This document shows, piece by piece, positions 1-64,000 of a stretch of DNA of 64,000 bases. The stretch comes from Bolinopsis microptera (taxonomy: Eukaryota > Ctenophora > Tentaculata > Lobata > Bolinopsidae). Below the pieces are notes generated by a model, which made no database searches, was not told where the DNA came from, and was given only the letters and a program-made list of their open reading frames with translations. The stretch covers positions 7,554,635 through 7,618,634 of the forward strand of contig NC_087079.1 of NCBI RefSeq assembly GCF_026151205.1, written 5' to 3'. Position numbers and translations under genes: made by a program. Positions within the stretch are counted from its first letter, which is position 1, and each line of letters opens with the position of its first letter.

Positions 1-2240
1 GATTTGGTTCGCCCTTCTGTCGCCTCATAACAACTCCAACAAACAAAGCATTAAAACAGTATCAACTGCGGCCCGTCCTACAATACGGCTTGTTAGACAC
101 TCATCACGTGACCCTTTTTTCGCACCACGTGACCTGAGTTTTATATCACATGACCTTATTTGGCAGTCACGTGTTCAAGTGTGTTCTCATGTGCTGATAG
201 CTATACGCTGCAGACGATTCTTTTTCTTGAGCATGCACAGTGAAAAGAATGAGTGAACGTGGGTAACAGTTAAAAGATGAGGGAATATGTTCAGTTTACT
301 GGGAGGCACGTGCTGTGTGGAAATAGCACGTGCTGTGTGGAAATAGCACGTGGTATGAAGACTATCACGTGCTAGCTTTTAGGTCCTTGTGATTGGTCAG
401 ATCCCAGAATTTTTAGTTGCGGTGATAGGACAGAAATCTCAAACTGTTGTTTGACACTTATCAGACAGTTTTCGCAAGTATCGTAAGCGAAAATTATAGA
501 AAACGATTGTTTTATTGTTTTTAGTAGTGTAATCGTCTGGACTGTGTTAAAGCGTGATTTAATATCTCTCTTGTGTTTTAAAACTTTTAACGTTAATGAC
601 GTTTCACATGAAGTATAAAAAGTATAAAAAGAAGATCAAAACATAAATATAAAACTTCGGACAGCAAATTTACCGTACGAATCAAACAATTTGTATCAAT
701 AACAGTAAACAGTATCAATACTTCAATACAAGCCGGGAGATAAATATGACACCTTTATTTTGTTAGAGATATTTTGTTACCATAGTAACCGACGGGAGGA
801 AATTAAAATGTTATCTCAGTGGAAGCATGATCTCACTGAAGCGTGCTGGAAGAATCCCGTCATCCCAAACAAATACCTCAGAGCTTGAAAAACGGTTCTT
901 TTTCCAAATTCCAGCTTAATTCAGAGTTTCAATCTTGTTAAGGTTTGGATGATAACCGGCCGTGTGGCTAATCAGATCATAACGTCTAAGATAAGGATGT
1001 GAAGTATTGCCATTTATTGGGTTTATGAGTAGATACGATAATGATAACGTGTACCGTGTACGAAATGGTGCCGGACGTTATTTGTTAAAGTGGGAATTTT
1101 AAATGTTTAAAAAGTATTATAGGGTGTGCGGGGAGATCTGAGAAAGTTAGTAAAATCAGTCGGATTGAAGGGAAGGGTGCAAGGATCATCTCACGAGATC
1201 AGTACTATGTAGTACAAAAGTTTCCTTTTTTAGATTGAACTGAAGTTGTCAATTCATTTCTGGAAAACTTTTCTTTTACGCCAACTCACCCAAATCCTCT
1301 CGAGCACTTCTCCATGGCATCTCTGTAAAAATCCCCATCCTTTCTCAAATCAACCGAAATCTTTTATCACTACAAAAACTTGGCTTTACAAAATATTCGC
1401 CACCAGTTGAAAATACAACTCCAAACTAAAATCCAACTCACAACATCAAATCCAACTCACGCCAACAAATCCAACTCACAATAACAAGACCAACTCACAT
1501 AATCCTGGGAACAGTGACGTCAGCATTTAATCCCGTGTCACTATTCATAGTCCATGTTACAGTCCATTCATTGGCCCATAGCGATCACAACCTGTATGTT
1601 GTTAACAACTTACCAAACGTGTTTTGATTGGTCAGTGAGCTGCTGTTCTCATCTGTGATTGGACGGTGTGCGGTTAAACCCTATTCCCATTGGATAATGT
1701 ACCTGTTCGCCCCCAGATTACAGGTGGCCCAGTAACCAGGTTATAATAGTGATTTGGGTGAGATTTGCTAATCCTGACGTTACTATCATTAGATCTAGTG
1801 AGCAGGTATTCAATTGAATATGACTTCATGACTTGTTCCGGCCAAATGCTGCCTATATTTGCAATAAAATTCTAAAACACACGAGTTTAAGTTAACCCAG
1901 TATCTCCCCTGGCCCGCTTCTGACAGTACACACTTCTGACAGTAATTTATCATGATATTATCTCGCAGTACCTAGTACAACAGTATACACGCATTACCTA
2001 CGCCATGACGAACTGTATATGAGTGGGGCGTTGCCTTATCAGTAGTTTATTACTCACTATGTCATCCTGCACTTTCTGCAATAAAGCTGCCACCTGCACC
2101 GCTACTTGGCACAGCCTCGCAGATACAGATTTGAAACTTTGCTTCTGGGTGCAGAAGATAGCACCATATTGCTTACCAGATTACGTATTGGCTAAAAGCG
2201 ATCTAGCCGGGAGAGGTCGGGTAAATGTGTATGAAACAGT
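1..2240. other. Non-coding 5' flank with CACGTG cluster
   Basis: No exon or RNA gene was recognised here. The first 400 bases hold about seven CACGTG hexamers, including a short direct repeat around 306-350 (AGCACGTGCTGTGTGGAAAT-like units). Bases 1430-1500 carry a loose repeat of a CCAACTCACA motif. The 90-residue open frame at 2023-2295 runs into the minisatellite and shows no coding signature. Confidence 0.5.
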
Positions 2241-2243
2241 GCG

Positions 2244-3226
2244 GAGGAGCGCCGGGATTTCCTGTTATTATTGCACTGGCAAGCGCCCCGTGTGAAAATT
2301 ACACTAGCAGAGGAGCGCCGGGAGTTCCTGTTATTATTGCACTGGCAAGCGCCCCGTGTGAAAATCACACTAGCAGAGGAGCGCCGGGAGTTCCTGTTAT
2401 TATTGCACTGGCAAGCGCCCCGTGTGAAAATCACACTAGCAGAGGAGCGCCGGGAGTTCCTGTTATTATTGCACTGGCAAGCGCCCCGTGTGAAAATCAC
2501 ACTAGCAGAGGAGCGCCGGGAGTTCCTGTTATTATTGCACTGGCAAGCGCCCCGTGTGAAAATCACACTAGCAGAGGAGCGCCGGGAGTTCCTGTTATTA
2601 TTGCACTGGCAAGCGCCCCGTGTGAAAATCACACTAGCAGAGGAGCGCCGGGAGTTCCTGTTATTATTGCACTGGCAAGCGCCCCGTGTGAAAATCACAC
2701 TAGCAGAGGAGCGCCGGGAGTTCCTGTTATTATTGCACTGGCAAGCGCCCCGTGTGAAAATCACACTAGCAGAGGAGCGCCGGGAGTTCCTGTTATTATT
2801 GCACTGGCAAGCGCCCCGTGTGAAAATCACACTAGCAGAGGAGCGCCGGGAGTTCCTGTTATTATTGCACTGGCAAGCGCCCCGTGTGAAAATCACACTA
2901 GCAGAGGAGCGCCGGGAGTTCCTGTTATTATTGCACTGGCAAGCGCCCCGTGTGAAAATCACACTAGCAGAGGAGCGCCGGGAGTTCCTGTTATTATTGC
3001 ACTGGCAAGCGCCCCGTGTGAAAATTACACTAGCAGAGGAGCGCCGGGAGTTCCTGTTATTATTGCACTGGCAAGCGCCCCGTGTGAAAATTACACTAGC
3101 AGAGGAGCGCCGGGAGTTCCTGTTATTATTGCACTGGCAAGCGCCCCGTGTGAAAATCACACTAGCAGAGGAGCGCCGGGAGTTCCTGTTATTATTGCAC
3201 TGGCAAGCGCCCCGTGTGAAAATCAA
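2244..3226. repeat. 66-bp minisatellite, about 15 units
   Basis: Fifteen near-identical 66-bp units follow one another; only a few C/T changes (ENH versus ENY in one reading frame) separate them. Because 66 is a multiple of three and the unit lacks stops in several frames, three long overlapping open frames appear (two forward, one reverse). That is a property of the period, not evidence for protein. Each unit contains GGAGCGCCGGGAGTTCCTG and a CACTAGCAG string. The low divergence points to recent expansion or ongoing homogenisation. Confidence 0.95.
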
Positions 3227-3230
3227 AACA

Positions 3231-5845
3231 AGTGACCGATTTTTACTCATATCAGTAAACAGGAACAATTTAAAATCCATGAATTTGACGACAAAAGCAA
3301 TTTTTGACTTTTACAGAATTTATAAAAGCAAAATTGAACCAATAAACATATACGAGCAGAACCTATACAACCACAAAATTAATCATATAGGGAACTGTTT
3401 TTTTAAAGCCGAGTGAATCTGTTTGAGACACTTTGTTTGAGTCTCTGCTTATAAATTGGCTAAAAATAATTGAAAAGTCAAAACACGTTGAAAACGATCA
3501 AAATAAAAGCTATGCTGCCGCCTTTCTTAAGTTCATTTTGCCTATTCATTTGTTTATGTTCTAAAAAATTGCATAATTGTTATAATTTCTAAAATCATAT
3601 TTTGATCGTTCCAAAAATAAAATATGTCAAAACACAAAAAAACTACTATTATATACTTCTTTTGTCGCTGTTATTTTTAATCTTTTTTCGCGATAACTTC
3701 GCCAGATTATTACAGAAAAGCGGTGCGGGTTTGTATAAAAAGAACTCTTTGTGATAAACTTAAAGCACATAAAAGCTAAAATTCCATGATGATAATTAAT
3801 GTTTTTTTTTCTCCTTTTCGTAATCTATTGATTTTTTAAATTTTAAATAACGACCATTGCTGTAGTCGAGAGTCAGTCCATTAGTTTATAATTATATCAA
3901 GGAGATTAAAGCGAGGAAAGTTCAAACATCAAAATGGATTTTGTTGATCATTTGCAGGGCCATCTCAATACCTTCAATTTTTGAAGAGTTTTCGATTTAT
4001 TACAAATTTACAACGGATAATATCCATCCTTATACCTATATAGTAATACTAGTACTACTAGTAATATTAGTAATATTACCTATATAGTAATACTCACTCT
4101 CTACAGCACAGCTGGGTAGATCCGGGCAGCTCCAGGACATGATCGCCATTAACCAACTTCACTTCCCTTACTCATACTGTTACTGTTACTGTTCCTGTTA
4201 CTGCACTTACTGTCACTGTTAGTGTTACTGCGACTGCACTTACTGTCACTGTTAGTGTTACTGCGACTGCACTAACTGCACTTACTGTTACTTCAAAACA
4301 AAAAGGTGGGCACGGTAAAAGTTCACTGCGTTTGCCGTTTACTATTATTTAAAAACAAAAAGGTTGGCACAGTAAAAAGTAGAAATTGAATGTGAGCACG
4401 CAAAATGTGTGCCACATATTGCGTCAGAAGTTACCATAGTAACACTACCAAATAACAAGTGTTAACTTGTTAATGTTATTGATTAGATAGTGTTTTTATC
4501 AGAGAAATTGGAGTGATTGGAGCATTTTCATTGAGCAGCAAAGTTTGTGCATGACACAATGGTCCCCCACGTGACCGCCCACGTGACACAATGGTCCCCC
4601 ACGTGACCGCCCACGTGTACCCCACGTGACAAACCTCTCAAAAATAAGGACCAACTGTTATTGAAAGGAGACGTGAACGCTTAGTCCCAGTAGCAAAAAG
4701 CAGTCCGGTGGGCTGTGGAGTGAGGATTGTGGGCTGTTATCGGACAATATCTGAGGAGTGTGGTATTGCAGATGAGGAGAGGAAGGAACTATTGGTAGTG
4801 TTTCCCTATTGGTTGAGTGGGACGGCTTGTGAGATAGTACTTTAGTACAGGGTCAGTGAGTATTTTTAGAAGCACAAAACGGTGGTATGATTAGCCCAAA
4901 ATGGTCACAAGGGTCTTAAAGTTAGACTTTTATTACTATTAGTTAAAATAAAATCTTTTTACTCTAGTGAATGAAGACAACTTCTTAATAAGTTAATACC
5001 TCATTCTAGTAGCTAAGATGGCTTTCCTTCAACCAGCGGAAGAATTAATAGCTTCCGATTAATTGCAGGTATGAGCGTCAACCATCATGATATGCACCAA
5101 TGTAAGGCCATAATGATAAAGCTTAAGAACAGTAATTTGATCTGGCTGATTTCAAATTTCAAAATTATAATTGTTAACTCACGCTATGTAATTAAAGAAT
5201 AGCGCTAGCAACATTTTTATAATTTTTTCTGATTTTTGTATTTTTAACAAGTGTTGTTGAAAAATTCAATAACCGAATTAGAATCAAGTCAGGGGACAAT
5301 ATCCAGACTTGCACTCTATTTTAACTTCGTCTCACTTTATCCGACTTTATTGGAGAGAACAAATAAGATTGTCATCAAGATGTTGGCACAGGCCATTTGG
5401 TCATTCTAATGCAATTTTAAATTTTTGACAATATCGAAAGTTTGAACTTTTGTATTTAAGTCATCTACTTTTAGGTTCAAATTAAAGGAAGACAAAATGT
5501 GTCACATGCTGTGGCTAGAAGAGTTCTAGAAGTATTAAAATGGTACGAGATAATTTGACTCTCGAGCACACAAATATCATGTGATAATCGTTTTTAGCTG
5601 AGATTACGTAAGGAATTTATGAAATTATCTCGTATTTGATATTCCAATTTGTCTCGATGCTTAAACTGCCTCCAGGTATGACTTGGAAACATACAGGTAC
5701 CTTTTACTTTGTCCCACAGTGGTATGTAAAGGTATGTCACGTGGTTTGTAAAGGTATGTCACGTGGTATGTAAAGGTATGTCACGTGGTATGTAAGGAGC
5801 TTATCTGCCATTACATCATACTGAACATGCGTCAGAGTAGTGAGA
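3231..5845. other. AT-rich spacer with short tandem repeats
   Basis: No gene recognised. Around 4170-4290 there is an imperfect array of TTACTG/CACTTACTGT units. At 4556-4630 CCCACGTGACC-type units repeat, giving five CACGTG hexamers. At 5710-5795 the unit GGTATGTCACGTGGTATGTAAA is repeated three to four times. Confidence 0.6.
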
Positions 5846-5851
5846 GATTCA

Positions 5852-5861
5852 TATATAAAAG
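5852..5861 (+). promoter_or_regulatory. Candidate TATA box
   Basis: TATATAAAAG lies about 400 bases upstream of the start codon of the cathepsin-like gene at 6265 and just downstream of a CACGTG tandem array (5750-5795). Position and strand fit a core promoter for that gene with a long 5' leader. No transcript evidence is available, so this is inference from motif and position only. Confidence 0.4.
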
Positions 5862-6264
5862 CTTTCCGAACAACTGATTTATACTCTGTCTTTAACGATG
5901 AACTCAGTGTTCTGACTTAGAGTCAGGACCTCTGACGTCCCTTATCGTTTATAGGGTTCTATTAGGTTGTTGTGCAACCCTTCTTTGGGCTTGTTAACGA
6001 TACTTAATTTTCTGAGCCTCATGCAACTTTGTTGTAACAATTCTGAACAAATTACTAGACAATTAATGTAGCCAACAGCGTAAAACATCAAACACTATGT
6101 TTTATGCAGATATTAATGAACGTGGTTTGCGCAACTGTACATTGGTAGCTTTTAATTCTGTTGAATAAATTATTCTGTTCTAAATTCGATAACTTTAACA
6201 TACATTTCGATTTCAATCGCCCTTACCGACCAACCCACAGCAGCATAAAGTCCCGATCTACTGA

Positions 6265-7374
6265 ATGGCGCGATACAACATTACCACAGCACTCTTCCTC
6301 CTGTTCTCCATATTTTCCCTTCTTGGAGAAACCACCACCAGCCCCACCCCACCCACCTTTAACAGCTCCTCATTCGAGACCTGGAGACAGCTCTACAAGA
6401 AGACCTACACAGACAAGTCTGAAGAGAGCCTCCGGAGACACATCTACGAGGATAACAGGAAGTTTGTGACGGGATACCGTGACGAGGGGTCTGTGGTCCT
6501 GGAGCTGGGAGCTTTCGCAGATCAGACCCACGAGGAGTTCCTGGGGAACATCAGGATAGTTGGAGCGGCCGGGAGAAATAAGTTTAAGGGGGCTGCATCG
6601 TATGAGAAGGATGAAGAGGTAAAGTCATCTAAAGGTATGAAAGAAGGTGAAGAAATTATTTCCTGTGAAAATTGGAACGGTGGCGATGGGGCCTCCCCCT
6701 CCTCAATAAACTGGAAGGATAAAGATGCTGTAACGGGGGTATTAAAGCAGACTTCTCTATGTCCAGGGAACAGTTATGCTATAGCAGCTCTAGGAGCGGT
6801 GACAGGACAGTGGTATCTGAAATCAGGTCGGAGGATCGCGTTTTCAGAGCAGCAAGTTGTAGATTGTTCTAGAAGTTCTGGAAACTGGGGCTGCAACTTC
6901 GGGTCTGCAGAACGAACCTACAGCTACATTAAAAGGAACGGGGGAATCGCCACAAGGATTAACTACCCCACGAGAGGACGAGAAGCACAGTGCCGAACAG
7001 CCGTCCCCCTGGGACCCACTATCACGGGGTGCCGCTCAGTGGCAACAGGAGACGAGAAGACTATGAAACAACTAGTAGGAACAGTCGGCCCTGTTACAGC
7101 AGTGCTGGATATCAGCCCCCGCTCCATCCAGTTCTACAAATCAGGAGTGTACTACGAGAGGACCTGTCACCCACCCTACGCGGACCATCACGTCCTGGTG
7201 ACCGGATACGGGACACAGTACGACCACGGGCTGGGCAAGGTCGTGGACTATTGGATCGTTAAGAACTGCTGGGGTACCAAGTGGGGGGATAAGGGTTATA
7301 TGAAGATTATCAGGAACAAGTATAATCACTGTGGTATCGCTAACAGGGTCACTGTGCCGTATGTTGATAAGTAA
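6265..7374 (+). CDS. Silicatein-like / cathepsin L-like papain-family protein with Ser in place of the catalytic Cys
   Basis: An uninterrupted 369-codon frame encodes a papain-family (C1A) preproprotein. Residues 1-21 form a hydrophobic signal peptide. Residues about 36-92 match the I29 inhibitor propeptide: an ERFNIN-like helix (E-x-x-L-R-R-H-I-Y-E-D-N) followed by LGAFAD. The mature domain starts near residue 147. At the active site the usual CGSCWAFS is replaced by LCPGNSYAIAALGA, so the nucleophile position is Ser170. His308 (DHHVLVTGYG) and Asn334 (KNCWGTKWG) are kept, and the end reads RNKYNHCGIA. Ser-His-Asn with a following Tyr is the arrangement described for sponge silicateins; loss of Cys could also simply mean an inactive cathepsin L. 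It has no introns and converges on the minus-strand gene that ends near 7774. The papain fold is certain; the silicatein label is tentative. Confidence 0.85.
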   Translation: MARYNITTALFLLFSIFSLLGETTTSPTPPTFNSSSFETWRQLYKKTYTDKSEESLRRHIYEDNRKFVTGYRDEGSVVLELGAFADQTHEEFLGNIRIVGAAGRNKFKGAASYEKDEEVKSSKGMKEGEEIISCENWNGGDGASPSSINWKDKDAVTGVLKQTSLCPGNSYAIAALGAVTGQWYLKSGRRIAFSEQQVVDCSRSSGNWGCNFGSAERTYSYIKRNGGIATRINYPTRGREAQCRTAVPLGPTITGCRSVATGDEKTMKQLVGTVGPVTAVLDISPRSIQFYKSGVYYERTCHPPYADHHVLVTGYGTQYDHGLGKVVDYWIVKNCWGTKWGDKGYMKIIRNKYNHCGIANRVTVPYVDK

Positions 7375-7773
7375 CGGTTGGATAATGATGGTATTGGAAG
7401 CACGAAGATTGACTGTAAATTAATTTCTTTATTTAATATTTAAAATATTTGACATTTATTCGGAGCAGATAAGAACGATCGTGAACTTTGGTTTGAGAAA
7501 TCAATGAGAATTGTACTCGACAGAGGAATTTTTATGAAAGTTTGAGCGAGAAAGGATATTCGAAATATAATTGTTATTGAAATTAACGTTTATTTGACTG
7601 GTTTATTAAATGTTTGCATCATTGATTACGAAATAACAAATTTACTATCATGATTCTATTATAAAAATGTTAGAAATAAAAGAGGAGAAACAGGAGAGAA
7701 GAAGTTTCAAATTTCAAATTGCATTTTGAAAGTTGACTAGCTTTCATCAGCGCAACAAAATTCCCAGCATAAT

Positions 7774-10700
7774 TCATATCTCCGTTGCTGTCCTCACCCA
7801 AATTAAACCCAAAACAAAAATTACCGCGTAAATAAATAAAAACACAATTAAAACGATTCATGAAACTACCTTGTTGAGGGCTTAGCAGAACTCCGATCCA
7901 GCGGGTTTTGTGGTTATTAAACTTTGAGACAGTATCCAAAATAGTAACAGGAGCAGCAGCAAGCGACATACTCAACCAACCTACCCAAGTATATATCACT
8001 CCTGCCAACAATTCACAAAGAAAGAATTAGCACTCTCTCCTCCGCAAGCAGTTCAACTAGACATCCGGAGATATCACACAGATACAGTTGGTAGCCGGAC
8101 AAGTAATGAAAAATTCAAGTACCACCTGCCCTGATTGTGGACAGTAACTATGATATACCGTCCTCAGGAGAAGGGGAGCTGGTTGCAACGTCACAAAACA
8201 AGCAGATACGTGATACGCGTTGTGGCGCACCTGTATATAACTGTATATATACTATATATAATATATATAGTATATATAATATATTATATAGAACATAAAT
8301 CAGATCAATCTGCCGACCTCCCAGCCGGCAACAATCGTGAAATTTAAATTAGAGTGAAATAGGACGGCATCGTCCTTGGAGGTGGTTTTTTAATATGAGC
8401 CGTGGGAGATTTGTTGCAGAAATGTATCGGCGTGCTGTGAGATATCGGAGAAGATGTGCTCAGATTTACAGCGTTTTTGATTAGAGATAGTGGTGTTTAG
8501 CAACGTGATTAAAAGGAGAATTTGTAATGGATCTTTGCTTAAGTAATTGTAATGATATCGTTTTCCTCACTTTACTTCCAAGTATTTTTTAAGAGAGGCT
8601 GAGCCTGAATGGCCCACAAGAGAATAGCATGAGGATGCTCTGCCTGCCTCTGGGGTATGGCAACCCTAGGGGAGGTTGCCAGAGATAAGGGCAATGTGTA
8701 TAATAGTATGTCCAGGTATCAAATGATAAATCTTACCTGAGTTCGCTGATGTGTATAATAGTATGTCCAGGTATCAAATGATAAATCTTACCTGAGTTCG
8801 CTGATGTGATAGACTCAACAACCACCTCATCTCTGAAAACAATGAAACGTTTTAATTTAATGTTCAATGCCTAAACAAGTAATCACAACCCCGTAAGTCC
8901 ATACCCACATTAACCTCTTTCTATAACTCCATAACACGCGTTACAACCACCCCTACCCCTCCTCCCCTACCCCTAGTCCCTACCCCTCCTCCCCCTATTA
9001 CAACCACCCCTACCCCTCCTCCCCTACCCCTAGTCCCTACCCCTCCTACCCCTATTACAACCACCCCTACCCCTCCTCCCCTACCCCATTACAATCACCC
9101 TACCCCTCCTCCACCCTACCCCATTACAACCACCCCTCCTCCCCCTACCCCTCCTCCCCCCATTACAACCACCCCTACCCCTACTCCCCCTACCCCTCCC
9201 CCTACCCCTCCCCCTACCCCTCCTCCACCTTACCCCATTACAACCATCCCTCCTCCCCCTACCCCTCCCCCTACCCATCCCCCTACCCCTCCTCCCCCTC
9301 CTCCCCCTACCTCTCCCCCTACCCCTCCCCTACCCCTCCCCCTACCCCTCCCCCTCCCCCTCCCCCTCCCCCTCCCCCTCCCCCTCCCCCTACCCCTCCC
9401 CCTACCCCTCCTCCCCCCATGATAGTAACCCTCTAAATCTAACCTCAGATCACTGGAGTCGTCTCTGTCACTGAGGTCTGCAAGACAGGGCTCCAAACTA
9501 TCCAGATCACTCTCGCTGACCCCGTACTCCATCAGCAGTAGACATGCCGGACACGTTTCATCCTCCACCACCTCCGGCTCCGGCTCTGCTATCTAGATAA
9601 ACAATGTTGGTTAGGCAGTGAAACACCACAATTCGGATGAAATCTTCGTATTTGAGTATTTGTTCTACCTTAGTCGGTAATATTATGGGGGGGGGGGGGG
9701 GGGATTATGGGTGTTCAAAAATATGGACTGTTAAATAAAATATATGGTTCTTTGGCCCAAAAAGAACCAAATTTGACCCCCCACAATCTTAAATGCAACT
9801 TTCCTTTCTTGAAAAATCTCTAATCGAAAATGTTGATCAAATTGTTTTGGCAATTATAACCACATTTCCGCGTTCACACCAAATTTAATATTTCATTAGA
9901 TATCTGATCCCTATCAAGTGCTAAAGTTCTCAATTAAATCAATGTTTATCACAAAATACGATCGAAAATAGAAATAAAATCGTAGAAAGTCTCAGTTAAC
10001 CCCTTAAATTGAAAGGATAGGGGGAATAGAAGACAAATCGGACTTTTTGAACCAGAACTAGCTTCAATTCAGCAAACAATAGCGTAAGCATACTTCTGGA
10101 CGTGAATGAAAGAAAAGTAAAGCATATTATGACTGATATACTAAAAGGAAAACCAAAATTTGACTCGGGGGTAAAATTTTGGGGGGGGGGGGGGTAAAAA
10201 TATGGACTGTTATAAATATGGTTCTTTGGCCCGAAAAGGACCAAATTAGACCCCCCATAATATTACCGACTAAGGTACATCATTAGTCCTATAATAGTAT
10301 AATGTATAAAACACTTAAGTCTTAAAAACATTGTAGGTTTATAACCTACCAGGACGCGCGCCGAGTTGGACTCGTTACGTCGACGGTCCTAATATTTGGA
10401 ACAAATATTTTACGAGTATCACCCGTTAATAAAAACACTACAAATTGGAGCCTAACGAGTCATATAAATGATTTTACGACACATGTTCTTATAATCCAAA
10501 ATTTCCGATGATCGATACACAGAACTCATTTACTGTTATGAATATAATTATCTTAACTTCCGACTTTTTAACAAGCAGATAGGACCTCGTGACATTTGTT
10601 TTTAAATCTCTCTCATTTAAATGGAATTGTTTGAAATCTGAATTGACCCAGATCTAAAAATAAAGTATACCGCTTTGCAAGTCGCATATACAAAAGATTT

Positions 10701-11659
10701 TATCAATAGAATTTATCAATAGAGAATAAAATTGAATTAAATTCTTTGCGGTCTATTTTAAACTCGCGAGCATGCAAATTTGACAAAGAATGTACCGACA
10801 CTTTAGCGTATGTAGTGGGACACGAAGCTTAGCAAGTGTTGCTCCTTTATAAACAATTCAGTTTGAGAAGAACTATTGAAACATTTCAGAATTAAAAAAG
10901 TTCCAGCATTGATAAAAAATGTATCTAAACAAAAAAGATATTTTGAATGAACGGCCAACTTTTGCTGCTTGCAACATTCTGCACTGACCAGGTTGATATG
11001 AGTAGTACTAGTAAGTAGACTTGGATAAAGAAATTTTTGCAGATCAAAAACCTGCACCAGATGAAAAGCATAAACGTTTCGAAATCCATCAGTTTTCAAT
11101 ATAAAACAGACTTCATAATAACTTCCAAAATCTCTCAGTTCTTGAAAACGTCCTCTACTATAACCAAATGTCTAAATCTAATAGTAATCAAGATAACACC
11201 CCTAACCTAACTGTAACCAACCTGAACTGGGGGAGGAGGTTTAGGTCTTGTCATGGGGCGTCTCTTAGTGAGCTTAGGATAGTTGATGATAGGAGCAGTC
11301 CTGGGTTTAGCGATAGGTTTGGGTCCAGGAGTGGAGAGTTGGGTGATGGTCATGGAGAAACACGCCTGGGGTGGGCGAGAGAAACATTCCTTTGGGGGCC
11401 CTTTGTCACGTGAGCGTGTAAATCCTGGGGTTATTAATAGGAATCTTTGATTTGTTATTTCGGGGAAACTGAGGTACTTTGAGCTTTTAAGAGAACAATA
11501 GGGTTCTTTGAGAGAACAATAAGGATCATCAACCCATTCAAGAACTTGATGTAACGAGTCTTACTTGCCATATTATGATCATCATAAGCTGCTTTAAATA
11601 GCAATACAAACATCAGTAAATAATAACTAACCTGGTGTGCTGAATCCTCTGTGAACATC
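7774..11659 (-). CDS. Unrecognised multi-exon gene (spliced model, 5' end not found)
   Basis: Five exons join with matching phases and consensus-like splice sites: 11632-11659, 11222-11424, 9444-9592, 8792-8832 and 7870-8001. A short terminal exon, 7774-7787, would end ATEI-stop; that last step is less sure. The product (about 175 residues traced) starts with a basic, proline-rich segment (PGPKPIAKPRTAPIINYPKL, then RPKPPPPVQ). An acidic stretch follows with CPACLLLMEYG and DLSDRDDSSDLR, then a hydrophobic or amphipathic stretch, VGWLSMSLAAAPVTILDTV. I do not recognise the family; a signalling adaptor or disordered regulator would fit the composition, but that is a guess. The donor of exon 8792-8832 is duplicated, and the intron next to exon 9444-9592 is a C/G-rich microsatellite. 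Confidence 0.65.
8738..8847 (-). repeat. 55-bp direct duplication containing a 5' splice site
   Basis: Two copies of a 55-bp unit lie end to end (period 55, with donors after 8792 and 8737 on the minus strand). Each copy holds the last bases of the exon (ATCAGCGAACTCAG) and the donor GTAAGATTTATC. The proximal donor keeps the frame with the downstream exon 7870-8001. The distal donor would add 55 nucleotides and shift the frame. Confidence 0.85.
8945..9420. repeat. C-rich microsatellite (CCCCTACCCCTCC type)
   Basis: About 475 bases are built from CCCCTACCCCTCC and CCCCCT variants, with ATTACAACCACC spacers in the left half. It lies inside an intron of the minus-strand gene, so its transcript would be G-rich with many runs of four or more G. 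Reverse-strand open frames rich in GRGRG are low-complexity artefacts. Confidence 0.95.
9444..9592 (-). CDS. Exon of unknown gene, acidic segment
   Basis: This 149-base exon sits between a TTTATCTAG acceptor and a GAG|GTTAGA donor. It reads IAEPEPEVVEDETCPACLL and ends DDSSDL plus two bases of the next codon. The frame continues past the donor into glycine/arginine repeats, but only because the intron is a GGGGTAGGGG-type microsatellite; those repeats are not taken as coding. Confidence 0.65.
9666..10277. mobile_element. Non-autonomous TA-flanked DNA transposon (MITE)
   Basis: A 608-bp element (9668-10275) has inverted termini CCTTAGTCGGTAATATTATG followed by a long G run; the right end is the exact inverse ending in TATTACCGACTAAGG. 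A TA dinucleotide flanks each side, as for Tc1/mariner-type insertions. Subterminal parts also match each other (ATATGGACTGTTA, then TGGTTCTTTGGCCC on both halves). No transposase frame is present. Confidence 0.85.
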
Positions 11660-14600
11660 CTGGTTACCAGGGAAACCACCGAAAGAATTCGGGAGCGAGG
11701 AAGGTCGGCTGAGAAAGGGGCGTTGTAGGTTTTTAAACGTCATCTAAATATAATCGCCTGAAACAGTGCGAGTTTTAGGAACCTTGAGATGCTTAATCTT
11801 AGATGAGTGATACATGAGTTGATGAAATTTGTGATTTAATGGATAATTAAAAACCATCACCGCATTATTAACATGTTATTAACACAGTACTAGACATTAA
11901 ATAGATCAACCGCTGGCGCCGATCGATAATTAAAATTCTTGCCAGACTGAATTGAAACTGTCTAAAAACTTGTAACAGAGAAGATAGTATTGGCTATTTT
12001 TTGTGATGCAGGTAAGCAGAATAAGAATTCGGCATGTACTTTTCAATCTTATGATTAATTGGAGAATAGTCATGGGAGAATATACTGCTGAGCAGTAAGT
12101 CGTCTAAGATTGTTTTACAATGGCGACGTTCTGATAATGAAATGATGTCACTTTTACCATTTTTCATGACAGACTTCTAGAGTTGGTGCGAGTTGAACGT
12201 AAAGAAAAGGTTTCTCGTGTACCAGTCTCGACGTCTACATCATCAATGGAATCCCTATTCATTTATGTAACAAATGATTTTAGCACAGAGTTCGAAGATA
12301 TATGATATACAACATCTTACCAAGATGGTTCCTTGGTATCCATTTCAATTCGTAAGTGGCGAATTATGGACAACATTCGCCCCTGAAGTCAATAAATCAA
12401 AAAAGTAAAACTGACAGTAAAACTCAAAACTGATATATATAAAGCACGTGGCCTGCGACGAAAACAGAAAATGAGGCTAATACTGTTGTCTATGATTGCG
12501 TAGTACTAATACATAATAGTAATAATGGATTCGGCCAACAAAACATCGTGCATTGCATTTTTCAATTTCGCAGTTAGTACTTTAGTAGCTCAAACTCTGG
12601 CAAGGAGTTTAATTCAGATCATCGGCAAGTAATTCGATTTTTTTGTTTCGTAAACTGATCTAATCTTGTGCCCTTGTATAACCAAACTCTAAATTCAATT
12701 TGTGCCACATATTCGTGAATCGTAACAGTCCCACTCGAAATTGTCCCACTCGAAATGATGCCTAGTTGGTGAATGATGATAGTTGAAATTTTAAAAGTAC
12801 ACCATGACACACGAGTGCCCGATGAAATTGTTTTAAAGATCTGACAGCGTTTTTCGAGCAAGAAAACAAAGTTAAACTGATAACATGCAAACATCTTGAA
12901 GTTGAAATCATTGTATCTAAAAAACAGTTGCATCTCAGACTCAATTCTCAATAAACCACAACCTAGTGCTGCTTTACCTGGGGACCCCAGGCTATTATGT
13001 TCATAAAGATTCGGCGGAATGACAGGCTGAGCGCCGCCCAGTAAAGTGCTGCTATGATAAGAAGAATGCATGATCAACTTCCAGATGGACAAGCGAATGT
13101 ATAAGTATAAATATAACCTTTTAGAGTACAACAGATCTGAGCTAAAACTGCAAATTTATTAACAAGACAGAAAACCACTGCAACTAAGATCAAAGATATT
13201 TCAACAATCCTGCTTTTTTGTGAAGCAACATTTAGCCCAGACCTCACTCCCTCGCCCACTTTTCCCACCCACAAGCACTTGAGCAGCTGGACAGTCCTAC
13301 TTAATTTGTAGCCGCGGATGTGGTCAACATCCATTTAGTTTAACAAGTTAAAACTTGAGAACCGATCATACAGTTTGTTTAATAAACTGTCTTAAAAACT
13401 GTAGTATAAGTTGTGGGTCGAAAATTAGTTACTTATTAAGTTAAATTGTGCGGTTAATTAGCAACATTGATTAGCAACATTGTCAGACCAACAGCATTTT
13501 TGAAAAAACACACACTGCAGATAGTTGAAATTCAAAACAATCAAAACGACAATAGGACAGCTTATCAACTCAGCAAGCATGCTCATCACAAAAAGAAACT
13601 TGGAAGACCGCAGTCAATGACTGAGCTCGTGGTGGTTTAACCTACTATACCTTGTAATGTCGTATCGAACAAGTTCGGCCTCGTTGAAGACTATAATGTA
13701 GAGTGATAACAAAACGGCGTACCAGCCGAGCAGAATAACTCGGATATTCGGTCAAAAGAGCCGGGCCGAGACGGAGAAGGTTGCTCCTTTATAAACAATC
13801 CAGTTTGAGAAGAACTATTGCTGGCGAATATATATGTCGCACTATACAAACATGCTCCGAACAAAGCACAGGCGCGACACGAACAGGCGGTCATTGACCA
13901 GTCACAGCTCTCAAGTTTTCAAACGATCCAATCAGACGCCTCTAATTGAGGTCAGGTGATGTCGTATTTAATAGTTCGTCGGCAGATGTTTGTCAGGGGC
14001 TGATTGTTTGATAAGCAGCGCGTGTTTTATAAAGTTGCTATTTGAATGACCTATTAGCCAGCAGATCTCAAGTGTTCCTGTCACGTGACACTACCACGTC
14101 ACTGGTTCGCTGTCACGTGATGCCCTCTGTCTGCTTCTGGCAGGCACGGTAGTGCTATCCAGGCTTTGAGTCAAACGGGCCGAGTAGAAACAGGAGCAAG
14201 GTGGTTTAAAATAATCTCTCGGATGAATTTAGGAATGGTTTTGTTTCCGTAGAAATAGAATGATAGAATAATGGTTATAGAGGTCAACCCGTTCAGCATT
14301 ACAAGCTCAACTTCAAGAAATTCTTATTTTCTTGTTAAACCAGGTTTTACAACTTTGTTAAAGATACTGAACTAATATGTAATAGGCGCGGTGAAGCATA
14401 ATTATAAACCTTCTCGTATGATTATCATTGAATCAAAATTGTAAATTTGAACAGAAGCGTCTAGAAATTATGCATGTGATGATTGATTAAGAAATTTAAA
14501 ATGTACTGAAGTCGAAGGATAGCGCCACGTACTGAACTGTCGCAAGCGTTTTGAAAAGGGAGGAACTATCCACATTCAATAGTGACCATCATGGTATCTT

Positions 14601-15803
14601 CATAATACGTACATGAGTTTATCTGAGGTATACTTCAAGGTGTGCTTACAGGCAACAACAATGAATAAGGAGCTCCCTTCTGCCCCTATCTGCAGTAGCT
14701 ACCCTCTACAGTGAGTACTAATGACAATGCACAGGTAGTGGGATGCAGATACAAGCAAGTTAAAATTGATCTTTGGCTACATGATAAGTACAGTTTATCA
14801 ATAGTGGATATGATTGAGCTGAGTAAACTGACCTCAGAAAACAGAAAAGCGAATAATAACTGCCCACTTTCTCTTTAATGAAATTGAATGGCTAAATCCG
14901 AATGACCATGATTTGGCTATTTCACGATTCATCATCTACCATGATACATGAGAGATTTTTAAAAATCGATTCATATCTTTTTGAGCTCTATTACTAATTG
15001 ATATTCTGATTTAAGCAGAATGATTCATAAATTCTTGATATCATGGTTTAAACAGTATCAGTAAGTGTACCATTACAAATGTAGCGTATTTTAAGAATTG
15101 TATCAAGCCAGGAAAGTTACTGCATGTCAAACGAAGATCTTAATTTCTTTGAGATGACCGAGGCTATCTGTCTGTATAACAATGTCACACAATGACGTCA
15201 CACAATGACGTCACACAATGATGTCACGAAAAAGACAAATATGTCACGCAGGAGGAAACGATTCGAGAAATGAAGAAAGTTTACCTTATTTCACTGACAT
15301 CCGTAAGTTAGAGACAAGTTATACAACAGGCTCATAACTAATACCAAATATATGAAGGAAAAATGTAAAACAACTGAAAGCTTTGTTTACACATGCTTAA
15401 AATAGCAAATGGAAAATATAAATCTGTACCGGGGTTTTAATGAAATCCGGGACTCTCTAAGTCTAAATAAAAAATATCATACGGTGGACCAAAATCAAGA
15501 ATAAGAAAGTTTAAGTTGAATTTCAACAAGAAAATTTAACATAAATGTTTTCATTGTTGATTAGTGATTCCATTTTGGGCCGCCTTCTTCTTAAACTTAA
15601 TAATGGTAATTAAACCGTCCTCAGGACGAAAATAAAAGCTGCAGTTACCGTTTCAATAGGACAAAATATTAAAATTTAGTCCCAAAAAAATGTAACTTGA
15701 CGTCCAAAACGTTTGGTCTTTAAAATGACTTGCAGTCAGGGTTTTAGTTTCGGCAAAGTGACGTCACAATCTGAACGTGACGTCACGATGAAATATGATG
15801 TCA
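11660..15803. other. Intergenic region, no gene recognised
   Basis: Several short minus-strand frames are open (for example 12619-13334) but have no recognisable domain. Around 12976-13030 the sequence ACCTGGGGACCCCAGGCT, then TTCATAAAGATT and GGCGGAATGACA, resembles part of the foldback arm at 45490/45900, so a diverged relative is likely. The string GTTGCTCCTTTATAAACAAT followed by CAGTTTGAGAAGAACTATTG occurs at both 10840 and 13780, marking a dispersed repeat. TGACGTCACACAA units repeat at 15180-15225. Confidence 0.5.
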
Positions 15804-17951
15804 TCACTCCTCCTCGCACTCCGCCCAGACCTCCTCAGCTAGCATGAACCACTTGTTGGCCAGACGGCCGTTCATTGCTGACATGGCGGTCTCTGCAGCC
15901 TCAGTGAACAGGTAACCTGACCTTAAATTAAAATATAAGTTAAATTTAACAGCTCATATACTGCAATTAGCAAGGTGGGTTACCAAAAATTGAACAGAGC
16001 AGCGAGAAAATAGGGGTTAATTTCTCTCCTTTCTGCTTTAAAAATATTCATTATTACATTAATAATTAATGTTATCCATTGTAAGTGGCAAATACCACAC
16101 ATACTTGAGAGGGTCCTTGTTGAGACCGTGTCCCCCGTGTTGAAACATTTCCGCTATCTTAGCCAGAATCTGGTATGTTGGTTCGTGTGTGTCCATATCT
16201 GGGAGGCGGGAGATTCTTGTTCAGTTTTTGTTTGTGCTGCATTGAATCTCGAGACTTATGCTAATTATATGCTAATTGTATGCTAATTATATGCTAATTA
16301 TATGCTAATTATATGCTAATTATATGCTAATTATATGCTCGACCTCATTAGAAAAATGTATTTTGATTTTTGGCAACTGAAGAGTTTGCTTACCTGAACC
16401 AGCGGAAGAACATTCGGTGTATTTTCTGTAGTATTTCTCAGCTTTAACCCAATTCTCCTCGACCCCATACAGTCCTCTGAATATAAGAACGGAAATTAAA
16501 CATGATTTCAAAAAGGAAATCTGCCAGTTTATTTACCGTCAGCTGTTTTGAGATGAATTCGGAAATTTCACCCTCAAGATGTTGATCAAGAAATAATTCT
16601 CACTCTAAAGTGACTCACAGATGGTAAGCCTGAGCGACGTTCAATATTGCTGTGATAGTTCCATGTTTTGCAGCCTTTTCCATGTACATAATACCTTCAC
16701 TCTCACTCACGAGATTATCCTGAAAATTATTATCTGTGGTAATAACAATTGATTTTAATTCGAAAGTTTCACTTTCAAATATCAATACATTATGGTGTAT
16801 GGACTCTTATTACATCAATGCTTCTTCATACTGACCCAATCACGAACTTATTCATTAAATATTGAAAGGTGAGTTCAAAAAGGTAACGAAGAACTTTTAT
16901 GAATAGAAAAATGGCAAAATTTAAAGTTTTGCAGATAATATGAAATATCCACTATGAATCTTGTTCAGTTCGAATGTCCTCTGTGCAGAATTTTGCAGTA
17001 AGAATTTATTAGTAGTGGGTGTATGACTAACATGAGGTTAGAGATCGCTATAGACTTTACGCTATGAGCTATGAATGTGATTCTTAGGTACTGACTACCT
17101 AAGCGGGAGCAGTAGCAAGCCCAGTCTGTTAGACTGTTCAACGTCAAATCTATAACTGCACGCATTTATACGTACGTGGCAGTCATAGATCAGACATTGC
17201 ATTTTGGTTGCCCGCGTAGTACATAAAAGACACGAGTTGTTTACTAGAATAAGAAGCTTCGAGAACGTCCCAGTTGTTCCCTTCTTTCACATGCGAGTAA
17301 AAATAGCAAGACATCGTTTAAAGTATAATACACGTCATTCTCCATTATTCTAGGAGAATCAGGAACGGACATGTCACATGGAATCCAGGAGGTCTAAAAC
17401 CGAGAGGAGCTTATATAAGGTAACTAGTTCACACATTATGAGGGTTCCAATTTCACACACTAGTCTTGAAATGCTACCATGATTAGGTTAAAAGAGAAAA
17501 GTATAGTTTGTAGTTGGGAGACTACAGCGTAGCTGTATAGGTTTGGGTAAAGGTCGTATCGCAACAAATGCCCTGCTAAAGGAACGGATTTTGATACCTG
17601 AAATTTAGGGAAAAGAATCGGCGACACTTCAAAGACGCCAAATTGAAACTCTTTTCGCAATTCGATGCAATTCAATTTAATTAATATCGCCGTTGGTGAC
17701 ATTCGATCAAAAATCAAACGAACAAGTTTGATTATTATCCTAATAGTTAGAGAGTAATATAATATTTGTATTTTACAGTAAACATTTGCCTAAAAACCGA
17801 AAGGTTGATTATTGAAAATAACAGCACTGCTATAACACAACTGCATTAATATCCAACAAATAAAACATTGATATAGCAATAGTATTTTAAGAACTTACGT
17901 TGAGCTCCAATTCTCTCAGCTCGTCGTGGTAGATGTTCAAATGAAGACAAG
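15804..17951 (-). CDS. EEF2K: eEF2K last five exons: C-terminal Sel1-like helices
   Basis: Exons 17899-17951, 16619-16719, 16394-16476, 16105-16198 and 15804-15921 join in phase. They read CLHLNIYHDELRELELN; NLVSESEGIMYMEKAAKHGT; GLYGVEENWVKAEKYYRKY; MDTHEPTYQILAKIAEMFQH then GGHGLNKDPLK; and SGYLFTEAAETAMSAMNGRL, ANKWFMLAEEVWAECEEE-stop. The last part closely matches the conserved vertebrate eEF2K C-terminus (AAEAAMEAMKGRLANQYYQKAEEAW), the part known to be needed for recruiting eEF2. Stop codon at 15804-15806. Confidence 0.95.
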
Positions 17952-20900
17952 CTGAAAATTAGATAAATTAAGATAACTTTGTAAATTAGGAGTTATAACT
18001 AATTTATTATTTAAAATTTTTCAGTCGAGCAAGCTTATTCATGAAACGAGCCATTCACGCACTCTAGTTCGACAACTTACGTTTGCCAGAAATCACCCCT
18101 GTCGAGTGTCGAACTTCGGTACGTGTCGACTGTCGAACTAGAGTCCAGGTAGCGTACTCTAGTTCGACAAATAGTTTCTGCTTGTGGTCCAACGGCTATT
18201 GCCGGGTCCTTATCATAGGATCACAGGGTTCAATAGCAGGTGCACGAGATCAGAAATTTCGAAACGTTTAGGTAATCTTAAAACCTATTTATTGATATCA
18301 AGCAACCAGCGGTTGGAAATTTCAGAACCATTCAGTATAATCAATAATATTAATTGCAATTCTTCTACTTTACAAGCGTACTCTACAATCTATATCTATA
18401 AAACGGAGTACGAGTTACATGGGGCCACTTAGTCTACAATAATAGTGCTAACTAACAATTAAGACTCCGGTCAGTAAGGCACCAGATTGTTAAGTAGTTA
18501 TCAAATTAGCAATTGTCTCAATCAGCTACCAATAAGATAAAATAATGACGATGTTTACATTACACACATAGTACATATTAGTTATGTTTCATTTTAAAGC
18601 CGTATCGATTTTCTATACACATACTAAAAATCAAATGCGTAACTAAAACAGAAATGAAATTACAGAAGTTTTAAATTTGTTGTCAAAAAACGAACTTTTA
18701 GGGGTGTTTCTAATGACCAGGGTCTTATACAGCATGAGATACGTGGCAAGCAAACCGCGGGGGCAGGGGGCACGCCAATCCCGATACTGAATCCACGGCG
18801 CTCTTTTCGAATTGAAGCTTCTCGTGAGAGTAGCGAGCAATAGAGTAGCAAGCTAGGTAAATTTATATCCCGCTTATATCAACAACCAATATCATGATAA
18901 TAAAAATTGCCGATGTGATATTAATCCCATGACAAGCACTGGTGCTACTCATATAACTGCTTAACTGTTGGCGTTGCTGCACGCTATCGAATCACACAGG
19001 CATTTGATTCATTGATTCATGATTGGGATAACAACTACAAGCTCGAATGGTATACCATAATTATACATAATTATATAACCCATGAAGGTACAATACTACA
19101 ATAGTCGTATAGAACATTCCTCTAATATTACCGTTACTTCTGACTCACGGAACGTTATCAAAGTTCATATATGCTACTCAAAATTGTTCGATAAAAAACT
19201 AAATTCAAAGATATTGTGAATTACAAAATGTATCTTCATGAATATCTTTCTTGTCCAGTCGAAGTTCTCTTGTCGAACTTTAGTACGTGTCGAACTAAAC
19301 TCCAGGTAGCGTAACCTAGTTCGACAGAGTCGAACTTTAGGGTTTGTAGAACTACAGTACGTGTCGAACTAAAGTACATGTACCGAAACGAACGAACTTG
19401 TAAACAAAACTTAAAAAATAACAAAAAGTTCAAAAATTCCAAACAACAGCTACAGCTCAGTGTTGATTGCAGCAATGTACAGATGCTTTAGATATTTGAT
19501 GGTTAAAAATATTAAATTGTATGTTATTCCGTGCCGATATCATAGGCAGTCCCTTTCTCTCCCCACCAAAACGCACTCTGCGGACACATCTTGATGATCA
19601 AAATTTATGATTTACAATTGTTCAGTCGAGCAAGCTCATTCATGGCTTGTGAAAAATAAATTAAACGAAGGAACTTGTAAACAAAACTTTAAAAATAACA
19701 AAAACTTCGAAAATTCCAAACAACAGCTCAGTGTCGATTGCAAGTGCTAAGCTCCTGCATAACCAGCTGCGTCACTTTTCCCAGGAAGTTGCGCTCGTCG
19801 CACTCAGCGGACACCTCCTGCACTGCACCGGAGCGCGTCGCACTCTGCGGACACCTCCTGCACTGCACCGGAGCGCGTCGCACCTAGCAACTCCTCCCAA
19901 CTCACCACAACGTCATGTACCAAGTAACTTGCTAGCCGGCTGCATCTACCGTCGTAGTACATCGCAGCAATATCTTCAATGCGCAGCGCGCGTGAGAACA
20001 CATTCAGTTGGTATATCTCCCCGCCAAATGCTTGGTTCACATCAAAACCACCGCCCAGTGAATCCTGATCTTGTCCGACAATTAGAGTGCCACAAGAATT
20101 GTTGAGCCTGGAAGTGGTAGTCACGTGGGACTTAACGAGGACCCCGTTCACGTGGAACTCCATCAGACTTGAAGCGGAGCTCCATACCAAACAGAAGTGA
20201 TACCATTCGTTCTTCAACAAAACCAAGTCAGTCCACTCCATAACATCTGTGTTACCGACTACGTTATGGTACCAGTCGGATAACATGAGCTCGTTGAAGC
20301 GCCCCGGTACTGCGTAGCTGAACCAGATGTGCTGGGCGCGCGGGTCCAGGAACTTCTTCATCCATGTACACACGGACACAGCGGTGGTAACTTTAGAGAA
20401 GTCAGGGTTTAGCTTTATGTAGTTGTTGGTGGATACCTTCTCGGGGAACCTCAGGTAACTTTGGAGAAGTCAGGGTTTAGCTTTATGTAGTTGTTGGTGG
20501 ATACCTTCGCGGGGAACCTCAGGGTTTAGCTTTATGTAGTTGTTGGTGGATACCTTCTCGGGGAACTTCAGGGCTTTGTTTAGAGAAGTCAGGGTTTAGC
20601 TTTATGTAGTTGTTGGTGGATACCTTCTCGGGGAACCTCAGGGTTTAGCTTTATGTAGTTGTTGGTGGAGACCTTCTCGGGGAACCTCAGGGTTTAGTTT
20701 TATGTAGTTGTTGGAGGATACCTTCTCGGGGAACCTCAGGTAACTTTGGAGAAGTCAGGGTTTAGCTTTGTGTAGTTGTTGGTGGATACCTTCGCGGGGA
20801 ACCTCAGGGTTTAGCTTTATGTAGTTGTTGGTGGATACCTTCTCGGGGAACCTCAGGGTTTAGTTTTATGTAGTTGTTGGTGGATACCTTCTCGGGGAAC

Positions 20901-23900
20901 CTCAGGTAACTTTGGAGAAGTCAGGGTTTAGCTTTATGTAGTTGTTGGTGGATACCTTCGCGGGGAACCTCAGGGTTTAGCTTTATGTAGTTGTTGGTGG
21001 ATACCTTCTCGGGGAACCTCAGGGCTTTGTTCCATTGGTCAGTGTCGGCAAGGGAACCGGCGATAAGACAGAGAAACAGGACAGCAAACATTGTGGGTAC
21101 GGTGAGAAATAAAATTAATATGGTTGAATCTTTTAATCAAAAGTTGGGAGTTCCGCCGTCCCATATAATGTGCAAATTATCCGTTCATTCGTTTCATTCT
21201 CAAACGTAATTAAGTTATTTTTTAATCAAAAGTTGGGAGTTTCGCCGTCCCATATGTGCAAATTATCAGTTCATTTAATGAACATGTGGCGATTTAATAG
21301 AATTTGGGGGAACCAACCCGTTATGATATTAACAATCAGGAACACCTCAGACTTTTTGCATCATAAGTAAGACTAGAATGATCTAAATCCAATATTCTAA
21401 ACATTCAATACCTTCCTTCCCCCCCCCCCCCCCCTCATAGGCAGTCCCTTTCTCTCCCCCACCAAAACGTGTGTAATGGTGTGTAACGAAGTGGCGGTGT
21501 ATAATAAACGACCTCAATGGAGATTATATTGAAAGTAAATTAATCGCAGGTCGATAATTCACAACAGTTTTATAGCAAATAATCTTGTAATATCCTGCAT
21601 ATCACTATGAATATTCGCATAATTAATCCCAGTGAGTACGTGATTTTAGCTTTCCCTTAGCCCTACTCCAGTTCGCATATATATATACAAGAATTGCGCA
21701 CTGCAAAAAGTTCGTTATTTTCAACATTTTAAAAACTTGCAACGTTTCAATGCGTGCTAAGACCAATATAGCAAACATAGTGGGTAAGGTGAGAAAGACT
21801 CCTTAAACGTAATTAAGTTATCTTTTAATCAAAAGTTGGGAGTTTCGCCGTCCTATCTGTACAAATTATCCGTTCATTTAATGAACATGACGTGGCAATT
21901 AAATAGAATTTCGGGGAACCAACCGGTTATGATATTAACAATCAGGAACACTTCAGACTTTCTGCATCATAAGTAAGACTAGAAAGATCTAAATCCAATA
22001 TTCTAAACATTCAATACCTTTGGTTTTATAGCAAATCTTGTGATATCCTGCATATCACTATGAATATTCGCATAATTAATCCCAGAAATGAGGACATCGC
22101 CAGTTTTGTAATAATAAAGGGCACTTTAAAGCGGTAAATGGCTACACAATATTTTGTCTGCAGCCTGTAAGGGGCCTGGCCTGTGTAGTGTGTACGTGAT
22201 TTTAGCTTTCCCTTAGCCCTACTCCAGTTCGCATGTACAAGAATTGCGCACTGAGAAATGTTCGTTATTTTCAACATTTTAAAAATTTGCAACTTTTTTT
22301 TAAAGCGTGCTAAGTATTATGATTTATAAATATTCAAATAAGCAGTCAAAGAAACGAAGTGCTACCCTTAAATGGTCAGGACTAATTCTTCTGACTTTCA
22401 TTTTGCTTATTAATTCCTTGATAATCTAACTATTATCGAAATCAAGAAATTAGGACCCTAAAATAAGTGAACGTACCAAGCTGTACATTGTCAAAAATTC
22501 AAAGAATGTACAGTACAAGGTACCTTTAAATTAGATGTACAATGAGTACACTCTTCTACAGTTAGGAATAGTTTACAAGGCATTTCAACACTGAATTTGA
22601 TATGATGCTAACTAGTAGTAGAAGCAACAGTAAAAGTATAGTAAAATTAGTAGCGTTTGTAAAAGTAAGAGAGCCAATAAAAGCAACAGGTAAATTAATA
22701 GTAACAGAGAAATTAACCAAGTATAAAGAATATTATTAATATTATGAGCATAATATAATCATAGTTATTAGTATTATAATTATATAATTAAGTATAAATA
22801 TCAAACCTAAAGTGAACTCTGCGATGCTGAGACCACAATCCGCGGCTGTCTTCAAATGGAACAGAGCACTCTTGTTATCAGCCGTTTTATCCTCTTCAAA
22901 CCGTCCCATGTAGTGGTAGAGAGCCAGATCAAAGTGCACCTGTCAGAGGTTAACAGACTTCAAACACAAGGAAATATTCTTAAAAGGGCTGTTCGTTACG
23001 ATGCCGAATGAGATGACATTAATTGAAGTTCTTTGAAGAGGACCTCAAGTGATTATCTGACATGAAAACATCCAGTTTTTCTATATTATCCTCTTATTAG
23101 CTAATTAAATGCAGTTGCTATAGATATCTGCTGGTTGAAAATATTGAATCAAATGTAATTCTGATATCTTATCGGAGATGAATGCTGCCTTGTTCATTCT
23201 AGTGTGTTTCTTACCATATTATAATATGTATTGTGTTATGCATAATCGGGATAATCTTAATATTCACGTGCATATTATAAACATTACAATTCTGTATTCT
23301 ACAATTATACTAGTTTATACACTGTTTAACGAGATTTATCATAATATATTTATCATAATATGAGCCAAATTTCTGATTTTTGTTTCGAATGTTCAAGTAT
23401 ATCTACTAAAATTACCATATCCTCTCCGCGAATTTTATCTGTAAGTTTGAGATTGGATAAAAGCGCGGCATTATTTTTAGGTCAATGAAGATATCCTGAC
23501 TTTAATGTGAAAATATAGCTTTCTAAAATGATTCGGTGAAACTATTTTACAAGTAAGAGGGCTAATAGCATGATTATTAATATGTACTTAAAGTACCACA
23601 TAGTATAGTATGTAATGTGTATGAGCTGTATATCGTATAATCTTCACTATAAATTAAAATAAAGAAAAGAAGTAACCTGTCCCAGTATGGTAGCCCGTTC
23701 CTCCTTCTCCTTAATAGGAGCCCTTGTGTCCATTATATCGCTAGTACTGATATCGCACGTGTCGCTAGTACTGATATCGCACGTGTCGCTAGTACTGATA
23801 TCGCACGTGCGCTTGCGCGAGCTGGTGGCTTTCATCACACAGGAGGGACGCCTGTTGTTTGAGCCGTACAGCTGTGATCTTTTTAGCTCCTCCTGGTTGA

Positions 23901-26900
23901 GAAATGTAAGGGTGGTTTAACCAGATTTAACAATGAATTTAATAAAGATTTTATAAGCCAACCATGTATTTATTCTGTGAATAACTAAGTTACAAAAGTC
24001 ACGTTTGAAAAGCACGTGGACCAATAATAATTTCACAAAAGCTTTTATGTAATAGAAATTTCGATATTACTTATTTTAATTATAATTGATTATAATAAAT
24101 TTAAATTAGAACATACTGTGTCCCAGGCCTGATCGGGGGTATCTTCAGGAGCATCAAAACTGCTAGACGGCAAGCGAATCTTTGGTATTTGCTGCCCCAC
24201 TCCACCAACATTGTTCAGGTTAAACTGGTTTTCCTGGTAATTGTTATCACATGCTATTAATGTTACAGATAAACTATTGGAAAATATCGTGTCTTATTAT
24301 ATCAGGTAACAACGTTTTTGAATGTGATAGAAATGACCTGTTGGATATTCCGCCGGTTTAAGGCACTAACAAGCTTTGATATTCGACTTAACAGCTCAAA
24401 TTTCTAAATTTTATAAGTATAATATGAATAGTGAATATACAATTTTCTATTCTTAATAAACAATTTCCACGCCGTTGTCCTATCATTGCAGAATTATGCT
24501 AACAAGTCATGAGAGTATGTTGGAACCTCGCCAAAAAGTTGAAACAAATAAAGTACCTTTCTACCGATAGAACCCTCGTCAATACCGCTGTCAATAAAAA
24601 CATCCCTCTCAACTGTAGACTTCCCCTCACTTTCCATAGAGCTGAGCGAGCTACTCCCTGTCACGTGGGTTGTATGTTAATTGTCACGTGATTTGTATGT
24701 TAATTGTCACGTGGGTTGTATATTAATTGTCACGTGATTTGTATGTTAATTGTCACGTGGGTTGTATATTAATTGTCACGTGATTTGTATGTTGATTGTC
24801 ACGTGGTTTGTATGTTAATTGTCACGTAAATTGTAACATTTGTAATGTTTTTTTTAATAACAACTTTTCTTGAGGTTTAAAAACCTTAATTTGAATCGTT
24901 TAACGAACCAACGAATCCTTTAAAATATCCTAATTTAAATTGTAAAACAAACTTACTCAGGCAAGTTTTTCCGTCCCCAGTAGTGGTTGTTCGTTTCCTC
25001 TCCTTGGTAGTTAAATCGAACCTGCTTAGTCCTGGGGAAAAGGTCAAAGTAAGGTAAAAGTTATTTTTATTCTATTATTAGTCATCACTACGCTCTAAAT
25101 TATTGAACAACTATTGAACAATTATAGAACAACCTCCCATTTCACTTACAAAATCCATTGATGACGTTAAAATGTACCCGATAATCTTAAGTTATAAATA
25201 AGCATATCATAATTTTATGTATAATACGCCATGAAGCTTAATAAGCTAATATATTACTGCAATATATTACTGTCACATTGCAGCCACAAACCTACTATAA
25301 CCCAAAGATACAAAAAGCCTCACCTAAAGCCTCACATATAACATTACAGCGGTGTGTGTTGAAAAAGAGAGCAATACCCTTAGTGGCCAGATTACCACTC
25401 CCGTACCCCTCCCCACTGTAGGTGTGTATCTGGGGGTCCGTGTACAGGTCTCCTACTCCCTGTACATCTACCACCATGCACTTGTGCCCCGACGCTTCAA
25501 ACGTAAAGTGGGAAAATGCCTGCGGAGGGAATTGTGTGAGGGAATGCCTGCGGAGGGAGATGTGTGAGGGAATGCCTGCGGAGGGGGATGTGTGAGGGAA
25601 TGCCTGCGGAGGGAGATGTGTGAGGGAATGCCTGCGGAGGGAGATGTGTGAGGGAATGCCTGCGGAGGGAGATGTGTGAGGGAATGCCTGCGGAGGGAGA
25701 TGTGTGAGGGAATGCATGCGGAGGGAGATGTGTGAGGGAATGCCTGCGGAGGGAGATGTGTGAGGGAATGCCTGCGGAGGGAGATGTGTGAGGGAATGCC
25801 TGCGGAAGGAGATGTGTGAGGGAATGCCTGCGGAGGGAGATGTGTGAGGGAATGCCTGCGGAGGGAGATGTGTGAGGGAATGCCTGCGGAGGGAGATGTG
25901 TGAGGGAATGCCTGCGGAGGGAGATGTGTGAGGGAATGCCTGCGGAGGGAGATGTGTGAGGGAATGCCTGCGGAGGGAGATGTGTGAGGGAGTGCCTGCG
26001 GAGGGAGATGTGTGAGGGAATGCCTGCGGAGGGAGATGTGTGAGGGAATGCCTGCGGAGGGAGATGTGTGAACTACATGTTGGATGCCAAATTAGTAATG
26101 TACAGAGTGATAGTTATAATTAGGGTGCAACTGTAATCGGTTGAATGGGTTTTGTAAAAGAATAGCCATCATGGTCTTTTAACAGCTGTGGAAACGTTAA
26201 TCTGATTCTAAATTCTAATAAGGTTCAGATACGATAAATCTAGCGGTCGACCTCATGACCAGAAAAGTGGCCGTATTTCTTATTTGAAATCTAATTGTGA
26301 GTCTAGCACATGATCAGATAATGCTGGGCTCTTAGAGTGTTATATTACAAACATCGCGTGACTCTGCTACTCTCGACTGTGTGAGGTCATCACTCTGTGT
26401 TGTTCCTTTCTCTGTGCTTTGTTGTAGCCTTGGATCTTAAATTTAACTTACTTTTTCATTTTCGAATTCGGTCGCCGAACGTGAGGTGCGATCTGTGTCA
26501 TTTTTTGATAATTGGGGGTCGTTCACATATTACGTAATCAATATTTTAGCAACTTTTACCCCTCTACCCCCTCCGTAATCAACCGTTATCAACCGTTATC
26601 AACCGTAATTAAGACCCCCCCCCCCCTCCTGACAGCAATATTACGTAATTATGGCCTGACCCCCGGCCCCCCCCCCCCCCCTTGATTTTTTCCCCTAGAA
26701 AACACTTTTCTCTACGTCTCATGCTACCCTTATCATGCTATCATGATGAGCCGACATCATTGTTATGATATCCGCCAACCACCTTCTAAACTACTTACCA
26801 TTAGTATTAGTATTATAGTCGGATATTCGATCTATTTCTAAATTTTATCACTATCAGAGTGCAATTGAGTGCAATTTGAATTCAATATTGTCACATTTTT

Positions 26901-29900
26901 ATTATTCTAGAGGGCAAAAAAGAAAATTTTGAGTACGTAATCAACGACCACCCCCCCCCCCCCCTCCCCCGTAATCAACCGTAAGCATTTGGAAACCCCT
27001 CCCCCTCGGCTGATTACATAATATGTGAACGACCCCTTGATGTCTAATCATATTGTCTGATTTTCCTAACCAAATACAAATAATTGCTCCCTACTTTCAT
27101 ACTATCAATAAATAATATATATTATATTGATACAATATACAAATTATTGAAAAGTATATTACTCCCACTTCTAGTTATGGAAGAAACAATTCTACTAATG
27201 CTGAAGGATGAAGATCCCCTCAATGTTTCCAAGCAGTTACTTGTTGCTGATAGCGCAATGTTTCGCTATCTAATAGAAGAGATGCACCAAGTGGAACTCG
27301 AATTTGATGATTTCTTGGCGGAAAATGTAACGCTGTTTATCACTCTGTTGGATGATAGGGAGCTGGGGAATGTACATAACGGAAACTTCAGGGAGTTAAA
27401 TAAACTTGCGGAAGTATTTGTTATAGATTGGATGAAGGAAGAGTGTAGACAGTGGTTAAAGAAGAAGGCGGAATGTGCAAGGACGGTTTGTGTTTGAAGA
27501 ATGCATGTACACTATCAGGAAATGGGATAATAAAGCTATGATGAACGTTTTATTGTCGGAATTAACGCATCAAGACAACTCGTCTTTTGTGTTGGAATAT
27601 ATGACGGGTTTAGATGAACAGGACACCGGTCAAATAGACAATATGATAGTTCTCGGAGGGAGCAATACTGAGCCGTTCCTTCGTACTATTCTAGCGAACT
27701 TGGAAGGAAAGGTGAAACTGGACGAGAATTTGAAGTATCTCCTCCAGCAGATGAATCTAGCCCTGAGTTTCGAACAAAACAAGGAACTTTATCTTGAGGT
27801 TTATAAGACAATTGAAAACCTACCAGAAATATCAGTAGGTGATATAAAATGTGTTCTCCAGTTGTCGACGAAAACAACTTCATTAGTCAGTTCCCGTAGT
27901 GAAGCAAGAAGGTTGAGAACTACTGAGGTGGATGATACGAAGAAATATGTAGACTTAGTGATCAGTTGTAAAAAGATAACAGATATCACAGACGCAGTTC
28001 TGGGTAACAAGGTGACGTCTGTGTTTGTTGTTGTTGAACTGCTGCTCCGTGTTTACTACATCAAAACACCCAGTACAGAGGAGACACGAGTATTCATGAC
28101 AACACTAGAGGAATGTTGCAAGGAGAAAAAACTGCAGAAAGTATCGAAAATATTTTTGGGAATAGTAATCAACGCCTGAAACTATTCTCCAAAAGTACAA
28201 AAGGTTGAACTTATCGCAATTTTGAATGAGATAACGAACAATGATAATCTCTCAACCCACCATGAGAACATACTCATTAAAAGTGATCAGTATATCGACG
28301 TGTCACCAATATCAGCACAAAGATTAGTCAGTACTGTGAAACATGCTATGACAGGAGATAAGAGTATGCCAGTAGGTACTGTGTACAAGCGTCTCTTTAC
28401 ATTCCGACATCCCAGCACAGTGGAGTGTACAGAAGCTGGTAAATGTGGTTTTATATTAAGAGGCAGTAAACAAGACGAGGATAGTTATATAGAAGAACTG
28501 TCTACTAACAGTGAAGACTACGAGGGTACAGGACTACATCTACACGATGTCGTGTCTGGTAGTGACATGTACAGGTATAGCTGTATAGGATATGCTCAGG
28601 TAACACAGCTCCTGATAACATTATTCAAGTGGCAGGACGGTGGTGGGGGTGGGAGTGGTGGTTACCAGATGTAACTAACTGGGTGTATAAACAGCACTGT
28701 GTTGAGTATGACATATCTGATTACGTTGTTACTAAAAGATAACAAGTTCGATTTTAAAACAGAATTAGTATTAACTATTAGCTAGATATACAATTCGGCT
28801 CGATTTCGTAATATCAGAGTATCAGTTAGATCAATATTTATTTAGTTTCTTTTATAGTTCATTTAGTAGTTTAGTTCAAATACTTGAAAATTGCACGTAA
28901 TTTTCTTGTATTTTACTCTTGTACAGAACGTGTTGAATGCAAAATATTGGGTATGCGTGCCAATCGCTATGTTATTTTAGTTGCATGATTCAAAATATTC
29001 AATGTTGTTGACAGTATTGTGAACTATTTTCAGTTTCGTAAATGATTTTAGTGAATAACACTAGTAGCAGTATATTGACAAATCAACACAAATTATTTGT
29101 AAGAATGACATTTTATTGTTCTACTTTCAAAACGTTACAATTACTAGCAGGAACCCGTATAATATAACCCTAAACGGTGTCAAGACTCAAGAGACTAAAA
29201 TAATTATTACCTATTTAATTGGCGTTTTTGACACCACTTGGGGGTCCAAATTTTGGGCTCTAAAATCATTATTCCTTGGCCAATTTTTATTTTTTCATGC
29301 TGATTTGTAGGCCATTAAAGCATTTGACCCAGTCAAAAAAGTTTCAGTTGTATATCTTTTACGGTTTTTGCAGAAAGTCGCGTTAAAGTTGATGCCGTGG
29401 TGTCAGTAAAATGGCACAGATATATATATATATATATATATATTTTGTAGCTGTACTCCTACACATTAAAAGTCGGTGTTGATTAGATCTTCGAAATAAG
29501 TCTTTGCATCATTTTATTAAACATCGTTATCTGAGATAAAATTGTTCTAAAAGCAACTGGAATATTCACAAATCTTTAAAATAACTTACAAACTAGGAAA
29601 GAAAAACAAGTCTTAGGAAGACGTACAAAACTATGTGACTTAAAACGGTACAAAACTAAAATATACTGAGTAATAATCAAACGAAAAGAATATATATATA
29701 TATATATGTAGCTATTACCTTGCTAGTTATGAGTAAATTTTTGCCTTCCATCAATTGAGTGCAGCTTTCAGTTTCAAAATTTTCAGTTTATTCAGATTTT
29801 TCGTTTTCGATATTGCAAATTTTTAATAAATCATGTTCAGATTATGGTGATAATGGATGTAAAGGTACTTCAACCGAATTAACAATCCAACCGTGTGTAT

Positions 29901-32900
29901 GACGTGTCCCAGTAGCCAATCATAATATATGTATTTCTACCGGTGGCACATACTGGATGGCGGTTAGATGAGTACACTACTCTCACAAGCATCTCGAGTC
30001 TCTCGGTGATCCTGCCTCCACACCACACTCAGTCTGGACTCCCTTCCGGCCGACCGAACTATTTTCCTAATATCTCCTAATATAACTTTGATCGAACAAG
30101 CCTAAATTCATGATGCACTATAAACTTGATTTGAGACAGAAATTTTAGACAATTTATCTGCTTACGTGTAATTTCAAACTCTTATCAGTTACCATGTCTT
30201 TTATCTAATTTTTATCAGCAGATTTATAAATCTGCTGTTCATTTGTAGCTATTACCTTGCTAGTTATGAGTAAATTTTTGCCTTCCATCAATTGAGTGCA
30301 GCTTTCAGTTTCAAAATTTTCAGTTTATTCAGATTTTTCGTTTTCGATATTGCAAATTTTTAATAAATCATGTTCAGATTATGGTGATAATGGATGTAAA
30401 GGTACTTCAACCGAATTAACAATCCAACCGTGTGTATGACGTGTCCCAGTAGCCAATCATAATATATGTATTTCTACCGGTGGCACATACTGGATGGCGG
30501 TTAGATGAGTACACTACTCTCACAAGCATCTCGAGTCTCTCGGTGATCCTGCCTCCACACCACACTCAGTCTGGACTCCCTTCCGGCCGACCGAACTATT
30601 TTCCTAATATCTCCTAATATAACTTTGATCGAACAAGCCTAAATTCATGATGCACTATAAACTTGATTTGAGACAGAAATTTTAGACAATTTATCTGCTT
30701 ACGTGTAATTTCAAACTCTTATCAGTTACCATGTCTTTTATCTAATTTTTATCAGCAGATTTATAAATCTGCTGTTCATTTGTAGCTATTACCTTGCTAG
30801 TTATGAGTAAATTTTTGCCTTCCATCAATTGAGTGCAGCTTTCAGTTTCAAAATTTTCAGTTTATTCAGATTTTTCGTTTTCGATATTGCAAATTTTTAA
30901 TAAATCATGTTCAGATTATGGTGATAATGGATGTAAAGGTACTTCAACCGAATTAACAATCCAACCGTGTGTATGACGTGTCCCAGTAGCCAATCATAAT
31001 ATATATATATATATATCGTCTCGCTTTATATATAGTAAGATTGGCTATCTCAGATCATAAGTAGAATTTTGACATGATTAATAAAAATTAAAAACAATAA
31101 CGTTCGTATTCTTTCGTATCAATTATGAAATTTTCGAGAATTAGTGGCAGATTTGGTTTTCTGAACTTATTTTTTCGCGATGTTTCTTCAAGTGTTTTAT
31201 GAGGTTGCTATTTGCTATCTATTTTGTGCCCGATGAAGTCAGCAAGCAGGTTAGCATGTCTTCAATAATATCCCTAGTAACCAGCTGCTTGTAGAATCTG
31301 TCTTAAGGTCTTAATACGGGAAATTCCAAACACTTTTAAAATCTTGTTTTTCAACTACTCCTCCCACAGATTCCACAAATATAAATTATAATGATTTATC
31401 AGTTGTAGTAGCCTGTAGTAGCCTGTAGCAGCCTGTAGCAGCCTGTAGCAGCCTGTAGCAGTCTGTAGCAGTCTGTAGCAGCCTGTAGCAGCCTGTAGCA
31501 GCCTGTAGCAGCCTGTAGCAGCCTGTAGCAGCATGTAGCAGCCTGTAGTAGCCTGTAGCAGTCTGTAGTAGCCTGTAGTAGCCTGTAGCAGCCTGAAGTA
31601 GCCTGTAGTAGCCTGTAGCAGCCTGTAGCAGCCTGTAGCAGCCTGTAGTAGCCCCTGTCAACAAGATGTGAACATCTCGCCATCTAACCAGAAACTTCAC
31701 GGTCAATTAGCTCGCCCAGTAAGATTATAGTGCCCAGGTGTGTACACTGTACCTGTAGTATAAAGCCAATTATATACACATAATATATAATTTATCGGCC
31801 GGGTGGTGTAGTGGTAACACGGTCGCCTCCCAAGCAGAAGACCTGGGTTCAAATCCGGTCGGATGCAAGTCGGCTAGTAACCAAGCTGTGATTTGGTACA
31901 GCTTCGGCTGGTGATACACACTCTCTGGCTCGTAGGACTAACCCCCGTCCCCCCTACAGCTAGTATAGTGCCTCGGCACAGAGTGGCTTAGGGTTACTGA
32001 AAAGGAGATAAGCACCTCAGGCCATCCCAACGTTCGGGAGAGACCTGGCCTTGTATCTTGTTGTTGTAATATATAATGAGGGGCACTCAGAATTAAATTG
32101 TGTTCTGTTTGGAATGAGCGAGGTCATATTTTCGCACCGTTTTAACTACGAAAATGTGTTTTCGAATATAATAGGCGGGTTTATACTTTTGCATTTCAAC
32201 TGCGATAGTGAAGTCCCGGCCGTAGGCACGGGTTACACTAGTATACACATTACACATAATACCAGTCCGACATGTTATGCAAATGAGATGATCACCTGTG
32301 AGAGGTACAAATCTCCAGGTGGTCCAAACTTCTTCACTGGTCTAGAAGTCTGAATACTTCTTCACTGTTCTAGAAATCTCACATACCCTCTCATAGTTTG
32401 ATGAGGGCTAACTCTTAGACGCTCTAAAGTCACGACAATTCGGCTTCATGACAGAGTTGTGTATAATATTATACATATTTATATTCCATTCGGACACGAA
32501 GGGAAACACACCATGTTCGGCTTGAATCCTTCGTAAATATATATATATATTATGATTGGCTACTGGGACACGTCATACACACGGTTGGATATATATATAT
32601 ATGTATAAACTACATCTTTACAGCCTAACAAATTATTTGTTACATAGTAGTGATTAGTGTTGAAAGCATTATAATTGTAGTATTAGATTTTTGGTATGAT
32701 CGAGATTGATTGCTAATATATATATATAATATAATATATAATATGATTGCGCTTGGAGAGAAATGTTACCAGTGCTCTAAAACGCTCTATTATATTAGTA
32801 TATTAATGAGCTTACACATGGTAAGAGGGTACGGACCTCTATGAAATTGTAATGAGACTTTCGTTTAAATACTCGACTTAATCTGAGCCAGGTTTTGAAC

Positions 32901-35900
32901 CGATCAGGGTTGCTTCACTTCTTATCACATTCACATTATACAGTCAGTTTGGTATGTAGCTGTACTGTTATGTAAGTTGAGTAAATATTTAATCTAATAA
33001 CAACAAATTATTTCTAACAGCAGACAATATTAGTTACATTTTATTAATGCTTTTCAAACAAAGTTAAAACGAATTCTTCATGTATAGTAGTGCATCCTGG
33101 GTTTGGACAGGATATGACCCGTTTAAAATATTTCCATCACGTTACATTACATAATTCTCAATAAATGTAATAGATTTGTAGTGTTGTAATTAGTATTATG
33201 ATTTTAATACGCTATCAGTTACCTGGGGAGTGTTCCGGCAAATATGCTGAGAGTTGCTTTCCACATAACCACTGTTGGAGTTGTACTTCACATACTCACC
33301 CTCTGAAACACGTACAAATTAAACAGTGTTTCCCTCTGAAACACGTACAAATTAAACAGTGTTTCCCTCTGAAACACGTACAAATTAAACAGTGTTTCCC
33401 TCTGAAACACGTACAAATTAAACAGTGTTTCCCTCTGAAACACGTACAAATTAAACAGTGTTTTGTAGCTTCAAGCTGAAATTATTGAGAAAACATATAT
33501 ATGGGGGGGGGGGGATAAGCCTGGCCCATTGATACCCATGCCCATTTGACCAAAAGTTGAGGAATAAATGGGCATAATTTTCATAACTTAAAATTAAAAT
33601 TAAAAATTTCTCACAATAGGTGGAAAAAAGTCCAAAATCGCCGAAAAAGGGGACGTTTTTCTCCCCTTTTCGACTCTCGGAAGCGTGAACCTACCTATAA
33701 CAGACTCCACGTGATACAAAGGACTGTCGGGCCTATCAACAAGCTCAACTATCATCATCTGCATGATGTCTATCTTCTTGGGAGGATTAGCTTTGTTGTA
33801 TTCCTCAGACCAGAATTTTGCGTCCATTTGCAGCTGAATGTCGTCAAAATACGCCTGTCTGTAACGATCATTTTCAATATTTTGAAGCATACTGAACGTA
33901 AGGTAAAATACTAGACACATAATAATAACAACAAATATAATTTATTAAGGTGCTTTTAATTTAGAATAAGGATTAAGGAATGCTGCCACACATTAATAAG
34001 TGTATTTAACAACACTAAACCCTATCTGTTGGAATAACATGTGTTAGTGTGTTTTAGACAAGTTTCCAACAAATGCTGTATAAAACTAGGAAATAAAACA
34101 GTCTGGACACTCGAGTTTACTTCCAGACTTCTTTACTCTTTTACATAATACAGTGTAGTGATTAATATTACCCCACATAATTAATTAATTGATTAATTAC
34201 CCACATAATTAATTAATTGACTAATTACCCACATCGAACAACTAAGTTTGTCACAAATTTCTTCCAATCGAGATCAGCTGATCAGAAAAAACTTCAAATG
34301 CACATGCAAGAGTTTCAATAATCGTTATCCTTGATTGGGCTTTGTAATAAAATTCATTCACAGCAGGCAATACGAAATTGCAATTTACATGGTCGTATGT
34401 TGATCTGATATCGATACAATATTGTGACTGTGTGATTATATTATAAAGTTACAGCTTCAGCATTAAATTTGCGCACAAATAATTAACATTCAGACATTCA
34501 GCTAACACTTTTAATCATTGACACTTTGACAGGTATAACACAATTTTTATTATTTGTTATATATTATTCCTAAATGATAAAATATTCATAATATTGTGAT
34601 TTGCGAAGTTATCATCGTTAATCTTTATAATATTTGGATATACATTATACATACATTAATTATTTTATGTTTGAAAAGTTCATCGTATATTTATAGATGG
34701 TTTTACTTGATTCCCCTATTATATTATCAAGCTATCAAGGGAAGTTTAGAGTGTCAGTTATTTATAAAAGAAACGATTACAATTTTGAATTTATATCACA
34801 TTATCATTATCCTTTTTTAGATGGAAACATACCAAATAATTTGTTTTATGGAATATTTATTTAGCAAGAGTTAATCCGACACTAAATGGTTTTAAAAAAG
34901 TGTTACTGAACTCTTAGGTAAAGTGGTTGAACAAGGATTTAAGTTAGCTGCATTGCCCAAGTTTGCAAAGTTTTATAAATCGAAATTAAATATATGGGGA
35001 AAATATGGTAGTGACATTTATGATGAATTTATCGAAATGCTTCAATCACCTAACATTATTTTGTGATTTTTATTGTCATATGTTAACTTTTTATTAAGTT
35101 ATAAAGATACTTTTATAATATTAATTGTTTGATTATTTGCGATTAATTTGTATTGATTTATTGTTTGTGACTTACAAATTAGTAATCAATGATTGACTAA
35201 TCATTGTAGTATCGTTTATAAAATTATTGTTAGAATTTAAATTTATATGAAGAATTTAAATGTATTATGAAGAAACACGATTTTGTAGATTCATTTATTG
35301 CTTGTTTAATTTGTATTAATTGTGCTTCTTGATTTATTATTATCTGTATCTGAGATTCTGTGATTAAATATATTTTGTTGATTATAATGTAATGATTGCA
35401 TAATTTATGGTAAATTTGTTATATTTCAGTATAGGTGTAGCCAGTCAACACCCTGGCTCCAAAATATGAAAGACTTGTTTTGATTCTAAATGATAAGCTC
35501 GAACATATCTGAAACACATATTAAAAAACATAGTAAGGAAACTAATCAACCAACCTATCAACAGGACTCAAATACTTTTTGACTACTACATTGGAAAAAG
35601 GCATATTCCATTCTTCTTTTTTATCTTTGTGAGCAAAATCAGCTATACTGCTAAAATAAATTTCACTATTAATTAGCTGAAACAATAAATCACAATAAAT
35701 AGCTGACAATGCTGCAAAAAATCAAGTTTCTAAATCTACTAGCTTGGAATAAGAATACAACCTCGTTGAACGAAGAATTTGCACATGAATCAGTAATAAA
35801 AGTAAGATTAGCTTCACAAGATCAGTAGTTACTATAAATCATTTACTACTGAGGCGATAATCACAAAAAAAGCGCTGACTCAAGAAAATAGTTTTCAATC

Positions 35901-38900
35901 TACCTGTCTGATTCTTTGAAGTACTTTTTAGCCACAACATTGGCGAAAGGTAGATTCCAATCTTCTTCAGCACTTCTTGCTGCAAACTTGGACAGCTTTT
36001 TAGCTCGAAAACACTCTCTCATTGCACCATTGGCGAAGGGCTGCAATGGTATTTATGATAGAATTTCCTATTTGAATTACTAGCATTAGAACAGGTACAT
36101 CCTTCTAGAATTGGTAAATTTATTTTTTAACTTCTAAAGAAAGAAGAATTGTCTACCTTTCCATCAATCCTAACTTCTACTTCATCAGAGAAGAATTCCC
36201 TCTTAGTCATATCATAGCGCCACCTCTTAGCTCTTTCAATCGGGAACTGCTCAATAATGTATGCCCATTGATCTTCTTGGTGTGTCTAAACAAGTAGCAC
36301 CGTAAACAGTTTATATATTGTTAATTTCCTTAAACTATTAAACAACAACAGCTCTTGCCTGAAATACCATCATATCTATGTCTCCTAGTCGTTACACTAT
36401 TCCATAATCCCCATAACCCAAGCCTGAAACTTTCCTAATCCCACAAAAGTATAGTTGCCGTTGTGTTACACAAGGAAGCGAATATTGCCTTTACCCCGTC
36501 AACTATCAGTTCATCTGCAGTATGACTAGTATGCAAAAGCCCAAAATTATCCTAAGTTGCTTGAAATTGGTATATCAATTTTATGAAATAATCATGAAAT
36601 ATGTCACTGCGCACTGTGCCCTACATAGACTGAAGGATATCTGGAAATCAAAACTCTCAAAGATTAAGATACGATTGTTCATAGCGGCTTATGAGTCAGT
36701 AATGCTCTACAGATCAGAAACCTGGACACTGACAAAGGCTCAAGAGAAAAGTTTGGACATACACAAAGATGCTGCGTATGGTGCTGGGTATCTCATGGAA
36801 GAACAAGGTCAGCAATATAACTTTGTATGGTAGCCTAGGCTGGCAAAGGAGTTACGAAGCAGGAGATTAAAAATGACGGGACACTGCATCAGACATCCTG
36901 AGCTTCTTGCCCGTGAGTCTTATGGGAACCTATGCATGGTAGAGCACCAATACCATGCATAGGTTCCCATAAGACTTAATCACTGCTCTGAGCACAGCAA
37001 GGACGGCCAAGACAAAGCTACTTGTCTATGTTACTGAAGGAAGTTGGGAAAAATTCTAGAGAAACTGCGAACCCTGATGCGGGACAAGGATATAAAGAGG
37101 GGGTTATCTGGCGTAGATCGGACTTAGTTTACATAATTGATAGCTTTTCTTGATATTGCTCTATAATTACATTTATATCTCTCCCGGCCATTGGTTCCGA
37201 GATTTGGTTGATCTTTGTTTTCTTGGGCGCCCTCCTTGAAGTCTTGTTGTTGTACATACATCTCCTGATTTATCCTGTACTTACCTGTTTATTTCATTTT
37301 CTGGCGTGAGCTGTCCGCCATGCTACGGTACGAGAAACAGCGGCAGTGCAAGATCCGGTTCTAAGAGATTTTTATGGTCGCGAAGAATCTCGCCAGGCTA
37401 CACTGCGTCGGTGGGAGAACTATTTAGGTTCATGACATCTAACGCCCGCCCAATCATGGCAGCCCCATGACAATAGGTTGATGTCCGACCCGTTGTCCTT
37501 GGCCTATCTCGAGTCGTTGGGTCTAGGCGGAAACGCCGAAAGGGATGATGTTACCTTCTTGACTTAAACGTAATGGTAAATTTTTCTCAAAATCCTTGAA
37601 TAAATGGGTAACCCCTAGTAATGTCTTTTCTAGCACTTTTAGATGTTGCAATGGTAGAGGTTGTCTCACTTGCAACAGTTTTAATCCTGTTAATACATTT
37701 AGGAGCAGTACTTTTAATAATGATTTTATCTTTGGACATACAAATTTTATATTTAATTGTAAAACTAATAATGTTATTTATGTTATTACCTGTTCTACCT
37801 GTAAAAAACAATATGTTGGAGAAACAACTCAACCACTTCATAAAAGAGTCAATGGCCACAGAAATTGTGTCAAAGCCAAATCATCCACATTTTTATATGA
37901 ACATTTTAATATTCCTGGTCACGTCTTCTCAGATGCTTCCATACAGATTGTAGATTATGTTGATTCTGACATGTCCACTGATGTCAAAAATGATTTACTT
38001 CTCCTGGAGGATTACTGGATAGAGAAGCTTGGGACAGCATTCCCTCTTGGTCTTAATGACAAGAAGAAAGGAACGGGCAACATCTCCCAAGATCGGGTTA
38101 TGAATTATTTTAGTGGACAGATTGCTCGATACAAACGTGGCAGAGGGAATGGAAAGAAGAAAGTTCAGCCTAAGAAGTCTCTGGATACCATAGAGTCTGA
38201 TATTAACAGGCTGAAAGATAACATCTCTTCAGAACATTCCATATACAAAACATTAAAATGTTATAGCTTATCAGATTTAGACACTCTCTACTCTTTGAGT
38301 CAATATAATTCAGGATTGATTTACAACGTATGTTCCTCTTTCTGTTCAACATTTTCCCCCAAATACCATCAGAACAAATCTGAATCCAGTAATAGAGAAT
38401 TTATAATTGTTCCATTTAATTGCAAATTCATTGATAATCTTAACCTAAAATCTATTTTCTCTGACACTTCAGTCATTGATTTGCTTCCCATTTTGATTCA
38501 GTCTTTTACACCATTACAGATTTATTATGAGTATAATGATCCTATAAGTCTTTCTATTTGTAACTATGCTTCATTCTTAAAGAAACTTTCTATTTCTGAT
38601 ATTAAATCTATTTTAGGTAGTCCATGCGATTGTCACTCCTCCCCTTTCAATTATCCTCCTCATGGACATGTAGTTACTGGTAATTTAGATATTGTTGATA
38701 ATGTTGAACTTAGGGAAGTACTTTCCTACGGTTGTAAATACAGAATTCCCACATTTAAATCTCCAGATGAGATATATATGTCAGTTACCGAAGCTGTCGA
38801 TAAATTTATAAAATCAAAAAGTAGAAAGTACTGTCAAAAAGAAGTAAAGTTCAGCGATTGGAAGGAAAAAGTGTTATCAATAGTTTCCAATCGTATTGAA

Positions 38901-41173
38901 TATTACAAGAAAAACTTTCCTGAAACATTTGAAATAAAAGAAAACACACTGGAAAAAGATGATGTTAAAAGAAGTCTTAAATTGCTGAAAAGTAAATACA
39001 TTATTTGTAGTATCGACAAAGCTTCTGGTAATTTTTCATTTATTTGTAAAAAGTTTTATGTAAAAACTCTTGTCAATGAAATGGGTTTTGATCCTAATAC
39101 TCTAGAATGTATAGGTAATGATACATATAAACCCTGTAGCGAAGACGAGACTCATTATGTCAATAAAATATCGGAGAGTCTAAAGGAGAGATTTAATGTA
39201 CAAGTTGAAGATAAAAACTTGCGACTAGCACGCATCTTCTGGAACCCTAAGCTTCATAAGAACCCTTACAAGGCGAGGTTCATTGCAGGTGCCCGTATTT
39301 GCGTTACGAAACAACTTAACGTCCAAGTTAACTGTTGTCTGAAACTTTTGAGGAAATACTTCAAGAAATACTGCGAGGCAATCTACAACAACAGCGGTAT
39401 AAACATGTTTTGGAGCATAGATTCCTCAAGTGAATTCCTTGAAGCTATCAAAAATAGCGATGTTTATAATATACAAGTATATGATTTTACTACTCTTTAT
39501 ACCAGATTAGACTTGATTGAAGTAGAGAATATGATTAATGAAGTTGTTGATTTAATATTTTCAGACCGTAATAGATATATTTGTATTTCTAAAAGAGACA
39601 GTAATACATGTTTCTTTTCCAATAAAACCTATGATTCTCATGCCTGCTTTAGTCAAGATGACCTAAAAGAGGCTGTTAAATTTATTATTTATAACACTTA
39701 TGTCGTCTTCGGTGGGATTGTATTCATACAAACCAAGGGTATTCCTATGGGTGGAAATTCAAGTTCCCCTATAGCTGATCTCACTGTTGGCAAAAAGGAA
39801 TTTAATTATATGAAACGTTTACTTCAGGAAAAGAAAATGGGATTAGCAAAGATATTATCCAATAATAAACGATATGTTGACGATTTATCTATTATTAACT
39901 ACCTTTACTTTCATAAATTGATTAAAGATATTTATCCTAATTCATTGGAGATGGAGCGAGCTGGTTCCAATAATAAAATCATTAACTACCTTGATTTAAA
40001 TATTAATATTTCCACAGAAGGACTAGAAATATCAGTGTATAACAAAACTGATGATTATAATTTTCATGTTGTATCCCTTACATTTCCTCACAGTAACATC
40101 CCAACCGAGGTTGGCTACAACGTTTTTTCAAGTCAAGTTCTTAGATATGGTAATGTTTGCACTAGATTGGATATCTTTACCTCCCATCTTCACAAAATAT
40201 TCAAAATTCTAATTGATAGAGGATATAGCCGTGATAGACTGATTAAAGGCATTAAACGTTGTCTGAGGAAATATGATAACGTTTTCAGGAAGTTCGGTAT
40301 TCTAGATGACCGTAACATTATTAAAGAACTCCCCTGATATCTTTTGATTTATTGAAACACGGGTACTAACTCTGCTAAACTGAACAAATTCTGAAACTTA
40401 GGTGAATAAGTGTACAACGTGCTAAACCGAAGTTCAGACTGACCAGTGAAAATGGGCGAGCGTACCAAGTGTCATTTTAATTAGAAGTTTTAGTCAGTGA
40501 TTATTATTGAAGCTTGTAATTACAATATCTAATGCTCCTATAAATACTTTAATTAATTGTTTGTCCCGTTATTCTTTTTCCTTCCTCTTTTCCTTGTCAT
40601 CCCCTTTAGTTTTAAGATTCTTGCTATAAATGGCTACGGCTAACACTATTAATGCTAAGTACCAAACAACAAGTGGGAGGTGGATCGTTGGTACCATTAA
40701 ATCGATTTAACACCGCAATTCCAGTCGCAAGCCTGGGACCACTACTAGCATAGTCACAACATCTACAAAGCTGCCATATAGCCTGACTGACAATTTTCTC
40801 GACTGACTGACAATGTTTCTTCTTTTTCCCCATTTAGAATACAAAGATTAGTACATTTTAGCTTATGATTAATATTATATTTTTACCTATAGTTTACTTA
40901 GATTTCGACATAGTAATAGTAGTAGTATATGTCACTCCATAATACATAAGCATTGTTCATAACCAAACTTACATAATCTTGGACTACTTTCGAGCAGACT
41001 TTCCATTTCTTGGATGCTGAAAAGGTCCTTTTAGCTGGTCTTTTCTCGAAATCCGGCTGACCTGACTTCTCATCCAATTCCGTCACCATTCTCACATCAG
41101 TCTGGTCATAGTTAATTTTATGATTCAGTACATTAATTTTGTCAGCTTTAAAAATATAAGATTGTATCAACCC
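15804..41173 (-). CDS. EEF2K: Eukaryotic elongation factor 2 kinase (eEF2K), spliced, N-terminus incomplete
   Basis: The gene encodes the alpha-type, calcium/calmodulin-dependent kinase that phosphorylates eEF2 and slows translation elongation. Exons, all minus strand and all in phase: 40973-41173, 36157-36285, 35904-36040, (35555-35650 alternative), 33695-33858, 33223-33302, 25324-25519, 24957-25031, 24557-24657, 24117-24233, 23677-23892, 22807-22939, 17899-17951, 16619-16719, 16394-16476, 16105-16198, 15804-15921. Together they give about 665 residues; the human protein has 725. Order: calmodulin-binding-like segment, alpha-kinase domain (GAMRECFRAKKLS, NVVAKKY, PPKKIDIMQM, YNSNSGYV, DVQGVGDLYTDPQIHT, and the zinc motif HRCNVIC), a divergent linker, then Sel1-like helices ending in NGRLANKWF. 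The start codon and first N-terminal residues were not located upstream of 41173. Introns carry nested genes and transposons. Confidence 0.96.
16252..16341. repeat. 11-bp tandem repeat (ATATGCTAATT)
   Basis: About eight copies of TATGCTAATTA in the short eEF2K intron between exons 16394-16476 and 16105-16198. It does not touch either splice site. Confidence 0.9.
18013..19780. repeat. Dispersed GTCGAAC-rich repeats and direct duplications in eEF2K intron
   Basis: GTCGAACT/AGTTCGAC units cluster at 18066-18180 and 19255-19380. CAGTCGAGCAAGC followed by TATTCATG or CATTCATG occurs near 18023 and 19622. The block GAACTTGTAAACAAAACTT...CCAAACAACAG occurs at 19395-19470 and again at 19670-19745. 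No gene is evident except the pentraxin remnant that follows. Confidence 0.7.
19804..21091 (-). pseudogene. Pentraxin-family gene nested in an eEF2K intron, disrupted by tandem repeats
   Basis: A start at 21091 gives MFAVLFLCLIAGSLADTDQW, a signal peptide, then ALRFPEKVSTNNYIKLNP. The pentraxin domain follows in the frame 19804-20379: TWMKKF, HFCLVWSS (the pentraxin HxCxxWxS-like signature), then VGQDQDSLGGGFD and GGEIYQLNVFSRAL, matching the calcium-binding loop and following strand. Between them the coding segment for FPEKVSTNNYIKLNP has expanded to about 11 copies, mostly 49 bp or 49+29 bp. Reading from the start codon meets a TGA in the second copy, and the domain frame also has an upstream stop. 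Secreted pentraxins bind ligands with calcium; this copy looks broken unless splicing or other alleles remove repeats. The C-terminus also contains a short duplication (19801-19880). Confidence 0.85.
20401..21030. repeat. 49-bp coding-derived tandem repeat in the pentraxin, about 11 copies
   Basis: Units contain TAGCTTTATGTAGTTGTTGG and GGATACCTTCTCGGGGAACC. Some carry an extra TAACTTTGGAGAAGTCAGGG segment, giving a higher-order pattern (repeat of about 175 bp near 20450, 20740 and 20905). Copies differ by scattered substitutions, so several rounds of expansion are likely. Confidence 0.92.
21190..22315. repeat. Direct duplication of about 0.5-0.6 kb
   Basis: Segment 21195-21415 (AAACGTAATTAAGTTAT, TTTTAATCAAAAGTTGGGAG, AACCAACC, TGATATTAACAATCAGGAAC) recurs at 21800-22020. 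Segment 21565-21770 (TATCCTGCATATCACTATG, TTTAGCTTTCCCTTAGCCC) recurs at 22020-22315. The order is the same, so this is one tandem duplication with later indels. A smaller copy of the TTTTAATCAAAAGTTGGGAG part lies at 21130-21180. A C14 run sits at 21421. Confidence 0.85.
22807..22939 (-). CDS. EEF2K: eEF2K exon: first Sel1-like helical repeat
   Basis: It reads VHFDLALYHYMGRFEEDKTA, DNKSALFHLKTAADCGLSIA, EFTLG. The A-L-F-H-L-x-x-A-A-x-x-G pattern is the Sel1-type repeat of the eEF2K C-terminal domain (vertebrate SAVFHLEHAANLG). Confidence 0.95.
23677..23892 (-). CDS. EEF2K: eEF2K exon: linker with internal 24-bp coding repeat
   Basis: Seventy-two codons, phase 0 at both ends. It reads EELKRSQLYGSNNRRPSC, then three copies of an eight-residue unit TCDISTSD, then PIKEKEERATILGQ, which joins VHFDLALYHYMG of the next exon as in vertebrates (GKVHLAMVRYHEGG). 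The repeat is in frame, so copy number changes would add or remove whole Ser/Thr-rich units. Confidence 0.9.
24117..24233 (-). CDS. EEF2K: eEF2K exon: linker
   Basis: Thirty-nine codons reading ENQFNLNNVGGVGQQIPKIR and LPSSSFDAPEDTPDQAWDT, phase 0 at both ends, acceptor TTACCAG and donor GACACA|GTATGT. No motif beyond general linker character; placement rests on splice phase and order. Confidence 0.8.
24557..24657 (-). CDS. EEF2K: eEF2K exon: serine-rich regulatory linker
   Basis: It reads RSSSLSSMESEGKSTVERDV and FIDSGIDEGSIGRK. The low-complexity, Ser/Glu-rich sequence resembles the disordered vertebrate linker (NSGDSGYPSEK region). The donor is AAAG|GTACTT; the acceptor GTGACAG abuts an array of CACGTG-containing 22-bp repeats. 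Confidence 0.85.
24660..24835. repeat. 22-bp CACGTG repeat array at an eEF2K acceptor
   Basis: Seven to eight units of GTCACGTG(G/A)(G/T)TTGTATGTTAATT run from the acceptor of exon 24557-24657 into the intron. Seven of them contain an intact CACGTG. On the transcript strand the array supplies repeated TTAAC strings (branch-point-like) but only the exon-proximal copy ends in ACAG. Confidence 0.9.
24957..25031 (-). CDS. EEF2K: eEF2K exon: post-kinase segment
   Basis: Seventy-five bases reading LSRFDLTTKERKRTTTTGDG then KTCL. LSRFDLTTKERKR lines up with the vertebrate APFDLSPRERDAV segment just after the kinase domain, and the run of threonines occupies the region of the regulatory autophosphorylated Thr348 in human eEF2K; exact site equivalence is inferred. 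Confidence 0.9.
25324..25519 (-). CDS. EEF2K: eEF2K exon: catalytic C-lobe and zinc-binding motif
   Basis: This exon reads AFSHFTFEASGHKCMVVDVQ, GVGDLYTDPQIHT, GYGSGNLATKGIALFF and THRCNVICEAL. It holds the catalytic Asp region (DVQGVGD), the glycine-rich loop (GxGxGNL) and the HxCxxxC zinc ligands of alpha-kinases. The donor is TTTAG|GTGAGG. Its acceptor (CCCTCCGCAG|GCATT) is repeated about 20 times upstream. Confidence 0.98.
25514..26071 (-). repeat. 28-bp minisatellite of a 3' splice site, about 20 copies
   Basis: On the transcript strand each unit is CTCACACATCTCCCTCCGCAG|GCATTCC split by the AG: a polypyrimidine tract, the acceptor, and the first bases of the downstream exon. The genuine exon start is the last unit (25519). 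Units differ by only a few substitutions (for example GCATGC near 25711 and GGAAGG near 25805). With a 28-bp period, none of the three frames contains a stop across the array. Confidence 0.97.
26515..27036. mobile_element. 522-bp terminal-inverted-repeat element (MITE)
   Basis: The left end reads GGGGTCGTTCACATATTACG TAATCA; the right end is its near-exact inverse (TGATTACATAATATGTGAAC, then GACCCC). A TTG flanks each side, a possible 3-bp target duplication. The interior has several long C runs and repeated CCGTAATCAACC. There is no transposase. The superfamily is uncertain. Confidence 0.8.
27177..28674 (+). pseudogene. Intronless BTB-like gene copy with frameshift and stop
   Basis: The first frame (27177-27497) encodes a BTB/POZ-like fold: VSKQLLVADSAMFRYLIEEM, then LEFDDFLAENVTLFITLLDD and ELNKLAEVFVIDWMKEECRQ. 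Around 27470-27490 the frame shifts by one; the second frame (GFVFEECMYTIRKWDNKAMM onward) continues to 28674 with one in-frame TGA at 28177-28179. Conceptually about 500 residues, with no introns, on the strand opposite to the host gene eEF2K. The C-terminal part (FTFRHPSTVE, GKCGFILRGS, GLHLHDVVSG) is not recognised. A retrocopy or lineage-specific BTB gene that has decayed is the simplest reading. Confidence 0.65.
28680..29700. other. AT-rich intron sequence, no gene recognised
   Basis: Contains an AT dinucleotide run at 29421-29443 and another at 29690-29707, which marks the left edge of the 537-bp tandem array. No coding or RNA signal found. Confidence 0.5.
29708..31008. repeat. 537-bp tandem repeat, 2.4 copies, bounded by AT microsatellites
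   Basis: GTAGCTATTACCTTGCTAGT starts units at 29708, 30245 and 30782. The copies look almost identical. Each full unit ends in a 22-bp palindrome (CAGCAGATTTATAAATCTGC TG). The array is bordered on both sides by (AT)n. A 40-bp piece of the same unit, inverted and again bordered by (AT)n, lies at about 32549-32590. The pattern (tandem plus inverted fragments in microsatellites) recalls Penelope-like or Helentron insertions, but no protein-coding part is present. Confidence 0.85.
31400..31652. repeat. 10-bp tandem repeat (GCCTGTAGCA)
   Basis: About 25 copies of GCCTGTAGCA/GCCTGTAGTA in an eEF2K intron. The reverse-strand frames with RLLQAATGCY repeats are artefacts of the period. Confidence 0.95.
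31797..32052 (+). mobile_element. tRNA-derived SINE
   Basis: The head looks like tRNA-Gly: GCCGGGTGGTGTAGTGGTAA (acceptor and D arm, A box), anticodon loop CTCCCAA (CCC), then GGGTTCAAATCC (B box). Stem pairing in the T arm is imperfect, so it is not a functional tRNA. A body of about 180 bases follows, rich in CCCCGTCCCCCC and ending GGCCTTGTATCTTGTTGTTG, a typical SINE tail. Confidence 0.8.
32600..33180. other. AT-rich intron sequence
   Basis: Short (AT)n runs near 32537, 32591 and 32720. No gene or recognisable mobile element. Confidence 0.5.
33223..33302 (-). CDS. EEF2K: eEF2K exon: EGxYxKYNSNSG motif
   Basis: An 80-base exon reading GEYVKYNSNSGYVESNSQ and ending RNTPQ at donor CCAG|GTAACT. 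The YNSNSG motif is a hallmark of alpha-kinases of this group. Its acceptor, GTGTTTCAG|AGGG, is the first of five tandem copies of the same acceptor in a 33-bp minisatellite. Confidence 0.95.
33299..33463 (-). repeat. 33-bp minisatellite of a 3' splice site, 5 copies
   Basis: Five tandem 33-bp units lie immediately upstream (in transcript sense) of exon 33223-33302. Each contains TTTAATTTGTACGTGTTTCAG|AGGG split by the acceptor, that is, a candidate branch/pyrimidine region, the AG and the first four exon bases. Using any upstream acceptor would read into an in-frame TAA within the unit. Confidence 0.93.
33695..33858 (-). CDS. EEF2K: eEF2K exon: alpha-kinase N-lobe and hinge
   Basis: Fifty-four codons beginning QAYFDDIQLQMDAKFWSEEY and continuing KANPPKKIDIMQMMIVELV, DRPDSPLYHVESVI. 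It matches the vertebrate eEF2K stretch with PPKQVDIMQMCIIELKDRPG closely enough to fix the family. Acceptor CGTTACAG, donor ATAG|GTAGG. Confidence 0.96.
33920..35550. other. AT-rich intron sequence with possible decayed ORF
   Basis: A 28-bp unit with ATTAATTAATTGA, then TAATTACCCACAT is doubled at 34155-34240. Near 34900-35065 an open stretch reads KVVEQGFKLAALPKFAKFYK and SKLNIWGKYGSDIYDEFIEM; it looks like protein but has no start and no family that I recognise. The rest holds nothing visible. Confidence 0.4.
35555..35650 (-). CDS. EEF2K: eEF2K exon B: probable alternative ATP-lysine exon
   Basis: This 96-base segment has a good acceptor (TTTATTTTAG) and a donor-like end (ATAG|GTTGGT). 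It reads SIADFAHKDKKEEWNMPFSN, then VVVKKYLSPVDR, a paralogue of the second half of exon A. It starts one base into a codon and ends two bases into one, like exon A's end, so it can be inserted after exon A or joined to an internal donor in A without breaking the frame. The ending SPVDR is closer to the vertebrate EPVDR than exon A's KESDR. Confidence 0.75.
35904..36040 (-). CDS. EEF2K: eEF2K exon A: GAMREC motif and ATP-binding lysine (long form)
   Basis: This exon reads PFANGAMRECFRAKKLSK and ends PFANVVAKKYFKESD plus AG. The lysine in VVAKKY aligns with the ATP-contacting lysine of human eEF2K (Lys170, in NYVAKRY). The acceptor is ATTGCAG and the donor ACAG|GTAGAT. Inside it, after the codons for KKLS, an AA|GTTTGC sequence could act as an alternative, weak donor; spliced to exon 35555-35650 it would give KKLSN, as in vertebrates. 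Confidence 0.92.
36157..36285 (-). CDS. EEF2K: eEF2K exon: start of alpha-kinase region
   Basis: Forty-three codons with acceptor GTTTAG and donor AAAG|GTAGAC. The core reads QWAYIIEQFPIERAKRWRYD, then TKREFFSDEVEVRIDGK. It corresponds to the vertebrate segment between the calmodulin-binding helix and the GAMREC motif (W-x-x-F-x-x-E-x-x-x-T-E-R-A-x-R-H-R-Y). Confidence 0.92.
36522..37130 (+). mobile_element. LINE reverse transcriptase C-terminal remnant
   Basis: The frame 36522-36833 reads LKDIWKSKLSKIKIRLFIAA, YESVMLYRSETWTLTKAQEK, SLDIHKDAAY, the familiar C-terminal part of LINE reverse transcriptases after the catalytic core. A continuation (RRLKMTGHCIRHPELLARES) follows near 36865 after a break. 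A hairpin insertion at about 36918-36975 and loss of frame show it is decayed. Confidence 0.75.
36917..36976. repeat. Perfect hairpin in LINE remnant
   Basis: CTTATGGGAACCTATGCATG on the left and its inverse CATGCATAGGTTCCCATAAG on the right are separated by about 15 bases (GTAGAGCACCAATAC). The left arm is part of the LINE sequence, so the right arm is likely an inverted copy made during repair or insertion. Confidence 0.85.
37563..40337 (+). mobile_element. Permuted Penelope-like element (Naiad type): GIY-YIG endonuclease then reverse transcriptase
   Basis: One uninterrupted frame of about 913 codons. Upstream cysteines (CCNGRGCLTC) precede the GIY-YIG domain: VIYVITCSTCKKQYVGETTQ, then R and H residues, including the CCHH arrangement (about residues 60-145). 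A linker with a CxC motif (SPCDCHSS, near residue 343) follows. The reverse transcriptase comes after it: FWNPKLHKNPYKARFI, VYDFTTLYTRLD (Asp near residue 630), GIPMGGNSSSPIADL and catalytic YVDD (760-763), then YLDLNI. N-terminal endonuclease, CxC linker and C-terminal RT define the Naiad group of Penelope-like elements. The frame opens with a TTG codon and has no upstream ATG, so it is probably 5'-truncated or starts elsewhere. It lies antisense in an eEF2K intron. Confidence 0.93.
40340..40970. other. Naiad 3' flank and intron sequence
   Basis: The 3' untranslated part of the element probably extends to about 40.6 kb, but no clear terminus or target duplication could be found. Nothing else is recognised before the eEF2K exon at 40973. 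Confidence 0.4.
40973..41173 (-). CDS. EEF2K: eEF2K exon: N-terminal region with calmodulin-binding-like helix
   Basis: This 201-base, phase-0 exon has acceptor TTCTTTAG|GGG and donor TTAT|GTAAG. It ends SASKKWKVCSKVVQDY, which aligns in position with the vertebrate helix that binds calmodulin (the FKEAWKHAIQKAK region), then joins THQEDQWAY of the next exon. Sequence similarity is low, but splice phase and order support it. The translation upstream of the acceptor is not continuous, so a further 5' exon is expected. Confidence 0.8.
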
Positions 41174-41236
41174 CTAAAGAATAAACAGAAATATAAAGAA
41201 TTAGATTTGGAGGATAAGTTTTAATTAACTGATGAA

Positions 41237-41345
41237 CAGGGGTGTAGAAAGTGGGGGGGGGCAGGGGGGCCATCGCCCCCCCCCCCCCCCCCCCCCATGA
41301 AATCTGGGCAAGGGGCCAAAAAGGGCCAACTTTTTAATTTAGGTT
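41237..41345. repeat. G-run/C-run hairpin repeat
   Basis: GTGGGGGGGGGCAGGGGGGC is followed closely by a C run of more than 20 bases, forming a strong inverted repeat. This resembles the termini of G-rich MITEs elsewhere in the window, but no second terminus was identified. Confidence 0.5.
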
Positions 41346-41880
41346 TCTAAAAATATTTGGGAAAAAGATTTTTTCCCGAAAATTTTCTAAGTCAAAAATT
41401 TTCTAAGTCAAAAATTTTTAAGTTTTCTTGGAAAATACTTTTGTTCATTTTTTTATTTGAAAATTTAATTAATTATTATATAATTATATATAAATCAAGC
41501 GTTACATTTCAGCCATGCAAAATTACAATGACATATTTTGATATACTAATTGATAAATGGAGTTCTGCAATATAAGTTGCTTAATGTTTGGCCGGATGAC
41601 AACTAACTAAAAGAGAAAAATAAACTTGATTACATAATAATTAATTCGGCTGAACCAACACATAGCAAGAGCCACATTAACGTTGGGGCCGTCTACCAAA
41701 TTTGAATGACATACAATAACAAAAAATCAAACATATCATAAATAATTATATATGGATTTTGTTCATTACAATTCCGTCACAACTGATAGAAGAAAAAAGA
41801 AAAGGTCAAGCGGATAGGAAATTGGACGGCAGAATTGTAACCAACAAAAACACATTTCTGAGAATCATAAGACTGATGAG

Positions 41881-44075
41881 CTAGTCTGGCCAGACTGTAT
41901 CGGCAGCCCAGAGGTACTTGATCAGATTGGCCTTAAAAGTAGAAATCCGCTCTGACTGCCGGATACATACTGGTAGACTATTCCATTTCAGCATAGATCT
42001 ACGAAAGAAGCTATTTCGGAAGGCATCCGAGCAGGGCACAGTGGTACTCATGTAAGTTGAAGTATCCGACCTATCAATTATTTGAGCATTGTGCCTAGTG
42101 TATCGGGTGCCCTCTGGACGGCATAGGACTATATAGGTAGGAAGCGAAACTGGGATTATGCTATTCACTATTTTATAGAAGGTCATAAGATCGTTATAAA
42201 TAAACTTCTGCATGACAGGGAGAATATTTAGCTTCTTTTGCTCTGTAGAAAGTTTATCGTCATTATAACTCGAGTAGGGTTCACCATTGATCCATTTAAT
42301 AGCCCTCTTTTGGATAGCAACAAACTGTTGAAGATGAGTTGCAGATTGAGGGGACCATATGACAGAACAATGTTCAAATATAGACCTAATTAACGCCAAA
42401 TAGAACGATCTTTTCTGCCTTTTATCAGTAGTGAAATGACATGTTCTCTTAAGTAGTCCAAGTCTGGAGTTAGCTTTGGAAACAAGCGCTTTACATTGTG
42501 CACCCCAATTAAACCTGGAGTTTATTGCGACTCCTAAATCTGACTGAGAGGGCACAAAGTCAATATCACTTCCAGAAAGTTTATAGAAGAAGGTATTGAA
42601 TGGCAAGTTATCCAGCACGTTTCTTTGCAGGGACACAGAGAGGGCTTTGCACTTTTGTGGATGGAACTTCATTCGATTTCTCACTGACCAATCATACAAT
42701 CTATTGATGTCATTTTGGATTATGTGATGGTCAGGGTAACCAAGAATCTCCCTCCAAATTTTAGTGTCATCTGCATAAAGGGCGATATTGGTGCCTTCAG
42801 AGACACAGGAGAACATGTCATTTATAAATATTACAAACAATAGAGGGCCAAGTATAGAACCTTGAGGGACACCAGACCGAACTGGTAGAGAGGAAGACGT
42901 TTGGCCTCCTATCACTACTTGTTGTTGTCGCCCCTCAAGATAGGACTTGATAAATTTAAGCATTAGTCCATCGACTTTAAAAATATTCTTTAATTTACTT
43001 AAAATGAGGTCATGCGAAACGCTATCAAAAGCTTTCGCAAAATCAAAATATATTATATCAGTCCTGGACCTGTTGTTCAGTGCAAGTGCAAGATTGTCCG
43101 TGAAAGGTATCATTTGGGTTGTGCATGAACGTTCATTAACAAAACCGTGTTGTCGGTCATCCAACAGATCAGAACATGCAGCGTATAATGCAGTCTTTAT
43201 GCACCTTTCAAAGACTTTCATTACAAGAGATGTTAACGAGATAGGCCTGTAGTTCTCAACCGAAGACTTATCACCCTTTTTGTGCACTGGTACTACAAGT
43301 GCCAGCTTCCAATCAGGGCGTATGCATCCGCTTGAGAAAGACAGGTTAAATAAAACACTAAGTGGGTATGCAAGGCTTTGGGCACAGTTTTTGAGGACTT
43401 TCCCATGAATCCCATCAGGGCCAGGGGCCTTGTTAGGATTTAACTTTTTAAGAATCAACAGAACATCTTCTCTATTAAACACAAGACTGGAAAAACAATC
43501 ATCACGAAAATCTATGTCAATGCCATAATCGCTCTCTTGAGAAAACTGCTCATAAAAATATTCGTTAAAAAGGGCAGCTTGATCAGATGGATTGTTTCGA
43601 AAGCGATTATGATATTTAACAGTTTCAGGGATCCTGGTTGACTTTGATTTAGACTTAACGTAGGTCCAGAATTTCTTGGAGATAAGAGCATCATCGGAGT
43701 CATCCTCAACACTGAGTCTCATTTTTTCGTCCATCATATTTTTAAATTTTGTTCGAAATGCACGAAACTTTTGTTTATGCTTTTATGAGACTCAGAGTTG
43801 CTCCCCTTATGCCTTATTCTCCATTTCTCCTTATTTCGTAGGAGACGATCACATTCGGAGTCATACCATGGAGGCTGGAACTGAGACTTAATGGTCTTTT
43901 TAGGGATCCATCGGTCACAGGCTGCATCAAGAACTCCTCTGAATCGACTCCAGGCAAGATAAGGATCATTACACTCAAATATACTATCCCAATCGATGCT
44001 AAATAACTCAGAATTCAGGCCCCTAAAATTACCTTTACTATAATTAAAGATCTTTCTTTTAGGCTGCTTAATAGA
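41881..44075 (-). mobile_element. APE-type LINE, reverse transcriptase part
   Basis: A 618-codon frame (41881-43737) carries RT motifs: NKAPGPDGIHGKVLKNCA, NYRPISLTS, YFDFAKAFDSVSHDLI, SGVPQGSILGPLLFVIFIND and ALYADDTKIW, and ends PVCIRQSERISTFKANLIKY. Upstream, after a one-base frameshift near 43783, the linker continues (CDRLLRNKEKWRIRHKG, DPYLAWSRFRGVL) to about 44075. The missing endonuclease part lies at 46985-48278 on the same strand; KTKYI at the break joins KQPKRKIFN, so this is one element split by an insertion. It belongs to the CR1/Jockey-like assemblage. Confidence 0.92.
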
Positions 44076-46984
44076 GAAACAAATTTTTAGAGAAACAAAT
44101 TTGAATTTTGATCTTTATTACAGATTAAACATATCATATATAACCATAAAAGCCGCGCGTCGGCTGATTGCTTCAACTTGGATTGGTAGTAATTTCAGTT
44201 TACAGAAGCTGAAGGACGGCAGCTCAAAAGCCCCAGTGAACCATCGGAAAGATCAAGGACTCGAGTGCCAATAGTGGCTTTTTCGAACCCATTTTCGCCG
44301 ATTTGCTGTGGCCCAGATGAGCCGCGCCCTGCTGCTTAACGGCACAGGGTGGTTTTTGTTTAAATACTTATTTAAATTTAAGCGATAATTCATTTGGTGG
44401 TTTACAGTTTTTGAATCATGTTCATCATTTATTTTTCGTTCAATTATCACGTTTTTACAATTCAGTCATACCATGCATAGTCAACATTGTTGAGGCAACC
44501 AGCTTCCGCAGTTCAATAATTGGAGACCGAAAAATATAAATTGATCGAAATTTACAATTCATCGTTATCAAATATAGTCAATAATATTCTTGATTCCATT
44601 TAGTACATAATAAGTTGGTTTTATTCTCTTGCAACACTACTGCACAACAAAAACTGCGCCTGTCCACCAGCAACAGCGCAGTCATAGGTGTGCAGCCAAA
44701 GCTAGGCCACACACCCATGGCCGCGCCGGTAGGGACTACGGGTGGAAGATGAATAATTGATATTCCAACAGCATCTTGTTCCCTGCATTGTGCTGATTCC
44801 GGGAAGCATTCTGTTTACGCTCTCATCATTCTGTAGGATGAGATATCGTTCATTTAAAATTGGGTAATTATAGGCCTGTCAAGGATTGCAGCCTAATTAC
44901 GAGCTGATCAATTGCAGCTAGTTGTGCCATATAAGGGATAACTGAGGTCACGTGACATTCAGTCCTATCACGTGACCGCTAATCCTATCACGTGACCTTG
45001 ATTCGTAAAGCCTCGGGCACGTGATCACATTCGTAACGTGTCGTATGCCGACTAGGAGATTTTGTGACGTCACCAGAGCTGAAGCTACTTGATCAGGCCT
45101 TATATGGAATAATATCGTGTATCGGGTGTAATTGGACCTAATTAGAGCAGCTGAGCGCTCAATTATAGCAGCATCTGGTACCACCTTCTGAAACCCAGCA
45201 GACAGCTGGCCCAGAGAATCGAAATTAGAAGGATTTTTTATTGATGGAAATCGAAGCGGAAACCTTGTAACCCTATGTTTTCGATGACGCCGAACAAGAT
45301 TAAACAGGTTATAATTGTCCTACTCTCGTGTAAATTGCTCTAAAACGTGATTGAAATTTTAATGATGCTATCAATTGTAATACAGTTTTTACATTAAGCT
45401 GAGCGGCGTAACGGCTGGCATTCCTGGGCCGCACTCATCCCAGATTGTCATTCCGCCGCAGCTTCAATTTTTATGAATAGTACAGCCTGGGGTCCCCAGG
45501 TAGCGACTGGAACCGCTATATCTGCCTAATCTCAGTTATTGTAAATAACGAAGCCTGTGATCCGCACAATTTTACTCGACTCTTATCAGTTCACTTCTTA
45601 TCAGCGCGATCGCAGTAAGTTTTACTGTGTGCAACAGTTACATAACTGTAACTGTATAATACACATAACATTAACTCTGTAATGCACTTCAAACTGCAGT
45701 ATAAAGAGTACGCACTTCGCACAAATGACAAGAAGGTAATAGTAATACGATTTTTGGTATTAATATCTTAATATTAATAACACGGCTTGTTCGATTCAAG
45801 CCCGTTCAATGTGGTCAATACCTGATGTGCGGATCACAGGCTTCGTTATTTACAATAACTGAGATTAGGCAGATATAGCGGTTCCAGTCGCTACCTGGGG
45901 ACCCCAGGCTGTACTATTCATAAAAATTGAAGCTGCGGCGGAATGACAATCTGGGATGAGTGCGGCCCAGGAATGCCAGCCGTTACGCCGCTCAGCTTAA
46001 TGTAAAAACTGTATTACAATTGATAGCATCATTAAAATTTCAATCACGTTTTAGAGCAATTTACACGAGAGTAGGACAATTATAACCTGTTTAATCTTGT
46101 TCGGCGTCATCGAAAACATAGGGTTACAAGGTTTCCGCTTCGATTTCCATCAATAAAAAATCCTTCTAATTTCGATTCTCTGGGCCAGCTGTCTGCTGGG
46201 TTTCAGAAGGTGGTACCAGATGCTGCTATAATTGAGCGCTCAGCTGCTCTAATTAGGTCCAATTACACCCGATACACGATATTATTCCATATAAGGCCTG
46301 ATCAAGTAGCTTCAGCTCTGGTGACGTCACAAAATCTCCTAGTCGGCATACGACACGTTACGAATGTGATCACGTGCCCGAGGCTTTACGAATCAAGGTC
46401 ACGTGATAGGATTAGCGGTCACGTGATAGGACTGAATGTCACGTGACCTCAGTTATCCCTTATATGGCACAACTAGCTGCAATTGATCAGCTCGTAATTA
46501 GGCTGCAATCCTTGACAGGCCTATAATTACCCAATTTTAAATGAACGATATCTCATCCTACAGAATGATGAGAGCGTAAACAGAATGCTTCCCGGAATCA
46601 GCACAATGCAGGGAACAAGATGCTGTTGGAATATCAATTATTCATCTTCCACCCGTAGTCCCTACGCGCCGGTTAAACAACTCTATATTCAATCGTTATA
46701 TTAGGAAATTTTAGTTAATTCTTTGATCACTCTTCAGTGCCGGTGGGCAGGCGCCCCGCATAGTTGGCTTTCCAAATTTACAGTCTCAAGAAAGCCGATA
46801 CGGTAATTGAGTCCCGGAGCAGAACACACATTTAGAAAATTGAAAAATTAAAATTAAAATTAAAATAACAAATTAGAAATTAAAAATTAAAAATTACATG
46901 ACTACGAGAGTCCAGACAGGCGACAAACACACAAACCGGACGAAGAGAGGACCCACTGCTGAATTCGACATATAATGAATATAA
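44076..46984. mobile_element. Insertion splitting the LINE, itself host to a foldback element
   Basis: Removing this segment restores the LINE frame (VKTKYI/KQPKRKIFN), and AATA is present at both edges. The left edge carries a doubled 16-17-bp unit (TAGAGAAACAAATTT twice) followed by TTATTACAGATTAAACA, a string also found in the insertion at 47169-47373. Most of its length is the foldback element at 44730-46664; about 970 bases remain without coding content. Confidence 0.7.
44730..46664. mobile_element. Foldback DNA transposon with 839-bp inverted arms, hAT-like target duplication
   Basis: Left arm 44730-45568 and right arm 45826-46664 are inverse copies of equal length, with a 257-bp centre. 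The ends start TAGGGACTACGGG. CGCGCCGG flanks both sides exactly (44722-44729 and 46665-46672), an 8-bp target duplication typical of hAT elements, whose ends also often begin C/TAGGG. Each arm has four CACGTG motifs and an identical 78-codon open frame (44948-45184 minus, 46210-46446 plus) with no recognisable domain. No transposase. The apparent identity of the arms suggests recent origin or gene conversion. Confidence 0.93.
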
Positions 46985-48523
46985 TATACTTGGTCTTAAC
47001 ATCAATGTCAAATGTTATACAAAAGTGGTCGGACATACACATTTCGTTTTGATCTAAAACTTTAACATTCTTAATAAGGTTCTGAATGTTAGTGAACACA
47101 AGATCTAAGGTGTTGCCTGACTTGTGATTAGGGGAGCTAATAAGTTGTGTATGTCCGAGGTCATCAGTTAAACAAAAATTTCAGTTAAACAAAAATTTCA
47201 ATTTTATGCCATTTATTACAGATTAAACAATTTTACAATAAATCAATTTGATATTTAACGGAATTCTAATTCAATGTGCAGTATGGTTGTCACTCTTTAA
47301 ATAGATTAGATATAGGTTGACGGGGCAAAGGAGTGTGCGTGCTGTTCGCTATTGCTCACACCAAACGGCAACCTCATCAGTGAGAAAATTTACAAAGCTA
47401 GAATGTAGCTGGCAAGATGACTGACCATCTGGCCAGGAAATCGAAGCTAAATTAAAGTCCCCTACCAGAATGTGTCTTTGCAACTTTCTGGCAGATGCTA
47501 AAGTAACAAAATGTTTTTTGAAAGATTCAAAATTATCTAAGCCAAGCGTTCCTACTCTATAGAATGTAGATATGCAAAAGTTTCTTCCACACTGAGTCTT
47601 AATTATGACGGATAATAATTCAGCTTGAACACTAACCTTTGAGAACTTTAGACTCGAGATATCAATGTCTGTTCTATGGGCAATCAGAACACCACCACCG
47701 TTTTTTCTGAATTTCTTGGGCTGGGTTGCATCCACTGGATGCGATCTTAAGGATCGATCAAGCCTAAATACTTTGTATTTGTCAGGGAGTACTTCATTAC
47801 TGAGAATGGAATTTTTCAGCCATGTCTCGTTTAGAATTATGATGTGAGGCTTATGTTTGTAGATATAACCATGGAATTCATGTATCTTGGTCATATTTAG
47901 TGGTGGTGTTCCTGATGCTAGATCACGGGTATTTAGGAAACCATGGACATTATTGTAAACAACGGATAAATTTGGTCCAGGGTTCAGTAAGGAACAATTA
48001 CAAATTACTATCAGGGAAATATTAAGGAGAGATAGAAAAACCAGACCACACCTAGACATGACCCCAAGCCAGCTGCTGGTAATACCGAAAAGTAACTTAA
48101 CAGTCTGTTTCGGTGACATGGTAGGTGACAGCTCGGTTTTTGTGGTAGATAGCAATTTTACAGAAATTGCAGCTAAGGCTGTCCCAATGCCCCTCTCCCC
48201 CCTATACACAAGTTTAAAGTGTCTGAGAAAAATGGTACAAAATATTACCATAAAGTAAAGATTTATGGATGACCTCAAACATGGTACAGAGTGTATTTTA
48301 GGTTGGAGGGGAGCACTAGGTCCAGTATATTAGCATCGATAGTCAAAGAAAATATATACAAAATAACATAAAAATAAAATAGACCCAATAGAGCACATAA
48401 CATATGACGAGACAGAAGACAGGACAACAAATTTTCCCCGTTACCTCTATTACTTTTACTGATGATAACATACCTAGAAAACATACCAGTTGCAACACGG
48501 TGTTGTTGAGCTGATATTCCCAT
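46905..48523 (-). mobile_element. APE-type LINE, endonuclease part
   Basis: The frame 47349-48278 includes an apurinic endonuclease-like domain: LSVVYNNVHGFLNTRD, IIILNETWLKNSI, NGGGVLIAHRTDIDISSL and HILVGDFNLASISWPD. After a 205-bp insertion (47169-47373) it resumes with DLGHTQLISSPNHKSGNTLD, LVFTN and MSDHFCITFDI, and breaks at about 46985. Upstream to 48523 an additional short frame without domains precedes it. Confidence 0.88.
47161..47381 (-). mobile_element. 205-bp insertion in LINE endonuclease with 8-bp target duplication
   Basis: TCATCAGT occurs at 47161-47168 and 47374-47381; deleting one copy and the 205 bases between restores the endonuclease frame (LTDDLGHT). On the minus strand the insert ends with AATAAA, then a 17-bp tail unit (GAAATTTTTGTTTAACT) repeated twice. 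No coding part; a SINE-like or truncated retroelement is likely. Confidence 0.8.
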
Positions 48524-48599
48524 AAAACTTATAAGTATATTATTAACAGAATTGTGTCTCGCCGTTGTGTTTTGTTAGGTATTGTGCTATAATATGAAG

Positions 48600-49460
48600 T
48601 AACATACATTATGCTATCACTTCGTTTGAGTACATATAAATAACATCCAAATGATCAGATCCAATAGGATACTGATGCAGACAATGAAAAATTGAATTGA
48701 ATTACCACATCAGTATCCCAATGGATTAAACCACTTTGAGTGTATAATTCTGAGATAGAACTTTGCCAACACTGGCATCCCAGCCTTGGGGCTGGGATGA
48801 ATATCATAAAAGCCCCTATTGTCACACTTAGGAAATAATCTCTCGTTTCTGTTTCCAAAGCGGTCTAAGAAAGCCCAAAAAACATCAAGGTAAAACAGTT
48901 TATGCCTAGAGCAGCGATCAAAGATCAAATTATTCATAGCACAAACATTACCAGGGATTTTCTCTTGTCCGTTGGGGTGGACTGGTGGAATTGCTTGTAC
49001 AAAAACACATGCTACATGAACATGTTTCATGCTACAAAGAACATTCTTTGACATTAGGGTCATACATCCTAACTGTGACACAAACACATTTAAGACGCTA
49101 GATAAGATCTATAAAGATCACGAGAAAGAAAAGAAAGATTTGTATGAAGAGAGAGTACTTCAGTCAGAGAAAGGATCCTTTGTCCCTCTAGTCTTCACAA
49201 CCTCTGGAGGTATGGGACCGCTATACTATGCACTGTATTTGTAGATCGTGTCTCTGAGATGATAGCTGACCATAAAAAAGAAGCCAAGAGCCAAGTCAAA
49301 AATCATATCAGAACACGATTCAGATTTGATCTGTTAAGAAGTACACTCATTGCACTAAGAGGAATCAGAGGAAGATCAACGGCCCAGCATCTTGAACTGC
49401 ATGACATCTCCTTCAACCTCATCCCCCAGAAGACGAGCTTTGAGGTCTCCTAGATTTGTT
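48600..49460. mobile_element. Two abutting retroelement-derived ORF fragments
   Basis: Minus strand, 48710-49060: NLIFDRCSRHKLFYLDVFWA, FLDRFGNRNERLFPKCDNRG, DIHPSPKAGMPVLAKF, resembling the SGNH-hydrolase-like end of LINE ORF1 proteins. Plus strand, 49040-49453: KDHEKEKKDLYEERVLQSEK, GSFVPLVFTTSGGMGP, then HIRTRFRFDLLRSTLIALRG after a frame break; this pattern is common in transposon-derived hypothetical proteins of marine invertebrates. Both are incomplete. Confidence 0.55.
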
Positions 49461-49469
49461 TATGTAAAT

Positions 49470-51240
49470 TTTGATATTTTACTGTACTATTTTTTATGTT
49501 GTATATAATTTTACGGACGAAATGATCCCAGGCACCAGGGGGGACTCCCAACCCATCGCTTCGGCGGGTAGTTGACGCACCTTTCACAAGCAAGAGCCAC
49601 TTTGGTCTACTTGCTGTGAGGTGGCTCAGCTACATGGGTTTGGGGTCCCCCCTTTTTTTTCCTTTTTTTTCATGCTACCCTGATCATTATGAGCCAAAAA
49701 ATTTTTTTTTCGGTTTTCGAATTTCGATATACGATTTTGGTCTCGAGGGTTACCCTTTGTAATGCGATCTCGGAAGACAGGCCTCCCCTTCGCAATACGA
49801 CTCGGAAGCGGGAGCTCTGCTTTCGGAGGTACGTATCGAGAATGACTCGGAAGACTTCGGTAGATCGGCGAGATGCACCACTGTGCCTCACCGAGCTGCG
49901 AAGGATTGACATCGTGAATCAAATGATACCCTAATCATTCTGAGCCAAAAATATATTTTTCGGTTTTTTGAAGACCGTATACCTTAACCTACATTCGGAA
50001 GGTTGCATTGTGGATGTGATACTGATTGGTTTCATATAAGTAAAATACAATTTTTTTAAAGTAAAATACAATTTTTATTTTCCACAGAAAAATCAATACA
50101 GTACATATTGAATTATAAATATCCGATAATTCCATTAATATTCATTAAAAGTTGCTTTGTCATTTGTAAAATCAAAAACGAAAAGCCCTACGCTGAACGC
50201 GCGCGGCATTTTTTCTGCAGCTGCCTAGCTTCAAGCTTGTAGCCGCAAACATCAAAGCCGCCGCGCGCGCCCAGTGCTGGGGTGCATTCTCATTAATAAT
50301 TAAACTTGGTCAAAGATATTTATATACAATTCCTAAATTAAATCAATAATCATGTTAATATGAGTATTCAACACTACTCGACAAAAAATATTTGCCGGCC
50401 CATCAACGATTCAGTCGCCGAAACAAAAATCAAATGTTTGCTTTTTCGTTTCGGGGACTGTTTGAACTCAGTACTATATCCGACTAATCACACTTTATAA
50501 TGGTTAAAATACAAAGTAAAAAGATTTTCCTCGATGGGCCGGCATTCGCAACCGCGAAACGTTTTGAGTACGACAAACGATGACACCACCACCAGCCGTT
50601 AATTGATAAGTCCATGGGTGACGGGATAAAGTTAAAGTAAGATGTGTAATTTCATATTGCCTATCACCTATCACCTAAGTTACTTTGCACATACTGCTTC
50701 TAGTTACACGATAGCGATCTCAGTTCCCAATAACGTGTGACCCAACAGAGGGGATTGTGGAAGGACACGTACATTTTTCATTAACACGTGCCCTGATTAC
50801 CCCCTCCGTTGAGCTACTATACGAGGAACGTTGACCGCCAGTCTGTAGTCAGATCGTTAATAAATTATACTTTAAAATTGGTTGCCGGGTGATGGTGTCA
50901 GTGAGAGACGTTAAGTTAGGTGAACATTGGTACAAAAATATAATAATCTAGCAGTTTATCTCAAAGTTAAAATCACTATTTGTTAAAGTATACAAACAGT
51001 TCTATTCAAAAGAACAAAGTCCGAGAGCAAAGAGAAGATTTGGAGACTATACACGCATATGTGGGGTTTAAATTTGGTATTAGTAATTTTAGGGTTCGAC
51101 CGAAAATGTTGGTCGGTTGGTTAATAGGGAGCAGTCACTGTCATTAGAATTATCAGATTAGGAGCAACAATTAGAATCAAATTGGACATATTGTGTATTG
51201 TGTATTGTGAAATCAGTGAAAACTAGAATGGCGGTAAAAT
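49470..51240. other. Repeat-rich spacer
   Basis: A repeat family with ATTATGAGCCAAAAAATTTT and CTGTGCCTCACCGAGCTGCG occurs at 49665-49990 and in diverged form near 54900. At 50030-50090 a 20-bp AT-rich unit (AAGTAAAATACAATTTTT) is doubled, like the tails described elsewhere. No gene recognised. Confidence 0.5.
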
Positions 51241-51357
51241 GCTAGCGCGCCTTGTTATGCGCGCTAACATACTAGCTGCTGAAAATAAAGAAGTATATGC
51301 ATGATAATGTCGTTTGGCGGCAGCGCCTGCCGATACCTGGATTATATTGTGTTTAAC

Positions 51358-54300
51358 TTAGAATTTAGTGAAATTTTTGTCATTCCATTCAGCACCATAC
51401 CTGTTTTGGGCATTCATCAATGACTTTTGTAATTTATTCTTAACAGAAGAACAAGAGGAATTAAAATTAAATGAGCCAATTTTACAAAACTCATTCCACA
51501 GCCACGCTGATTTATAGATGAATTGTTTAGTTGGAGAAGGTGTGATTAACATATTGTCTTTCCTATGAGATATGGTGAACAAAGAGAACATTGAAATTGG
51601 TACTCTTGTCTTAATTATCTTAAAAAATTCCATTAGGCAACGTAGTCTATATAGGTTCTCTACAGCTAGTAATTTATGTTTTGCAAATAGAGGTTTGGTA
51701 GACTCCTTAACATAAAAATCGCAACCCAAACGTTGGGAGCCGAACGGTCTAACTCTAGCACATGTTTTGAATTTGTCTACATACCTTTTATGGTCTCCGA
51801 ATAGAATTCTTATACATTTCTTCTGAGTAATAAATAGTGGTTTTAACTGGATATTAGGAATACCTCCCCACACAGAAATAGCAAAACCGAGATGTGATTC
51901 AAAGAGAGAATGGTAAATTTGTTTATATAGTGATTCTGGTAAGCATTTCTTAATACGGTAGATACGTCCACAAGCACTGCTTAGTTTTTTGTTAAGAGAT
52001 TGTATGTGTGGTTTCCAACTTAATTTGTCGTCAATAATTACTCCAAGGAATTTAGTTTGACTAACACGCTTGATTACCTTGTTATTCATGGATAGGTAAT
52101 AGCTATCTATATCGGCGTCTAATTCATTATTGTTACGTTTATTTGGAGAGAAGTACATGTAACAGCACTTTTTTACATTAATATGTAGTAGGTTTACTAT
52201 CATGTACTTATTAACAGCCTGCAGTATTTTGTTAGCCATGTCATATACCTTATCCTTTGAGTCGGCTGCAACAAATATATTAGTGTCGTCAGCAAATAGA
52301 ACAAATTTACCTAGACTTGTTATATTACAAATATCATTTATGTACAGTATAAACAGTAGAGGTCAGAGCACACTCCCTTGGGGGACTCCAAATTCTACAG
52401 GTAATTCATCAGATTTTACATCAAGAACGTCCACAAATTGTTTTCTATTAGATAAATAACTAGAGATAAGATTTAGAGCATTTCCTCGGATACCATAGTT
52501 ATTTAATTTTGTTATTAGCTTAGAGTGGTCTAGGGTATCAAAGGCTTTAGAAAGATCTACGAAGACACCTAGTACGTGCTGCTTTTTGCTAGTTAACGAT
52601 TCAATATGTTCTACAGAATAATTAAGTGCATGACTAGTGGAATGCCCTTTTCTGAAACCAAATTGGTTTTCATGAATTATTCCCTTAGAGGTTAAGAAAC
52701 TATACAACCTAGCATATATCAGTTTTTCTAGTATTTTCCCAAAAACAGGTAGTGTCGATACGGGTCTATAATTTCCTAAAAGCTGTTCATCTTCCTTTTT
52801 GTAAATCGGACTAATTCTCCCTGTCTTAAGTTCTTCAGGAAATAGGCCTTCTTGCATGCATCTATTGAAATACTTCTTAATTACATGAATTGGTATGTCG
52901 CTTGATTTACCATTTTTTAATTCGTTTATGGTCTCTATCATTTCAGCACTGTCACAGTCTTTAAGGCCAGAGGGGGGGGGTAAATGGCACTTTTCTAGTT
53001 TTCACATATTTGATAATAGCTGCTGGAGACGAACAAGAAGAAAAAGACCGGATCAAAATCTGACCTTGCGTTCCTGAGATATCGCGCGCTAAATTTTGAG
53101 GTTTACCTGTAATTACATGTTAAGCTGGATCTTTAAACGGCTGTAACTTTTTTGACCTTTCGATTCCTTAGTTGAGAAAACCGGCCACTCCCTGATCTTG
53201 AGGTTTGGTACAGTGGTTCCTTAGACAATTATCCTCATTTATTATGTGAGCGATTTTTTTTATTTGACTCGGTCCTCGAATTATGAGGTTAACCATGTCA
53301 AAAATTCGGAAAATTTAGCTGGTTAACCTCATAATTCGAGAACCGAGTCAAATTTAAAAAATCGCTCACATAATAAATGAGGACAATTGTCTAAGGAACC
53401 ACTGTACCAAACCTCAAGATCAGGGAGTGGCCAGTTTTCTCAACTAAGGAATCGAAAGGTCAAAAAATGTGTTTTGAGATAGATGCAATTTAGTGTTTTC
53501 AAAATTTTGAATATTCACTGGAATGTATCACAGTTCGTTAGTTAGGACTTTTTATACACTTAATAACGTTTTCTTGATCAGACCTGGCCGTCCCCTAAAT
53601 GATTTTAGCCACTTTCAGTAGTTAATGTCCTTGTATTGTAAAAAATGAGGTTAACCAAGACTTCCTGTAAACACTAACTGCTTAAAATTTGGTTGTTAAC
53701 CTCGCTTTAGACCATATAACACTGGGATTGGTTTATCAATATGTTATTATATATGTAGTAAAACATTTGCACAGTATAACGATTAAGGTTTTGAGGTTAA
53801 CATGTAATTAACTGGTCAGATATTCAAAAAATGAGAGGTTAACCTCATTTTTTAGCCATTTACGGGTAAAATCTTCTACTAAAATATGGTCAGTTCAAAT
53901 CACCTTTGTCACGTGATTATAGTTGTAGGCATTGTGATACCAATAGATACCTCACTTCGATATTGTGGTACATTACATAAGTAAGAATCGTATGTATATT
54001 CCCTACGGTACCAAAATGTGATGGTTAACCTCATTTTTTTCATTTTCTCAAGATAAAAGTAAAGTCAATCAACACGTCATCTATTTAGAAATTTGCATAC
54101 CGTAAACTTACCATGAAAATAATAACTCTATCATTTGATCTATTCTCGCTATATCTAAAAGAAGAGGTTAACCTCATTTAATCACGTTTGGATATTACTT
54201 TTTCTGATAATTATGAACCTAAAATTTAGAGTTTACATTTGCTGACCGAAATAACAAAAAATTATGGCGTGTAATAAAATATGAACCTCAATTTTATTAA

Positions 54301-54740
54301 CCTCAATGTTGTATAGTCAATTTTGTGAAAATTGGTTAACCTCAATTATAAAATAAAGTTAATCAGCTACAAATATGTGAATAGCAGCAATGTTTTTGTC
54401 ATCAAAAATTAAATCGATTTAGAAAATAATATTTTGGTAGAATTTTTTGACCCCTTACCCCCCCCCTCTGGCCTTAAGATAAATACTGGATGTGATGGAT
54501 TTCGGGAGGTAGTCGGTAAATGTTGGTAAATCATATTCTTAAATAGTCATGACAATACACTTCATTAAGATTAGATGCAATGGAAGCAAAGTACTTGTTG
54601 AACTCATTTGCAATTACACGACGATTGGTTACACGCTCATTATCAATAATAAAGTTAGGTTTCGTCTGACGTATTATACTAATTATAGAAAACGTAATAT
54701 TTGGCCCTCAGATTTAAAGGAAAATGCGCAATTTGCGCAA
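51358..54740 (-). mobile_element. Second LINE, RT with one stop, split by a TTAA-flanked element
   Basis: Frames 52363-52941 and 51358-52362 are the same frame broken by a single TGA at 52363-52365, where GVPQGSVL normally continues GPLLF. Motifs: ISPIYKKEDEQLLGNYRPVS, VFVDLSKAFDTLDHSKLI and FVLFADDTNIFVA, then a long C-terminal region ending AEWNDKNFTKF. Upstream of the insertion at 52965-54473 the RT region continues with VTNRRVIANEFNKYFASIAS to about 54740, where it is 5'-truncated. Confidence 0.9.
52961..54477. mobile_element. 1.5-kb non-autonomous TTAA element with GGTTAACC repeats
   Basis: Inverted ends GGCCAGAGGGGGGGG...TAA match CCCCCCCTCTGGCC on the right, and TTAA flanks both sides (52961-52964, 54474-54477) inside the second LINE. 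The target duplication suits piggyBac-like or Kolobok-like transposases. Inside, an imperfect inverted repeat (53151-53297 against 53318-53464) and about ten copies of a motif around GAGGTTAACCTCATTTTT are spread to 54350. No transposase. Confidence 0.88.
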
Positions 54741-55124
54741 TTTTTTTAAATAAGCATACGATAGTACTTATTTTTAAAAACTGAAAATTCTATAACGGGT
54801 CAAAAACTGCTCATGCTGCGCTTCAATTCTACTGTTGTAGCGCGATGCGTTACTGTGCCGCGCCGCGCACTCAATGAGTCTTCTCACAGCGCCATCGGCG
54901 AAATGCGCTACTGTGCCTCGCCGAGCTGCGATGAATTGACATCGTCAATTAAATTCTACTGCATTTCAGAATTCTCAATGATTGTCAAGTAGCACGCTGT
55001 TCATCATTCATGTTCATACTCCCTTGCAACAAGTAGGTTTCATCCAATAGATGTAGTAAGAGTGTGACAAAGGTCAAGAATCTTCAGTCAATTAAACAAA
55101 TAATCAATTAAACAAATAAGTGTT

Positions 55125-55235
55125 CTTTTCTTCCAGAGCGGGTTGTTCCTTATTGGAACAAACTCCCTTCGGAGGTGAAGAACTGCTTGACAGTTTCAAT
55201 GAGTTTTAAAATTGGATTGGAAAGTTTTTAAAAAA
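55125..55235 (+). mobile_element. LINE C-terminal fragment
   Basis: An open stretch reads RVVPYWNKLPSEVKNCLTVS and MSFKIGLESF-stop, the usual end of LINE reverse transcriptases (RxxxxWNxLPxxV). It is preceded at 55080-55115 by a doubled 16-bp unit TCAATTAAACAAATAA. Confidence 0.65.
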
Positions 55236-55890
55236 ATATGATTTCTAAATATATTGTAAATGACTTTCATTTTTGGAATGTTTCGAAAGAAGTTTTAACA
55301 AGAATTGAAGGTACCAGTTATATCAGTAATAAGGAAAAACACAATGATTATCTGTGGTTCCATCCTTCACATAGCCATGTGTATACGCGTACTGCGTGAC
55401 GCTACTGCGTGAAGCTACTGCAAGCGAGAGGGCTCTGGTTAGAGCAAGTTCCATCCTTATGTAGCAAGGAAACGTCTATAAATCTTTACTCCACTGGGAA
55501 GTATGAATAAATTAAATTTTGTAATGTTGTTTTATTCATGATTAATATTTGATAAATTATTACCTTTAAATTTGATGGAGAAATAATTATTTTTCCATGT
55601 AGTGTGATGATACTTTGTAGATACAGATACATGGGTTGGGGTCCCCCTTTTTTCCTTTTTAAAAAAATGAAAAACCTAGTTTCTGACACTCTTACAACGT
55701 GTCCGTAGTCTAGCAGAACCGATGAAATTTTTTATAGACTTAACGCCAGTATGCCTGAGAACTTCATCATTGGAAACCACTTTATCTTTAGAATTCTTCT
55801 CAAAAAGGTCAGGTGGAAAACGCTTCATCTGTTTTCAGTAGTGTTCCAGACTTCAGCTTTGTATAACAGAATAGTGATAACAGCAGCCTT

Positions 55891-56286
55891 TTAGGCTACT
55901 GTTCCATATCTTCCAGACCTGGTGCAGTGAAATGCACCATTGGCACGCTGAATCCTGATGTCAACTATCCCCATATCGTCAAATTTACTGACCCACTCAA
56001 CAGGTTTCCCCTCTACTCTCAACTCAATACTGTATCTCTCGGTGTAGGGTCGCTGGGATACACATTTATATTTAATTCTCTCTGGTTCAGGTTCACAAAA
56101 TTGGTTTCTCTTTACTTGACAACCATACACTGCGTCTTTTTGGCATTGATCTTCAGCCCAGCATAAGAACTGTATTGAGTGATGAGGTACGTAGATTCTT
56201 GCAAACCCGTCTTCAGTAATAATTATAAGTGGATGGTTTTTTACATTGTTTACAGGGCAGGTTTTATGTTCCCAAATTGATGTCAC
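55891..56286 (-). CDS. Hypothetical cysteine-containing ORF, 131 codons
   Basis: An uninterrupted frame with six cysteines (among them CPVNNVKNHP, FLCWAEDQCQKDAVYGCQ, NQFCEPEPERIKYKC) and a non-repetitive composition: YTERYSIELRVEGKPVEWVS, KFDDMGIVDIRIQRANGAFH. I do not recognise the family. It may be one exon of a gene or a transposon ORF fragment; a tRNA-like SINE directly adjoins its 5' side. Confidence 0.35.
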   Translation of the reverse strand: MTSIWEHKTCPVNNVKNHPLIIITEDGFARIYVPHHSIQFLCWAEDQCQKDAVYGCQVKRNQFCEPEPERIKYKCVSQRPYTERYSIELRVEGKPVEWVSKFDDMGIVDIRIQRANGAFHCTRSGRYGTVA

Positions 56287-56289
56287 ATA

Positions 56290-56400
56290 GATCCTTAGCT
56301 ACTCCTTAGACTAAGTGACACTGGGATTTGAGCCCTGGAACTACTGCAGCAGAAGGCAGAGGCTCTAACCACTACGCCACCTAGCCTCTTTAGTGGTTTT
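56290..56400 (-). mobile_element. tRNA-like SINE fragment
   Basis: On the minus strand: GGCTAGGTGGCGTAGTGGTT AGAGCC (A box), then CAGGGCTCAAATCCCAGTG (B box). Spacing fits a tRNA head, but the anticodon arm is longer than normal, so this is a SINE head rather than a working tRNA. Confidence 0.6.
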
Positions 56401-57427
56401 AATCCGGGATTGTGTACTGAAAGAATCAAAACACCAGCTTCTTAGCAGAGTGAGTGGAAGGACATAATTGCTCATTGTAGCTTCTATATACTCAGCAAAC
56501 TGCAAGGAGGCCTTTTGTGGTTTAATTTATTTATGGCTGAATGACTGTAAGTGATATATCTCACTCTTAACTACCTCACGAGACATAATTATATTCGACA
56601 TAATTCCGGTGAACTAAATGATTTGGGAACGAAAATATGGGATTTTTTTCGAAAACCACAGCATTTTATACCCCAAATTAAATTATGGTATTTAGAATTT
56701 TTTATTCTATGTTACTTACTTTCTTACTCGTGATCGAATACTACTGTTCCATTTGTTAGATGAATCATATTTATGACTAACTAAATTGATAGTAAATCGA
56801 CAAAGTCCAATAATTTGGGAAAATAATGATGGTGACCTAAATTTTGGTAGTCCATAAATATATGGTGTTTTTTTTTGGAAAATCACTGACTTTCGTACCT
56901 TTTAAATATGTCTCGCAAGGTAGCTGCGGATGGCACAAAAATTTATTTGATGCTCTGCATGGCAACATTGACATTTTCAATACATTTATTTAGAGAAAAT
57001 GAAATTATAAAATGAGGGGTGAGGATCCAGGTCTGGGGGTTGAATTGAAAGATCCATACCTCCTGCACATACAAATTTATTGCAATTCTGACAACATGAA
57101 TTATTATTGAATTGTAAATTTATAAGTTAGACTCATATATCCCCAACTCCAAACTTTCTTACGCAATTCGGACAAGAGAATCATTTGAGGGTAGTAACCT
57201 CTGGTTTACCCTGTTATTACTTACATCATTAACAGTATGATTCATGTATGAGTCGGGAATTTTCATTCATCCGTCATATTATAATATCAAAAAAGCAAAT
57301 AATTAAAACTATTTTTGCTTTTGTGTGTAAGGTTTGTTCCAATAATTGCATCTTTAAACTATATGATAACGTTATTCTATGTCTGTACTTTGTTTAATCA
57401 GAAGCTCTTTATCATTTACTTTTCAGG

Positions 57428-59046
57428 ATGTCATTTAGTTCCTTGCTTGAAGAGGCTAATCATACCTTAGAATCTGATTGCGATGTGAATGACACCCAGT
57501 GGTCAATCGATAGTAACAGCAGCAATACTTTACCCTCTCCATGCACTCCTGCCTCAGCTAAGCCTGCTCCTCAATCATTCCCCAACCTTAATCAGAGCTT
57601 CAGCAATGGTCTGGGACAGAAAAACGGTTCTCCAAACCCAGACATTGCACATTATAATGCTTTTCAGAACACTAATTTAAGACAGCACTCAAGTTATGAT
57701 GTGAAAGCTGAACCAAATCCTTTCTATGGTCAAAACGGTCTCCATAACACATTTGTCAATCAAGTTTATCAACAACCAGTTGTTCAGCAAAGGACACATT
57801 TGCCCATTCAGTTTGATGAGTATTACAATTTGAATTCCTTGCCTAGGCAAGAGTACATTGTGAATAATCATAATCAGCAGTTATTGTATCAACAACATCA
57901 GAAATCTCTTGTTAATAATACTCCACCTCCAAATGTTAAACCTGAGAAAAGCAGAAAGCGTGCAAATAAAAAATCAGAACCTCGAAAAAAGGTTTGTGAG
58001 AAAATGATGATGAATTACACCTATATACTTCTTACTAACGACAATTTTTCAAAATGATTTATACGTCCAAACTTTTTGGACCATGAAAACGCGTCATATT
58101 ATTAATTCGAACCAATTCATACAATTGTACCTGTAAACTTATTTGAAACTACAAGCTCTGCTTTATAATTTCGATACAGTAACTTTTATTTGCAGATAAA
58201 AATAGAATTTAATGGAGCACCCCCGAACTGGAAAGCTCTCTATGATAACATCATGGAGATGCGGAAGAATATAGTTGCTCCTGTGGATGTTATGGGCTGC
58301 TTTAAGAATGCTGAGTCTGATAAGGGTCCTAAGGTACGTGTGTCTGTGTATTTAGCACAACCCATAGTATTTATTAAGCTTTTTCATGAGAGCGTAAGTT
58401 TGACCGAAATCATATCAAAATCGAAACTCCAGTCATGTGAAGCTCGTTTTTGTTTTTGCAGAATAGCAAAAACCTAGGCTTATAGAATTTTCGCTAAACA
58501 TTGTTCTAACTCATAGAAAAGGCATCTGAGCTGGTATTTTTAAATGCAACTAAAAGAGTCGTTAAAGGTAAAAGTTCTGGAAAACAAACTCAAATTTCGT
58601 CATAAAACATTGTATTTTAATCTTCATAATTCTGATTCCTCTTTTAACTCTGATTTACCAATTTAACTTGTCTTCTTTATTTGTGAAAATATGTAAAATT
58701 TAGCCCGGGCTGGTAAATTGCCGACAATTTCACGTTAAATTGTTATTGTTAACTGAGTAGCACTGTTTTTAATTTTTCTAAGACCGTAAGATTAGTTTTT
58801 CTGGTATTCGGACACAGCTTACAATATCGATATGACAACTTTAATATAATGTAACTTTAAAATAATTAACTTCAGATCTACCGGTACCAAGTTATGATCT
58901 CGCTAATGCTGTCAAGTCAAACGAAAGACGAAGTCACTGCTGGTGCAATGAAGAGACTCAAGAAGTTTGGTTTGACGCCTAAGAATGTGGCGGACACTGA
59001 CGAATCGGTGTTGGCTCAGTTGATACATCCAGTTGGCTTTTGGCAG
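57428..59046 (+). CDS. NTHL1: Endonuclease III-like protein 1 (NTHL1), first three exons
   Basis: NTHL1 is the bifunctional DNA glycosylase/AP lyase that removes oxidised pyrimidines in base excision repair. Exons 57428-57991, 58196-58333 and 58876-59046 join in phase 0. Exon 1 encodes a long low-complexity N-terminus (188 residues, rich in Asn, Gln, Ser and Pro) ending in a basic stretch [18 protein letters not shown], a probable nuclear signal. Exon 2 contains [21 protein letters not shown], matching the family's WxxxLxxIxxMRxxxxAPVD. Exon 3 reads [52 protein letters not shown], nearly identical in pattern to human NTHL1. The helix-hairpin-helix with the catalytic Lys and Asp and the iron-sulfur cysteines must lie in later exons, not seen before 64000. 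Confidence 0.95.
58196..58333 (+). CDS. NTHL1: NTHL1 exon 2
   Basis: Forty-six codons between TTTGCAG and AAG|GTACGT. Reads [38 protein letters not shown], then ESDKGPK. Phase 0 on both sides. Confidence 0.92.
58876..59046 (+). CDS. NTHL1: NTHL1 exon 3
   Basis: Fifty-seven codons between ACTTCAG and [23 protein letters not shown] is the conserved helical segment of the endonuclease III fold. The exon is flanked by AT-rich introns. Confidence 0.97.
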
Positions 59047-60780
59047 GTAGTTTAGCCTGTAATTATATCACGTGTTCGTCACCCTTCATTGGAGATCATT
59101 CATCTGGTAAAAAGTATGATCATATTTCACAAAGTCCTCAAACAGAGTTTAAATTAAACTTTTTTCTATTTTAAAACTGTTATTGGGTGATTGTAGCTAG
59201 ACCCAACCACCAGGAATTCGGAATAAAGAGCCACTCAGACATATTTCCATATTTTGTCGCTCCGGTCACACGACGAAATTCCATCCATTTTCGTCATGCA
59301 TATTACCGGACTTTATTCGAATTAAATTCACTATTTGTTGTGATAGTTAAATGGCCTCAAATTATTTCCTTAATGTATAATAACTCATAATAAGCATATA
59401 TATTTTACGGTGAGTCACACTTGGTGATACTAGTCACGTGTCCTGGTCACGTGTCCTGGTCACGTGTCCTGGTCACGTGTCCTCTCCCCAATATCACGCC
59501 TGATTGGACATCTCCCGACACGTGACCCCAGTTCCTGCCTCCTAATTGGTTCACTAAATTGTTTATTGAGAATACTAGGGCTATTAGTAAACAACTCCTG
59601 ATTGGATCCCTTCGCCCACGTGGTATATTGAATTGAGCACAGTCACGTGGCAATCAGGTCCGTGACACGTCACACGTGGGCAGTTTCCTGGAATCTGATT
59701 GGATAACCAGCTCAGTATATACGTGCTAACGTGCAGCCCACGTGGTTGTCACGTGACATGAGACCAGTGAAGATGGTTGGTCGTGTCTCTTGATTCAATA
59801 TAACGAAACTAGTAGTGCAGTATATATACCAGCTCGTACACGCTGCAAGAGTATATATATTACTTGTATCTGGAACGGTAATGATAATTGGTACAGTTTG
59901 GAGTGTTCATTACTTATATGGCATGATTATAATCGCTCTAACGAGTTTGTTTTATTAAGTAAATCCTGGTAATCGGGTTTGTGACTACAGTAGATCATAC
60001 TTACAATATTACTATTATAATAATATACTGTAATGAATTAAGATTCCTAATATAATTAGATTGAACATGTGATTGAAAGTTCTGCCCTATTTCGAACATT
60101 AAAAGGTAGATATCTGTGTCGGTATTCACTTATACTGCCTTCACACTATGTATTCTGGGTAAAATTATCTTTATCCCGGTTGTTGCGACAAGTAAAAATG
60201 CTCTTATTAGGGAAAGGAGATTACTCGACGTTTCAATGTAACTACATCGTATTCATGATCTAAAAACAAGTGTTAAAAATTCAAAACGTAAAAAACATAT
60301 ATCTGAGGCAAAATTTGTGTACGTTAATTTATTTTTAATCAATCAACTTTATCCAAAAATTCGATACAAAAAAGTCATAACAAAATTCATAACAAAACTA
60401 ATTTATACGACGACAAACTTTTATAGTAAATACTGTACATTCCTAAAACTACTACTAAATATACTACACATGATACAGAAGCATGGAGTGCTACAACGGT
60501 GAACAGGTGCATGATGTGAAGTGTGTAGGTATGTATCTAGTGTGGAGTGAAAATGGCGGGAATCGTACTGACCAATGAGAAGTGTGAAACGTGGGAGCCT
60601 AATATGGTTTGATTGATGTTGTAAGGGTAGTGTGTTGAATAGGAGGCGGAAGTGTGCGTGTGTGAGATGTGGTCCCTGTACTCAGAAAGTAAACAAAACC
60701 TATAAATATCACTAAAAATCACTACATATGTGTAGACAATCCCCTGTCTGTAAAGTATACAATATGTTACACCCTGTTTA
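59047..60780. other. NTHL1 intron or 3' flank with CACGTG cluster
   Basis: No further NTHL1 exon was found. Bases 59440-59760 contain about ten CACGTG hexamers, four of them in a perfect 12-bp tandem repeat (GTCACGTGTCCT). The rest is AT-rich without recognised features. Confidence 0.6.
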
Positions 60781-61800
60781 TTATGTACTTGTTACTAAAA
60801 AACGTTTGATTGTTTCTAACTCATCTCTCTTGTTAATGTTAGGTTTGAACTTCAAAATAAGCATTGCTTCTGCAATCTTTCTTCTAGCTGTGTTGCTTTC
60901 TGTTTTTAAAATCTCAAATTCTAAATTGGGTTCTGACCCCCTATGTAAACTGTTATAATGAATAGCAAAAGCTTGACTAGTGTTAGAAGGAGTTAAAGGA
61001 AATTTAGCATATCTTAGGTGCTCTCCGAGCCTATCATGTGCCCTCCTGCACGTCTCACCAATATAAATATTATTACAGATTTTACAGGTAATCTTATACA
61101 CAACGTTCTTCACCTCACAATCTTTATTTTCAGTTATTAATAAAGGACAAATTTTACAGGAGTTAATAATACAGGTTCTCTTATCATACGGTCTGTTATT
61201 ACACACAATATTTCTTAGTTTTCTAGCTGGGGAAAATATAACTTTAATAGGTAAATTGTTCTGTTTAATATGATTCCTAATTCTGTTACTGATACTGTCT
61301 GAGATAAAATCTAACTTAAGCACTGTTCTGTTATCCTCCCTATTTCTATTACTAATACTACTACGACGTCTGTTGGAATAATTTCTGGGTGTTTGATACC
61401 CGTTTCTAGTCATAAGACGGTCTAAAATGCTGTATGAATGTTCTCTCTCCTGAGGTCCTGACGAGATCTTGTCCGCTTCTTTATACAGGTTGATCACGGT
61501 GTTCGTCTTCACAGATTCTGGGTGACATGAATTCTTGTGAAGTGTGATGTCTTTCTGCTGTGGCTTACGGTACAAGCGGCTCGTCACAGTTCCATCAGGT
61601 TCCACTCTAAGCTCTGTGTTAAGGAATGGGATGAACTCTTGGTCGTTCTCCGGAAACTCTACCTCCCACTTGAGTTTCTTGTCAGGGTCCTGGTCTGCGA
61701 TACTCTGAACAAGTGCTAGAGCTTCTTCTCTTGTTACAGCTGTGCTGGTGGCGTCGTCAATGTACCGCTTGTAGAAGTCAGATAAGTAGACACTATGATA
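60781..61800 (-). mobile_element. Canonical Penelope-like element fragment: RT end plus C-terminal GIY-YIG
   Basis: The open frame continues upstream of the first ATG to about 61800. It begins SDFYKRYIDDATSTAV, holding the RT catalytic YIDD, then FIPFLNTELRVEPDGTVTSR, LYRKPQQKDITLHKNSCHPE. The C-terminal endonuclease has KRTCIINSCKICPLL, VVYKITCKICNNIYIGETCR, RAHDRLGEHL. RT before GIY-YIG is the standard Penelope order. The RT is 5'-truncated; the C-terminal end appears intact. Confidence 0.9.
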
Positions 61801-61809
61801 TAATGGAGA

Positions 61810-62395
61810 AATATTTATGTACTGTAGGATCGCAATCAGTAATAAAAATGTCCATATCTAAATTCTAAACTCCGGATTTTGTTATGTCCGACAAAAATTT
61901 AAAGTTCATGATTTATTAATTAGTCAATCTTGATCGTGGAATGTTATATTTAACATCATAGATCAATATCATCTCTGAGATCGCAAAACTCTAGTACATA
62001 TAAATATATTATAAATATTTAATCTATTTAAAGTGAAACCTTCCAGTTATCCTCCGAACTTCATCGCGTGGATGTCAGCTCTTCCAGTGCTCATAACCTT
62101 AAACCATTTGCAGGTGTTTGTAAGCAAACTTTATAATCACACACCGTACACTTACCATGCAGTATTACAAGTTTTACAAGTTGTTTTGCCAAGTACAGAT
62201 AACCTAACAATACAGATTAAACCTAACAATACAGATTAAACCTAACAACACATGCTGTTCGTTTGTAAGGCACCCACAATCCACATTGATACCTAAGTAA
62301 GAAGTAAGGAGGCTACGTCCGAATCCCTACCGCTTCCCCAAAACCCTAACTGTAACCCTAGCTCTAACCGTAATCCTGACCGTAAGCTTAACTCC
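61810..62395. other. AT-rich spacer
   Basis: No gene recognised. A TAACAATACAGATTAAACC unit is repeated two to three times at 62205-62240. Bases 62335-62400 have degenerate CCCTAACTGTAACCCTAGCT-type sequence. Confidence 0.5.
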
Positions 62396-62400
62396 AACCC

Positions 62401-62965
<565 letters not shown>

Positions 62966-63495
62966 TATTGGTACTGGTGGGTAGTTAAACCCTATTCGGG
63001 ATAATTCACTTACATTTGTAGTTTGTGAATGTGTCGTGGTACTTTATATATCATATAATATAATATAAATATTATATATATACCTGTCAGCATTTCTCAG
63101 GAAACTAACAAACACGATAAGAGAGAGAAAATGTAGATTATTTCGTAATGCCTGTCAAAAAGAGCGGACGGGGCAGTGAGATTTTTATGAAGTTTAGTTC
63201 TGGGAACTTTCCTTGCTATGTGTGTGAAGAGTATCGGAATGATTTTAGGTTAAACTGTTGAATAATGGTACCTTCTAGAGTCATCTAGCCTCATTTCACG
63301 CTAGATGACGGTAGATGTCGAATTTCAACAATCGGTAAAGGTCCCCTTTGTGATATTATGTGTGTAAATTTGTTTGGCACGTGACAGCAGGCAACTAATC
63401 AGACTCTTATCACGTGACAAAAAACTTGTGTTACCTTCCCAACGAGTAGCACCAAGTCTCTTTTTCTTTTCTTTTTTCTTTTTCTTGTTATTACT

Positions 63496-63654
63496 ATAAC
63501 TACGGGGGGGGGGGGGGGGTACCAATGGCATAAATGGCATAATGGAGAATTGGCCAAGCAAAATTTCCATTTATGCCATGAAATTTCTATGCCATTTGAC
63601 GATTTTTATGCCATTTGTCTCCATTTTATGCCATTGGTACCCCCCCATAACTAC
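63496..63654. mobile_element. 143-bp MITE with 8-bp target duplication
   Basis: ATAACTAC flanks both sides (63496-63503, 63647-63654). The ends are inverse: GGGGGGTACCAATGGCATAA on the left and ATGCCATTGGTACCCCCC on the right. A long G run sits at the left end. Internal ATGCCATTT units repeat. No coding capacity. Confidence 0.8.
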
Positions 63655-64000
63655 ACATAATTGGATATACCTGATAATAATTTGGACTGGATATCTCCTA
63701 AAATGTCTGTCGTCGACGAAGAGAAAACCAAAACGGTTTCCAATCAATAATTTTCAGATGTTTTTTACCGTTTTTCACAACCTCACCAGTATTATATTAC
63801 GGAGATTTACAATCATCAGCTCGTAATAACAAACGTTAATTCTCCACAATGACGTAATTAATTAATCACAAATTTCACAAGCTGACCTCCGATCAGCTAA
63901 TAAAATATGTGTACAGTAAACATTATCAAGCAATGATCGGCCATTAGCCTAATTTGTATCTTTAACGATTACTCGCCTTGGTTACAGTTTGAAATAAAAA
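63655..64000. other. AT-rich flank
   Basis: Nothing recognised beyond the MITE; the short forward frame 63542-63826 crosses the MITE and is not taken as coding. Confidence 0.5.

Follow-up and report, generated by a model that had tools for sequence, protein, structure and literature searches.

Identity of the gene and anatomy of its array

Does a 3' splice site that stands about twenty times in tandem before a conserved exon take part in the expression of its gene, or is it a passive product of local expansion? The question is raised by a 64,000-nt stretch of the Bolinopsis microptera genome (NC_087079.1, 7,554,635-7,618,634; hereafter the window), for which a first-pass annotation had suggested that array length and acceptor choice could tune the output of the kinase eEF2K or insert a repeat peptide into it.

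The exons of this gene lie consecutively on the minus strand, as found by tblastn with a human eEF2K query (the sequence on which all human residue numbers given here were computed). The 171 residues encoded by the joined exons C-F match human eEF2K (PDB 9ocw, E=3.3e-67; 7shq, E=3.9e-67), with myosin heavy chain kinase A (MHCK A) as the next best structural relative (E=2.4e-41), and contain the Pfam domain Alpha_kinase (PF02816, E=1.4e-50, 172.4 bits). The gene is thus eEF2K, as the first-pass annotation had named it, with an alpha-kinase domain whose nearest solved relative is eEF2K itself. Exon E, which opens with AFSHFTFEASGHKCMVVDVQGVGD and closes on the residues THRCNVICEAL, holds the counterparts of human H260, D274, H312, C314 and C318 (numbered on the human query sequence); we take these to be catalytic or zinc-binding residues, and H260 to be a zinc ligand. 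The junction of exons D and E reads NTPQ/AFSHF here and LTPQ/AFSHF in human eEF2K (the slash marks the boundary), and since no gap separates the two halves we took 25519 as the true start of exon E. Considering that exon E is conserved and its conserved residues are intact, the join of exon D to this proximal site is presumably made.

The acceptor of exon E is at the same time the repeat unit of a 28-bp minisatellite (TRF: 25515-26071, period 28, 19.9 copies, 98% matches, score 1072), whose minus-strand unit reads CCCTCACACATCTCCCTCCGCAG/GCATT (Table 1). Both the amplification of this acceptor to about 20 copies and the placing of the true exon start (exon 25519 to 25324) in the exon-proximal copy, as first annotated, are therefore borne out. 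Each unit contains a single AG, a pyrimidine run and a TCACACA stretch with adenines at -14, -16 and -18 relative to the exon; GT is absent from its coding strand, and the unit represents a 3' and not a 5' splice site. Upstream of the true site lie 19 copies (numbered k, the number of units upstream of the true acceptor), 18 of which close on CAG, while the k=7 copy has CAT in this place.

Table 1. Window coordinates of the eEF2K exons and of the arrays at their acceptors (a slash marks an intron-exon boundary)
Feature	Position	Strand	Sequence or basis
Exon F	24957..25031	minus	GLSRFDLTTKERKR...
Exon E, 196 nt	25324..25519	minus	AFSHFTFEASGHKCMVVDVQGVGDLYTDPQIHT...THRCNVICEAL
28-bp x 19.9 minisatellite	25515..26071	minus	unit = final 23 intron nt and initial 5 nt of exon E; TRF
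True, exon-proximal 3' splice site of exon E	25520..25542	minus	CCCTCACACAATTCCCTCCGCAG; gapless join as in human eEF2K, 92nd-percentile score
k=7 copy, CAT replacing CAG, no acceptor AG	25716..25718	minus	sequence reading
Intron D-E, 7.7 kb	25520..33222	minus	3' end formed by the 28-bp array; exon coordinates
Exon D, 80 nt	33223..33302	minus	(E)GEYVKYNSNSGYVESNSQHICRNTPQ; phase 0 into exon E; basis includes alignment to human eEF2K
33 bp x 5.0 array across the exon D acceptor	33299..33463	minus	unit ...TTTAATTTGTACGTGTTTCAG/AGGG; TRF, 100% match
Exon C	33695..33858	minus	QAYFDDIQLQMDAKFWSEEYNKANPPKKIDIMQM...HVESVI

Strength and reading frames of the upstream acceptors

An acceptor matrix trained on 37 acceptors from other genes of the B. 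microptera genome scored the true exon E acceptor at 11.41 (92nd percentile of these reference sites) and the standard array unit at 10.73 (86th percentile), the k=2 copy coming out slightly above the true site. Among the 24,445 AGs present in 200 kb, only 0.07% scored as high as the true site and 0.14% as high as the standard unit. By this measure the array copies have much the same strength as the true site and constitute strong acceptors beyond chance; as they score nearly as high, an exclusive use of the proximal copy is not explained by the sequence alone.

In 41 introns of the same genome adenines were found to be somewhat enriched at -12 to -20, which makes the TCACACA stretch of the 28-bp unit a plausible candidate branch point, while a motif search of these introns returned no clearly prominent motif and no clear consensus. 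Were the branch point instead to lie upstream of the whole array, a first-AG rule would select the distal copies and most transcripts would retain array sequence. The distal-most copy (k=19, 26051) does retain both the acceptor and TCACACA; however, its use shifts the frame into a stop and would inactivate a conserved kinase, and with a branch-point-like stretch in every unit the rule would be expected to act unit by unit. We thus consider this possibility highly improbable.

The first-pass annotation had further stated that the array brings no stop in any frame, which is correct for the array itself (zero stops in all three minus-strand frames) but fails beyond it, where shifts by one or two units run into a stop in exon E. 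Its arithmetic is sound: three units equal 84 bases or 28 residues, whereas one or two units change the frame. Accordingly, k=3, 6, 9, 12, 15 and 18 are in frame and open through exon F, with 28 residues added per three units, and the remaining 13 upstream positions (12 with an AG) frameshift to a stop inside exon E. The 18 usable upstream acceptors are thereby divided into six that insert 28-168 residues and 12 that lead to a premature stop. The insertion point corresponds to the Q256/A257 junction of the human protein, with the H260 counterpart as the fourth residue after the insert.

It is conceivable, on these numbers, that array length sets the dose of eEF2K, with more acceptors giving rise to more frameshifted and decayed transcripts and a 28-residue insertion form persisting as a minor isoform. 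The 18 strong competing upstream acceptors and a frame arithmetic that yields unproductive as well as in-frame products would suit such tuning, as would the human minisatellite that is presented in the title of Turri 1995 as providing multiple splice donor sites. Nevertheless, we find it unlikely: the insert would lie inside the kinase domain and before the H260 counterpart, likely leaving the inserted forms inactive, and the comparable minisatellites of lancelets (so-called mirages) were reported to be neutral for splicing. The same gene provides a further argument against it in the form of a second acceptor array, missing from the first-pass annotation, in which the acceptor of exon D (33302 to 33223; TTTCAG/AGGG) is the unit of a 33-bp repeat. 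Here all four upstream acceptors add EGNTV followed by an in-frame TAA, and therefore no open in-frame option exists and no repeat peptide is possible from this array. The predicted exon D acceptor is weak on the matrix (its score of -0.44 falls under that of every one of the 37 training sites, and 36% of AGs score as high); it was identified by the continuity of the protein with human eEF2K and not by its own strength.

Probable local origin and homogenisation of the array

A search of the 264.65-Mb genome (264,652,675 bases in 232 contigs) with the 25-bp core of the unit, at up to 2 mismatches, returned 19 matches, all of them inside the 28-bp array. The confinement of the unit to one locus indicates that the array was born locally, most simply from exon E's own acceptor. 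For the unit itself, an origin by way of a mobile element was rejected, as this search showed no dispersed copies of it. An identical 23-nt acceptor context is shared by 16 of the 19 upstream copies, and the exon-side copy deviates from it; this points to recent or ongoing homogenisation from which the boundary copy was excluded, as judged by a comparison of the copies and not by a tree.

Variant copies (k=2, 7, 10 and 17) are irregularly placed and do not recur as copied blocks, which speaks against an array that was over-expanded or collapsed during assembly, and its 557 bp are far below the typical length of long reads. The assembly was built by wtdbg from PacBio data, with Illumina reads used for polishing, a procedure that could misjudge copy number; yet a PacBio coverage above 70x is stated (PMC10232365). 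An artefact of this sort thus appears very unlikely.

A retrocopy of eEF2K would document the mature mRNA, and none was seen among the 22 genome matches listed for PF02816. The best listed match reached 104.4 bits against 172.4 for the joined exons C-F, so that there is no near-intact spliced copy among them, though a decayed one is possible. The open frames of two other PF02816 matches (L001 and L004) both belong to other alpha-kinases. L001 (contig C7) and L002 (14-kb contig C195) are alpha-kinase matches of equal score and matched span, and this pair is probably a leftover haplotig.

We hold, with a probability of roughly three in four, that the 28-bp array is a mirage-type minisatellite, i.e. 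a passive local expansion in which the proximal copy is productive and use of the upstream copies amounts to splicing noise at most. A 28-bp segment spanning the boundary of intron D and exon E, and with it an apparently complete 3' splice site, would have been duplicated in tandem and then, through slippage or unequal exchange, multiplied until about 20 copies stood in a row, in a genome whose introns are rich in arrays of this type. The productive eEF2K mRNA would then be spliced from exon D to the exon-proximal copy, whereas 12 of the 18 usable copies would impose a premature stop and expose their transcripts to the expected nonsense-mediated decay. Exon definition, in which the acceptor pairs with the donor at the other end of the 196-nt exon, would give the nearest copy an advantage, and decay would remove the products with a shifted frame.

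Splice-site arrays elsewhere in the genome

Tandem arrays occupy 27.8 kb of the 264 kb formed by 20 evenly spaced 10-kb stretches of contig C7 and the window (the G+C content of the 200 kb sampled was 38.5%). To relate them to splice sites, 65 junctions (all predicted) were mapped by eye; they come from eEF2K itself, from 14 of the 20 kinase loci and from a single myosin gene. The kinase loci left out were L049, a near-copy of L047, and L040, L043, L046, L050 and L054, where a clear splice site could not be made out; L039 and L053 have their 3' flank in common and are thus not fully independent. The myosin gene (of 73 matches) and four kinesin regions, compact ones out of 109 matches, were chosen for their small size. 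A second set comprised 41 introns with both ends in view (82 predicted splice sites) from 8 sources, including the four kinesin loci; the window's intron B-C was omitted because of the duplicated exon in between.

Around the 65 junctions, arrays cover 7.8% of the first 10 intron nt and 11-18% of the positions at 10-400 nt, and therefore no targeting is needed to account for arrays at splice sites. By the definition that the first or last intron base lies inside an array, 4 of the 82 splice sites of this small sample were in arrays (2 of 74 without eEF2K), namely the eEF2K exon D and E acceptors, the donor of a kinase that is AKT-like by eye (L055; VVYR/GTTAG in a 33-bp, 5-copy array) and a kinesin donor (L061; GGAG/GTGAGG in a 13 bp x 21.7 array that begins at the first intron base).

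In a permutation test, 9 of 25 arrays crossed a splice site or came within 10 nt of one (4.5 expected, P=0.014), and 7 of 19 did so without eEF2K (3.9 expected, P=0.07); the corresponding values were P=0.20 at up to 5 nt without eEF2K and P=0.19 for the myosin and kinesins alone. The null let arrays extend into the flanking exons, by as much as 20 nt on the donor side and 6 nt on the acceptor side, which raises the expectation, and an array of L057 that begins at the second intron base was not scored as being on a splice site. Preferential targeting of arrays to splice sites is not borne out by these data: coverage does not rise at the junctions, and P is 0.07 without eEF2K. A mild excess is possible, and array density alone could explain most of it. 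Splice-like motifs in the repeat units themselves give a weak signal: of 90 strand-tests on 45 arrays (the 28-bp array of eEF2K included), 9 showed 3'-splice-like motifs in excess of shuffles at p<=0.05, where 4.5 would be expected, and for 5'-splice-like motifs the count was 4 of 90.

That arrays generally cover about 8-18% of near-exon introns, with no clear preference for splice sites, also counts against an eEF2K output tuned by array length. An even broader proposal, in which splice-site minisatellites are pervasive in the ctenophore and the length of the eEF2K array works as a dial (18 full-strength upstream acceptors diverting transcripts to decay or to 28n-residue inserts, with allele length setting the kinase dose and the arrays feeding new exons and introns), strikes us as quite unlikely. 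A passive expansion remains our preferred reading.

Several observations were made at these loci in passing. In the AKT-like kinase (L055:885-1057, minus strand), the donor VVYR/GTTAGTTTCAG forms the array unit, the array takes in about 20 exon bases, and the standard unit carries (by eye) no stop in the frame of the exon. The kinesin gene L061 (minus strand) holds arrays or duplications at 347-633, 1191-1812 and 2088-2324; a 21-bp x 29.6 array begins 5 nt inside another of its introns, and an acceptor together with the start of its exon is duplicated (79 bp, 95% identical). Arrays with CTCACTAA-like units stop 10 and 5 nt before an acceptor at L057:5337-5444 and L044:1187-1252, respectively, and could be branch-point arrays. 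The myosin head of L057 shows (by eye) neighbouring copies of one exon at 2713-2907 and 2965-3188, which are possibly mutually exclusive.

Neighbouring features of the window

On the same strand as eEF2K, a pentraxin gene (19804-21136, minus; Pfam Pentaxin, E=2.2e-28) is placed between the eEF2K exon matches 22796-22960 and 15810-16704. Between the end of its signal peptide and its domain lies a composite array of 49, 68, 117 and 166 bp (20386-21031), which repeats a coding segment and, if read straight, has stops in all three frames. An N-lobe exon segment of eEF2K occurs in two similar copies (35554-35646 and 35903-36067, minus; DWNLPFANVVAKKY and EWNMPFSNVVVKKY), a duplicated exon that may be alternative. 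Upstream of the mapped eEF2K exons, at coordinates above theirs, we found an open frame of 924 aa that includes a GIY-YIG domain (37563-40337, plus strand) and whose look we take to be Penelope-like, and another of 633 aa that includes a reverse transcriptase domain (41881-43782, minus). The palindrome TCACGTGA is far more frequent than expected from base composition, both in the window (16 against 0.8) and in the 200 kb sampled (L009-L028; 34 against 2.5), and CACGTG is contained in several short arrays of the window (TRF).

Comparison with known minisatellites

Minisatellites named 'mirage' are known in the amphioxus genes Adh3 (with units of 10-72 bp), BflGb6 and BflGb9 (globins) and troponin C, and PGBD5 is similar. 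They occur in several genes of one lancelet genome, where normal splicing is reported to persist; in PMC3902484, the troponin C mirage is said not to generate aberrant mRNAs and PGBD5 to have imperfect repeats. The 28-bp array resembles them in its head-to-tail copies (28 bp x 19.9, 98%), in a unit that spans the exon-intron boundary (23 intron nt and 5 exon nt) and in the presence of splice signals in many copies (CAG in 18 of 19 upstream ones), and it is like BflGb6 in having homogenised internal copies with the boundary copy excluded. It differs in its host, a ctenophore and thus a member of another phylum, in its copy number (about 20 at exon E, against 6 and 3 in two haplotypes of BflGb6) and in that two consecutive exons of a single gene have arrays. 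The exon E array is described here from one haplotype of the locus, its unit occurring at a single place in the assembly. Within the open-licence PMC papers found, the name 'mirage' is applied to lancelets only, and no title there related to ctenophore minisatellites.

The minisatellite of human IFI6/6-16 (Turri 1995) reportedly holds multiple splice donor sites, and it is cited elsewhere for 'interfering with gene splicing'. It shares with the 28-bp array the repetition of a splice site within a gene, but the array of eEF2K, a case described from sequence, repeats acceptors (3' splice sites) and not donors. In the potato RdRp gene, according to PMC4974935, an intron was gained by tandem duplication across an intron-exon boundary; there too the duplicated segment carries a branch site, a pyrimidine tract and a 3' splice site, although a single duplication produced a new spliced intron, whereas no new intron is proposed for eEF2K. 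Internal tandem repeats are also described for duplicated genes of human (PMC2812944). In likeness to eEF2K, their units (30 bp on average) modify gene structure and some are located where exons and introns meet, but unlike the eEF2K array these repeats belong to segmental duplications, have transcript support and comprise 4 units on average.

The 28-bp array is thus a known kind of structure, extended to a ctenophore genome, and the phenomenon is wider than the first-pass annotation had it, as it concerns two eEF2K exons and other genes. With it, mirage-type minisatellites gain a ctenophore host and a first, small-sample rate (4 of 82 predicted splice sites, or 2 of 74 without eEF2K); if a rate of a few per cent of splice sites held genome-wide, there would be thousands of array splice sites. 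Some 20 near-identical and apparently complete 3' splice sites before a conserved exon represent a natural experiment on acceptor choice among equals, and, should there be any use of the upstream copies, arrays of this kind would readily supply unproductive splicing, repeat peptides and new introns.
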